Source: Fidelibacterota bacterium
Lineage (GTDB): Bacteria; Fidelibacterota; UBA8477; JABMPR01
DNA: 49,633 nt
Reading direction: 5' to 3'
Assembly (NCBI GenBank): GCA_013203185.1
Contig: JABMOS010000006.1
Span: forward strand, 1-49,633
The translations under genes and the position numbers were made by a program. Below, in pieces: positions 1 to 49,633 of the stretch. Position 1 is the first letter of the stretch. Every line of letters starts with the position of its first letter. The notes under the pieces are model-generated. The model ran no database searches, had not been told where the DNA came from, and worked only from the letters and a program-made list of their open reading frames with translations.

Positions 1-331
1 TATCTGGGAAATGCGAGTTGCCACCATCAATGATGATATCACCTGCCTCAAGGAATGGAATGACCTGTTCAATAAAGGCATCTACAGGACCACCAGCTTT
101 TACCATAATCATCACTTTTCTGGGACGTTCCAGTCCCTGGACAAAATCTTCGACACTATGATATCCATGAATATTTTTACCCTTGGCTCTGCCAGCTACA
201 AAATCATCTACTTTTGAGGTTGTTCTGTTGAAGCAGGCAACAGTAAAGCCTTTGCTTTCCATGTTGAGAATCAGATTCTCGCCCATGACAGCCAGGCCAA
301 CTACTCCGATATTTGCTTTTTCTTTTGACAC
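1..331 (-). CDS. gnd: 6-phosphogluconate dehydrogenase, decarboxylating (N-terminal part, cut by window edge)
   Basis: NADP-dependent oxidative decarboxylation of 6-phosphogluconate to ribulose-5-phosphate in the pentose phosphate pathway. Only about 110 N-terminal residues are visible. They show the Rossmann nucleotide-binding motif IGVVGLAVMGENL near residues 8-20, the FNRTTSK segment that recognises NADP phosphate, and GGNSHFPD at the visible end. I chose the GTG start at 331 because GGAG lies six bases upstream and it gives the usual MSK-x-x-IGVVG beginning. An in-frame ATG at 343 adds four residues but has no clear ribosome binding site. About 140 bases separate it from the uronate operon upstream, so it may be transcribed on its own. 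The family assignment is firm; a link to uronate use is only suggested by position. Confidence 0.9.
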   Translation of the reverse strand, partial: MSKEKANIGVVGLAVMGENLILNMESKGFTVACFNRTTSKVDDFVAGRAKGKNIHGYHSVEDFVQGLERPRKVMIMVKAGGPVDAFIEQVIPFLEAGDIIIDGGNSHFPD

Positions 332-396
332 AATAAACTCCATTAAATCTATCTGTTATTGTTCGTTAATTATCGTTTTTGATGTCTTTGTGAAGA

Positions 397-440
397 GGGA
401 AACGACAAAGCAATCTCGAAATGGAGATCGCCTCGTTCCC
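397..440. repeat. REP-like imperfect palindrome between the SDR gene and gnd
   Basis: GGGAAACGAC..GCAATCTC (397-417) is answered after a short gap by GAGATCGCCTCGTTCCC (424-440), forming a long imperfect hairpin. It resembles the dispersed bacterial palindromes that contain a GAAGCAATCTC-type core. There is no T-tract, so it is not an obvious rho-independent terminator. The rest of 344-481 holds no gene that I can support. Confidence 0.5.
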
Positions 441-481
441 GCTGGTTACTCGCGAGGACATCACAATTGCTGCAGTGGACA

Positions 482-1288
482 CTATACACCACCATAAGCG
501 GAGAAACCACCATCAACTGGCACCACGATGCCCGTCACGAATTTGGACGCATCTGAGACCAGCCAGACGGCTGTACCAATGAGATCATCAGGTTCACCAA
601 AACGTCCCTGTGGGGTATGCCTTAATATTTGATCACCCCGTGGGGTAAGTTCCCCGCTTTCCTTATCCGTCAGTAGAAATCGGTTCTGGTCGGTTAGGAA
701 AAACCCCGGTGCCACTGCATTCACTCTGATATTTGGTGAATATTCCTGGGCTATGTGAACAGCTAACCATTGGGTAAAATTGGAAACAGCCGCCTTGGCT
801 GCGGAATACGCAGGTATTCTTGTTAAAGGACGAAAGGCGTTCATTGAGCTAATATTGAGAATATTCCCCCGCTTTGCATTTACCATGTGCTTCCCGAACA
901 CTTGTGAAGGCAAAATGGTTCCAGTAAGGTTTAATCCTGAGACAAACTCCAGACTATCCTTAGGGATATCAAAAAATGGCATATCAGGACCTGTGGTAGC
1001 TTTGGGATGGTTACCCCCGGCGCCATTCACCAGGATATCAACGCCACCTAATCCAGAAATACATGCTGCCAGAGATGCATGAATACTATCAATCTCCAGG
1101 ACATTTATCTCAGCACCGATATGGTCAGCACCCAAATCTGCAGCCAGGGATTTTGCTCGGTCAAGAGCAAGGTCTAGAACGGCAATGCTTGCCCCTGCTG
1201 CAGCGAAACCTCGAGCCAAGGATGTACCTAGCACGCCAGCTCCACCCGTTATGGCAATTCGCTTGCCTCTTAAATCAAACATATTCAT
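482..1288 (-). CDS. SDR oxidoreductase, probable D-mannonate oxidoreductase (fructuronate reductase)
   Basis: A short-chain dehydrogenase of 268 residues. The dinucleotide-binding motif TGGAGVLG is at 14-21, NGAGG at 88-92, and the catalytic set is Ser147/148, Tyr161 and Lys165 (AYSAAK). The GGNHPKATT segment after the fourth strand is typical of the YjmF/UxuB-type SDR that interconverts D-fructuronate and D-mannonate. That fits UxaC in the same operon, which makes fructuronate from glucuronate. It is the last gene of the LacI-headed operon, 24 bases after dctM. A mannonate dehydratase (UxuA) would be needed next and is not in the window. Function is assigned by family signature and context; another sugar-acid substrate is possible. 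Confidence 0.75.
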   Translation of the reverse strand: MNMFDLRGKRIAITGGAGVLGTSLARGFAAAGASIAVLDLALDRAKSLAADLGADHIGAEINVLEIDSIHASLAACISGLGGVDILVNGAGGNHPKATTGPDMPFFDIPKDSLEFVSGLNLTGTILPSQVFGKHMVNAKRGNILNISSMNAFRPLTRIPAYSAAKAAVSNFTQWLAVHIAQEYSPNIRVNAVAPGFFLTDQNRFLLTDKESGELTPRGDQILRHTPQGRFGEPDDLIGTAVWLVSDASKFVTGIVVPVDGGFSAYGGV

Positions 1289-1312
1289 GTGAATAGATAT
1301 CCTTATCCTTGT

Positions 1313-2611
1313 TTACATATATCCAAATAATGTTGGTAAGGCCTCAGTTAACCAAGGGATATAGGTGATCAACATGAGAACAACGATCATTACAGCGTAA
1401 AAGGGCAATAGTGATTTGGCCAGATCTCCAATGGTGGTTTTCCCTATACCACATCCCACAAATAGTACCGTCCCAACAGGTGGGGTTGTCAAACCAATGC
1501 ACAGATTCAGAATCATCATAATGCCAAAGTGCAGAGGTGAAATGCCTAGTGTTGCCACAACGGGGAGAAATATTGGTGTGAAGATTAATACAGCTGGTGT
1601 CATATCCATGAAGGTTCCCACCACCAGCAGAATCAGATTGATGATAAGCAGAATAAGAAATTTGCTTTCTGTCATACTCACCAATGCATGACTAATACTC
1701 TGAGGGATATTTTCGTAGGAAAGAATCCAGGACATAGCCGAGGAAGCTCCAATCAATAGCATGACCATGGCTGTAATTTCTACAGTTTTCAAAAGTATCT
1801 CAGAAAGTTGGTTCACTTTGACTTCTTTATAGAAGACAACTGAAAGCAGAAGTGAATAGAGGACAGCAATGGCTGAGGCTTCTGTGGCAGTAAAGACTCC
1901 CCCTATGATTCCCCCAATGACAATTACGATCAGCATGAGACTGGGAATGGCATCCCCGAGTTTCTTGATGGCATAGATTAAGGTAGGTCTCTCCCCTTTG
2001 GGATATTTTCGAATTGTAGCAATAATCGCCGCCGCACCAATCAATCCTAGTCCCAATAATATTCCAGGGATATATCCTGCGATAAATAGTGCAGCAATGG
2101 AGACTCCCCCACTGGCCAGTGAATACACGATGAGAATATTGCTGGGAGGAATTAAAAGACCTGTGGTTGAGGCCGTGACAGTTAGAGCTGTATTAAAATT
2201 CTTGTCATATCCTTCTTTATTCATCACAGGAATCATAAAGCCCCCTATGGCCGTGGTGGCTGCTGCTGCAGATCCCGATATGGCACCGAAAAACATACAA
2301 GCCACCACATTCACATAGGCCAGACCACCGGGGAACATCCCAACCAATACTTTTGCAAAATCAATGAGGCGTCGGGCGATGCCACCTCGTCCCATGAGTT
2401 GACCCGACAAAATGAAAAATGGAATAGCCAGCAAAGCAAAGCTATCAATACCTGTGGCCATTCTCTGGGCAATGGTGGTGATAGCTGGTCCCACTGGGAT
2501 TGTAAACAGCATGGTAAACATGGTGGACAAGCCAATGCTGAATGCAATAGGCACATTGAAGGCCACTAAAATGACAAAACTGACGAGGAGGACTAAAATT
2601 GACATATCCAT
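1313..2611 (-). CDS. dctM: TRAP transporter large permease DctM
   Basis: Large membrane subunit of a tripartite ATP-independent periplasmic transporter, 432 residues with about twelve hydrophobic segments. It carries the conserved N-terminal pattern PIAFSIGLS, FALLAIPFFILSG and the helix-breaking GLLIPPSN and GLTTPPVG motifs of the DctM/SiaM family. It forms the ion-coupled channel with DctQ. Its ATG overlaps the dctQ stop codon in TAATG, so the two are translationally coupled. In this operon it probably brings uronates or unsaturated uronate oligomers into the cytoplasm; the exact ligand cannot be read from the sequence. Confidence 0.92.
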   Translation of the reverse strand: MDMSILVLLVSFVILVAFNVPIAFSIGLSTMFTMLFTIPVGPAITTIAQRMATGIDSFALLAIPFFILSGQLMGRGGIARRLIDFAKVLVGMFPGGLAYVNVVACMFFGAISGSAAAATTAIGGFMIPVMNKEGYDKNFNTALTVTASTTGLLIPPSNILIVYSLASGGVSIAALFIAGYIPGILLGLGLIGAAAIIATIRKYPKGERPTLIYAIKKLGDAIPSLMLIVIVIGGIIGGVFTATEASAIAVLYSLLLSVVFYKEVKVNQLSEILLKTVEITAMVMLLIGASSAMSWILSYENIPQSISHALVSMTESKFLILLIINLILLVVGTFMDMTPAVLIFTPIFLPVVATLGISPLHFGIMMILNLCIGLTTPPVGTVLFVGCGIGKTTIGDLAKSLLPFYAVMIVVLMLITYIPWLTEALPTLFGYM

Positions 2612-3105
2612 TAGTTCACCTCCTCAACCGGGCTTTGCCCTTTAAACGCGTCAAGAATGACATCCAGAGAGTAGATAATCATTATGCTACCACTCAAGGG
2701 CAGGACGGTATAGATGTAACCCATTTTTATACCCAAAGAGGCTGAGATCTGATTTAATGAGAATGTTAGTGCAACTAGCTTAATGCCACCGATGACAAGA
2801 ATCAGGGAGGAGAATAAAATGATTGCCAGATAAATGCCAATCATGAGCATATCTTTCTGTCGGCCATGTAATTTTGTTGTCATAATATCAATTCCCAGGT
2901 GGGCCCTTGTCCGCAAGGCATAGGCACCTCCCAGAACACCGATCCAGATCAAAAGAAAGCGGGCAAGTTCCTCAGTATATGAACTCGGGGTTGTCATGAG
3001 AAACCGGGTCACTACCTGCCAGGTAACCACCACAACAATAGTGCCCATGAGAAAAACTAAAAATTTTGATAGTAACTTGTCGATGAGTGCTGTCAGAGAT
3101 TTCAT
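2611..3105 (-). CDS. dctQ: TRAP transporter small permease DctQ
   Basis: Small membrane subunit of the TRAP transporter, 164 residues with four hydrophobic segments. It shows the family pattern in which the first helix is followed by TWQVVTRFLM and then ELARFLLIWIGVLGGAYALRT. It sits between dctP and dctM, overlapping the 3' end of dctP by four bases and dctM by one base, which indicates co-translation of the complex. It has the usual length for the family and no sign of damage. Confidence 0.9.
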   Translation of the reverse strand: MKSLTALIDKLLSKFLVFLMGTIVVVVTWQVVTRFLMTTPSSYTEELARFLLIWIGVLGGAYALRTRAHLGIDIMTTKLHGRQKDMLMIGIYLAIILFSSLILVIGGIKLVALTFSLNQISASLGIKMGYIYTVLPLSGSIMIIYSLDVILDAFKGQSPVEEVN

Positions 3106-4115
3106 ATGGTAATATCCTTAACAGTTTCGATAGCATCTATTTGCTGGATGAGTTCATAAATAGGTGACCCTTTATAACTCTCATGCATTTCCTTTACTGA
3201 TTCCTGGAAGGGTAATTTTTCAGGATAGATCACCTCTACCCCAGCCTCAATAACTGCAGTAAGGGCATTATCAGTAGATTCTTTCCAGAGCTTGCGCTGA
3301 TAAGTCACAGATTCATCGACTGATTCCTGCAACCATTGTTGCTCTTGACTGGTAAGACCATTCCATACAACAGTTGAGATCAATAAGACATCTGGAACAG
3401 ATGTATGTTCATCCAGAGAATAGAATTTGCAGACTTCATAGTGTTTGGAAAGGTAGAAACTGGGTGGATTATTTTCTGCGCCATCAACAACCCCTTGTTG
3501 GAGGGCAGTATATAGCTCGCCCCAGCTAATTGGCGTTGCTGATCCACCTAGTGCCTGGACCATTTGGACAGCTGTCTGACTCTTCATGACCCGGATCTTT
3601 AGGCCAGTTAGATCGGCAGGAGATTGGATGGGATTTTCCTTGGTATAAAAACTGCGACTACCAGCATCATAATAGGCTAAACCCCGAAGTCTAAAATCCT
3701 GACCAGCTAGCAGGATATCTTTACCGATCTGTCCTGTTAATATCTGCCATAAATGATCTTCACTACGGAATACGTAAGGAATGCTGAACAGCTTCATTTC
3801 CGGGACAAAGGATTCCATGGGGCTGGCAGAAACTTTTGTCATGGCCAAACTACCTATCTGCAGCAATTCAATAAGCTCACGTTCACCACCCAATTGACCC
3901 GAAGGATAAATATCCATCTGCATTTGACCCTCAGACTTTTCTGAGAGTCGCTGAGACATAAAAACCATGGCCTGATGCACAGGATGACTGGGATCCAGAC
4001 CATGGGCAAGCTTGATGATGGTTTTATCATGACGAACCGAGCATGAGGAAAACAACAAGAAAACTGAAATAAAAATGAATGGTATACCCAGTTTGGACAT
4101 AAGAGAATCTTTCAT
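3102..4115 (-). CDS. dctP: TRAP transporter substrate-binding lipoprotein DctP
   Basis: Periplasmic solute receptor of the TRAP system. I start it at the ATG at 4115, one base after the uxaC stop, giving 337 residues; an upstream in-frame extension lies inside uxaC and is not needed. The N terminus has a hydrophobic signal ending in the lipobox LFSSC (Cys25), so it is probably a lipoprotein, a common arrangement in the FCB group. Family landmarks include GLKIRVM with the ligand-carboxylate arginine, and GVVDGAENNP. Members of this family bind sugar acids, which fits the uronate setting; the ligand is inferred. Confidence 0.9.
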   Translation of the reverse strand: MKDSLMSKLGIPFIFISVFLLFSSCSVRHDKTIIKLAHGLDPSHPVHQAMVFMSQRLSEKSEGQMQMDIYPSGQLGGERELIELLQIGSLAMTKVSASPMESFVPEMKLFSIPYVFRSEDHLWQILTGQIGKDILLAGQDFRLRGLAYYDAGSRSFYTKENPIQSPADLTGLKIRVMKSQTAVQMVQALGGSATPISWGELYTALQQGVVDGAENNPPSFYLSKHYEVCKFYSLDEHTSVPDVLLISTVVWNGLTSQEQQWLQESVDESVTYQRKLWKESTDNALTAVIEAGVEVIYPEKLPFQESVKEMHESYKGSPIYELIQQIDAIETVKDITI

Positions 4116-4116
4116 C

Positions 4117-5529
4117 TTAGAGGTTGTAGGCCGATTTTGCCAGATCATAGGCCAGTGCCTGGCTCATTTCCCTTGCCGTAGCGATTTCAATTCGATGTGT
4201 AGCAACCAGGCCGGCCAGATAATTTGAGTCAACACGACGACTCAGATCATGCCGAGCCGGAATGGAAAGCAGGGCACGCGTGTCATCATTAAAGCCTACC
4301 GTATTGTAGATAGAAGCAGTTTCAGTAGTCATTTGACGAAAACGGGTCATCCCTTCTATACTATCATTAAACCACCAGGCGGGTCCCAATTTGAGAGCCG
4401 GATAGTGTCCTGCCAGGGGAGCCAGCTCACGACTATAATTGGTTTCATCCAGGGTGAAGATGATGAGGTTGAATCTTGTGTCATTACCAAATTCATTCAA
4501 TAAGGCGTATAAATTATGGGTGTATTCAGTCTGAATTGGAATATCAGCACCTTTGTCAGTGCCATATTGATGGAACACCTGGCTATTATGATTTCTAAAA
4601 ACTCCGGGATGAATCTGCATGACCAGGCCATCCTCAGTACTCATGCGGGCCATTTCCATGAGCATATGAGCACTAAAACTGTGATCATCACCTGGATTGA
4701 GCTTTCCGGAAAGGGCACTCTGATACATATCATTCGCTGACTCACGACTTAACCTGTTGGTATAGGGACTTGTTACACCGTGATCGGTAGCAGTTGCACC
4801 CATAGATTTGAAATAGGCACGTCTCTGTTCCAAAGCGGAAATATATTTGGGAAATGAAGTTAACTCATACCCTACCAGTTCCCCTAGCACATGGATATTC
4901 TGAGCCCAATCTGAATGGGCCAAATTGGTCACTGCATCGGGACGAAATGTGGGTATAACCCGCCCCTTCCAATCTGAATCACGAATAACCTGATGGTGCG
5001 CCAATGAATGAGTCGCATCATCTGTGGTGGCTATTACCTCAATTTTGAAGCGGTCTAATATGTTCCTGGGCAGGAATTCCGGGGTTTTTAACGCCTGGTC
5101 GATGGCTGTATAAATAGAATTACCAGATTTCGCATTCAGAGCTTCAGGAATATCAAATATCTCGTGAAGCACATGATCGAACCAATTGGCAACAGGGGTA
5201 CCAGCGAAGAGGTAATAGTTCTCAGCGAACAATCCCCAGACTTTTTCAGGATCCGGTTCTCCAAATTTGCCATCCAGACTATTGATACCAAGCTTCTCCA
5301 GCGACACACCCTGGGAATACAACATACGAAAAATGTAGTGATCAGGTATGATGAGCAGTTTTGCAGGATCAGGAAAGGGCTCATTCTCAGCAAACCAGGC
5401 AGGATCAGTATGCCCATGAGGTGATAAAATGGGCAATTCTTTCACTCCAGCATATAGCTCGCTGGCTATCCGCCGAATAGCAGGATCTGAATCAAAGTAA
5501 CGCACTGGATCTAATCCAATTGGAGTCAT
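4117..5529 (-). CDS. uxaC: glucuronate isomerase
   Basis: Isomerises D-glucuronate to D-fructuronate (and galacturonate to tagaturonate) in the cytoplasm. I choose the ATG at 5529, giving 470 residues, the same length as the E. coli enzyme. A longer frame runs back into kduD but adds an unrelated tail. The metal-binding HGH motif is at residues 38-40 (LSPHGHTDPAWF), followed by PDHYIFRMLYSQG, and the C-terminal half keeps the family pattern. It starts one base after the kduD stop (TAA-G-ATG), the same tight spacing as at dctP. The product would be reduced by the SDR at 482-1288. Confidence 0.95.
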   Translation of the reverse strand: MTPIGLDPVRYFDSDPAIRRIASELYAGVKELPILSPHGHTDPAWFAENEPFPDPAKLLIIPDHYIFRMLYSQGVSLEKLGINSLDGKFGEPDPEKVWGLFAENYYLFAGTPVANWFDHVLHEIFDIPEALNAKSGNSIYTAIDQALKTPEFLPRNILDRFKIEVIATTDDATHSLAHHQVIRDSDWKGRVIPTFRPDAVTNLAHSDWAQNIHVLGELVGYELTSFPKYISALEQRRAYFKSMGATATDHGVTSPYTNRLSRESANDMYQSALSGKLNPGDDHSFSAHMLMEMARMSTEDGLVMQIHPGVFRNHNSQVFHQYGTDKGADIPIQTEYTHNLYALLNEFGNDTRFNLIIFTLDETNYSRELAPLAGHYPALKLGPAWWFNDSIEGMTRFRQMTTETASIYNTVGFNDDTRALLSIPARHDLSRRVDSNYLAGLVATHRIEIATAREMSQALAYDLAKSAYNL

Positions 5530-5530
5530 C

Positions 5531-6292
5531 TTATCGACCCATCCATCCACCGTCAACCAACACCGTAGTTCCATTGATATAGTCTGAAGCTGGAGAACTG
5601 AGGAATACGACAGTACCGGCAATATCCTCGGGTTTCCCCCACCTACCAGCTGGTATGCGTTCCAGAATAGCCTTGTTCCGCTCAGGATCAGCCTGGAGAG
5701 CAGCAGTATTGTCCGTGGCGATATATCCTGGGGCTACAGCGTTCACATTCACCCCTCGACCTGCCCACTCGTTAGCCAATGCCATAGTGAGGGTTTTAAT
5801 ACCGCCTTTACTAGCTGCATATCCGGGAACTGTGATACCCCCCTGGAAGGAGAGCAAGGAAGCAATAAATACAATTTTACCTTGCCCGCGATTCAACATA
5901 CCCTTACCGATTTCCCGACTCAGAATGAACTGAGATCTGAGATTCACGTCAAGTACTTCATCCCAGTACTCATCGCTATGCTCTGCGGCTGGTTTGCGAC
6001 GTATGGTTCCTGCATTGTTTACCAGAATATTAATCTCGTGACTGGACCTTTCCAAAGTCGAGGTAAATTCGCTAACTGCCTGTCTGTCAGAGAGATCACA
6101 GGTGTAGCCTATGAACTTTCGATCTGCATCTGCGCAACATTGTTCCAGAGCCTCAAACTGCCCAGAGCGGGAAACTGCAATTATATCGGCACCGGCTGCA
6201 ACAAGCCCTTTTCCAATGGCTAATCCAATCCCGCGACTCGCTCCCGTTACCAGTGCAGTTTTTCCCTGCAGAGAAAATATATCCTGTTTCAT
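5531..6292 (-). CDS. kduD: 2-dehydro-3-deoxy-D-gluconate (KDG) 5-dehydrogenase, KduD-type SDR
   Basis: A short-chain dehydrogenase of 253 residues that reduces the keto sugar made by KduI to 2-keto-3-deoxygluconate. TGASRGIG lies at 16-23, NNAG in the middle, and the active Tyr and Lys in PGYAASK, followed by the KduD-like NVNAVAPGYIATDNT and DGGWMGR C terminus. It lies two bases after kduI, the classic kduID pairing known from pectin catabolism. Family and neighbours agree, so function is confident. Confidence 0.92.
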   Translation of the reverse strand: MKQDIFSLQGKTALVTGASRGIGLAIGKGLVAAGADIIAVSRSGQFEALEQCCADADRKFIGYTCDLSDRQAVSEFTSTLERSSHEINILVNNAGTIRRKPAAEHSDEYWDEVLDVNLRSQFILSREIGKGMLNRGQGKIVFIASLLSFQGGITVPGYAASKGGIKTLTMALANEWAGRGVNVNAVAPGYIATDNTAALQADPERNKAILERIPAGRWGKPEDIAGTVVFLSSPASDYINGTTVLVDGGWMGR

Positions 6293-6294
6293 GC

Positions 6295-7128
6295 TTACCT
6301 CAGCGTTTCCATATCGATAAAATCCATATCAGTAAAAGCCTGGTTTTCACCGCCCATGCCCCAGATGAAGGTGTAATTGCTGGTACCAGCGGCGGAGTGC
6401 ATGGACCAGCTGGGACTGATCACGGCCTGTTTGTTCTTCATGGTCAAGGTTCGAATCTCGTCAGGTTTTCCCATGAGGTGAAACACACGCTGATCTTGTT
6501 CCAGGTCATAGTACATATAGATTTCCATTCGTCGGGGATGGAGATGGGGTGGCATTGTGTTCCATACCTGACCAGAACCGAGAGAGGTGATCCCCATAAC
6601 TATCTGACAGGTATCCAGTGCTCCTGGATGAATGAGTTTGGTGATGCGGCGCATATTGGCGGATCCTGCCTGACCCAGCTCCTCAACTTCTCCCTCACTG
6701 TTCTTGATCAATTTTGTAGGATAGGCTGCATGGGCAGGAAAGCTGAGGAGGTAGTATTCTGCTGGTGCTGAGCTGTCATCACTAGAAAACTTAATATCTA
6801 CCGATCCTTTCCCAATGTAGAGCGCATCACCATGTTCCAGCTTGAAGGATTCTCCATCGACCTCGATGGTCCCTGTTGAACCAACATTTATAGCACCCAC
6901 TTCCCGCCTTTCTGCAAAAATCTCCGTAGCCATCTCCTGAATGCTACCCTTAAGGATCAGTGGGGTTTCCAATGGAACAGCTGATCCCACAATAGCTCTG
7001 TCTACATCAGCGTATAGCAGCTTTAGTTCTCCGGGTAAGAACAAGCCCTCAACAAGAAAGTTTTCCCGCATCTCAGCAGTATTCATGCGTTGGTAGGCTT
7101 TGTCATTAGGTAGATATCTGGTTTCCAT
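6295..7128 (-). CDS. kduI: 5-dehydro-4-deoxy-D-glucuronate isomerase
   Basis: A cupin-fold zinc enzyme of 277 residues, within one residue of the E. coli protein. It isomerises the keto acid derived from unsaturated uronate, the substrate for KduD. The zinc site is visible as the HLHPRRME motif (two histidines and a glutamate) with a later histidine in SWSMHSAAG. It is followed directly by kduD. Its presence beside GH105 shows that unsaturated uronates released by lyases are expected in the cell. Confidence 0.95.
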   Translation of the reverse strand: METRYLPNDKAYQRMNTAEMRENFLVEGLFLPGELKLLYADVDRAIVGSAVPLETPLILKGSIQEMATEIFAERREVGAINVGSTGTIEVDGESFKLEHGDALYIGKGSVDIKFSSDDSSAPAEYYLLSFPAHAAYPTKLIKNSEGEVEELGQAGSANMRRITKLIHPGALDTCQIVMGITSLGSGQVWNTMPPHLHPRRMEIYMYYDLEQDQRVFHLMGKPDEIRTLTMKNKQAVISPSWSMHSAAGTSNYTFIWGMGGENQAFTDMDFIDMETLR

Positions 7129-7150
7129 AATTACTCCATTATATGTTTAA

Positions 7151-8302
7151 TCAATGCTTCTTAATTGTTACTTGGAAAGGATTCTTCAGGCTTGCCTGGT
7201 AAGCCATCACAAGATTTTTCCAATCGTGTTCACTATTTATCCAGGGGCCCTTAGTCCAAGCTGCGCCTGCGTCATAGTTTAGCGAGCCATCACTTGAGAT
7301 AGAATGGGTCATCAAGTATTGATCCCCATACTTCTTAATGGACTCATTCCCGAACACCGCACTACGGATCACAGCCGTTCCCACTTCCCCATTATTACCC
7401 TTAAACCCTTCATACATGATCATGTAATCATCTAAACTATCGAGACTTACAGGAATTGGGGAAAGTGCGGGATGGGCAAGTAGACCAGATACAAACTTTG
7501 CTGAATCTGGAAGAGCACGGGAAAGTTTGAGGTGGCTGGATATGCTGTTGAAATGTTGTCCGGCATCTAATGTGATACGCTTGGTTTCTTCAATTTGGAT
7601 AGAATCAGGACCCCATATTGCGTAGTCTAATTCGAAAACAAAACGAAGTGGTCCTTGAGCCAATATGCGCTGGTCAGTGAAATTCTTTGATGCGAAAAGC
7701 GTATCGCCAACCAGCAATCCAAGTCCCCCTGCACCCAGGGTAGGACCAACCTTATAAAAATCAGCCCCTTCACCATGATCCTTATGATAATCTTCCAGTG
7801 CATACCATTTATCGATGATCAGCTTGTCTACGCTTTTGACCCATACATCCACCCCACTGCTGATTTCACCAGTGGCTTCCAAGGCTGGACCATACATCCT
7901 GAAGGCAATTCGGTCGTTCTCCCAGGCGAAATCATCCTTACGTTCAGGAACAAATCGACCAAATACTTTGGGGTTAACATTAGCCGGTGTGGATTGGGTA
8001 TTCTCGACTTGAAGCATACAAGTTTCCAGAGGGTCCATAACTACCTGAACGAGGATTGCTTCCCATGTTTGATCGAGATCCAAATCAAGAAATTGGGTTG
8101 GGAGCAAAGTGTCCCCCCTGGGATCCATTACTCTTATGGGAAGGTCGCAATCAAGCTTGTCCAAGAGTTCATTCCGCTCCAGGGTGATGAGCTCACTCCT
8201 TTTAACCTCCAAAGGATTATACACCTCCACAGACACGCCAATAGAGCTGCAGTTGGCGAGGAGAAGGGAAAACAGACTGAGAATAAGTGTATTTCTAAGC
8301 AT
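7151..8302 (-). CDS. DUF4861-family lipoprotein
   Basis: A protein of 383 residues with a signal peptide ending in the lipobox LLANC (Cys18), so probably anchored in the periplasm or at the outer membrane. The body matches my recollection of the DUF4861 family: the VYNP start, the GADFYKVGPTLGAGGLGLL segment, the GPLRFVFELDY strand and an AWTKGPWI-S end. The family is common in loci for pectin, ulvan and other uronic-acid glycans, but I know of no secure activity. It lies between an alginate-lyase-family gene and kduI. A role in trimming uronate oligomers is a guess from context. Confidence 0.75.
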   Translation of the reverse strand: MLRNTLILSLFSLLLANCSSIGVSVEVYNPLEVKRSELITLERNELLDKLDCDLPIRVMDPRGDTLLPTQFLDLDLDQTWEAILVQVVMDPLETCMLQVENTQSTPANVNPKVFGRFVPERKDDFAWENDRIAFRMYGPALEATGEISSGVDVWVKSVDKLIIDKWYALEDYHKDHGEGADFYKVGPTLGAGGLGLLVGDTLFASKNFTDQRILAQGPLRFVFELDYAIWGPDSIQIEETKRITLDAGQHFNSISSHLKLSRALPDSAKFVSGLLAHPALSPIPVSLDSLDDYMIMYEGFKGNNGEVGTAVIRSAVFGNESIKKYGDQYLMTHSISSDGSLNYDAGAAWTKGPWINSEHDWKNLVMAYQASLKNPFQVTIKKH

Positions 8303-8311
8303 GGCTATGCG

Positions 8312-9514
8312 CTACTTGTACCACAAGACTGGAAAGCGTATGGGGAAATTCCTCAAGCCTTCCTGTGTTTCTGGTAGCGGGGGAAATTTACTCCATATGT
8401 CTAAATAGTCATTATTTGACAAAGCTGTACCTGCAAACAGCAAGGCGGGATGGCGCGCTGGCCATTCATCCCAATACATGACATCAGGTGGCAGGGTCCA
8501 TTTAGATTTGTCTGCAATGAAAGGTGTGATAAACGCCATACCCCTGGTCATTCCTCTACCGTCTTCAAGTGAGAAAGTCCATAGGTTGTCTTCCTCGGTG
8601 GAGAGGATATGGCATACCGCTGCCGATATATCCATATTGAAAAGTGAATATCCATACGGTTTGGTACGAGACAGCTCAAGATGGTAGCTGCCATCAGGTG
8701 ACATTTGATTAGGCAGCAAAACTGTCTTGTAGCGATCTCTACAATAATCAAGCACCTCCTCATTTCCTGTGAGTTTGGCATAAATCGAAGCTTGAAGGAC
8801 CCAACATGTCCCGTGGTTATTGGTACGCTCCCGCTCATCAATCCCATATTCATGGGTCATCATCCAATCCAGGAATTGGGAAAACCATAAATCATACTCT
8901 AGAAATTCTTCTTCAGAAATCATACCTGCATCATGGAGGAGGATGATTGCCTGAGCAGGTTCAACAAAATGGATTCCATCAATGAGACCTACGCCTCTTC
9001 CTGGGACTCTCCCTTTAATCGCCTGGGCATAGGCCATATTGGGATTCATCCTGGTTTCAGGATTAATGAACCATTGGTATAGATGATGGAGAGCTTCCTG
9101 GGCGTACATTTCATCTGAAGTCAATCTGTATGCAGCAGTAAGTGTCCCAACTGTGATACTCATCTCGCGCATGGCTTGACGATGTATGACAAAGTTCTCG
9201 GGATTGGTCATTCCATCTTTGCGCATATAGGGTCCATCAGGATCCTCGGGATTTGGCCACCAGTAGTCCCCTTCTGAATAGAAGTCATGTGCGCCCCCTT
9301 CACTTCTCTCACAGACTTCCTCAGTAACGCTTCTCGGTTTCTTATTCAGCATAGTATCTGCTGAGGCCAACACCCAGTCACGATCCACCTCTGCAATTAG
9401 GGCAGAAATGCCTGACGCAGCCTGGGTTTTGGCAGCGGGCTCCATACTAGGTGGAGCACAGTTTGAAAATATGCCAAACGCTAAAATAATTAGGACCATT
9501 CTTGAAGTTGTCAT
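8312..9514 (-). CDS. alginate-lyase-family (PF05426, PL5/PL38-like) lipoprotein
   Basis: A protein of 400 residues with a lipobox (FSNC, Cys19) and an alpha/alpha-barrel lyase body. Visible landmarks are YWWPNP at 84-89, PYMRKDG at 95-101 and the presumed active-site NNHG at 232-235, as in PF05426 enzymes that cut uronic-acid polymers by beta-elimination. Its start overlaps the GH2 stop in ATGA. Because it sits in the LacI operon with GH105 and UxaC, its substrate may be a glucuronate-containing polymer rather than alginate; PL38 enzymes are known to act on glucuronan. Substrate is inferred only. Confidence 0.8.
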   Translation of the reverse strand: MTTSRMVLIILAFGIFSNCAPPSMEPAAKTQAASGISALIAEVDRDWVLASADTMLNKKPRSVTEEVCERSEGGAHDFYSEGDYWWPNPEDPDGPYMRKDGMTNPENFVIHRQAMREMSITVGTLTAAYRLTSDEMYAQEALHHLYQWFINPETRMNPNMAYAQAIKGRVPGRGVGLIDGIHFVEPAQAIILLHDAGMISEEEFLEYDLWFSQFLDWMMTHEYGIDERERTNNHGTCWVLQASIYAKLTGNEEVLDYCRDRYKTVLLPNQMSPDGSYHLELSRTKPYGYSLFNMDISAAVCHILSTEEDNLWTFSLEDGRGMTRGMAFITPFIADKSKWTLPPDVMYWDEWPARHPALLFAGTALSNNDYLDIWSKFPPLPETQEGLRNFPIRFPVLWYK

Positions 9515-11985
9515 GGTGTCTGGATCCTTAAGTAGCTTCCCTTAAAATCCTGGGTACGTGCTTCAATAGTTGTGATGCCATTGTCACCAGGAATGAATTC
9601 GATAGAAGCCTTACCACTGGCAAATTCAATGACATCGCTCCCAGTAGGCGTGCCCTGGTATTTCAGCAGACTACCTGGACCATTGATATCAAAATAGACC
9701 CGCTTATTGTAATCTGGGCACAGCTCTCCAGCTTTATCAACAACGATTGCCTTAACCATGATATTTCCACCAGGCAAGGTTTCGCTGGAAAGCTTTACAT
9801 CGTGGGGATTACCTGGCTTCCCAATGATATAGCGAACGGAATGGGTGTCCTCTGTAATTTGCTTATTGTCTGCATACCCCTTGGCGACAAGGTTATTCTC
9901 GCCCTCCTTGAAGGTTACATCCCAGTGAAATCCTGCAGCTGGGTAATCCTGAATATCTCGTGTTCGCTTGCCCAACGATGTTCCATTGTGAATAAGTTCA
10001 ACTTCCTCACAATTACTAAATACTGAGATTTGTTTTACCTCATCCACCTTCCCAAATCTTTCTTTCCAGGTATGGGACTCGATATAGCAAAAGCTTGGAT
10101 CGGTAGTCCAATAGCTCTTGAATACATAATAGGCATCCTTGGGATTGCCCTCCCGGTCAACCAGTCCCTTTTGATTGATATATGGGATGGCATTTTCAGG
10201 ACGAAGTGGGGTTCCAAAATCCTTGAACGCCCATTGAGCATTGCCCGTTAACCAGTCAGCACTCTCACTTACCTTGAGATGCCAATCAAACAGATCCACT
10301 ATATAGGACTCACTCCAGTCACCAGAGGCTGAGACTTTTTTAATATTGATCATATTGGGTTTTTCGTCCCATTCGTCTTCTTTCACAAAGCCCTCACCAG
10401 TAATAGGATTCTCAGTATGTCGACCCACATGACTCGAGCCTCCATATTCCATATGAAAGAAGTGTTTATACTTTTTATTGGCTTTCTCTATGGCAGTCTG
10501 GAAGGTCTTGTATACTCCCGAATACCAACCAGCCCAAATAGATGGTGAAAAGACATCCGTAATCTCTGCTCCATCATAAAATTTCCGCATGGTGGTCAGT
10601 CGATATGGATCCAACTCATGGGCTAAATCATTGAGATGTGTGACATACGCTTTTAGCTTCTCAATGTCACCGCCACCTTCAAAGTCTGGCTGCCAGTAGA
10701 GTTCATTGCCGACTGACCAGAGGATGATGCTAGGGTGATTGTAATTCTGTGCGATCTGCTCACGGAAGAGACGTTCAGTATTGGCTTGCCACTCGTTACC
10801 ACCCATGCCACCCCGGCACCAGGGTAATTCATCCCACACCAATAATCCCAACTCATCACAAGCTCTATAGATTTCAGGATCCTGGGGATAATGTGCAAGT
10901 CTCACGAAGTTAGCACCCATTTCCTTAATCATCTCAATATCTTTGCGGTGCAGAGAATCAGGTAAAGCATTGCCCAGACCAGCCCATCCTTCATGTCGAT
11001 GGGTCCCCCGCAGGAGTAATCGTTCACCATTTAGAAAGAAGGGACCATGTTCCTTGAACTCAAACCAACGGTAGCCAATCTTCTCACTGATGTCATCACT
11101 AACTCCCTCACCATCCAAACTCACGTGGAGCGTGTATAGATTTGGTGAGGCTGGAGACCAGAGCATTGGATTTTGGAGTTCCGGCAAATCAAGGTTCACC
11201 ACTGCCTGCCCCGGGTTCAGGACAATTGCCTTATCAAACTCAGAGACCATAACTCCCTGTGGGTCAATTAGTTGAACCAGAGCTTTAACTTCCATTTTTC
11301 CATCACCCCAATTGGATATATCGAAATTCAGATTCGTGGTAGCTGATTCATTACTTACAGAAGGTGTTGATACATGGAGTGTACCAAGTGAAACTTGTGG
11401 GATTGATTTAAGCCAGACATCCCTTGTGATCCCACCAAATATGAAGAAATCAGATTTTTGCGATGGGATGATGTTGGGGTTCACAGAATTATCAACCCAG
11501 ACCAGAATCTCATTTGTCTTAAAAGGTATCAGGTAGCTAGTGACATCTACTTCAAAACCTACATAACCACCTATATGTCCCCCTGCCTCACGTCCATTGA
11601 CATATACTTTTGATGAAATGTTGACCCCTTCAAAATACAACATCCATCGTTTATCAATAAGGGGCACGCTGATGATTTTACGATACCATCCAGCATCACG
11701 ACGATAACCGGGATTGTTGTCAGTGGCATCCAGGGCATTCCATGTATGGGGTAAATTTATTGATTCCCACTCACCTGAAGGAATACTTTTAAGTCCCTCA
11801 GAGTCAGTAGCTTGCTCCAAATAGCTCCAGCCTTTATTCAGCAGAATTGATTCTCTTGATTGGGACGGATTCAATTCAATTTTTTGACTCATGTTGGTTG
11901 AGCCAATTGAGTTATCCTGGGGTGGAATACAAGCCACTAGAATGGCCGTAATTAGAATTGGTAATGTGGATCGAAAGAAGTTCAT
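9511..11985 (-). CDS. glycoside hydrolase family 2 lipoprotein (beta-glucuronidase/galactosidase type)
   Basis: 824 residues from the ATG at 11985, one base after the GH105 stop; the frame extends five codons further upstream without need. A lipobox ends at Cys19 (ILVAC). The GH2 order is visible: sugar-binding domain with PHTWNA, immunoglobulin-like domain, then the barrel with acid/base Glu428 in SVGNEL and nucleophile Glu513 in HMEYGG, and further beta-sandwich domains at the C terminus. GH2 covers beta-galactosidases, beta-glucuronidases and mannosidases; the motif alone does not decide. Among uronate enzymes a beta-glucuronidase or a side-chain beta-galactosidase is likely. Periplasmic or cell-surface location is inferred from the lipobox. 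Confidence 0.88.
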   Translation of the reverse strand: MNFFRSTLPILITAILVACIPPQDNSIGSTNMSQKIELNPSQSRESILLNKGWSYLEQATDSEGLKSIPSGEWESINLPHTWNALDATDNNPGYRRDAGWYRKIISVPLIDKRWMLYFEGVNISSKVYVNGREAGGHIGGYVGFEVDVTSYLIPFKTNEILVWVDNSVNPNIIPSQKSDFFIFGGITRDVWLKSIPQVSLGTLHVSTPSVSNESATTNLNFDISNWGDGKMEVKALVQLIDPQGVMVSEFDKAIVLNPGQAVVNLDLPELQNPMLWSPASPNLYTLHVSLDGEGVSDDISEKIGYRWFEFKEHGPFFLNGERLLLRGTHRHEGWAGLGNALPDSLHRKDIEMIKEMGANFVRLAHYPQDPEIYRACDELGLLVWDELPWCRGGMGGNEWQANTERLFREQIAQNYNHPSIILWSVGNELYWQPDFEGGGDIEKLKAYVTHLNDLAHELDPYRLTTMRKFYDGAEITDVFSPSIWAGWYSGVYKTFQTAIEKANKKYKHFFHMEYGGSSHVGRHTENPITGEGFVKEDEWDEKPNMINIKKVSASGDWSESYIVDLFDWHLKVSESADWLTGNAQWAFKDFGTPLRPENAIPYINQKGLVDREGNPKDAYYVFKSYWTTDPSFCYIESHTWKERFGKVDEVKQISVFSNCEEVELIHNGTSLGKRTRDIQDYPAAGFHWDVTFKEGENNLVAKGYADNKQITEDTHSVRYIIGKPGNPHDVKLSSETLPGGNIMVKAIVVDKAGELCPDYNKRVYFDINGPGSLLKYQGTPTGSDVIEFASGKASIEFIPGDNGITTIEARTQDFKGSYLRIQTP

Positions 11986-11986
11986 A

Positions 11987-13093
11987 CTAATTGTTCTCAC
12001 TTTTGATGAGGTTTATCATTTCAGAACCAGCTAAAAGGAACGCCCCTGCCCCATAGGCATGGGTATCTTCAAAGGATACATCTCTGGGATCCATTCCAAT
12101 ATCCTGAACCCAGCCAATCTTGCCATCTCCATGGACAGCGCGATTTAGAGCAGACCAGCCACTCTCGACTATTGGGAGATAATCATCCTTCTCCAGGTAC
12201 CCTTGATTGATGCCCCAGGCCAAAGCATAAACGATAAAGCCGCTTCCACTGCTCTCAGGATTTGGATATTCCTCAGAATCAAGAAGACTTGAACGCCAGA
12301 ATCCATCAGCACCCTGAAGACCTTTGAGAGAAAAGGCCAGTGTTTTAAAGAGTTCGATATAAGACTCCCGCTGCTTATCTGTTTCAGGCAAATTGGCAAT
12401 TATGCGTGGCAGTCCAGCAATAACCCATCCATTTCCCCGAGACCAAAACACCTTCGCACCATTCTTGGAGCGTCGATAGAAATATCTTTGGTCACGGTAA
12501 AACAGTCCATCATTCCGATCAAACAGATATTCGGCTGTATCCCAATACATTTTGTGTAAATATTTGTGATACTTCTTATTCCCAGTAACTGTGCCCAGTT
12601 GAGCCAATGTGGGTGGCGACATAAACAAGGCATCACACCACCACCAGTCTTCACGACCGAGCTTTGGGTTGGCAATCAATTGGTCATAAACGCCCTTCAC
12701 AGCCTTCAGACGCTTATCATTTTTCGAATTGGCGTGTAGACTCAAGTAGACCGAGCCACAGGCATGATCGTCGGCATGACGCAAACGTGGACCTAGCTCA
12801 TAATTATTGTTTTTTGCCCACGTCTCTGCATGGTTTTGATAGAACTTGTCACCTGTGGCCTCATATGCTCCCATAACGCCTATATAAAAGGAAGCTGGAA
12901 CCCATCCGTTGCGGAAGTTTCGATTCTTGCTGCGATGTTGGCTGGGATTTTCAAATTGATATTGAGCCACACTTTTCATCTGGACTTTAATATCATCAAT
13001 TTTATTGATTTGATCTCGACTTAGATAGTTCTGGCCAAAGCCACTTGTAAAAAGTGCAGCAATAAGTAAGGTTCGGATAAAATATTGGTTCAT
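11987..13093 (-). CDS. GH105 unsaturated glucuronyl/galacturonyl hydrolase
   Basis: An (alpha/alpha)6 barrel of 368 residues with a signal peptide (cleavage near GFGQ). It hydrolyses the unsaturated uronate from the non-reducing end of oligosaccharides left by lyases. The two acidic landmarks of YteR-like enzymes are present: the aspartates in RHADD at 105-109 and Asp154 in WWWCDALFMSPP. The C terminus has EDTHAYGAGAFLLAGSEM, as in the family. First enzyme gene after the LacI regulator, eight bases away. Its product would feed KduI. Rhamnogalacturonan and ulvan oligomers are both possible substrates. Confidence 0.9.
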   Translation of the reverse strand: MNQYFIRTLLIAALFTSGFGQNYLSRDQINKIDDIKVQMKSVAQYQFENPSQHRSKNRNFRNGWVPASFYIGVMGAYEATGDKFYQNHAETWAKNNNYELGPRLRHADDHACGSVYLSLHANSKNDKRLKAVKGVYDQLIANPKLGREDWWWCDALFMSPPTLAQLGTVTGNKKYHKYLHKMYWDTAEYLFDRNDGLFYRDQRYFYRRSKNGAKVFWSRGNGWVIAGLPRIIANLPETDKQRESYIELFKTLAFSLKGLQGADGFWRSSLLDSEEYPNPESSGSGFIVYALAWGINQGYLEKDDYLPIVESGWSALNRAVHGDGKIGWVQDIGMDPRDVSFEDTHAYGAGAFLLAGSEMINLIKSENN

Positions 13094-13101
13094 ATACTCC
13101 C

Positions 13102-14130
13102 CTATGCCTGTCTTCCTGGACCCACACAGGTGTTGCCTACATTGATCTCAACAGGGACATTTATATTATTTTCTATAAGTTTTGCTGGATTATCGATTTG
13201 TTCAAGAAGTTTAGAAAGTGCCAGAACTCCGATCTCTGCAGCGGGTTGATTAATCCCAGTAATTGAGGGCGTGATTAATTCATTGTATTCACTATTCCCA
13301 AAGCACACCAGATCCACATCTTGCGGGATTTTTATTCCTAACTCTCTACTTCTGAGCAGAACGCCTAGAGCAACGGGATAAGTGACTGCGAATATTATCT
13401 GAGGCAATGGTCCCTGTTCTAAAAGTTTATCGAGTCCTGAAAATCCATCTGATCGACTGAAGCCGCCCAGTACAATATGATTTTCGGCTGGCTTCAAACC
13501 GTGAGAATCTAAAGCTTTCATAAAACCCTTAAAACGATGCTGACTGATACTAACCTGCTCATATCCACCGATGTGACCAAATTCAGTATAGCCTTTGTTG
13601 ATGGCGTATTCTACAAGATCACTAGCCCCTTGCTCATCTGCAGAACGAATACATACAAAGCCCTGATCTTCAATGACACGATCAAAGAACACCAGCGGCG
13701 TACCGGATTCTACGACATATTTGAATATCTCTACATCAGTTGTCTTTTCAGTCACGGATACCAGCAATCCATCGACCCGCATGGATAGCAAGGTTTCGAT
13801 ATGTTTACGCTCTAGCTCGGCGTTCTCTTCAGAAACCATCATGACAATTTCATAATTCTGCTCATTGGCAGATATATATATGGCATCAATTGCACGGGTA
13901 AGAAAGTGATGAGCGATCTTGGGCACGACCAATCCAATGGTTCTAGTATGTTTGGCAGAAAGTTTTTGGGCGAGAATGTTTGGTCGATATCCCAGTTCAT
14001 GTGCCAGGGCCAAAACTTTTTCTGTTGTGGCTTTCCCAATATCAGACTGTCCCCTGAGTGCTTTGGACACTGACACCTTGGAGATACCAAGGCGGTTCGC
14101 AATATCCTGGAGGGTAACTGGCTTTGACAT
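13102..14130 (-). CDS. LacI-family transcriptional regulator
   Basis: 342 residues. The N-terminal helix-turn-helix reads TLQDIANRLGISKVSVSKAL at 6-25, followed by the hinge region (LAQKLSAKHTRTIGLVVPK) and a periplasmic-binding-protein-like effector domain. It heads the operon that runs down to 482, so it probably represses its own operon and responds to a uronate or KDG-like inducer. Two palindromic operator-like sites lie just upstream (14146-14170). Family is certain; target and inducer are inferred from position. Confidence 0.93.
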   Translation of the reverse strand: MSKPVTLQDIANRLGISKVSVSKALRGQSDIGKATTEKVLALAHELGYRPNILAQKLSAKHTRTIGLVVPKIAHHFLTRAIDAIYISANEQNYEIVMMVSEENAELERKHIETLLSMRVDGLLVSVTEKTTDVEIFKYVVESGTPLVFFDRVIEDQGFVCIRSADEQGASDLVEYAINKGYTEFGHIGGYEQVSISQHRFKGFMKALDSHGLKPAENHIVLGGFSRSDGFSGLDKLLEQGPLPQIIFAVTYPVALGVLLRSRELGIKIPQDVDLVCFGNSEYNELITPSITGINQPAAEIGVLALSKLLEQIDNPAKLIENNINVPVEINVGNTCVGPGRQA

Positions 14131-14145
14131 GAGCGAGCTGGGTCC

Positions 14146-14170
14146 TTAATCGGTTTACTTTACCGGTTAA
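14146..14170 (-). promoter_or_regulatory. tandem LacI-type operators upstream of the LacI-headed operon
   Basis: TTTACCGGTTAA (14159-14170) is a near-perfect 12-base palindrome (10 of 12 positions) centred on the CG that LacI-family proteins prefer. TTAATCGGTTTA (14146-14157) is a weaker neighbouring copy with centre-to-centre distance 13. Both lie 16 to 40 bases upstream of the LacI ATG, at or just after the candidate -10 element, the expected place for a repressor. Confidence 0.6.
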
Positions 14171-14196
14171 GTTAGCCCGCTATCGGAGAAAGACAA
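14169..14196 (-). promoter_or_regulatory. candidate promoter of the LacI operon
   Basis: On the minus strand TTGTCT (14196-14191) and TAACTT (14174-14169) are 16 bases apart. The -10 match is poor, so this is tentative. Its position directly upstream of the operators supports it. Confidence 0.3.
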
Positions 14197-14231
14197 TAGT
14201 TTCATTAACTAGTGGCTGAGCATTTCGAGCA

Positions 14232-14254
14232 GTCTTCGTTCACCGAGCTACGAC
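14232..14254. repeat. REP-like hairpin, same family as the copy next to the tRNA
   Basis: GTCTTCGTTC-acc-GAGCTACGAC folds as a hairpin with two internal mismatches and a three-base loop. Spacing, mismatch positions and most bases match the hairpin at 49476-49507 (CTTCGCTCTGCGAGCTATG; 15 of 19 identical in the core). It lies in the gap between the esterase stop (14283) and the LacI start; the rest of that gap holds only the LacI operators and promoter. Confidence 0.45.
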
Positions 14255-14282
14255 CTACCAAGCAAGCTCAATGTACGGATGC

Positions 14283-16250
14283 TTATTCGGTTGTATCCGG
14301 CCAATCATCGGTCTTGAAGGGCGATGCCGGAAGACCACTCTCATTGGTGAGATTGCAATGGGGATTGGCACCCCAGGCGTAGCGAAGTGCTACAGGACGT
14401 TTGACATGCTTTGAAGTCACAATCACTTTGCTGCCCTTGATTTTTGCATCAGCCCAATAAAACTTACCATCTTCTTCTGCCAGACTAAAACCGGCTATAT
14501 CTCCGCCATCTTTACTGCTGAGACCTCCTCCTGTTTCATCAAAAACAACCACTGCCCTGCCCCATTTAAAAGAATGGGATTTGTATTTTGGTCCCTCTGC
14601 CTGTACGTCCAGCCCATAGACATCTCGAAGGGCTAACAAGGCCAGTCTATACCCTACATCCTGTTTGTTCTTGGGGTGAATATCTCGGGCGTCGCCAATA
14701 TCAATAGTCACGGCCATGGAAGTGTTTGGTAATTCAAGGGCTTGTAACTGCGCATGACGCAATTCGGCCCAATTCGCCTCACCTGGAATTGATTTTCGCT
14801 CTCCCCAATTCGGCAACTGGGCATAGAGAAAGGGAAAGTCTCCTTGATTCCACGCCCTTCGCCAATCCTTGATCATCAGGGGAAATGTGCTCCGATATTC
14901 ATGGGCTCTACTGGCATTGGATTCGCCCTGGTACCAGATAACCCCACGCATTGAAAGATTGGTGAGAGGTGCCAGCATGGCATTGTACAGTACCGTTGGC
15001 CTATTATGCAAATAAGGTCGTTCAGGTGGTAATATTTCGTGATCTTCCCAATTCATCAAAGGTTTATACGACCATTTACCAGCCAACCATAGCGTATCTC
15101 CACCATTTACTGGTGTCAGGTACAAATCCTGCTCTCTCCCCCACAGGCCACCACGACGATTCACATCCAGCACCCGTACAGTCAGATTATTTTCTCCCGT
15201 CGAGAAGTACGTAGGATCAATGGCGTACTCGCTGGCCCGAGACGTGGACATATTATTGCCAACCTCGTGTCCATTCACATAGGTCCAGTCATAATCATCT
15301 ACAGTTCCCAGACTTAAAAATAGTTCCTGACCTTTCCAGCCTGCTGGAATATTGATTAATCTCTGGAACCACATTATTCCATCAAATTTCTCAAAACCCG
15401 GTGTGTGCTCCCAGTAGCCTGGAATATCCATTACTGGCCAGGATTCCTCTGCTACACTGAAAGCAAGATTTCTGGTTAGATCACCAGCTAGACTGTCAAC
15501 CAGGTTTATCCACGCAGCATTAGATTGTCTATATGCCTTCAGATAAGATTCATCTGCTTCTGAATTACTCAATTTCACATTGGCTATGGCATCTTCGAAT
15601 AATCCGGCACGGGATAAGGCTTCTGCACTGGTCCATGCTTCAATCTTTGTTCCACCCCAGGATGTATGAACGAGACCAATGGGAATGCCTTCAAGACCTT
15701 TTTGAAGATCACGGGCAAAGAAATATGCTGTGGCTGAAAAATTTTCGATGGACTCTGGTGTGACTGGAAACCAACCGGCGCTCACCACATTATTCAACGG
15801 GTTTGAAGCCATAGCACGCTTTACGGTGAAATGACGGATATTGGGATAGTGAGCGTTTTCAATTTCCTGTTTGTAGTTATTGATCCTGGAACTGCCCCCA
15901 ACCGTCATGCCCATATTGGATTGGCCAGAACAAATCCAGACTTCACCCATGAGAATGTTGGAATATTTGAGGGTATCATCAGCTATGACCAGCATGTCAA
16001 AAGGACCGCCAACGGGTTTCGCAGATAGTTCCAGGTTCCAGGCTCCATCAGAATCAACGAGGGTTTGACCCTTGATGTCTGCCAGCTCTACACGAACCTG
16101 AGTGCCAGTCTCTCCCCATCCCCACACTTTGATGGGCATATCCCGCTGGAGTACCATGTTATCCCCAAATATTGAGGAGACGGACAGGTCACTGCCTAAG
16201 AGCAAACTAATATTCAGAACCGCAACAAATATCCTCATTGAACTATGCAA
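14283..16250 (-). CDS. sialate O-acetylesterase-like (SASA domain) carbohydrate esterase
   Basis: 655 residues, exported by an N-terminal signal peptide. The esterase block contains GQSNM at 109-113 with nucleophile Ser111, and a later DARDIHPKNK supplies the Asp and His of the triad. Between them sits an inserted beta-sandwich domain of about 150 residues, as in family proteins. These enzymes remove acetyl groups from glycans, and alginate of bacterial origin can be acetylated. A TTG start at 16250 has AGAGAGG seven bases upstream; the ATG at 16238 is the alternative and has worse spacing. It is the last gene of the SDR-PL17 operon. True substrate unknown. Confidence 0.85.
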   Translation of the reverse strand: MHSSMRIFVAVLNISLLLGSDLSVSSIFGDNMVLQRDMPIKVWGWGETGTQVRVELADIKGQTLVDSDGAWNLELSAKPVGGPFDMLVIADDTLKYSNILMGEVWICSGQSNMGMTVGGSSRINNYKQEIENAHYPNIRHFTVKRAMASNPLNNVVSAGWFPVTPESIENFSATAYFFARDLQKGLEGIPIGLVHTSWGGTKIEAWTSAEALSRAGLFEDAIANVKLSNSEADESYLKAYRQSNAAWINLVDSLAGDLTRNLAFSVAEESWPVMDIPGYWEHTPGFEKFDGIMWFQRLINIPAGWKGQELFLSLGTVDDYDWTYVNGHEVGNNMSTSRASEYAIDPTYFSTGENNLTVRVLDVNRRGGLWGREQDLYLTPVNGGDTLWLAGKWSYKPLMNWEDHEILPPERPYLHNRPTVLYNAMLAPLTNLSMRGVIWYQGESNASRAHEYRSTFPLMIKDWRRAWNQGDFPFLYAQLPNWGERKSIPGEANWAELRHAQLQALELPNTSMAVTIDIGDARDIHPKNKQDVGYRLALLALRDVYGLDVQAEGPKYKSHSFKWGRAVVVFDETGGGLSSKDGGDIAGFSLAEEDGKFYWADAKIKGSKVIVTSKHVKRPVALRYAWGANPHCNLTNESGLPASPFKTDDWPDTTE

Positions 16251-16323
16251 AAGCTACCTCTCTCCCTGGCAATCGAACCTGGTGCACATATTTGCTTAAA
16301 TACCTTTCGTCCAGTAGTGTTTG

Positions 16324-18519
16324 TTAATCAGGTGATGTGTTTCCAAAGAGGTTGACCTTTTCATTTCTGATAAATACAAAGACTGGTGCAGGATTTTCAG
16401 GACTTTGATCATAGAAATACAGGATTGAATTGTCATCCTGGAGTACCCAATCTACACCGTCTCCTGCCAGATCTGGAAAGGCCTGCCTTAAATCAGAACC
16501 AATAAGCAAGTTCCAATCGTCCGGAAGACCAGTCTGACCTGAGGCAGCGGGAATGAGTAGGGAGGTCATTCTGTGAGATTTTGATGCATTGGTCTCCGAC
16601 CGTATAACTGAGCCCTTTTCTTTGTAGGACCCAAAGACCCATTCACAGTCAGCCTGATCAAGAGAAAGGATCCTAAAAGTAGAACCGTTCTTAAAGCTCG
16701 CCGTCACAGCTTTTGGGTCTGAGGATGAATATTTTCCCTGCCAGAGCTGCTGATAATCATGTTCCAATCCATCAGGATTCTCGAAATAATCAGAAACGAT
16801 CCAAAAACCATCCTTTATGAATAAGACCTCTCGTTGATAGCTGATACTCAGTGACTTATAGCCATCATGTGAACCACTAAAATAATCAATATCATCTCCA
16901 AACACGGATGTATTTACCTGGGGTTGAGGGAGATCAAGCCACTTTCCGAAACCAGAGCCACCACTGTTTCCCTTCCATTTCTGTGCCTGGGGAATACTGT
17001 CAATAAGCGCAACATTCTTAACCCAACTGTTCTTCCAGTATTGAAAATCTGGTTGATTGTATTTAACCTGATAATTGGGCAGAATTTCATTTCCGTGGGC
17101 ATAAGCCACCACACCCAGCATATCAGCATGTTGATGATCCGGTTTGGATTCGCTTAATCCAGCGGAGATGACCATATATTCATCATCCAGGTCCCAGCCA
17201 TTTCGCATGACATAATAACCGGTTGATTCCAGTGCTGCTGAACCCAATTCAGGGACCTGGGGTGTTGTGTTCTTAAGCCTGTTCAACTCGTCTTCGTTAA
17301 GGAGCCAGAAAAAGAGGGGCGAAACTCCCTCTTCCACAAAATAGGCATAGCGACTATCACCATACAGAATTGTCCCCAACGCCATGACCCCACTCATTTC
17401 ATTGACCTCAGCGTGGAGGGCATCCGTATCATCTTGAAGCACAGGAAGCTTGCGGTCAGGCTGAGCCAGAACCAGAAGTGCATCGAACATTTTTCGGAAT
17501 TGGGTGGTATAGATCTCAGGAAGTTCAATATTGCCGCGTTTGGCCAACTGCCAGACCCTGAGATAATTCTCGATATCACTCTGATGATAGTGCACAGTTC
17601 GCTCAAACTGAAAACCATCTGGATTGATCTCATGTTCTATGTGCCATACTAAACCATCGATTGCCAGCTTAAGCCACTGATCTGATTGTGTAAATTCGCG
17701 ATAGGTTGATGCTATCTCAAACAAAGCAACCATTCCGCGCGTGTGGTGGTTCCCATGTCTGACCCGTTTGCCGTTCTCAGCCAATTGAGCGGCTGTATGG
17801 AGAAAGGTCCTCATACTCTCAATTTGATCTTTGGAAGTGTATTCAGGCGTACTGAGGTAGGCGTGGTGACCAAAGAGCCAATAATGGGTGCGCTTGCCTG
17901 CTCGAAAGACCTCATATACTGCATTGCCCCCCTGGTCATACTCCCCTGCTGTAAAGGCTCGGTTTAGATCCAGCATCTGCCCTGTCCAATAGTCAAGATT
18001 CTCTAGCTCTGGTTCATCTGCAAAATACATCATGACCATATCAGTATGCTTGCTCTGACGAGCGATATGCCGTAGTCGATATGCAGTCACATCTTCTCCC
18101 CTCAGATTTTTAAAAGGGAGTACCCATTGTGTGTCAGATCCATATCGATCTTTAAAATAGGCTGAATTCTTGCGGTGATACTCCAATCTACCCTCATAGC
18201 TATCAAAATATTCGGTGTATTTCTTCGAAAATTCTTCCCATGAAAAATAGTACCTAGATGTGGCGGTTTCTTTAAAATATGCAGCAAGTAATCGCAGAGC
18301 TTTATCCCAGTCACCTTTGTCTCTGGCCTTATAGACCTTACTGAGCTCAGGTATCCCGGGAGCGAGTGAGAATAGCAGGACACTATCTGAGGGAATTTCG
18401 GAAAACTCTATGCTGGATGCAGGTGCTTTCGATTCGCCAAGCATACTGGGTTGGCAATTCATCACCAAAAGGCTGACCAAGATAGTGATAAGAATGAGAT
18501 AAACTGATGTCTTCTTCAA
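16324..18519 (-). CDS. heparinase II/III-family polysaccharide lyase, lipoprotein
   Basis: 731 residues with a lipobox (VMNC, Cys22). The N-terminal alpha/alpha toroid shows RHGNHHTRGM and RTVHYHQSDIENY, containing the presumed catalytic His and Tyr. The C-terminal beta-sandwich shows KPDHQHADML, the histidine-rich metal-site segment of heparinase II/III proteins. The architecture is like PL12/PL15/PL21, which act on uronic-acid polymers. It differs from the PL17 in the same operon. Substrate cannot be named; alginate oligomers or a glycosaminoglycan-like marine polymer are both possible. Confidence 0.82.
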   Translation of the reverse strand: MKKTSVYLILITILVSLLVMNCQPSMLGESKAPASSIEFSEIPSDSVLLFSLAPGIPELSKVYKARDKGDWDKALRLLAAYFKETATSRYYFSWEEFSKKYTEYFDSYEGRLEYHRKNSAYFKDRYGSDTQWVLPFKNLRGEDVTAYRLRHIARQSKHTDMVMMYFADEPELENLDYWTGQMLDLNRAFTAGEYDQGGNAVYEVFRAGKRTHYWLFGHHAYLSTPEYTSKDQIESMRTFLHTAAQLAENGKRVRHGNHHTRGMVALFEIASTYREFTQSDQWLKLAIDGLVWHIEHEINPDGFQFERTVHYHQSDIENYLRVWQLAKRGNIELPEIYTTQFRKMFDALLVLAQPDRKLPVLQDDTDALHAEVNEMSGVMALGTILYGDSRYAYFVEEGVSPLFFWLLNEDELNRLKNTTPQVPELGSAALESTGYYVMRNGWDLDDEYMVISAGLSESKPDHQHADMLGVVAYAHGNEILPNYQVKYNQPDFQYWKNSWVKNVALIDSIPQAQKWKGNSGGSGFGKWLDLPQPQVNTSVFGDDIDYFSGSHDGYKSLSISYQREVLFIKDGFWIVSDYFENPDGLEHDYQQLWQGKYSSSDPKAVTASFKNGSTFRILSLDQADCEWVFGSYKEKGSVIRSETNASKSHRMTSLLIPAASGQTGLPDDWNLLIGSDLRQAFPDLAGDGVDWVLQDDNSILYFYDQSPENPAPVFVFIRNEKVNLFGNTSPD

Positions 18520-18551
18520 AATGGTACCCCGTTTTTTAAAGAAAGTCGTGA

Positions 18552-20261
18552 TTAACGGTTCAATAAAATCTTATGCGTGATCTGCTCTGAGTTTTGATTG
18601 ATCTGGATAAAATATATACCACTGCTTAATTCAGGGGTATGCACTTGAACCCTGTGAATACCAGAGCCAAGCATCCCTTGATGAATATTACCCACCAGTC
18701 TACCTCGGATATCAAGAATGTTGATACTGGTATAAGCGTCATCTGGAACTTGAAACTCCAGGTTAAAACTATTGTTATACGGATTGGGGTAACTGTTCAC
18801 AAGCAAGCGTGTATCAGGTACAGATATGGGATCAATGCCTACTGGCTCCCACCAGGTGACATTAACACCGAACAATGTATCGGTTTCATTGTTATCACGC
18901 ACGTCATTGTCTGAACCATAAAATATATTGGTACCATTTTCTATCCAGACACCATTTGTATTGTAGTAGACCTCATTGCTATCAATCCAAACCGAATCTG
19001 GATCACCATCATAGTCGCCTAAGGTCCCATTGTCGTGTTTTAAGTAGATACCGATGAATCCAGATGAAGTATTATAGCGAATGATGTTGTTTTTAATGGT
19101 AGTACGTGGGCCGTTAAGAATATAAATGCCTTTAGCGCTGGAAACTGAGCTGCTCTGAATCGTATTGTGTTCAATGCGAGTGTAAGGTGATCCCAGGTAG
19201 ACCTTCACACCTTCCCGACAATTGGTAAACGTATTATGGTGGATATAGTTGTTATAGCCAGAGGCATCATGATCTGCACCTGTATTCCCAACACCAACAC
19301 CACCACCCATGGTCACATCCTCTACCACATTATAGCAGAGTTCGTTGTTGTACTCATCTTCCCCATGAAGATCCAGGGCATCCATAATGGTGAGCCGCAG
19401 AGTGTTGTTTCTGATCAGGTTATTGTGTGAGTAATATTGAACAACCACACCATGACGGATTTGAGGTCCTGTAAACGTATTATTTTCAATCAGATTGTAG
19501 CGGCTATCTCGAGCCAATCCATAGCTGTCATTGCCATGTCCGTTGCCCTGGAGAGAAATACCGTATCCTGCGCCTCCACCGCCTACATCAGTTGCCAGGC
19601 TAAAATCAGAATTTCTAATGATACAATCGCTTGAATTTGCCAGCCTAATGGCCGCCGCTCTGAACTTTTCAAATTTACAGCTATCCACGACGACTTGTCT
19701 GGATGGCGTGCTCCCGCTATCATCTATGTACAGGTGAACACCAGGGGCTGATCGATCAGGATTATTGTTAACCCTATCTGTGTAATATTGTCCTGAAAAG
19801 TTTGAGGTGAAGGTCAGGTTTTTGATAGTTATTGCAAACTTGCCCTGGATTTTGACGGTCTTTGTGGTCTCATTCTCATTAATGGAGAGTGGAAACTGAG
19901 ATTTGATGATGGCTCCTGCCATGGATTCCCCATGGAGGTGATAGCCATCAGACAACACAATGTGTGAATTCCCTGAGCTGCTGGATGGTGATGCCATATT
20001 ATAGACACCATTGGGGAAATAGACGAGATCACCCATACTGGCTGCATTAACTGCAGCTTCCACAGCTGGGCGGTCATCATTGTCATTATCCAGAATATCG
20101 GCACCATAATCCAGAACATTGATAGTATCACCCCAGGGCCAGTATGGCTCGAGGATTTCGTGAACCGATCCGTCTTCATTAAAAAAGCCTGGAATATTGA
20201 AGGCGGGTTGGGCTGACAATGATGCCAAAAGCACCAAATTCAGAAGGATAAGTCTGCTCAT
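18552..20261 (-). CDS. right-handed parallel beta-helix protein with T9SS C-terminal tail, candidate lyase
   Basis: 569 residues: signal peptide (MSRLILLNLVLLASLSAQ), then INVLDYGAD..DDRPAVEAAV, the usual opening of pectate-lyase-superfamily beta-helices, then many helix coils rich in N-x-I-x-N-N-x-I patterns to about residue 475. The last 80 residues are a T9SS-style sorting domain (NSYPNPYNNSF, GIYFIQINQ, ending KILLNR), so it should be exported across the outer membrane and surface-attached. I cannot assign a lyase or hydrolase family and see no decisive catalytic motif. It sits eight bases after kdgK in a uronate operon, so a role in polymer binding or cleavage is likely. Confidence 0.8.
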   Translation of the reverse strand: MSRLILLNLVLLASLSAQPAFNIPGFFNEDGSVHEILEPYWPWGDTINVLDYGADILDNDNDDRPAVEAAVNAASMGDLVYFPNGVYNMASPSSSSGNSHIVLSDGYHLHGESMAGAIIKSQFPLSINENETTKTVKIQGKFAITIKNLTFTSNFSGQYYTDRVNNNPDRSAPGVHLYIDDSGSTPSRQVVVDSCKFEKFRAAAIRLANSSDCIIRNSDFSLATDVGGGGAGYGISLQGNGHGNDSYGLARDSRYNLIENNTFTGPQIRHGVVVQYYSHNNLIRNNTLRLTIMDALDLHGEDEYNNELCYNVVEDVTMGGGVGVGNTGADHDASGYNNYIHHNTFTNCREGVKVYLGSPYTRIEHNTIQSSSVSSAKGIYILNGPRTTIKNNIIRYNTSSGFIGIYLKHDNGTLGDYDGDPDSVWIDSNEVYYNTNGVWIENGTNIFYGSDNDVRDNNETDTLFGVNVTWWEPVGIDPISVPDTRLLVNSYPNPYNNSFNLEFQVPDDAYTSINILDIRGRLVGNIHQGMLGSGIHRVQVHTPELSSGIYFIQINQNSEQITHKILLNR

Positions 20262-20269
20262 ATCAAGCT

Positions 20270-21295
20270 TTAGCGCTGAACACGCCCTGAGGTATTACCT
20301 CCGGCAACACTGTTTACTTCAGCTTCAGTCACCAGATTAAAATCACCAGGAATGGTATGCTTCATAGCAGAAGCAGCAACAGCAAACTCCAGAGCTTCCT
20401 GAGGCGCTTTCCCGTTTACCAGGGAGTGAATGAGTCCTGCACCAAATGAATCTCCCCCACCCACACGATCTACAATGTGGAGTGTGTATTTCTTGGAAAG
20501 GAAAAAATTCGTGCCATCATACAACATGGCTGCCCAATTGTTATCACTGGCTGAGAGACTCTCTCTGAGTGTGATGGCAACAAGTTTAGCCTTGCTGATC
20601 TTCATGACTTCTTGAGCTACTTCACGATAATGATCCACATCCAGTTCACCCTTATGTACATCTGTTGAGGAGGCACGGATGCCGAAGACATCTGCACAAT
20701 CCTCTTCGTTGGCGATGATTACATCTGTGAATTGTACCAATTCAGTCATGACCTTTTTAGCTTCTTCACGAGTCCAGAGCTTGTTTCGATAGTTCAGATC
20801 ACAACTTACCATAACTCCGGCTGCCTTGGCTGCTTTTGCTGCCTGTAGTGTTACTGCAGCTGTTTCAGGTGACAAAGCAGGTGTAATACCTGTTGTATGA
20901 AACCATTTCACATCGGCAAATATGGCTGTCCAATCAAAATCTTGCAGAGATACCTGAGAGATGGCCGTGTTTGCTCGATCATAGGTAACTTTCGAGGGGC
21001 GCACTGATGCGCCATGTTCAAGAAAATAAATACCCATGCGATCACCACCACGGGCAACGAAATCGGTACCCACACCATATTTATGAACGCTGGCAAGTGC
21101 AGCATCTGCAACTGGGTTATCTGGCAGCCTGGTAACGTATTGAACGTCATTGCCAAACATGGCTAGAGAAACAGCAACATTGGCTTCTCCGCCGCCGAAG
21201 GTTGCCTGGTAACGATCGGCTTGAGCTAAGCGCAAATAGTCATATGGCGCAAGTCTCAACATAATTTCCCCGAAAGTGACTATCTTTTGACTCAT
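20270..21295 (-). CDS. kdgK: 2-dehydro-3-deoxygluconokinase
   Basis: A PfkB-family sugar kinase of 341 residues that phosphorylates KDG to KDPG. GGGEANVAVSLA at 34-45 is the substrate-binding signature and VGGGDSFGAG at 278-287 holds the catalytic base Asp282. The opening VTFGEIMLRL is typical of KdgK. It lies nine bases after eda, completing the route from KDG to central metabolism. It is the only KDG kinase in the window and so serves both uronate operons. Confidence 0.94.
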   Translation of the reverse strand: MSQKIVTFGEIMLRLAPYDYLRLAQADRYQATFGGGEANVAVSLAMFGNDVQYVTRLPDNPVADAALASVHKYGVGTDFVARGGDRMGIYFLEHGASVRPSKVTYDRANTAISQVSLQDFDWTAIFADVKWFHTTGITPALSPETAAVTLQAAKAAKAAGVMVSCDLNYRNKLWTREEAKKVMTELVQFTDVIIANEEDCADVFGIRASSTDVHKGELDVDHYREVAQEVMKISKAKLVAITLRESLSASDNNWAAMLYDGTNFFLSKKYTLHIVDRVGGGDSFGAGLIHSLVNGKAPQEALEFAVAASAMKHTIPGDFNLVTEAEVNSVAGGNTSGRVQR

Positions 21296-21304
21296 GAATA
21301 TCCC

Positions 21305-21949
21305 CTATGTACGCCCTTTTTCAACTTCGGCGCAGTATTGACGGGCAAGATCAGTGAGATCCTCCCATTTTGAATTTGCAATTAAATCGTTTTTCAGCAG
21401 AGCACTCCCTACACCAACACAAACTGCCCCATTTCTCAGAAACTCAGCAACATTACTCAAATCAACACCGCCAGTAGGTGTCAACTTCAAATGCGGCATA
21501 GGTGCCAGAATATCTTTGAAGTAGCCAGGTCCAAATTTGGTCGCAGGAAATACCTTCACCACATCAGTCCCTGCAGAGAAAGATCTTTGAATCTCCGTGG
21601 GGGTCAACGAGCCCAAAATGGATGCAATCTCATGTTTTTGAGCTGCCTTGAGGATGCTGTCATCAAAAATGGGCGATACGATGAACTGTGCCCCAGCATC
21701 GATTCCTTTTTCCGCAACTTTCTCGTTTAACACAGACCCCAAGCCAACCAGAAGCTTGTCACCATATCTGGCCTTAAGATTCTGGATGATTTCAAAGGGT
21801 CGCGTGGAGCTCATGGTGACTTCCATGATGTTGATGCCACCAGCGATTAGTGCGTCGGCTGCATCCAGGACCTGTCCCCCGTCCGCAATGCGGACGACAG
21901 GGACAATTCCAACACTCATTATTTTATTTAGTACGTCTTGTTTATTCAT
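21305..21949 (-). CDS. eda: KDPG/KHG aldolase
   Basis: 214 residues, the usual length. It cleaves 2-keto-3-deoxy-6-phosphogluconate to pyruvate and glyceraldehyde-3-phosphate. Glu43 in MEVTMSS and the Schiff-base Lys132 in DVVKVFPA are visible, as is the phosphate-binding TPTGGV. It is co-transcribed with kdgF (14 bases upstream) and kdgK (9 bases downstream). Both the family and the context support the call. Confidence 0.95.
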   Translation of the reverse strand: MNKQDVLNKIMSVGIVPVVRIADGGQVLDAADALIAGGINIMEVTMSSTRPFEIIQNLKARYGDKLLVGLGSVLNEKVAEKGIDAGAQFIVSPIFDDSILKAAQKHEIASILGSLTPTEIQRSFSAGTDVVKVFPATKFGPGYFKDILAPMPHLKLTPTGGVDLSNVAEFLRNGAVCVGVGSALLKNDLIANSKWEDLTDLARQYCAEVEKGRT

Positions 21950-21963
21950 AGTGCAGCACCTTA

Positions 21964-22299
21964 TTAAGCTTCGAGGAAATCCTCACGCATGGGTGAAAAG
22001 GTATCAATGAGCACACCACTTTCCAGACAGATAGCTCCATGTTCAATACCACTCTCTATGACGAATGCATCTCCAGCAGTAAGAATCTTTTTCTCACCAC
22101 CCAGATTCACTTCGAAGGAACCTGATTCTACATAGGTGACCTGTTCATGGGGATGCTCGTGGACATAGCCCTCAGCACCCTTTTTAAATTCGACTCTCAC
22201 CAACATTAGATCATTGGTATAGCCTAATATTTGACGGTCCAGTCCTTCCTGAATGTTTTCTACAGGGACATCAGAGGATTTTACAAATTTTGTAGCCAT
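21964..22299 (-). CDS. kdgF: KdgF-type cupin, ring-opening of unsaturated uronate
   Basis: A single-domain cupin of 111 residues. Known KdgF proteins convert the cyclic unsaturated uronate released by lyases into the linear keto form (DEH for alginate). The metal-site residues are visible as His47 and His49 in VHEHPHEQ, Gln53, and His87 in GIEHGA. It lies between the transporter and eda, which is the common setting for KdgF in alginate and pectin loci. Good agreement of size, motif and neighbours. Confidence 0.88.
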   Translation of the reverse strand: MATKFVKSSDVPVENIQEGLDRQILGYTNDLMLVRVEFKKGAEGYVHEHPHEQVTYVESGSFEVNLGGEKKILTAGDAFVIESGIEHGAICLESGVLIDTFSPMREDFLEA

Positions 22300-22309
22300 T
22301 TTCTCGCTC

Positions 22310-23617
22310 CTACTTTACAGATTCCAGTTTACCACCAAAGAAAAAGACTGCCAGCACACCTAGAGGTACAAATAGAGCGATGATGACGAAGGCAGGGGTA
22401 AATGATTGTGAGGTAAATACGGGAATTAGAAAATTCATAATTATTACTGAAAACACACCAACTGTTCCACCCAAACCAGCCAGGGAAGCTACAGAGGAGC
22501 CTTTTAATATATCTGAAGGGATAGTTTGGACATTTCCAATTGAGAATTGGAAGCCAAACAGAACGATTGCCACGATGCCCACAAATTTCTCAGGCGTATC
22601 AGCAATGAGGATAGTGGATACCAATCCCAAGAACATGAGGGATGATCCAATAGTGATAGCTGTCTTCCTTGCAACACCAACAGCCTTGCCACTGGCAATA
22701 AGTTTGCCACTAAACCAGCCACCAGCCACGGAACCTAGAGCCGCACCAACATAAGGAACCCATGCAAAGGCACCGATTTCCTTGACGTTGAAACCATAAG
22801 TAGCAGCGAGGTAGATAGGCATCCAACCCACAAACAACCACCAGATAGGTTCATGGAAAAAGCGAGCAATCAGGACAGACCAGGAAGCTTTGTGAGAAAC
22901 AATCTCGCCCATGGTCATGGCTTTCTCCTCAGTTGCGTTATTATCAACTGCGGGTCTGCCGCCCAGGATATATTTCTTTTCTTCATCAGTGATCCAGGGA
23001 TGTGATTCTGGTCCAGATTTGTTAATGATCATCCAGGGAATTATCCAGAGCATTCCTAATATACCAACAAGGAGAAAGGTTACTTTCCAGCCTATGGCAA
23101 TAAATAAAAAGGCAATGAGCGGTGGTGAAATGACTGAGCCTATGGAAGCGCCTGCATTGAATAGGCCCTGTGCCACAGCACGCTCCTGTTGCGGGAACCA
23201 TTCAGCATTGGACTTCACAGCTCCAGGCCAGTTTCCAGCCTCACCAACTGCCAATGCGCCTCTGAAAATAGAGAAGGATAGCACACCTCTTGCCAGCGCA
23301 TGGAACATGGTGGAGAGTGACCAGACAAAGATTGAAAGCATGAAGCCTATCCGCGTACCAACTTTATCAAAAACACGACCAGTAACAGATTGACCAATAG
23401 CATAGAACACCATGAAAACATTTAAAATGATGGCATATTGCTGTTTGGCAACATCTGCAGTTGTATATCCCAGATCTTTGGCAATGCAATCACCCTCTGC
23501 CCACCACATAACACCCAGGGCTGATCGATCAATATAGTTAATAACTGTAGCCAGGGAGATGAGTGCGATAATCCACCACCTCAAGCCTTTAAATTTCGTT
23601 CCTTCGTTTGCACTCAT
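22310..23617 (-). CDS. MFS transporter, hexuronate (ExuT-like) family
   Basis: 435 residues with about twelve membrane helices, of the anion:cation symporter group. The first helix has INYIDRSALGVMWW and the loop after it leads into VFYAIGQSVTGRVFDKVG, close to ExuT-type hexuronate carriers; GEAGNWPGAVK is another group signature. In an alginate operon it probably imports the unsaturated monomer or DEH. It follows the PL17 gene by 22 bases. The precise cargo is inferred from position. Confidence 0.88.
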   Translation of the reverse strand: MSANEGTKFKGLRWWIIALISLATVINYIDRSALGVMWWAEGDCIAKDLGYTTADVAKQQYAIILNVFMVFYAIGQSVTGRVFDKVGTRIGFMLSIFVWSLSTMFHALARGVLSFSIFRGALAVGEAGNWPGAVKSNAEWFPQQERAVAQGLFNAGASIGSVISPPLIAFLFIAIGWKVTFLLVGILGMLWIIPWMIINKSGPESHPWITDEEKKYILGGRPAVDNNATEEKAMTMGEIVSHKASWSVLIARFFHEPIWWLFVGWMPIYLAATYGFNVKEIGAFAWVPYVGAALGSVAGGWFSGKLIASGKAVGVARKTAITIGSSLMFLGLVSTILIADTPEKFVGIVAIVLFGFQFSIGNVQTIPSDILKGSSVASLAGLGGTVGVFSVIIMNFLIPVFTSQSFTPAFVIIALFVPLGVLAVFFFGGKLESVK

Positions 23618-23639
23618 TATCTTCTCCTAGTGTTATGTT

Positions 23640-25841
23640 TTACTTCTGAATGACTTTAAAATTTCCCTTCCAGGAATAGGTCTCCCCGGAAAAGTCAACT
23701 GTGTGTTCAGCGTCAGCATCTGCTACAGCGTTATTTATCATGATTGTCCAGTGTAAATCCTTAGCCCCCAAAACTTCAACAACAGTCCCCTCATCAGAAT
23801 GTCCAACAACCCTGAGTTCCTGGATGGTAGGATGGACACTGATAGAACTTTCTTCAGCCAGACTATAGTATCCGTGTGGTTCCAGAATGCTGGCAAAGAC
23901 CATATCTTTACCTGAGGTGCGTGTGATGAATACTGGTTCGTTGCGGAGGTTAAAATTTGGATCGTTTGCACCTGTCATACCAAAAAGGATCTCTGACTTG
24001 GAGGGAACATCCGTGATATATGAATAATATCGATGTCCATCCAACCATGTGATCATGGCATCCGAGGTCACAGTTGCTCCAGCTGTTTTCCAGATATGTT
24101 CGTATCCACTGGATGTACCCAGGGGCTTTTGTACCTGGCTATCACCAGCGTACTCAAAATTTGTATTCATGATATAGCCCTTATAGTGGATAGGCATATC
24201 ATACTGGTGTTTTTTTTCAGATTCCACGCGATAGATATCTAGCACCACAGGGTACTCAAGACGCTGGTCTTCAATCAAGAGCATGGTTCTCTGCAGACTT
24301 GTACCATCATAATGGACATCAGTAGTTGCACTCATAACCTGAATCTCTGGATTGCTCACATCAAAGAAATGACGAGATGCATGCACTTTATCAGCTGCCT
24401 TGCGGTTGCCATCATTCTGCGACTTTCCATCTATAACCAGTGTATTGTGGGCAATAGTCTGTTTTGCATAGCTATTATTCTCAGGTAAATACCTTCCACC
24501 GTATTTGGTCTCAATGTTTACCCATCTGGCATATCCATAATCTGGGACCACATCTTCACCCCCATCGTAAAACATGAAATGAAGTTTATCGAAATGTCCA
24601 TGACCTAATCCATGACCACCATATTTCATGGCCAGAACTGTTTGATCTTTGCCTTCCCCACTTCTCAGGATCCCAAATCCACCATGTGTTCCATCATCGC
24701 CATCAACAAATTCGATACTGGACCATGAAGGTTCAGTAACTTCAGGCTCTTGAGCATATGCCTGGGCCAATTTTAATCCAGCTCCGTTAGGATATACTTC
24801 ACCTTGAATTTTAGCCAGCCCAAGTAGATTCTTATCAAATCCATAGCGATCAAAAATGACGGAAGTTCCGTACAGGACACCTGGGGCAAGAATATTCATG
24901 CTGACACTGGCATCATTAATGGGAAAGAATTCACCACTTGGACTTGTCATCTGAACCATGGAGTAAAAGGCTTTCTTGATGATTTCGTCCTTAAACTCAT
25001 AAATCTTCATATAGGGTCGATTACGTTCAAGGGCTTCTGCAAAAAACAATAAGGGACGGATGGCATAACGGACGTAGTAGGCACCTTCCATATAGTAACC
25101 ATCAGGAGAAAATAAATGTTCAACCTGTGCTAAGAATCCACCAGTCCCATTATTCTTCGTTCCAAAAATGGCACGTTCTACATATTCATCATTGCCCATG
25201 GCCAGACCGATCATCCCTACAGAAGCTGATGCCCACATTCCATGATTATGGATCTGATCGTGGGCTTCGGCATACTTGACTGAAAAGAGTTCCACCATGG
25301 GATTGAAGATATTGTCTTCATACTTCTGACGGTCCTCTGGTTTGAGCCATTCATATACACAATCATAGGCCTGGGCTGTGTTCAGGAGCCATACTGACTC
25401 ATTGAGCACCTGATGGAAAAGACGTCCTGGCTTCTGCTTTGCTGATAGTGGATGAGGACCCAGCGTTGGATACAACAAGGCATACTCATCCAGCATTGTT
25501 TTCACGAAGAATGCATAAGCCGTATCACCAGTAAAGGTAAACAAATAGCCTGCATTTTTCATATCCCGGTAATTCTGTTTGTGCTTCTCATGGGCATAGC
25601 CACCAGCCTCCCCTGGTAGGGGAACCTCTATATCAGCGCTTATGGCACCGTCAGCTGCTCCCTTGAGCTCTTGATAGCTACTCGCAAGGAGGGGATATTT
25701 CTCCAGACCTGCGACTACTTCCTGAGCTTCAGATACTGATAAACTCAAAGAAGGATGTGCGGGAAGTTTACCTTCCTGATCCTGGGAACACCCCAGAATC
25801 AGGAAAGACACAAACACAACGATGTGGATAGTTTTAATCAT
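23640..25841 (-). CDS. PL17 oligoalginate lyase, lipoprotein
   Basis: 733 residues with lipobox LILGC (Cys18). The toroid domain has the PL17 landmarks HNHGMW (Asn199, His200) and EGAYYVRY at 252-259 with the catalytic tyrosine. The second, beta-sheet domain has HGLGHGHFDKLHFMFYDGG with the zinc-site histidines and aspartate. PL17 enzymes act mainly as exolyases that release unsaturated monouronate from alginate oligomers, matching the KdgF and SDR genes beside it. Lipid anchoring suggests a periplasmic or outer-membrane site. One of the most secure substrate assignments in the window. Confidence 0.92.
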   Translation of the reverse strand: MIKTIHIVVFVSFLILGCSQDQEGKLPAHPSLSLSVSEAQEVVAGLEKYPLLASSYQELKGAADGAISADIEVPLPGEAGGYAHEKHKQNYRDMKNAGYLFTFTGDTAYAFFVKTMLDEYALLYPTLGPHPLSAKQKPGRLFHQVLNESVWLLNTAQAYDCVYEWLKPEDRQKYEDNIFNPMVELFSVKYAEAHDQIHNHGMWASASVGMIGLAMGNDEYVERAIFGTKNNGTGGFLAQVEHLFSPDGYYMEGAYYVRYAIRPLLFFAEALERNRPYMKIYEFKDEIIKKAFYSMVQMTSPSGEFFPINDASVSMNILAPGVLYGTSVIFDRYGFDKNLLGLAKIQGEVYPNGAGLKLAQAYAQEPEVTEPSWSSIEFVDGDDGTHGGFGILRSGEGKDQTVLAMKYGGHGLGHGHFDKLHFMFYDGGEDVVPDYGYARWVNIETKYGGRYLPENNSYAKQTIAHNTLVIDGKSQNDGNRKAADKVHASRHFFDVSNPEIQVMSATTDVHYDGTSLQRTMLLIEDQRLEYPVVLDIYRVESEKKHQYDMPIHYKGYIMNTNFEYAGDSQVQKPLGTSSGYEHIWKTAGATVTSDAMITWLDGHRYYSYITDVPSKSEILFGMTGANDPNFNLRNEPVFITRTSGKDMVFASILEPHGYYSLAEESSISVHPTIQELRVVGHSDEGTVVEVLGAKDLHWTIMINNAVADADAEHTVDFSGETYSWKGNFKVIQK

Positions 25842-25854
25842 TCATTCACCGCCC

Positions 25855-26619
25855 TTAAGGCATGTAAAGTCCACCGTTAACCTGGATACTCTGGCCGTTC
25901 ACATAGGCACCCATATCCGAGGCAAGGAAAAGGACAACATTGGCAATATCAATTGATTCTCCAAGTCGACCCAGAGGTACCATGCCTGTCACTTTCTCAT
26001 GAACTTCAGGTGAAGTAAAGGTATTGTGAAATGCAGTCCCTGCAATAAAGCCGGGAGAAATGGCATTCACAGTCACACCATGACTTGAGACTTCTTTGAT
26101 GACACCCTTTGTCATGGTCCAGATAGCACCCTTGGAAGCTGCATATGCTGCAGCTCCAGGACCGCCACCATCATGGGCTGCCTGGCTGGAAAAATTGATG
26201 ATACGACCTGCTTTGCTCTTAATCAGGTGAGGAATACAAACAGAGGTTACCAAAAAGGCTGTTTTTACATTCACATTCATGATTGTATCAAAATGTGATT
26301 CATCAAATTCAGCAATGGGAACACGCTTAATCAAACCACCAGCTACGTTTACCAAAATGTCCAGCCCACCACCAAATTCAACAGCGGCATCAACAAGTCT
26401 GGTGACATCTTCTCTGTTGGTGCAATCAGCCAACACACCGATGGCCTCTCCGCCGGCAGCTTTGATTTCATCCACCTTGGCCTGCAATGCATCTGCATCC
26501 ATATGATTATTAAGAACAACTTTTGCACCCTGCAGGGCCAAAAGCTTTGCTGTTTCAAATCCTATCCCCTGGATACTTCCAGTAACGAGAGCGGTTCTAC
26601 CTTTTAAATTAGTGCTCAT
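25855..26619 (-). CDS. SDR oxidoreductase, probable DEH reductase
   Basis: A short-chain dehydrogenase of 254 residues with TGSIQGIG at 14-21, NVAGG, a YAASKG active-site pair and the C-terminal VNGGLYMP. In alginate operons an SDR beside PL17 and KdgF normally reduces 4-deoxy-L-erythro-5-hexoseulose uronate (DEH) to KDG, and no other gene here does that step. KduD in the other operon works on a different keto isomer. It is the first gene of its unit, with AAGGA eight bases before the ATG and an operator-covered promoter. Confidence 0.82.
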   Translation of the reverse strand: MSTNLKGRTALVTGSIQGIGFETAKLLALQGAKVVLNNHMDADALQAKVDEIKAAGGEAIGVLADCTNREDVTRLVDAAVEFGGGLDILVNVAGGLIKRVPIAEFDESHFDTIMNVNVKTAFLVTSVCIPHLIKSKAGRIINFSSQAAHDGGGPGAAAYAASKGAIWTMTKGVIKEVSSHGVTVNAISPGFIAGTAFHNTFTSPEVHEKVTGMVPLGRLGESIDIANVVLFLASDMGAYVNGQSIQVNGGLYMP

Positions 26620-26648
26620 ATCAAATTCCTTCCACTTTCTATCTTTTT

Positions 26649-26666
26649 ATAATATGTCATACTTAT
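26649..26666. promoter_or_regulatory. FadR/GntR-type operator, site 1
   Basis: ATAATATGTCATACTTAT on the plus strand. It shares ATAAT-N-TGTCATAC with three other intergenic sites (46281-46298, 46395-46412, 48913-48930) and has the TNGTNNNACNA shape of FadR-subfamily operators. It overlaps the promoter of the SDR-PL17 unit, so binding should repress. It lies 42 bases past the stop of the regulator gene. Confidence 0.75.
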
Positions 26667-26676
26667 TTGAAGCGAA
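26649..26676 (-). promoter_or_regulatory. promoter of the SDR-PL17 operon
   Basis: On the minus strand TTCGCT (26676-26671), a 16-base spacer and TATTAT (26654-26649). The FadR-type operator covers the -10 and much of the spacer. The expected start would leave a leader of about 20 bases before the ATG at 26619. The rest of 26620-26707 shows no terminator. Confidence 0.5.
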
Positions 26677-26707
26677 CCTTCATCTGCGATAATGAGTGGC
26701 TCTCCTG

Positions 26708-27427
26708 TTATCTGTTTAAAATTTTATATGAATGTTCTTCAGCTACAGCCAGATGTCCCATCATGGCTTCCCTGGCGCCGTTAGCATCCTGGTCGCGAAT
26801 AGCTGCAAATATTTGTTCATGAAACTCAACCGCCTCACTTAAGGCCGTATCAACTGTACTGTATACAATGGTCCTAATCCGGGGCATCAATCTAAAAATT
26901 GGATCCATCTGCAGACTAATAATTGGATTTTTTGTGGCTTCACAAATTTTCAGATGAAAATTCTGATCAATTTCTCCTTGATGCTCTGAATTAAACCTAT
27001 CACTCTTCTTTAAATCAGAGAGGTTTTTTTCCAGGAGCTTCACATCAAGCTCATCCCGATTGCGGGCTGCCATCCATGCGATCTGAGGTTCAAACATCTT
27101 GCGAACTTCTACAACCTGAAGTATGAGTGCATCATCAAGATTCATCTGTAAATATTGGCTCATAGGTTTCACAGCGTTGGCAGAGTTATATTCACTAACA
27201 TAAATGCCACTCCCCTTGCGGATAGTGATCAATCCCTGAATGCTCAACATTTGTAAGGCCTCTCGCAAAGCTGTCCGACTTACGCCAAACATCTCACACA
27301 TTTCTTTTTCAGTGGGAAGCTTATCTCCTGGCACAAATTTTTTCTCAAGAATTGATTTCTCTATTTCACTTTGAATTTTGTTGCTCAGGGTTTCAGTATT
27401 TCCAACCTTTGAGTATGTATACGTCAT
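26708..27427 (-). CDS. FadR-subfamily GntR transcriptional regulator
   Basis: 239 residues. The winged helix-turn-helix at about 35-75 includes LPTEKEMCEMFGVSRTALREA and IRKGSGIYV. The C-terminal all-helical FCD domain has the histidine-bearing NFHLKICEATKNP segment that binds metal and effector. The ATG overlaps the upstream lyase stop in ATGA. It is the last gene of the long receptor operon and probably represses that operon, the PL6 gene and the SDR operon through the shared TGTCATAC site, with an alginate-derived keto acid as inducer. Family certain, targets inferred. Confidence 0.93.
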   Translation of the reverse strand: MTYTYSKVGNTETLSNKIQSEIEKSILEKKFVPGDKLPTEKEMCEMFGVSRTALREALQMLSIQGLITIRKGSGIYVSEYNSANAVKPMSQYLQMNLDDALILQVVEVRKMFEPQIAWMAARNRDELDVKLLEKNLSDLKKSDRFNSEHQGEIDQNFHLKICEATKNPIISLQMDPIFRLMPRIRTIVYSTVDTALSEAVEFHEQIFAAIRDQDANGAREAMMGHLAVAEEHSYKILNR

Positions 27428-28704
27428 TTCTTTTCCTCGATCTTCTGGCCTGAGTTTGTGTTGACGAAAGCTTGTGTGGTTAGTAGGTAAGCTGATTCTG
27501 GATATGTGTTGCTAAGATTTTTAAGTGCCAATTTATAGCGCTCATCTGGCCATTTAGACTGGCTATATGCCAGTAGAAATATCATTTTTTCATTTGATCC
27601 ATCCATACTGGATATCTGAGTATGTTCCCAATTCTTCTCTCCAAGAGCATAGGGAATCAAATAATCTATGGCCTGCTTGAGTGCTGAGTTGCCACCATTG
27701 TGGTGCGATAAATCAATGTCATAGTTGTCGGCCAATATAGCGCTGCGAACCAGGGCTGAGAGGTTGAATACTGAATAGCTATAGGATTTGGTGCGCTCCA
27801 GCTCTTCAGGTTGCTGACCAGATTCCTCGATTTGCTTCTCCAGCCTGTTGCCCTGAATACTTGCTGCGACCTCTCTGCCAACTTCATGATTGCCACAATA
27901 TTGACTTAAGGCCAGTAATTGGTAATCACACCAGCTGCCATGATTATTCACACGAGCTTGCTCCTCCTGGCCCAATTCACTGGTCAACAACCAGTCCAGA
28001 AATTCTGTCATCCAGGACTTGAACTGCTCATGATCAGCATCTGTCCAATATGTGGATGATTTGAGGAGAGGCTCATATTCTGTAAGAAATACGAAATTCC
28101 GCGATTCAATAATCCCAACGGACCTTCCGTCTGAGCGTCCGGGTATAAATTGTCCATAATTGAGGTTAGGATTCATTCGGGTTTTTGGGTTAAGAAACCA
28201 TACTTTTAAGAATTCAGTGGCTTTTTGTGCGTATTTCTCATCACCAGTAAAATAATACATAAGAATAAAGGCTCTGACAGCCTCAGCCATGGTGGCACCT
28301 GGGACTTTATCAAACTGTGCCCGCTCAGGATTCACAACACCATCCCTACGGATGTAGGGCAACCCACCTTTAGCGTCTGGATCTGGCCACCAATAGGGTC
28401 CCATACTGGTGTAATCATGCATATCACCACTGGGGGGTGGATTTTCCTTATCCATGACGGAGGGTGGAGAAAGTTCCATTGCCTCGCCAACTTGGAATTC
28501 AAGGAGCTGAAATGGAATTACATACAGACTATCCCTTGCTTCAATTCCCGATTTCGCCTGAGCCAGAGCCTTATGATTCAAAACCGTATTGAACACAGAA
28601 ATTGTAGTCGCAGGCGGAGAAATTGACTCTGGTTGGGGTGCACATGCATTTATCCCTATGATGATGAGGAGAAGTACTGTCAGTATAAAAGAGATATAGC
28701 GCAT
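27424..28704 (-). CDS. alginate-lyase-family (PF05426, PL5/PL38-like) lipoprotein
   Basis: 426 residues with lipobox GINAC (Cys21). It has YWWPDP at 104-109, PYIRRDG at 116-122, TRMNPNLNYGQ near 175-185 and NNHGSW at 253-258, the presumed active-site block of PF05426. Its start overlaps the PL6 stop in TAATG and its end overlaps the regulator gene. It is a paralogue of the protein at 8312-9514 but sits in the alginate operon, so alginate is the likely substrate here. Confidence 0.85.
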   Translation of the reverse strand: MRYISFILTVLLLIIIGINACAPQPESISPPATTISVFNTVLNHKALAQAKSGIEARDSLYVIPFQLLEFQVGEAMELSPPSVMDKENPPPSGDMHDYTSMGPYWWPDPDAKGGLPYIRRDGVVNPERAQFDKVPGATMAEAVRAFILMYYFTGDEKYAQKATEFLKVWFLNPKTRMNPNLNYGQFIPGRSDGRSVGIIESRNFVFLTEYEPLLKSSTYWTDADHEQFKSWMTEFLDWLLTSELGQEEQARVNNHGSWCDYQLLALSQYCGNHEVGREVAASIQGNRLEKQIEESGQQPEELERTKSYSYSVFNLSALVRSAILADNYDIDLSHHNGGNSALKQAIDYLIPYALGEKNWEHTQISSMDGSNEKMIFLLAYSQSKWPDERYKLALKNLSNTYPESAYLLTTQAFVNTNSGQKIEEKK

Positions 28705-31409
28705 TATTTGATCACCGTCATCTTTGTCATGGAGTGATCCCTACCCATACTCACTTTGCACAAATACACACCTGATTCAAATGCACTCAGATTCAGAGAA
28801 AGGTTGTGTGCACCAGCGGTAAATCTGTTAGAAATGGGATGCAGGAGCTGTCTGCCAGTTAAATCATAGACCTGCACATCAACCTGGCTATCATTTTCCA
28901 ATGAAATGCTTAAGATAGTCTCACCATTAAATGGGTTGGGATAATTGCTCACTAAATTATGAGAAATGATGGGCTGGTCATCGACGGCCTGAATAATGCT
29001 TGGATCATGCCGTCTCCGATCTCCATAAGCAACACCCTGATTGCCTGGGTGGTCATAGAGTACTGAGGCTGCTAACAGGTCGAATTGACCCTCTGATGGA
29101 TTTGAAAATTGGGGATCCTCATAGAGAATTCCAGCACCCAGCGTTACGTTCGGATATAGCGTGATATCGCCACTCGCATCAATATTGGTGTACATGATTT
29201 GGGACCACGAATACAATTCCACCAGACTGGCAAATTGACTGGATTGAGAAAAAATGCAATTCTGGACGGTAGCCACATCCACATTGCGGGCATCAATAAC
29301 AGGGACATTGTCATACCCACAGTAATAGAATGTGCACTGATTCACCATAACCACTGGACCACCAGAAAAGGGGTTGGTATCTCCCCCATAGATGCTGAGC
29401 ACTGTTTTGGAAATGTTCCAGAAGGTACAATCTTCCAGAAGGACCTGATTGGCGCTAAATAGTCCACTCTCATCCTCAGTAACATCCAGTGCGAATACTT
29501 CACCGTTGATATCCTGAAAATCACAGCGGATGAAAACCAGAGAATCAGCCATACTTGCAGGATTGACTTCTAGCAGAGTACCATAGTCACCTGTGGCCCC
29601 AATATTTTTAAAATTCACATCAGTAATCTGCAGGGAGTACATTTGTGTCTGATTGGCGTAATTAGCATGGAATATTCTTTGAGCTCGTGTCCCTAAAGCT
29701 CCACCTCCATCAATGGTAACCCCAGATATTTCCAACCTTCCATTGCCCTGAATATCGAACATCCGCGAGATGGCTGCAGCAGGTCGAATGACTGGAATTA
29801 CATTGAGAGCCGGGTCTGTTAGGATGATCACATCGCGGTCAATAAGGACAGATTCATCCAGGGTAAATTCAGACCCCGATAAAAAGAGTGTATCACCTGG
29901 AAGGATGAGAGCTGCAGCTTCAACAAGGGTATTTAAACCAGCTTCAACATAGATATTGTCCGATTGGATATAAAACCAATCTGGTCCCACATCTTCAGCG
30001 GCCAGCGGTGTATAGAGAACTGGATCATTAGATACTTGATCGGCACCAATATCTCTTGACACTCCCCTGCTTTGCCCATCCATATCCGTGTCCACATCAT
30101 AATCCAGAGCCGCTGCCTGGCCAATGAGGGGGCTTCCTGCTGCCGGGCGAGCCAGCGCTTCAGTAAAAAAATCAAATTGAGGATCTTGCCAGATGATACC
30201 ATCACTGGTATCAGGAATGCCCAGAGCACTGCCAATGACGATATTCTGAAGGAAGATCGTCCCTAGAGGTAATCCCTCAGCATCTCCAGTATAGAAAACA
30301 GGACGGCTATTGGCATAAACGGCATTGTTGGCAATGGTGTTGTTGATTGGTGGCAAGGTCTGATCACTTGAACTCCCGTAACCCATAAGTATGGATTGAC
30401 GACAATCAATAATGGTATTGTATGCAATAAGTGAATTTTCGACCTGAAAGTATCGATTTAAGGGTGAGTCTTCTACACCTTTGACCATGGTAATGGCCGA
30501 TCGGTAACCATTCCCCTGCAAGCCATGGAAATAATTGTTGATGATCGTATGATCAGCACCAATTATTCGGACGCCACCAGCTTCATCATTCCCTTCACCA
30601 AAGAAGAAATTTCCTTCTACCAGACAACGATTACCATGTCTCAGAGTCAGGGTTCCTTCATTATCAATAAAAGTGTTGTTGAAATATACATTCTCGCAAG
30701 ATTTGTTGGAGATTATTTCAATCTCTCCATCGCAACGCTCAAAGACGTTGTGGCGTACGATGCTTCGGGAATTGGTCATTGACCAGGTACTGGTACCAAT
30801 ACGAATGGTTTCCCCTCCGTTAAACCCCAGTGGAGGTCTGTATCCAAAATAGTTGTATTCGATAATATGATGGTTGTCGCGATCCTGCTCTTCTGAAAGC
30901 CAGATCACAAAAGTTGCTCCATCATGACTTTTGCCTGCGAAGTAACAATGATCTACTTGATTGTTCTGCCCATACATGGAAACCCACTTATAGTTGGTTC
31001 CAATACTGGATGGATTGTAATTAAAAATAGTTGTGTTGGTTAAACGACAATTGTTGGCCCTAATACCAGAACGCCTGAATTCGATGACTCCATTACCGGT
31101 GGAATAGCCCTCTGAGAAGTTCAGTCCGTCAATAATGATATACGAACCTGAGAAAAATAGATATGAATTTCCTGTTAGAACAACTTGTCCTGGAGTTTCA
31201 GCTCGGAGGACAATTGGAGCTTGTTCAGTACCTTCTGCGTGAAATGATATATGCTGATCGGTCCATATACCATTACCCATGAGCATAGTGTCACCAGGAC
31301 TGAGACCAGACATGGCATTTTGTATATCCAATGCGCTGCTAACCGGGATAATAGCTGCAGTTGCACTGAACGCAAAAATGAATACAGTTAGATATCTGAT
31401 AATTTTCAT
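28704..31409 (-). CDS. PL6 alginate lyase, two beta-helix domains plus T9SS tail
   Basis: 901 residues: signal peptide, an N-terminal PL6 parallel beta-helix (about 25-460), a second beta-helix domain (about 475-800), then a T9SS-type tail (SNYPNPFNGETILSI, GVYLCKVSMG, ending MTVIK). The PL6 catalytic base and acid are visible as Lys236 in ISNKS and Arg257 in LRHGN, 21 residues apart as in the characterised enzyme AlyGC. The tail predicts export to the cell surface. It starts 52 bases after the giant beta-helix gene, behind a strong hairpin, and shares its last base with the next gene. Confidence 0.9.
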   Translation of the reverse strand: MKIIRYLTVFIFAFSATAAIIPVSSALDIQNAMSGLSPGDTMLMGNGIWTDQHISFHAEGTEQAPIVLRAETPGQVVLTGNSYLFFSGSYIIIDGLNFSEGYSTGNGVIEFRRSGIRANNCRLTNTTIFNYNPSSIGTNYKWVSMYGQNNQVDHCYFAGKSHDGATFVIWLSEEQDRDNHHIIEYNYFGYRPPLGFNGGETIRIGTSTWSMTNSRSIVRHNVFERCDGEIEIISNKSCENVYFNNTFIDNEGTLTLRHGNRCLVEGNFFFGEGNDEAGGVRIIGADHTIINNYFHGLQGNGYRSAITMVKGVEDSPLNRYFQVENSLIAYNTIIDCRQSILMGYGSSSDQTLPPINNTIANNAVYANSRPVFYTGDAEGLPLGTIFLQNIVIGSALGIPDTSDGIIWQDPQFDFFTEALARPAAGSPLIGQAAALDYDVDTDMDGQSRGVSRDIGADQVSNDPVLYTPLAAEDVGPDWFYIQSDNIYVEAGLNTLVEAAALILPGDTLFLSGSEFTLDESVLIDRDVIILTDPALNVIPVIRPAAAISRMFDIQGNGRLEISGVTIDGGGALGTRAQRIFHANYANQTQMYSLQITDVNFKNIGATGDYGTLLEVNPASMADSLVFIRCDFQDINGEVFALDVTEDESGLFSANQVLLEDCTFWNISKTVLSIYGGDTNPFSGGPVVMVNQCTFYYCGYDNVPVIDARNVDVATVQNCIFSQSSQFASLVELYSWSQIMYTNIDASGDITLYPNVTLGAGILYEDPQFSNPSEGQFDLLAASVLYDHPGNQGVAYGDRRRHDPSIIQAVDDQPIISHNLVSNYPNPFNGETILSISLENDSQVDVQVYDLTGRQLLHPISNRFTAGAHNLSLNLSAFESGVYLCKVSMGRDHSMTKMTVIK

Positions 31410-31416
31410 AGAAAGG

Positions 31417-31448
31417 AATCCACGGGGTGACGAATCACCCCGTGGATT
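31417..31448 (-). terminator. strong intercistronic hairpin before the T9SS PL6 gene
   Basis: ATCCACGGGGTGA (31418-31430), loop CGAA, then TCACCCCGTGGAT (31435-31447): a perfect 13-base-pair stem, plus one outer A-T pair. On the minus strand it is followed by TTCCTTTCT, a pyrimidine-rich but imperfect U-tract that runs straight into the PL6 start codon. It may partly stop transcription or shield the 3' end of the upstream message. Confidence 0.75.
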
Positions 31449-31461
31449 TGAGTCCTTTTAT

Positions 31462-34400
31462 TTACTTGAGCAACATGAGTTTCTTGACATCAGAGAACTC
31501 ACCGCTTGTTAGACGATAGAAGTACACACCACTGGCTAATGCAGAACCATTAAAGGTTACTGTATAGCGTCCTGGAGCCATACTCTGGTCAACAATACGC
31601 TCTAATTCCCTACCCCGTACATCATAGAGAACCAAGCGAGTATCTGCAGTTTCGATAAGATCGAAAGAGATAGTCGTACTTGGGTTGAAGGGGTTTGGAT
31701 AGTTCTGGTTCAGAGCATAAACATCTGGTAAGAAGTTATCATCCAATGATGTGGTGTAATCTTCATCATTGTACCAGATTGTTACCTCTGTATCACCTGT
31801 GATATCCAATACGCGGTTTGGTCCGCCAAAAGGAAATTCAGAGGTGTCCCAGTTACCGTTGATTCTCAGTTTATACTCGAAGTGGAGATCACCCAGAGCA
31901 GGAACTTCAAATGTCACGGACCAGATTGAGTCTGCACCAGTATGCATCAACCAACTGTCATCACCACCGCTCCAGTCATTCATACTACCGGCAACGTCTA
32001 GTGAATCCGTATCCGCATTAAAGTTGCCAGCAAAGATCTGGTAACCCATACGTGCATTCAGTGTTAAGAGATATGTAGGAAAGCTGAATTCAGCATAGAT
32101 CATCTTGTCGCCATCCATAGTCACTGTAGAAACAGCATCTGTAGATACAAGATCACCAGAATATCCATCAAACTGAGCCAATGAATCCGGTGTTGCTGTC
32201 AGTGTCACGACTGTACTTGGAGCATAGAACTTCAAGGTTGGAAGTGGACTGAGTTCAACAGAACCATTGCCTTCAACCATGAGATTCATTGCTGCATGCG
32301 CAGTAATGTTGGTAGAAGTTGCCCAGCGAAGATCACCGATAGCTGCTGATTCATCATTCTGAAGATGATAAGCATATGAATCATCACCCAGCGTGTAATC
32401 TTCAGCAGTAACGTCAGCAAACATGGGATCATACCAGAATACATCTGGTCCCAGGGTTGCATCATCTCTCATCTGAAGGTCCATTGGAACATTGTTAAGG
32501 AGTAGATTGTCTACATATGAGTTTTCACCTGCAATACGCAGTCCATACTCATAGGTAGTATTGGGTACATTGTTGATAATGGAGTTTGTGAAGGTCACAT
32601 CAGTTGTATTCTCAATGCGAACTGCACCAAACTTAGCACCTTCAGAACCATTTCCATAACCACAAGTATCGATGGTTAAGTGATCCATAAAGATCACAGG
32701 ATTCATGGTCTTCAGATAAAGGACTTCACGAGCAACACGTTTGAATGTGGTGTTTGTGATACTGATCATTGCTGCATCACCAACGGAATTCATGAAGATT
32801 CCTTCTTTACCAATATCCTCGATGACACAATGATCAAAGATCATAGAATCAACAAAAGCTGAAGGATAGTTCTTATAGAACGCTTCGATGGTTGATTTAA
32901 AATCAACATCAAAAGCTCTGATAGAAGTATGGAAACCGAAGTTACCCGAATCATCAGCACGAACGATATATTTGGCAGGAACAGTTGCTCCGTCCATCCA
33001 GCCATCGATACCAACATTCTTCAGCGTCAAATGTCCATTCATTTTCAGTCTGAAGAAACCTTCAGAACTGGAACCACCATTGGAGGAAGTATACCCCTTG
33101 ATCCACGGCTTGGCAGAGAGTGTGTCTGCGCCAAGAATCTCAACAGTTTGGTCGATAATGAGTTCAGGCATCTTGCCTTCTTCACGTAACTCTTCACCTG
33201 GTTCATAAGGACCAACATCAGTGAGGAGGATACGATATGCCTGGGAGTTATATTTTGTATACTCCAGAGCATCCATCAATTCCCAACTTGAGTCAATGGC
33301 CAGAATTCCATCTGGATGACTGATCTCAGTGAAGGTCGCTGTAACAGCCATATCTGCTGTGAGAGTGATCATTAGTGGATTGTCAGTTGACGTGATATCA
33401 CCACTCCATCCACCAAATTCCCAACCAAGAGGTGCATTGGCAGTAACGGTAAGTTCTGTACCAGCATCATAGGTATCAAACCCTGGAACCGGCATTGGAG
33501 ATACAGTCACGCTTCCCATACCAACAGTTGCTGTTGCCAGCATAGCCTGTGGGTTGGTTGATCTGAACAAGGCTGTAAAACTGGTGTCAGCATCAATGAG
33601 GTAGTAGATGTCGCCATCTGCGATACTATCCATCTCTGCATTCACCCAGTAAGCAAATTCCCAGTTAGCAGAATCAGCAACTGCGACCAGCTCAAGTGTA
33701 TCACCTTCGATGTATTCATCAAGGGGATACTGATGACCAACGGTCTCAACAATATGACCATAACCAATTGTGGCTAGATCGATGGCATAATTGTTCAGTG
33801 TAGGTACAAAATGGGCCGTAATATTACGGGATTCTGTCATGGTTATAGTTGCAACAGGGTTATTTGGTGGGAATGTGATGACAGGATCCCAATGATCAAA
33901 TGCCCAGTATTCAGCTGGTACAGCTGTTAGTGTAACAGTCTGGTCCTCAGCATATACGCCACCAGGAGGATCCAGTTCGATAGAACCTTCTCCAACAACA
34001 AAGGTGTTCAAGAATAACACACCCAGAGGTGGTGCCCAGCGGGTATCACCAATCGAGCCACCATCGTCTGCAAATGAATACAGAGGTGAGTCTTCAGGGA
34101 TGGAGAAATCTCCATTGGCTGCGTCGGCAAACATAGGATCCATCTGTACGGTATCTGTTGGTGTAGCTGAACCAGTTTCGAAGTTCAGTACATCCCAGAC
34201 AGCATTGTGATGGAACAGGTTTGCACTCTCACCTAAGTCAGCAAAATCCTCACTTAAGTCAGTATTGTCATTATGAACGAAGATGCTGTTCTTTATTTCC
34301 AGATCAGTAATGAGACGAAAACGCAGCATAGGTTTATTCTCAACACTTCCACAATCATAAACAGTCACTCTGTCGATGAGAATGTGGGCATCAGCATAGC

Positions 34401-36948
34401 TTTCAGATTTGATAGCTTCGCGTTCCATTGCATAGATGGTAGTATTCGAAACTTCACCATAGTTGAGTATGGTTGCCGGATCACTTGATGAACCTGAATA
34501 GAACATGATTCCTTCAGAAGCACCATTGTAGAATACACTGTTTCTAACAACCAGTGAATCGATGCCTGAGTTGCCATAAGGTTTAATAACTTTATCAGCA
34601 AAATCATGTGCAACCACATTATCAACAAATAGACTTGTTAGTGCAGTTGGATCAGAGTTGTCAATGCGGACAAAATATTTAACCAGACTGCCACCATCAC
34701 GAATACCATCAAATTCAAGATTTGATACGGCGAGACGTACATTGGCTTCTGGTCTTAAGAAGTATGAGCTTGAGCCACCATTATACTTCACCACAGGTTG
34801 TGTAGCCAGACCTGCAGCGCCACGAATGGTAAGATCGTGTGGTACTTCTATATCATCATCATTAACATAAATACCTTCAGAAACAAGTTCCAGGATATCA
34901 CCAGGTGATGAAGCAGCAACAGCATCTTGTAAAGCGTTGGGCAAATCATTGGTAACTTCAGTCACCACAACTGCCATAGCTTCAATCCAACGTGGATCTC
35001 CCACGGCCCCGCCATCATCGGCTAGGGTCATTGCTGCTGGATTACCAACAGTAAAGTCTGCATTGGCTGCATCAGCAAACATAGGATCTGCAGTGAGCGT
35101 ATCTGTCACGGTGGCATTACCAATATCACTATTGACAATATCCCACATCAGATTGTTAGTAAACAGAACTGCATCTGAGGAAAGGTCAGCAAATTCTTCG
35201 CCTGAATCAGCATTCTGAGAGTTGGCAAAGATACTGTTTTTAACCACAACATCTGTAACATCTCGGAAATACATCATGGGTTTATTTTCAACATTTCCAC
35301 AATCATAGAATGTGTTTCTGTCGATACGCACCATTCCACCTGTAGCAGTTTGGCCTTTGATAGCCTCACGCTCGATGGCATAAAATGTATTGCCTGTGAT
35401 TTCGGCATATGTGTAGACAATGGCTGGATCACTTGAGGAACCTGAATAAAGAACGATTCCCTCAGAGGCACCATTGGAGAATACATTGTTTTTCACAACA
35501 ATGGAATCTAGACCACAGTTCCCATAGGGTTTGATGAACTTATCATTGAAATCATTCACCACACAATCATAGAGAAAGAAATCCATTGTGGCCGTAGGAT
35601 CACCATTATCAAGACGGGCTAGATATTTGGCTTTTCCTGCGCCACCTTCAGCAGTTCCATCACCCTGAAATTCTATTCCAGAGATTTCAATACGTGGTGA
35701 GCCGACACCTTTAAACATATAAGCACCAGTTGAAGTACCGATGTACTTAACAACAGGTCTGTTGGGTAGTAAGTCCCAGGCGCGGATTGTGATATCTTCT
35801 TCAATCACGATCTGTGATGTATTCAAGTATAGACCATCAGAAACCAATTCAATCACATCTCCTGAAATGGCATCAGCGATGGCATCAGCAATAGAGTTTG
35901 TGTCAGCATTTGTGACCTGATACACTGCAGGAACACGATTTGGCACCCAATAGGGGTCACCTACAGCGCCACCATCATCAGCAAATGTCAACAATACATC
36001 ATTGCCAATAGTAAAATCGCCATTGGCTGCATCAGCAAACATGGGGTCAGCGGTAAGCGTATCAGATGCAGTGGCATTACCAATATCACTGTTGACAATG
36101 TCCCACATAACGTTGTTCATGAAGAGTGTGGCATCAGAAGTGAGGTCAGCAAATTCTTCACCTGCATCAGCATTCTGAGAGTTGGCAAAGATACTGTTTT
36201 TAACCACAACATCTGTGACATCGCGGAAATACATCATTGGTTTATTTTCAACATTCCCACAATCATAGAAAGTGTTTCTGTCGATACGAACCACACCGCC
36301 TGTAGCTGTTTGGCCTTTGATGGCCTCCCGCTCGATGGCATAGAATGTATTACCACTAATTTCGGCGTAGGTGTAGACGATGGCTGGATCACTTGAGGAG
36401 CCTGAATAGAGGACAATCCCCTCAGAGGCACCATTGGAGAATGAGCTATTCGTCACAACAATTGAATCAAGACCACAATTTCCGTATGGCTTGATGAATT
36501 TGTCATTGAAATCATTCACCACACAATTATCCAGGAAAAAATCCATGGTAGCTGTTGGGTCGCCATTATCTAAGCGAGCCAGGTATTTAGCTTTTCCGGC
36601 TGCTCCTTCGGCAGTTCCATCACCCTGGAATTCAATCCCAGAGATAGAGATGCGTGGAGAACCCACACCCTTAAACATATAGGCGCCTGTAGAGGTACCA
36701 ACATATTTGTAAACTGGTTTGTTATCTAACCATTCAGCAGCACGGATGGTGATATCCATATCAAGCTCAATTTGAGCCTTAGACAGATACACGCCGTCTA
36801 CTGTGAGCTCCAGAATATCTCCAGCAGCCGCATTGTTATATGCAGTTACCAGGGATGAATCTGAGTCGTTGACTACTGGAATCACTGCAGCCTGCAGCAT
36901 TCCAAATGCCAGTGTCATGAGACAAATGGCAATAAGTAGTTTTTTCAT
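31462..36948 (-). CDS. giant modular surface protein: PL6-C-terminal-like beta-helix array, bacterial repeat domains, CBM-like domain, T9SS tail
   Basis: 1828 residues from the ATG at 36948 (GGAGG four bases before it). Order: signal peptide; three tandem beta-helix modules of about 320 residues, the first two nearly identical; three bacterial repeat domains with GEGSIELDPPGG-type motifs; a fourth, diverged beta-helix module; a fourth bacterial repeat; a domain resembling CBM20/CBM48 (AGSMNDWSGGDDSW); and a T9SS tail (NQNYPNPFNPSTTISF, ending KLMLLK). The modules resemble the second domain of the two PL6 lyases here, but I find no PL6 catalytic Lys or RHGN motif. It is probably a non-catalytic alginate-binding or adhesive surface protein. 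Function is inferred. Confidence 0.85.
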   Translation of the reverse strand: MKKLLIAICLMTLAFGMLQAAVIPVVNDSDSSLVTAYNNAAAGDILELTVDGVYLSKAQIELDMDITIRAAEWLDNKPVYKYVGTSTGAYMFKGVGSPRISISGIEFQGDGTAEGAAGKAKYLARLDNGDPTATMDFFLDNCVVNDFNDKFIKPYGNCGLDSIVVTNSSFSNGASEGIVLYSGSSSDPAIVYTYAEISGNTFYAIEREAIKGQTATGGVVRIDRNTFYDCGNVENKPMMYFRDVTDVVVKNSIFANSQNADAGEEFADLTSDATLFMNNVMWDIVNSDIGNATASDTLTADPMFADAANGDFTIGNDVLLTFADDGGAVGDPYWVPNRVPAVYQVTNADTNSIADAIADAISGDVIELVSDGLYLNTSQIVIEEDITIRAWDLLPNRPVVKYIGTSTGAYMFKGVGSPRIEISGIEFQGDGTAEGGAGKAKYLARLDNGDPTATMDFFLYDCVVNDFNDKFIKPYGNCGLDSIVVKNNVFSNGASEGIVLYSGSSSDPAIVYTYAEITGNTFYAIEREAIKGQTATGGMVRIDRNTFYDCGNVENKPMMYFRDVTDVVVKNSIFANSQNADSGEEFADLSSDAVLFTNNLMWDIVNSDIGNATVTDTLTADPMFADAANADFTVGNPAAMTLADDGGAVGDPRWIEAMAVVVTEVTNDLPNALQDAVAASSPGDILELVSEGIYVNDDDIEVPHDLTIRGAAGLATQPVVKYNGGSSSYFLRPEANVRLAVSNLEFDGIRDGGSLVKYFVRIDNSDPTALTSLFVDNVVAHDFADKVIKPYGNSGIDSLVVRNSVFYNGASEGIMFYSGSSSDPATILNYGEVSNTTIYAMEREAIKSESYADAHILIDRVTVYDCGSVENKPMLRFRLITDLEIKNSIFVHNDNTDLSEDFADLGESANLFHHNAVWDVLNFETGSATPTDTVQMDPMFADAANGDFSIPEDSPLYSFADDGGSIGDTRWAPPLGVLFLNTFVVGEGSIELDPPGGVYAEDQTVTLTAVPAEYWAFDHWDPVITFPPNNPVATITMTESRNITAHFVPTLNNYAIDLATIGYGHIVETVGHQYPLDEYIEGDTLELVAVADSANWEFAYWVNAEMDSIADGDIYYLIDADTSFTALFRSTNPQAMLATATVGMGSVTVSPMPVPGFDTYDAGTELTVTANAPLGWEFGGWSGDITSTDNPLMITLTADMAVTATFTEISHPDGILAIDSSWELMDALEYTKYNSQAYRILLTDVGPYEPGEELREEGKMPELIIDQTVEILGADTLSAKPWIKGYTSSNGGSSSEGFFRLKMNGHLTLKNVGIDGWMDGATVPAKYIVRADDSGNFGFHTSIRAFDVDFKSTIEAFYKNYPSAFVDSMIFDHCVIEDIGKEGIFMNSVGDAAMISITNTTFKRVAREVLYLKTMNPVIFMDHLTIDTCGYGNGSEGAKFGAVRIENTTDVTFTNSIINNVPNTTYEYGLRIAGENSYVDNLLLNNVPMDLQMRDDATLGPDVFWYDPMFADVTAEDYTLGDDSYAYHLQNDESAAIGDLRWATSTNITAHAAMNLMVEGNGSVELSPLPTLKFYAPSTVVTLTATPDSLAQFDGYSGDLVSTDAVSTVTMDGDKMIYAEFSFPTYLLTLNARMGYQIFAGNFNADTDSLDVAGSMNDWSGGDDSWLMHTGADSIWSVTFEVPALGDLHFEYKLRINGNWDTSEFPFGGPNRVLDITGDTEVTIWYNDEDYTTSLDDNFLPDVYALNQNYPNPFNPSTTISFDLIETADTRLVLYDVRGRELERIVDQSMAPGRYTVTFNGSALASGVYFYRLTSGEFSDVKKLMLLK
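34005..36885 (-). repeat. tandem internal repeat, period about 960 bases
   Basis: Three in-frame modules (about 36885-35925, 35925-34965 and 34965-34005). The first two are nearly the same at protein and DNA level, for example GTTGGCAAAGATACTG at 36181 and again at 35221, exactly 960 bases apart. The third is clearly related but diverged. A recent duplication or gene conversion of module 1 or 2 explains this best. Confidence 0.85.
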
Positions 36949-36963
36949 GTTACCTCCCATTTC

Positions 36964-38445
36964 CTATTTAAGTAAAATCATTTTATTTATGCTGCTGTTC
37001 TGTCCTTGACGTAACTCATAGAAATACACGCCATTGGCCAGATCGGAAGCATCAAATTGTACACTGTGGGAACCTTCCCACATAAATTCATCCCTTAATG
37101 TGGCTACAACCTGCCCCAGGACATTGAAGACAACCAAAGTAGTAAAATCTGGCCTTTCAATAGTGAAGTCAATTGTTGTAGTTGGGTTAAAGGGATTCGG
37201 GTAATTCTGCTCCAGAGAAAAACCAATGGGTTTCGTTTCAGGATCAGTGCCTACGGGTGGCGGGTTGGTGGCCCAGCGTGGATCACCAATAAAACCACCA
37301 TCACTACCTCTGCTGTAGAGCTGAGGAGCATTCACTTCATAGTTGCCATTGGATGCATCTGTGAAATCTGGATCATAACCATAGACTGTACTTTCATCAT
37401 GATCTGCACCCTTCCCACTCTGCACCCGTTCTTCTGCATAGAGGGTAAAGGTCAAATTAAAGGTGTCGATATTAGCGATGTAAGAACTGCTTAGCTGGAC
37501 GTGCATCACATAATCGCCACGGTCAGGACGGTTGATAGAAGTCTCTCTACCATTGGCCACGAGGACATCACGGACGATTGTCTGACGATAATTCTTGGCA
37601 TAGATAAATCGTGGTGAGCAGTTTACAGCCGTCACCTTTTCAATGAGTGTAAAACCATCGACATAGGTGGGTCCAACAAAACTGGTGTCCGTATCACCAT
37701 AGATGCGTATGCATTCAGCATCGATATCATCAAAAGTGCTGTTCCTTACAATAAGTGTATCATAGGCAACCGTACCGCTGGTACCAAAAGGATATTTTTC
37801 TCCTTCAGAAACACGAATAGCTTCATCACCAATATCTGTAAAGGTACAACCCTCAATGAGGACTTTATTGGCTCTGATATGGTCATGGGTTACATCTAGA
37901 GGTCTCTGAAAATAGAGAACATTCCCTTGCATATCCTGGTCACCTCCAGAGTGGAAATTATTAAAATCACAATCCTTAATGATAATATCGATATCAGATT
38001 GGGCTAAATGGATTTGACCTGTTCCTGTATCTTCGAAATCACCATATCTTAGCGCGTATTTCAAACCACGGGGTTGATCCAGAGCCCCTTCAAATCGAAT
38101 ACCTTCAAATTTAACCGTGCTCTGGATACGGAAAATCTCCATTGAGCTACTGGTATCGGGATTTGAATGTGTCAATATTGGTTTCTCAGCCAGTCCAGGG
38201 GCTGCCATGATGACAACTGGACTGTTAATCACCAGTGGAAAAGTATCTGAGGTTGTGTACTCAAATCCACTTGATGTGAGAAGTACTGTATCTGCGCCCT
38301 GGGCTACAAAGTTTAGTACATTCTTAAAATCACCCTCGTACCATGCCTCCCAGTTGTCCGCACCCACTTCGATGAGTGATGGAATCTGAGCAAATGACGT
38401 TGCCGCCACCAGCATTGATAAAAGAGATAGTTGCAGTTTCTTCAT
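36964..38445 (-). CDS. single-module beta-helix protein with T9SS tail
   Basis: 493 residues: signal peptide ending SFAQ, one beta-helix module (about 30-390) and a T9SS tail (EQNYPNPFNPTTTIDF, GVYFYEL, ending KMILLK). The module ends with a DPDFTD..GNYEV..DGGFIGDPRWA block that recurs in the giant protein next to it and marks the same domain family, related to the second domain of PL6 lyases. I see no PL6 catalytic Lys or Arg motif. It is 15 bases upstream of the giant gene and nine bases after the porin-like gene. Probably a surface alginate-binding protein; not proven. Confidence 0.8.
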   Translation of the reverse strand: MKKLQLSLLSMLVAATSFAQIPSLIEVGADNWEAWYEGDFKNVLNFVAQGADTVLLTSSGFEYTTSDTFPLVINSPVVIMAAPGLAEKPILTHSNPDTSSSMEIFRIQSTVKFEGIRFEGALDQPRGLKYALRYGDFEDTGTGQIHLAQSDIDIIIKDCDFNNFHSGGDQDMQGNVLYFQRPLDVTHDHIRANKVLIEGCTFTDIGDEAIRVSEGEKYPFGTSGTVAYDTLIVRNSTFDDIDAECIRIYGDTDTSFVGPTYVDGFTLIEKVTAVNCSPRFIYAKNYRQTIVRDVLVANGRETSINRPDRGDYVMHVQLSSSYIANIDTFNLTFTLYAEERVQSGKGADHDESTVYGYDPDFTDASNGNYEVNAPQLYSRGSDGGFIGDPRWATNPPPVGTDPETKPIGFSLEQNYPNPFNPTTTIDFTIERPDFTTLVVFNVLGQVVATLRDEFMWEGSHSVQFDASDLANGVYFYELRQGQNSSINKMILLK

Positions 38446-38454
38446 GCTGCCTCC

Positions 38455-39993
38455 TTATTTAATAGAATAGATATAACTCACAGTAAAGGATGATCCCTGC
38501 TCACGTGAGTAGTTTGTATTCGAATAGTAGTTATCCTGATATTTTAGATCCTGGAGCGCATAGCCCAGATCGATACCGCCCAGACTTCCCAAGTCTAACT
38601 CGACACCCAAACGATAGGATATAGCTTCGGGGCCACTGGCTTTAATCGCTGCACCATCTGGAACATAACTCATTGGCACTGAACGATATAACGCATTTAG
38701 GTAAACCATATCATGCAATTCATAGCGCATACCAAACTGAACGATGGACTGATCGATCCAGCTCTGCATATCACCCATGGAAAAGGTCGAGAGTGTATCT
38801 CTGGACACTTCAGAATCACCATATAGATGCATTTCATAGCTCAGGAGAAATGTGAATTTTTCCACTGGTTTGAGTTGAACACCAACGCCATAACTGCCAG
38901 GAATTGTCATTACATCCTGTCCCTCAATAGTGGACATACTTGAAGTAAGCAGGGTATCACCCTGGAGATAAGTCAGAGTCTTTTCATAACTCCAATCTTT
39001 TGTTAAATCCATTTTTGAAGTGTAGGATAATCCCATTCTGAAATGATCATAATCAAGAATCAAACCCAATTTGATGGCTGTTCCTGAGAAATCTGCATCA
39101 CCTGAATACTGTGTATTCATAGTATCATAGGACCAGATGAACTCATTTTGATCAATGAGGTCAAAATATCCCACCTTATCCTGGACTTGAAGCTCCTCAG
39201 AGCCACCTGAATATATAGAGAGACCAAGACCAAGATGGATGTTTTCAGTGGCTTCATACCCTACCCCAAGACTGATCTGATTAAGATTCGTCTTTTGGAG
39301 TCGTTGAAAATCATACCAGTCAATACGTGTTGTATCAGCGCCTTCAACCAGGGCGGGCATATTGTAATCGATATAACCTGGATGCGGTGTGAGATAGGTT
39401 TTATTTCTATCATAGCTAATCCCATTTAGCAGGGAAGCATATCCCGCGCTGAAGGCAATCTTATTCCCAGCTATATTCACTGGTAAGGCGATACCAAAAT
39501 GGCTGAGACCACTTGTAGATTCAGTTTGCTTCCAATCTGCTGCCTCTTCCGAGAAATGCTCCAACCCCATTTCAGGATTCGAAACCAAATAGGACGTATC
39601 CAGGAGAGATTCAAAGAAAACATCTGAATCCAGCCTGCCATTATTGATTGGATCAGGAATATAGAGCCCCTCTAAATAGAATGGCAAGGTCACAAACAGT
39701 CGGTTAGGACGGTAGTGCTGATTCTCCCACCATTGGTTTTCTATACTCACCATACCAGTGCTCACAGTCAGTCCTTTGATCCCTGACAAGCCTGCAGGGT
39801 TGCTAAATATGGATGCAGATCCTCCTAGGTCGGAGATACCATCCAGACCACTACCAAGAGCTCCAGGTGTAAAGGTCAAAGCCTTATCTACTCCCTGGAA
39901 AGAGAGGATATTACCTCTGTTTTGAGCGTGGACACTCACCAGGAATGCCAAAATCAGAAAGCTTGTCAAAAAATGTGATGTTTTGCGTCTCAT
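38455..39993 (-). CDS. FadL/PorV-like outer-membrane beta-barrel protein
   Basis: 512 residues with a signal peptide (FLVSVHAQ). The mature start has GGSASIFSNPAGLSG, the pattern shared by FadL and PorV-type barrels, and the rest is alternating beta-strands with aromatic girdles, ending in a strand SFTVSYIYSIK. I cannot name a family more exactly. It lies between the PorV/PorQ-like gene and the beta-helix genes in an alginate operon, so it may be an oligosaccharide channel or a partner for T9SS substrates. Confidence 0.65.
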   Translation of the reverse strand: MRRKTSHFLTSFLILAFLVSVHAQNRGNILSFQGVDKALTFTPGALGSGLDGISDLGGSASIFSNPAGLSGIKGLTVSTGMVSIENQWWENQHYRPNRLFVTLPFYLEGLYIPDPINNGRLDSDVFFESLLDTSYLVSNPEMGLEHFSEEAADWKQTESTSGLSHFGIALPVNIAGNKIAFSAGYASLLNGISYDRNKTYLTPHPGYIDYNMPALVEGADTTRIDWYDFQRLQKTNLNQISLGVGYEATENIHLGLGLSIYSGGSEELQVQDKVGYFDLIDQNEFIWSYDTMNTQYSGDADFSGTAIKLGLILDYDHFRMGLSYTSKMDLTKDWSYEKTLTYLQGDTLLTSSMSTIEGQDVMTIPGSYGVGVQLKPVEKFTFLLSYEMHLYGDSEVSRDTLSTFSMGDMQSWIDQSIVQFGMRYELHDMVYLNALYRSVPMSYVPDGAAIKASGPEAISYRLGVELDLGSLGGIDLGYALQDLKYQDNYYSNTNYSREQGSSFTVSYIYSIK

Positions 39994-40004
39994 ACTGACA
40001 TTCC

Positions 40005-40967
40005 CTAAATATTAATAAAGCCAATGCTAAAGCGATGAACTCCACTGAGATTCTCACCATAATCGCTATAGCCATAGTTCAAAGCAACTCGTTTCAATTT
40101 GAAACCCAATCCAAAATTAAAACCTTCTGTATCATAGTTTATCCGATACCCGGTCCTGGCATAAACCAGGTCCCTAAAGGAATATTCCATACCCACATTG
40201 AATTGCTGGGCATAATCCCGAGGCTGTACCAGATCCACAGTCATCAAGAGATCGTGGGTGGGGCTCTCCACCAGTAGCGGGCTATCTGCTCCCATAATGT
40301 GTGATGAAAGACCAATATTCATCGTTTGAGGTAAAGGATAGCTCTGTGTCTCATATTTTACTTGAGGACCAAAGTTTCTCACCGTTGCTGCCAGAATGAT
40401 ACTTTTAAATCCGGAATTGTAGAGAACACCTAAATCCCAAGCTACAACATCTTCACTGGCTACAGAGAAATCCTCAGTGACATATTTTGTAATAAGTCCA
40501 TATGAAAACTTGTCCGTCAGTTGCTGACTCAATCCAATTCCCATATCTGTGGCACCCAAGGTAAGGGATTCACCAGTAAGACCTGGATTAAACACACCAT
40601 CCACAAAACCAAGATTGGCAATATTAGTAACTGCAATGGATCCATAGTCGATAGACATACCATAGACACCCACAGCAAAACCTCCAAAGCCCCAGGAGGC
40701 TGCAACACTGGTATGTTGAGTATCAAACATGTAGTCTGTTTGGGAGATAAAGGTTCCCAACCCCTGTTGATAAACCAGGGCAGCTGGATTGCCATAGAGA
40801 CTTGCTGTACCCTGTGATATGGCTGCATAGGCACCACCCATTGAGGCGATTCTGGGGTCTGGTGAAATTTTTAAGAATTGAAAGGATGTGACTCCAACCT
40901 TTTCAAATCCAAAAGAGTTAAATGATAATGTTAGAAGCAGGAGTAAAATTATATTTATTTTTTTCAT
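40005..40967 (-). CDS. PorV/PorQ-family outer-membrane protein
   Basis: 320 residues. After the signal peptide comes FLKISPDPRIASMGGAYAA and GTASLYGNPAAL, the hallmark N terminus of PorV/PorQ-family barrels, and the protein ends in a membrane strand HRFSIGFINI. PorV in Bacteroidota carries T9SS cargo to the attachment complex. Five cargo-like proteins with C-terminal tails are encoded in this window, three of them directly downstream, so a dedicated PorV-like shuttle is a reasonable inference. It is not the housekeeping PorV with certainty. Confidence 0.8.
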   Translation of the reverse strand: MKKINIILLLLLTLSFNSFGFEKVGVTSFQFLKISPDPRIASMGGAYAAISQGTASLYGNPAALVYQQGLGTFISQTDYMFDTQHTSVAASWGFGGFAVGVYGMSIDYGSIAVTNIANLGFVDGVFNPGLTGESLTLGATDMGIGLSQQLTDKFSYGLITKYVTEDFSVASEDVVAWDLGVLYNSGFKSIILAATVRNFGPQVKYETQSYPLPQTMNIGLSSHIMGADSPLLVESPTHDLLMTVDLVQPRDYAQQFNVGMEYSFRDLVYARTGYRINYDTEGFNFGLGFKLKRVALNYGYSDYGENLSGVHRFSIGFINI

Positions 40968-40980
40968 GATATCCTCACCC

Positions 40981-43302
40981 CTACTTGACTATCACAAATT
41001 TACCGTTGGAGCTATTGCCATCAGGAGTCGTCACTACATAGAAGTAGATCCCTGATGCCATTTCCTGCCCCACACGGGTCGTTTGATAATTCAGGTTAGA
41101 ATAAACTGCTGTATCATGTTCAATGGTTCTAACCAGTTGCATGGCATAACTATAGATCTGAATGGTACATTTGGCGGGTAAGGCGTAAAAACCAATCTTC
41201 CCCTCATCTGTCCCACTAAAAGATCCCTTGCTGGCGATATAGGGATTTGGCACGACATGAACGTTACCCAATTCCTCAACTGCAGCGATATTTTTACCAA
41301 AGCGGGTGACATTGCTCTTGCCACTTTGTTCACCAGCGTCATCAACTGAAGTCACAGAGTAATAGCGATATTCACCCACTCTAAATGTTTCTTCAGTATC
41401 AACAAATTCATAAAGGTTATCTGAATTGAGAGGGTCACCGACTTCCACACTATCCACCAGTGTCCATGGACCCATACCTGCTGCTGCTCTCCAGATGTAA
41501 TACTTTGTAAGAGTTGTTGTTAGCAAGGGGTGTTCAAATTCTTCCTGATCCGCACGCCAGGTAAGCTTAATCGTTGCGCCTTCAAAGTTTGCAACATTAA
41601 GAACTGGAGCTGGATAAGGTGCCGGAATTGTATAAACGCCATTCTTAGGATGAGCTTCAGGCCAAACTGGTGCAGTTGGTGCAGTTCCCAAATAAGCCTC
41701 AAAAGCCTTCTCAGTAACTTCAGTCACATTCCTTACTGTCTTTGAATTAACATAGTCAGGATATCCAAAATCATCGAGATAGGCATTAGTCATTAACTGA
41801 CCATCAATAGTATAAGCACGATTCCAGGTTGGTGTACTGGTCCACTGTGTGATTACCTGACCACCTTCAATTCTCTTACCAGGCTCAGCACCGTAGCCAA
41901 CAACTTCGGCATAACTAAATTCAATTTTATCACCAAGTGAGAGACTATAGGGTCCAAAGGTATGGTGTTTCATCCCAGCATCAGCACTCTGCCTATATGG
42001 ATATGCTGCACGACCTACCCAGTGATAGCCTTTTTCATAATTCCAGGCAGTACTCCCAGGTGAATGCACACCACTCCAGCGTGTGTTGGGATTAATTGCA
42101 TCTTTCTCATACATTATCTTGGGACTATTGGTGTTCCCTGTGGAAACCTTGTTGGACCAGGGTTGTTTGATGTGATGATTCTCATCCACCTCGTAGTACC
42201 AGGTAAAGGATCCACTCTCATTCTCATGGTAGATATCGACCCCGGAACGTCCCTCCCAGGTATCAAAATCAGCCTGATCGACCAGGGTGCTGGTTCTAAG
42301 AGCTGACTGGGTTTCAGAGTCATTTTGACCCAAACTATCAATCACTTCAGGTACCACATAAGCAAGGTGGGTTGTGTCGTAGAAAAGAACGGCATAACCA
42401 GGTGCCTGGGGAGACCCCAGAGCGCCACCGTTTCTGCCCGTTTGAGCGAATTCCAAAAACAGATCCGGATCTAGTTCAGGATTTCCCGCACCAGCGTTAT
42501 CAGTAAGATTATTCCTCAAGTTCATATTGAAGGACAACCACCAATCCGAGTCCCAAAAATTATTCTGGTCTCCGCGGTAGATACCGCCGGTGTATTTCCA
42601 TTCAAGATAGGTTCGTTGATAGCCGTACATGGAGGGAGCAAATCCATAATTTAGAGCAACCATGACATCTTTGAGATCCTCAGTTTGCTCAATCGTTGCA
42701 GGATTCCCATCTGTGTCACCTGTGTATTCAAGATCATACTCATAAATGATCATGTCGTCATAATCTGGGTAACTCCAGGCTCGTGAAGTTCTGGTCACGG
42801 TGATACCCGTAGAAGTAGCCCAGGAGGTTCTGATAATTTCTTCTGCTTCATTAGGATCATAGTCAAGATTCAGGGTTCCATCCTCTAAAAGCGGAAAGTT
42901 CTCAATCTCTTCCATGAAGAGTGGAAAAGACCAACGTCCAATGGAAACTTCAGGAGAACCTGCTCCAACCCCACCGCACAATGCAAAGAGTCGATCAATT
43001 TCACCAGGCGCGCTGGCAAGATTTGCTGCGATATAGAAACCGGCTCCCAGGATATTATGTTGACCATCGTACTCGATTCCATCAATGATGGTTTTTGAGT
43101 AGGGAGGCCACTCGAAAACTGGGACACTTGTAAAATTTCCTGCCTCGCCTGTCTGCCAGGCCCGACCTATTTCACCTGTATTGAAAACCGTGTTATGCAA
43201 CATCCCACGGTCATGTATTTTGAATTCTCTTATCTGCCCAAATGAAAAACTCACAAAAAGCAGGATCAGGGAAATCGAAAGTGTGTGTTTTAAGATTTTC
43301 AT
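40981..43302 (-). CDS. T9SS-tailed partner of the SusC-like receptor, unknown family
   Basis: 773 residues with a signal peptide (FVSFSFGQ). The large N-terminal part (30-560) is rich in Trp, Tyr and Asp and I do not recognise it. A fibronectin-III-like region follows at about 575-690, then a C-terminal domain with VVPNPYIASKG and GIYFYVVTTPDGNSSNGKFVIVK, the T9SS sorting pattern. It lies 18 bases after the TonB receptor, exactly where SusD stands in Bacteroidota loci, but has no SusD features and no lipobox. It may be a functional replacement that captures glycan at the surface. This is inference from order. Confidence 0.7.
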   Translation of the reverse strand: MKILKHTLSISLILLFVSFSFGQIREFKIHDRGMLHNTVFNTGEIGRAWQTGEAGNFTSVPVFEWPPYSKTIIDGIEYDGQHNILGAGFYIAANLASAPGEIDRLFALCGGVGAGSPEVSIGRWSFPLFMEEIENFPLLEDGTLNLDYDPNEAEEIIRTSWATSTGITVTRTSRAWSYPDYDDMIIYEYDLEYTGDTDGNPATIEQTEDLKDVMVALNYGFAPSMYGYQRTYLEWKYTGGIYRGDQNNFWDSDWWLSFNMNLRNNLTDNAGAGNPELDPDLFLEFAQTGRNGGALGSPQAPGYAVLFYDTTHLAYVVPEVIDSLGQNDSETQSALRTSTLVDQADFDTWEGRSGVDIYHENESGSFTWYYEVDENHHIKQPWSNKVSTGNTNSPKIMYEKDAINPNTRWSGVHSPGSTAWNYEKGYHWVGRAAYPYRQSADAGMKHHTFGPYSLSLGDKIEFSYAEVVGYGAEPGKRIEGGQVITQWTSTPTWNRAYTIDGQLMTNAYLDDFGYPDYVNSKTVRNVTEVTEKAFEAYLGTAPTAPVWPEAHPKNGVYTIPAPYPAPVLNVANFEGATIKLTWRADQEEFEHPLLTTTLTKYYIWRAAAGMGPWTLVDSVEVGDPLNSDNLYEFVDTEETFRVGEYRYYSVTSVDDAGEQSGKSNVTRFGKNIAAVEELGNVHVVPNPYIASKGSFSGTDEGKIGFYALPAKCTIQIYSYAMQLVRTIEHDTAVYSNLNYQTTRVGQEMASGIYFYVVTTPDGNSSNGKFVIVK

Positions 43303-43320
43303 GTCTTCTCCGAGATCTTC

Positions 43321-46251
43321 TTAGAATTTCACGATTAGGCCAAATCGCCAGTGACGTGGTTGATTACTTAATAGATATATATCCTGACTAGAGATGTAAG
43401 GTTCAAAGAGAGAATAGGTCAAGATATTGTCTTTTTCCGTTTTCCAACGTGGTGTATTGTAAGGATTGTCAAAGGCACGACCATATGACCAGGTATAATC
43501 GTTGGTCAGATTATATCCTTCTACATACAGGGTTGTTTTGCGACCTGAGATATTAAACTCCTTCTCAATTCTCATGCGCATTTCACGTTCATCAGGAGTC
43601 CGTTCGGTGTACAGCAGGCCACTCTCAGGATCTGTATAGGGTCGACCAGTGTAGTATTTATAGGTTCCGCTTATGCTGAATTTAGCAAGAGGATATGTAC
43701 CCATAATTTGTGGACCAAATTTCTTGGGAGATTTATACCTGAGATTGAATACGGCTTTGTGAGTACGATCATAATCTAAAAACACATCTGCAGGATCTGG
43801 CAGTTGTTCCAGACCATAGACTGGGTCGGCGACTTCAAAATAAGTCACAGGGGCATTCAGATCATTGCTACTCTTCCCTGTAGAAGATTCATAATTATAT
43901 CTGATATACCCGCGTATAGCGCCATCTCGTCTCTCCAGATTGACATGAAATCCTTTAATATCGGCATAATCCTTATTTATATAGGTGCGGTATACTGCCT
44001 GTTGCTCATCATAATAATAGGCTGTTTCCACCAGGTTCTTCACATCCTTGTAGTAAGCGCTAATATCAAGAGTCAAACCCAGTGCAGGGATACCCTTAAC
44101 AATACCAATATCATAGGCGTTGGTTTCCTCAGGTTTAAGCCTGGGGTTACCTAGAATTTCTATTTCATTATTGAATGTTATCTGGTTGTAAAAGAGTTGA
44201 TTAAAACTGGGGCGCTGAGAAAAAGTACCATAATTTAAGTGAAAGACAGTGGTCTCATCTACAGGAAAGCTCACACCAATTCTTGGCTGAAGCTTGGCAT
44301 AAATCTTGGTATGCTCCTGCTGGGCCAACTCCGCTGAATAATAGGGCCCTCTTTCAAGGTATGGAAGCGTGGGATCGTAGTTTGGATTTCTCAGAGGACC
44401 ATATATGTCTGAGTAGAAATCTTTATTCAGTTGATAAAAATCAAAGCGCAACCCCATATTGGCGATCATCCCTTCGAATTCCATCTTATCCTGAACAAAT
44501 AAGGCTCCTTCGTAAGGGTTTACTTCAAACTTCAAGATGCGAATATCAGCATCTCCATCGCGATTATAGAGTCGATTTACAAAAACATCATAATAGCTGA
44601 ATTGAGCTCCGGCTTTGAGCATATTTGAGTTATTAACCTGGGAAGTAATGTCAGCCTGGGCCGTATAGGTTCTCGTAATATCCTCACCAGAGTCATTGAA
44701 TATACGACCAACCCGATGATTTGAGGGACCTGTAAGATCAACCCAATTAGAATTTTTTGAATAATCTGTGGTTAATTCACCCTCACCCAGAAGATTGATC
44801 AATTCCTCATTTTTAATATCCAATGTATTGAGCCTGATATGACCAAAGGTAGAACCACTAAATATATGATTCCAGTCCAGACCAAGTTGGGTAGACGCAG
44901 ACAATCTCTGGGATGTAGACAAGGTTGGATCAAATAGCCAATATCGATAAGAACTATTGAAGTAGGTCTCTCTTGATGTATTGTAGTTCCAGGTCAACTT
45001 GTATTTATCTGAGGTATTAGGCTTATAAACCAGACTACTCATAAGTTGTCGATCCAAATCTGGTGATTGAGTTGGAATACGAGTGAATGAAGTATTTTGT
45101 CTGAGAGCAATGAAAGCTTTAACATGATCTGTTATGGGACCACCTGTAGAAAAATCAAGACGATTATCAAAAGTGTTATCATATTGCATCCCTACATCAC
45201 GGACAGACTGCATCCAACTCACCTGTCCTAAACGAGCGATCTGCATTGAATCTTTCAAAGTAAGTGGGTTTGGAGGCCAGGTTGTTCTAGGAGGCAAGTA
45301 CTGGCCACCAAATCCGTAACCCAGATCATACATGACGCGACCTGGTTGTTGAGGGTTTTCTTCCAACCACTCTGATGTATCCATTAAAATTTCATAAAAT
45401 TCTAGACTATTGACATCATAGGGGCTTCCTGCTTCAACAGTGCGATTGCTGTCTTCGTCAAAGAATTCTTCCCACACTTTATAGTATGGAGCAGTCACAG
45501 ATACCTCTAATCGAGATTCCCATTTCTCACGCCCCTCTTTGGTGACCATGTTGATAACACCAGATTGAGCATTACCGTACTCAGCGCTGAAACCACTGGT
45601 ATAAACTTCAACCTGTTCCAGGCCGGTAACGATTGGGCTAAATGCTTTGGAGTTGGTCAGGGGGTTAACAATGGTACCACCAGCCAGGAGATAGCTGGAT
45701 TCACCGCTGCGACCACCACGAAAGTGATCATCTACAACATCAGCCTGCAGGTTAATAATATCACCAATATCACTGACACCAGCGATACTTTGGACATCGG
45801 AGATTTGATAAACCGTTTTTGTTGCTGTGAGATCCGTCTGAACGGTATTGTCTCTCTGAGACTCCACCACAACCATTTCACCTTCTAAGGAGGCAGCTTC
45901 CAGGGCAACATCAATAAAGCTGGTCATATCTACCAATACATCAATTTCAGTGATCTGTTTACTGGCCATACCGATAAAGTCTACGCGTAGGGTATATGTA
46001 CCGGGATAGATATTGAGAATATAGTAGTGACCTTCCAGATCAGTTGCACTACCCAGGACAGCGTCCAGAGGTGATTCTTCTCCATCTATCCAGCGATGGG
46101 TTACCATTACATTTGCTCCAGGTAATGCTTCGCCTGTTTGTGCGTCCGTAACTTGACCTGATATCTTACCACCCTGGCCGGCGTTAAGCATCATTGGTAT
46201 AAATACCAAAGCCCCAAGATACTTTTTCAGCCACTTAATCGATCCACTCAT
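43321..46251 (-). CDS. SusC-like TonB-dependent receptor
   Basis: 976 residues from the ATG at 46251 (GGGAG seven bases before it; the frame runs 14 codons further up into the operator region). After the signal peptide comes a carboxypeptidase-regulatory-like domain (GKISGQVTDAQTGEALPGAN, about 30-115), then the plug (SGFSAEYGNAQSGVINMVT) and a 22-strand type barrel ending in the terminal Phe of RFGLIVKF. It would bring alginate oligomers through the outer membrane using TonB energy. No SusD gene follows. First gene of the long alginate operon, under a promoter covered by a FadR-type operator. Confidence 0.9.
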   Translation of the reverse strand: MSGSIKWLKKYLGALVFIPMMLNAGQGGKISGQVTDAQTGEALPGANVMVTHRWIDGEESPLDAVLGSATDLEGHYYILNIYPGTYTLRVDFIGMASKQITEIDVLVDMTSFIDVALEAASLEGEMVVVESQRDNTVQTDLTATKTVYQISDVQSIAGVSDIGDIINLQADVVDDHFRGGRSGESSYLLAGGTIVNPLTNSKAFSPIVTGLEQVEVYTSGFSAEYGNAQSGVINMVTKEGREKWESRLEVSVTAPYYKVWEEFFDEDSNRTVEAGSPYDVNSLEFYEILMDTSEWLEENPQQPGRVMYDLGYGFGGQYLPPRTTWPPNPLTLKDSMQIARLGQVSWMQSVRDVGMQYDNTFDNRLDFSTGGPITDHVKAFIALRQNTSFTRIPTQSPDLDRQLMSSLVYKPNTSDKYKLTWNYNTSRETYFNSSYRYWLFDPTLSTSQRLSASTQLGLDWNHIFSGSTFGHIRLNTLDIKNEELINLLGEGELTTDYSKNSNWVDLTGPSNHRVGRIFNDSGEDITRTYTAQADITSQVNNSNMLKAGAQFSYYDVFVNRLYNRDGDADIRILKFEVNPYEGALFVQDKMEFEGMIANMGLRFDFYQLNKDFYSDIYGPLRNPNYDPTLPYLERGPYYSAELAQQEHTKIYAKLQPRIGVSFPVDETTVFHLNYGTFSQRPSFNQLFYNQITFNNEIEILGNPRLKPEETNAYDIGIVKGIPALGLTLDISAYYKDVKNLVETAYYYDEQQAVYRTYINKDYADIKGFHVNLERRDGAIRGYIRYNYESSTGKSSNDLNAPVTYFEVADPVYGLEQLPDPADVFLDYDRTHKAVFNLRYKSPKKFGPQIMGTYPLAKFSISGTYKYYTGRPYTDPESGLLYTERTPDEREMRMRIEKEFNISGRKTTLYVEGYNLTNDYTWSYGRAFDNPYNTPRWKTEKDNILTYSLFEPYISSQDIYLLSNQPRHWRFGLIVKF

Positions 46252-46280
46252 GCAGGTACTCCCTTTTTCGATAATATGAA

Positions 46281-46298
46281 TGATGTATGACATATTAT
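46281..46298. promoter_or_regulatory. FadR/GntR-type operator, site 2
   Basis: On the minus strand ATAATATGTCATACATCA. It covers the -10 hexamer of the receptor promoter, so bound regulator should block RNA polymerase. It lies inside a wider perfect inverted repeat, CGATAATATG (46269-46278) and CATATTATCG (46291-46300), with a 12-base centre. Confidence 0.8.
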
Positions 46299-46320
46299 CG
46301 CGCTATAGTAAAGGTTTCAA
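46292..46320 (-). promoter_or_regulatory. sigma70-type promoter of the receptor operon
   Basis: On the minus strand TTGAAA (46320-46315), 17-base spacer, TAATAT (46297-46292). Close to consensus with ideal spacing, and about 40 bases upstream of the receptor start codon. The best promoter match I can see in the window. Confidence 0.7.
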
Positions 46321-46394
46321 CCATTTTGTACTGAAGACAAGATGTTCAATTCTTCCCGATTTTTTCAAATTCCGCCACACGGAGATAATTAGTA

Positions 46395-46412
46395 AGATGT
46401 ATGACACATTAT
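46395..46412. promoter_or_regulatory. FadR/GntR-type operator, site 3 (upstream)
   Basis: On the minus strand ATAATGTGTCATACATCT. Its centre is 114 bases from the centre of site 2, close to eleven helical turns, so two bound dimers would face the same side of the DNA. The remaining bases of 46252-46548 hold the promoter and the PL6 terminator, and no gene. Confidence 0.7.
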
Positions 46413-46490
46413 GTTAAAAGAGCGGTCATGGCTTGTCAAGGATAATTCCTGACCTAAAACAATCTGATTTCAATCATTGGATTAAAAATG

Positions 46491-46529
46491 AAAAGAGGCC
46501 CAGAAGCATGACCTCTGGACCTCTTTTTT
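46491..46529. terminator. bidirectional-looking terminator after the PL6 lipoprotein gene
   Basis: AAAAGAGG-CCAGA at 46491-46504 pairs with TCTGG-CCTCTTTTTT at 46514-46529 around a short loop, with two mismatches. T-runs lie on the plus side and, more weakly, on the minus side. It stands 20 bases after the stop of the PL6 gene and separates it from the receptor operon. Confidence 0.8.
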
Positions 46530-46548
46530 AACCCTCTACAAAGTGCTT

Positions 46549-48867
46549 TTAGTACATCAGTTTCAGCTTGAGTTGCTGCTCAACACGTATCTCCCCTGAT
46601 CGAGAAATCTTATTACCTGAATGTTTGTTGTTTTTTGCACCCCAGAGGACTGCTACAAGTTTCACTGGATTGTTTTGGAATATATTGTTCTGAAGATCCA
46701 CATTAATTATACCGCGGGTCTTCAGTAGGATATTTGAGTCTTCCAGCTTTCCACAATTCATGAATTTGGAATTATCAATAGTAAGAACACCACCAATAGT
46801 TGATTCATCATATCCGCCTCGGTAAAAATTAAGGACATTCTGATTGATCCGTTCAAAGCTGGAATTCTGTATGGTCACAAATTCCGCATTGTAATCGCCC
46901 TTATCATCGGTTTCTGCAGCCAATACGATTCCATTTTCACAATCACTGAATTTAGTATTTGTAATACTGATGGTGTCAGCAAAGGAGCCCTTGTGTCCCA
47001 GGAGTACATGATTGAATCCTGAGATATCAACCCTGTCCATCCATAGATTGTATCCAGGAGACATGTCCTCCTTGAGTGTCTCAAATGCGTATTGGGTGCC
47101 TGATCCCTGAATCTTGACATTTTCCAGATGTAGCTCTCCCCTGGGCTGCATTTGGAACAGGGGTGTCTTGGCACCACCATTATAGGTCAGGATGCTTGGC
47201 TTCTTCCCGTCAGCGCCACGCAAAGTAATCCCCTTATATAGGGCTATGGGTTCTGCTATGGTCAATTCACCCTCTGGTAAGTAAATGATATCCCCTGCCG
47301 TCACATCTAGAATAAATTCATTAAGAGGTTTTCCATCTGGATCGTATTCATGAATAGTAGGCACCGTGTCATCATTACCCTTAAACCATTTTGCCCCATA
47401 TCGTGCGGCATCAACTATATCCAGGGTTGGATTTCCACCTGGTAGCATGGCACCGACGTTGTCCTGGGTACTTCTGGGAGTCCCGAAAATGTCATCTGCT
47501 ATTTTGTCGAATTCAAATCCTGCATATGTCTGACTAAATTCAGCAGGTTGATCCATCTCAGGTACCAGCAACCAATTCGTGATGTTCTTCATTCCCAAAT
47601 CAGCTGTTGATATGCCATCATATCCGGATTCGACACCTCCTGCATTGTCCAGGAGATTGTTTCTAAATTGGATACCATCAACTTTGTCGTAGGACTGAAT
47701 TGGATTTGGATCAGCAATTCTATTATATATGATATTGTTTGCCACCACAGTTCGTATGGGTCTAGCTGAACGGATCTCGCTTTTAGGCAGCACATCTTTC
47801 ATATCCATATTGGCTCCCACTCCCAATTGCCAGGGTGCCTTACAATCAATCCAGGTATTATAGGCCACCACCACATCTGTGACCTGATTATATCTATTCA
47901 GTGGCGATTTGGGGATACCGTTCATGATGGCCAGTGGGCTGCGAAATTCGATACCGCTTATTCGATAGAAGTAGTTGTTGGTCACCCAGTGACCTGTATT
48001 AATGATCCTAACTCCTCCATTGAAGTCAGAATCTTCAGATCCGATAAAGTAGTTACCATCAATAATGCAATAATTTCCATGTCGCATGACCAGCGATCCT
48101 TCACAATGGTAAAAGATATTGTTTCGAAACTCATTGAAGTTGGTTTTGCTGGATATCACTTCGACCTCACCATTACAGCGATCAAATAGATTATTCTCTA
48201 CGAGGACGTATGAAGGAGCCATGGAGGTCCCACTATCACCAATCTGCAAGGTTTCCCCATGAGGTCCCCCTTTGCGTGGTCTGGGACCAAAATAGTTATT
48301 CGCGATGCGATGATAATTGCGAATATTTTCGTTGCCTTTTAAATTGACTCTTACTGTGGGTCCATCGTTGGCCTTACCTAAGATGCTGCATGACTCAAGT
48401 GAATTGTGCCTACCCCAAAACTCAACCCAATGATCAGTAGTAATACGATTCTTCTGTGTGAATCCGTCTATTACACAATTTACTACAGATGAATGATTGG
48501 CAATCCTGTCTGAATCAATACGGAATTCAATTACACTATTGGATGGGGTATAACCATTTTTGAAATAGAGACCATCAACAATTAGATACTCGCCTGCGAG
48601 TTCCAGAGATGACTGGCCCTCAATGGTTACTTCTCCTGGCGTTTCAGCACGGAGAGTAATAGGAGCTTCTTTGGTTCCCTGTGCCTCAAATTGAATCTCG
48701 ACATTCTCCCACACACCATTCTCCATGACGATTATATCACCTGGTTGAACTTGTTCAATCGCATCGTTTAGCTCAGCAATGTTACTTACAAGAAGTGCGG
48801 TTCCAGTTTCCGGGGAACAGCTAAAAAGCAAAATAGAAATACCCAAGAGGCTAATGATCTTTGACAT
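46549..48867 (-). CDS. PL6 alginate lyase, two-domain lipoprotein
   Basis: 772 residues with lipobox LLFSC (Cys17) and no T9SS tail. The N-terminal PL6 beta-helix has the catalytic Lys241 in VISSKTN and Arg262 in MRHGN, 21 residues apart, and HGETLQIG from the substrate cleft. A second beta-helix domain (about 485-740, AGDIIYLPEG..GITLRGADG) resembles the modules of the giant protein. It is a single-gene unit with an operator upstream and a terminator downstream. It differs from the PL6 at 28704-31409 by being lipid-anchored, so the pair may work on opposite faces of the outer membrane. Confidence 0.92.
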   Translation of the reverse strand: MSKIISLLGISILLFSCSPETGTALLVSNIAELNDAIEQVQPGDIIVMENGVWENVEIQFEAQGTKEAPITLRAETPGEVTIEGQSSLELAGEYLIVDGLYFKNGYTPSNSVIEFRIDSDRIANHSSVVNCVIDGFTQKNRITTDHWVEFWGRHNSLESCSILGKANDGPTVRVNLKGNENIRNYHRIANNYFGPRPRKGGPHGETLQIGDSGTSMAPSYVLVENNLFDRCNGEVEVISSKTNFNEFRNNIFYHCEGSLVMRHGNYCIIDGNYFIGSEDSDFNGGVRIINTGHWVTNNYFYRISGIEFRSPLAIMNGIPKSPLNRYNQVTDVVVAYNTWIDCKAPWQLGVGANMDMKDVLPKSEIRSARPIRTVVANNIIYNRIADPNPIQSYDKVDGIQFRNNLLDNAGGVESGYDGISTADLGMKNITNWLLVPEMDQPAEFSQTYAGFEFDKIADDIFGTPRSTQDNVGAMLPGGNPTLDIVDAARYGAKWFKGNDDTVPTIHEYDPDGKPLNEFILDVTAGDIIYLPEGELTIAEPIALYKGITLRGADGKKPSILTYNGGAKTPLFQMQPRGELHLENVKIQGSGTQYAFETLKEDMSPGYNLWMDRVDISGFNHVLLGHKGSFADTISITNTKFSDCENGIVLAAETDDKGDYNAEFVTIQNSSFERINQNVLNFYRGGYDESTIGGVLTIDNSKFMNCGKLEDSNILLKTRGIINVDLQNNIFQNNPVKLVAVLWGAKNNKHSGNKISRSGEIRVEQQLKLKLMY

Positions 48868-48912
48868 AGTGATGTCCCTTACTCAATTATTTTTAATAAA
48901 CGTGTCCATCAA

Positions 48913-48930
48913 ATAATTTGTCATACAAAT
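48913..48930. promoter_or_regulatory. FadR/GntR-type operator, site 4
   Basis: ATAATTTGTCATACAAAT on the plus strand; the core ATTTGT-CAT-ACAAAT is the most symmetric of the four. It lies 46 bases upstream of the PL6 start codon. A possible -35 (ATGACA on the minus strand) falls within it, with TTTATT 18 bases on as a weak -10. I see no gene elsewhere in 48868-49137. Confidence 0.75.
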
Positions 48931-48988
48931 CTAAAATAGAACGTGAAACGTAGGAATAAAAGAGTTGATAAATATTTGGAGTAAAGAA

Positions 48989-49012
48989 TACACCTTAGTT
49001 AATCAAGGTGTA
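48989..49012. other. small perfect hairpin upstream of the PL6 gene
   Basis: TACACCTT, eight-base loop, AAGGTGTA. It lies downstream of the GIY-YIG gene on the minus strand and could end that transcript, but neither side has a convincing T-run. Confidence 0.35.
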
Positions 49013-49072
49013 ATTTTCCCAATTGAAGGGTATACAAATGAAGATTTTGAGAGACGGCCTTTGACCTGAATG

Positions 49073-49101
49073 CCACAGGTGTTTGGATTGGATGTACGCC
49101 C
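49073..49101. repeat. partial copy of the tRNA-Arg 3' end and its flank
   Basis: A 29-base stretch (CCACAGGTGTTTGGAT.. to GTACGCCC) matches 49535-49563 at 24 of 29 positions. The second copy runs into the 3' end of tRNA-Arg. The two copies flank the GIY-YIG gene as direct repeats, 462 bases apart. Confidence 0.6.
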
Positions 49102-49126
49102 TCTATCTTCGCTCTGCTAAGATAGA
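49102..49126. repeat. REP-like hairpin next to the GIY-YIG gene
   Basis: TCTATCTT-c-GC-tct-GC-t-AAGATAGA folds with one internal mismatch and a three-base loop. It contains the TTCGCTCTGC core also seen at 49483-49492. It lies just after the GIY-YIG stop codon. Confidence 0.5.
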
Positions 49127-49137
49127 TAAATGCAGGA

Positions 49138-49389
49138 CTAAAGATAACCACGACGCTGCAGCCACTCCCGACCAGCATTATTCTTAAAATACTTCTCACG
49201 TCTTCGTGCTTCATCAGACGACCTGAATGACTCCGGATAGGTCAGGCTCCACCCACTTCCTCTTCTCGTCCACTTACTTATCCCAGAATTATGCTGATTT
49301 AATCTTTTTTCAAAATTTGCTGTCATCCCCACATAACTCAAGCCCTCGAGCGAATGGATCACATAGACAAGCCATTGCCTTTCATGCAT
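49138..49389 (-). CDS. GIY-YIG nuclease-domain protein
   Basis: 83 residues, a complete stand-alone GIY-YIG domain of the small UPF0213/YhbQ-like type. VYVIHSLEGLSYVGMT gives the two conserved tyrosines, followed by the catalytic-type arginine in NFEKRLNQHNSG, the EARRREKYFKN helix with its glutamate and the usual AGREWLQRRG end. GGAAG five bases before the ATG supports the start. The gene is enclosed by partial copies of the tRNA 3' end and by REP-like hairpins. Small GIY-YIG genes of this type are often multicopy and repeat-associated; cellular role unknown. Confidence 0.88.
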   Translation of the reverse strand: MHERQWLVYVIHSLEGLSYVGMTANFEKRLNQHNSGISKWTRRGSGWSLTYPESFRSSDEARRREKYFKNNAGREWLQRRGYL

Positions 49390-49475
49390 CTTGACTTCCC
49401 AATATTTAAGCGATTGTGGTTGTTATAAGCTTGCTAATCGTAGCCCCCAACAGGGGGCGAAGATTAGTACGCCCG

Positions 49476-49507
49476 GCCAGCCTTCGCTCTGCGAGCTATG
49501 GCTTGGC
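49476..49507. repeat. REP-like hairpin between GIY-YIG gene and tRNA
   Basis: GCCAGCC..TTCGCTC-tgc-GAGCTAT..GGCTTGGC pairs with a few mismatches. Core and mismatch positions match the hairpin at 14232-14254. It is preceded by GTACGCCCGGC (from 49467), a second decayed copy of the tRNA 3' end. Confidence 0.5.
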
Positions 49508-49534
49508 AGGCAGGAGTCCTGATTTCCTCGCATA

Positions 49535-49556
49535 CCGCAGGTATTTGGATCTTATG

Positions 49557-49563
<7 letters not shown>
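49535..49563. repeat. tRNA-end copy of the 29-base direct repeat
   Basis: CCGCAGGTATTTGGAT.. to GTACGCCC, overlapping the last seven bases of tRNA-Arg. Partner of 49073-49101. Confidence 0.6.
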
Positions 49564-49630
<67 letters not shown>

Positions 49631-49633
49631 ATA

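Follow-up and report, generated by a model that had tools for sequence, protein, structure and literature searches.

A gene unit that pairs a TonB-dependent receptor (TBDR) with a partner protein bearing a type IX secretion system (T9SS) tail recurs far beyond the single locus where it was noticed, a 49,633-nucleotide stretch of Fidelibacterota DNA (hereafter the window). By a small margin of confidence, we regard this unit as a glycan uptake module that resembles SusCD but is assembled from different parts, in which the T9SS-exported partner would sit next to the receptor, its tail docked on a PorQ-like barrel dedicated to it.

In the window, the unit is a four-gene cassette on the minus strand (46293-38455) that runs from the TBDR to a 773-aa partner, a PorV/PorQ-family barrel and a FadL-family barrel (Table 1), with intergenic gaps of 18, 13, and 11 nt. 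Open reading frames, Pfam and NCBIfam confirm this order as given in the initial annotation. The start used there for the receptor, 46251, falls at an in-frame ATG inside the longer reading frame; a plausible signal peptide follows it, and it may be the actual start. The cassette sits in a polyuronate-degradation locus, whose catabolic and transport segment encodes a TRAP transporter, UxaC, KduI, alginate-lyase-domain proteins, GH88, GH2, a kinase, a KDPG/KHG aldolase, and an MFS transporter.

Table 1. Features of the cassette and its surroundings, in window coordinates.
Feature	Position	Strand	Basis
TonB-dependent receptor, N-terminal CarboxypepD domain	43321..46293	-	PF00593, PF13620; 990 aa from first ATG
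773-aa partner: signal peptide, mostly-beta N-terminal part, Fn3-like domain, T9SS tail	40981..43302	-	ORFs, Pfam/NCBIfam, structure model
Partner C-terminal tail, PorZ-like class	40984..41283	-	tail profile, 122.1 bits
PorV/PorQ-family barrel, 320 aa, proposed partner anchor	40005..40967	-	NF033709
FadL-family barrel, 512 aa, gene four of this cassette lineage	38455..39993	-	PF03349
T9SS cargo with ordinary tail, DUF5123/beta-helix type	36964..38445	-	domain search, tail profiles
1832-aa T9SS cargo, DUF5123 and beta-helix repeats, ordinary tail	31462..36960	-	domain search, tail profiles
PL6-type (Chondroitinas_B) lyase, ordinary T9SS tail	28704..31409	-	PF14592, 336.1 bits
PL6-type (Chondroitinas_B) lyase upstream of receptor	46549..48867	-	PF14592, 637.8 bits
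Polyuronate catabolism and transport genes	482..26619	-	domain content

A genome scan recovered 63 loci in several FCB lineages. The profiles used for their neighbouring genes derive from 11 cassettes, and some of these cassettes are themselves among the 63. The full quartet is present in 49 of the 51 loci with room for all four genes, an order far beyond chance. Where there is room for one (61 loci), a TBDR lies directly upstream of the partner 58 times; L088, counted among these, retains only a 145-aa remnant. The receptor is missing from L120, L137, and L142, while L088 and L142 lack both the PorV-family and the FadL-type gene; where room allows, 50 of 52 loci retain the FadL-type gene. L120, L137, and L142 contain interrupted frames. 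Across five whole genomes, a partner-class tail lies no more than 6 kb from 55 of 56 large TBDRs and from none of 59 other TBDR hits; a PorV-family gene lies no more than 8.5 kb from 55 of the 56 and from one of the 59. A single large TBDR is without a partner. Together with the upstream TBDRs, this pairing rules out a partner scattered without receptors. The initial annotation had asked whether the partner always follows a TBDR; against this, a large TBDR is absent from the 6 kb around 8 of the 63 strong partner-class tails of these genomes, and G186, a genome on a single contig, accounts for two of the eight. The host genome of the window carries 12 such modules, across which the distances between receptors correlate with those between partners (rho 0.73, Mantel p 0.0002).

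The receptor had been described as SusC-like. Judged by its domain and profile matches it is a TonB-dependent receptor of the plug and 22-strand barrel type: Pfam assigns PF00593 (69.6 bits, cut-off 27) and CarboxypepD_reg, although the Plug model PF07715 fails to detect it. The window protein alone finds no PDB relative at 1e-3, whereas its family profile gives 17 PDB matches at 1e-6, the best being a colicin I receptor and one a SusC homologue. By the curated model TIGR04056 it is no SusC; it matches no SusC/RagA model and is absent among TIGR04056 matches at 1e-6, and the best TIGR04056 score in the host genome is 95.4 bits against a cut-off of 368.25.

The partner matches no Pfam family at E 0.1, in keeping with its earlier description as a protein of no known family, and NCBIfam finds in it only a sub-threshold T9SS tail. 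Its structure model, predicted from 61 sequences (pLDDT 88.2, pTM 0.88) in place of a poor model from 15 (pLDDT 56.0), is mostly beta. Foldseek matches this model to fibronectin-III chains and PorZ, which supports the noted fibronectin-like domain despite its being invisible to Pfam; the matches are partial, with TM by query length at most 0.21 among the 50 listed. The N-terminal part weakly resembles carbohydrate enzymes (TM about 0.2), too weakly for an enzyme-like identity to rest on.

The tail of the partner sets it apart from ordinary T9SS cargo. The window tail scores 158 bits on a partner-tail profile and 16 on an ordinary-tail profile, and on such comparisons the partner tails form their own class. 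They nevertheless remain related to ordinary tails (hhalign probability 97.7), and the window tail reaches 19 bits on the curated T9SS model TIGR04183 (cut-off 23). The only clear PDB match of the partner-tail profile is the C-terminal domain (CTD) of PorZ (E 2.2e-5), which is missing from the 21 matches up to E 10 for a profile of 12 ordinary tails. PorZ is described as anchored by PorQ (PMC5562754) and its CTD is reported as retained (PMC10202324). The SprA translocon is present.

The 320-aa barrel belongs to the PorV/PorQ family (NF033709, 155.8 bits, cut-off 90) and leans to PorQ, scoring 84.5 bits on the PorQ equivalog NF033711 (cut-off 220) and 52.4 on the PorV model, each below its cut-off. 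Seven of eight module barrels likewise score higher on PorQ than on PorV, two of them narrowly, and one scores higher on PorV; none of the eight reaches either cut-off. The stand-alone PorV of the host genome scores 200 on PorV and 45 on PorQ. The only PDB match of the window barrel is a PorV. The gene noted earlier as PorV-like is probably the dedicated PorQ-like anchor of the partner. The 512-aa protein is a member of the FadL family (PF03349, 37.1 bits, cut-off 29.7); its best PDB match, at E 0.16, points to no clear relative.

The polyuronate setting bears out part of the initial proposal of an alginate uptake system, and the probable substrate of the window copy is alginate or another polyuronate. 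The partner clade tracks PL6 lyases, which occur in 31 of 39 loci against 0 of 8. As a name for the whole family, 'alginate system' is too narrow, because the host genome has 12 modules and because the genes after one divergent cassette encode a sulfatase and two alpha-L-fucosidases; an alginate-only system was rejected on account of the latter.

In the proposed mechanism, a signal peptide would lead the partner across the inner membrane, and the type IX translocon would export it through the outer membrane. The PorZ-like tail of the partner would stay unclipped on the PorQ-like barrel encoded next door, so that the beta-rich part would be held at the cell surface, next to the TBDR or as a lid over it. 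There the partner may bind oligosaccharides released by the co-encoded lyases and pass them on for TonB-driven import, with the FadL-type barrel as a possible fourth subunit in this lineage, either an extra pore or a packing partner.

Receptor and partner might instead be linked but independent, the receptor importing and the T9SS-anchored partner binding or degrading glycan, joined by co-regulation and by no stable complex. An operon shared with lyases and other T9SS cargo would suit this arrangement, as would the eight partner-class tails without a near receptor. We nonetheless think it unlikely, given that receptors and partners pair almost one to one (56 receptors, five genomes), that they have co-diversified within one genome, and that their adjacency stays constant while other neighbours change. 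Equally improbable in our estimation is a display or export device, in which the TBDR helps secrete or assemble a T9SS-tailed adhesin or enzyme and imports nothing. Against it, the glycan-degradation setting changes with the partner clade, the ordinary-tailed cargo of the same operon have no barrel of their own, and to our knowledge ordinary T9SS cargo, which number in the hundreds, need no TBDR of their own. In its favour are the enzyme-like resemblance of the N-terminal part and Oar, a TBDR of Myxococcus reported as required for protease secretion (PMC6434023).

The search for a SusD homologue encoded elsewhere for this receptor, which would have undermined the initial proposal, found none in the host draft genome (82% complete; two SusD models, SusD_RagB and SusD-like_3) and no SusD_RagB match in 18 genomes of the same genus. 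SusD has a helical TPR-type fold. Unless the structure model is wrong, it is extremely improbable that this is a conventional SusCD pair with a strongly diverged SusD as partner, as the shared gene order and the CarboxypepD domain on both kinds of receptor might suggest: the partner has neither a SusD_RagB nor a SusD-like_3 domain, its model is mostly beta, a lipobox-like motif is absent from 60 of 61 aligned partners (the one exception, in L108, has it in an early stretch of the signal peptide), the receptor falls outside the SusC model, and G186 and G201 each encode one true SusC by TIGR04056 with a SusD match close by, separate from the modules.

Returning to the uptake module, a broader version, to which we would give slightly less than an even chance, is that it constitutes a second SusCD solution widespread in FCB. 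The partner would be permanently docked by an uncleaved PorZ-like tail on its PorQ-like barrel, with roughly a dozen sets in each genome, specialised by substrate, and with SusD wholly replaced in the genus. The titles and abstracts of the openly licensed literature searched do not describe this gene set. If the proposal holds, unrelated surface parts can build lid-and-gate glycan import, and the T9SS supplies permanent nutrient-importer subunits as well as enzymes and adhesins. Glycan loci of several uncultured lineages would then have been missed because searches seek SusC-SusD pairs, by which one study defines such loci (PMC11573768). The combination of TBDR, PorZ-like tail and PorQ-like barrel offers a marker for finding them and makes anchoring directly testable.

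Parts of the cassette recall several known systems. BamG, described as a FadL-family subunit of the Bacteroidota BAM complex (PMC12611786), indicates that a FadL-family barrel can be a structural neighbour, but the window protein, scoring 36.8 bits against 250 for the BamG model, is not BamG. As is reported for Flavobacterium type B CTD cargo and its cognate PorP/SprF (PMC12618676), a dedicated barrel adjoins the gene for a T9SS-tailed protein; the cassette differs in its PorV/PorQ family barrel, PorZ-like tails, and TBDR. The PorZ-PorQ pair of the T9SS attachment complex is closer, since partner tails match the PorZ CTD best and most module barrels lean to PorQ, a sequence likeness short of the PorQ cut-off. 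In contrast to that pair, a genome has many such pairs, every one of them next to a TBDR, and the N-terminal part of the partner has no Pfam family. With SusC/SusD of Bacteroidota, the cassette shares a TBDR gene followed by a surface protein gene within a glycan-degradation locus. It differs in lacking the SusD family, fold, and lipobox and in a receptor that is not SusC by TIGR04056, and its partner instead carries a T9SS tail and has a barrel of its own.

The window carries a compact four-gene cassette in which a TonB-dependent receptor (TBDR) is followed by a T9SS-tailed partner, assigned to no family by a Pfam scan, and by two barrels. Downstream lie three genes for T9SS cargo, one of which encodes a PL6-type lyase domain; a second PL6-type gene lies upstream, and the remaining window holds uronate catabolism and transport genes. 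An 1832-residue T9SS cargo of the same operon (31462-36960) carries four matches to DUF5123 and several beta-helix stretches that are nearly identical, and reads at the sequence level as a recently repeated protein. The contig belongs to a 3.07-Mb draft genome, 82% complete, and a partner of 94% identity is encoded in a sequence whose record is titled Candidatus Neomarinimicrobiota.

Features of the receptor-partner-barrel cassette in the window
Feature	Position	Strand	Basis
Four-gene cassette	46293 to 38455	minus	ORF reading; tight spacing, gaps of 18, 13 and 11 nt
Gene 1: TBDR, first of cassette		minus	Family scans: TBDR barrel and CarboxypepD domains
Gene 2: 773-aa partner	40981-43302	minus	Signal peptide by eye; sub-threshold T9SS tail (family scans)
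Gene 3: 320-aa barrel		minus	PorV/PorQ family, above cut-off
Gene 4: 512-aa barrel		minus	FadL family, above cut-off

A search of genomes from bacteria and archaea, with the partner alignment as query, yielded 63 loci whose record titles place them in Neomarinimicrobiota, KSB1, Ignavibacteria/Melioribacteraceae, Calditrichota, Rhodothermales and some loosely named bins. Neighbours were scored with six-frame profiles whose 11 source cassettes partly recur among the 63 loci, and only loci with enough flanking DNA are counted. The partner nearly always follows a TonB receptor, with a TBDR directly upstream in 58/61 loci; a PorV-family gene lies downstream in 57/59 and a FadL-type gene in 50/52. 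The gene order of the initial annotation (TBDR, T9SS-tailed partner, PorV-like, FadL-like) is confirmed and generalised beyond the window, the complete quartet being present in 49 of 51 loci. The exceptions comprise a single decayed locus and others whose reading frames are interrupted. At the decayed locus (L047, 9330-12191) the partner stands next to a 145-residue receptor remnant, and no PorV or FadL gene was found after it.

The receptor-partner-barrel set is a genome-wide system. Each of the 12 large TBDRs in the window's own genome has a T9SS-tailed partner and a PorV-family gene nearby, the partner lying three genes from the TBDR on contig C25. The smaller TBDRs inspected there are without this set; an ordinary-tailed protein follows one (C153), and a weakly matching barrel lies two genes after another (C110). 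Across five whole genomes, a partner-class tail lies within 6 kb of 55/56 large TBDRs and a PorV-family gene within 8.5 kb of 55/56; the corresponding figures for other TBDR hits are 0/59 and 1/59. Large TBDRs are defined here by a profile of 20 receptors with known partners, most of them drawn from other genomes or from the window's own. Conversely, a large TBDR lies no more than 6 kb from 55 of 63 strong partner-class tails, while 49 of the 63 have a PorV-family gene within 3 kb and 48 have both; a TBDR is near 1/21 weak tails. The eight receptor-less strong tails occur in G000 (two, on a 7.3-kb contig), the single-contig genome G186 (two), G233 (three) and G003 (one, ~6.7 kb from the nearest receptor). 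Contig C108 (L068; 7.3 kb) of the own genome encodes tandem proteins of 1100 and 1093 residues that both end in partner-class tails; neither a receptor nor a barrel lies on this contig. Among the 12 own modules, receptor distances correlate with those of the partners (rho 0.73) and of the barrels (rho 0.61; two were partial sequences), each with a Mantel p of 0.0002, the minimum possible with 5000 permutations. Four receptor-partner-PorV modules share one 52-kb contig of the own genome (C84; L060, L061, L062).

No strong FadL match lies next to the other 11 own modules, so the FadL gene belongs to the lineage of the window's cassette. BamG, reported to hold a surface protein beside BamA (PMC12611786), indicates that FadL-type barrels can be structural; identification of the FadL gene as BamG itself was rejected, as its score on the BamG model is below the cut-off.

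Of 47 loci of at least 15 kb, 31 have a PL6 gene within reach: 31/39 where the partner shares 42% identity or more with that of the window, and 0/8 below that (Fisher p 4e-5). In the divergent cassette L050 a sulfatase and two alpha-L-fucosidases come next (14004-18829), a set hinting at a fucoidan-like substrate, and in the likewise divergent L053 a sulfatase does; at L049, a third such cassette, the genes scanned include no sulfatase or fucosidase. Given the PL6 split and the neighbours at L050 and L053, partner clade seems to follow glycan. For the window's cassette, the predicted substrate is likely alginate or a related polyuronate.

The initial annotation placed the partner in the SusD position behind a SusC-like receptor. 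The TBDR assignment stands, and 'SusC-like' is corrected: no protein of the own genome exceeds the cut-off of the SusC/RagA model, and the window receptor is absent from its matches. Nor is a SusD homologue found elsewhere in this 82% complete draft with SusD_RagB or SusD-like_3; SusD_RagB has no match in 18 same-genus genomes and is matched in 68/245 genomes of the phylum. No lipobox-like motif occurs in 60/61 aligned partners, and the partner structure model (61 sequences; pLDDT 88.2, pTM 0.88) is mostly beta. The 50 Foldseek matches listed include fibronectin-III-like chains, phage tail-tip proteins and PorZ, with partial cover, and no whole-chain relative. On the SusD, SusC, lipobox and fold results, a SusCD identity for the cassette is rejected. 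G186 and G201 each carry one SusC ~1 kb from a SusD match, so SusCD and partner modules can coexist in one genome as separate pairs; SusC and SusD are also reported from Melioribacter (PMC3534657), a member of a lineage in which the quartet occurs as well.

Two profiles, one of 61 partner tails and one of 81 tails picked by an NPFNP-type motif, both taken from the 63 loci, cleanly separate partner from ordinary T9SS tails in own-genome stretches, giving 15 rows, or 14 distinct proteins, with partner tails and 17 ordinary ones, although the classes are still related. In a comparison with all solved structures, the profile of partner tails finds PorZ (E 2.2e-5), then PorU (0.076); a profile of 12 ordinary tails matches cargo tails including gingipain (E 8.5e-4 upward), plus some unrelated proteins, with neither PorZ nor PorU among its matches. 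Module barrels score higher for PorQ than PorV in 7/8, two narrowly, none of the eight exceeding either cut-off, and the single PDB match of the window barrel is a PorV. The own genome's stand-alone PorV (L149, 819-2084, followed by another large gene) scores 200 for PorV and 45 for PorQ, and each of the five genomes has a high-scoring PorV-family gene lacking a nearby partner tail. The SprA translocon is present.

The most economical model from these sequence comparisons is that the partner would be exported through the T9SS and its tail would dock on the PorQ-like barrel adjoining the receptor. The initial interpretation is supported in part: the receptor loses its SusC label, and a putative PorQ-like anchor joins the scheme. 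None of the openly licensed papers listed in literature searches describes this gene set. PorQ is reported to anchor PorZ (PMC5562754); the PorZ CTD is reported to be retained, and cognate PorV-like barrels have been suggested to shield tails from cleavage (PMC10202324). Cognate barrel-tail pairs are also reported for type B T9SS cargo (PMC12618676).
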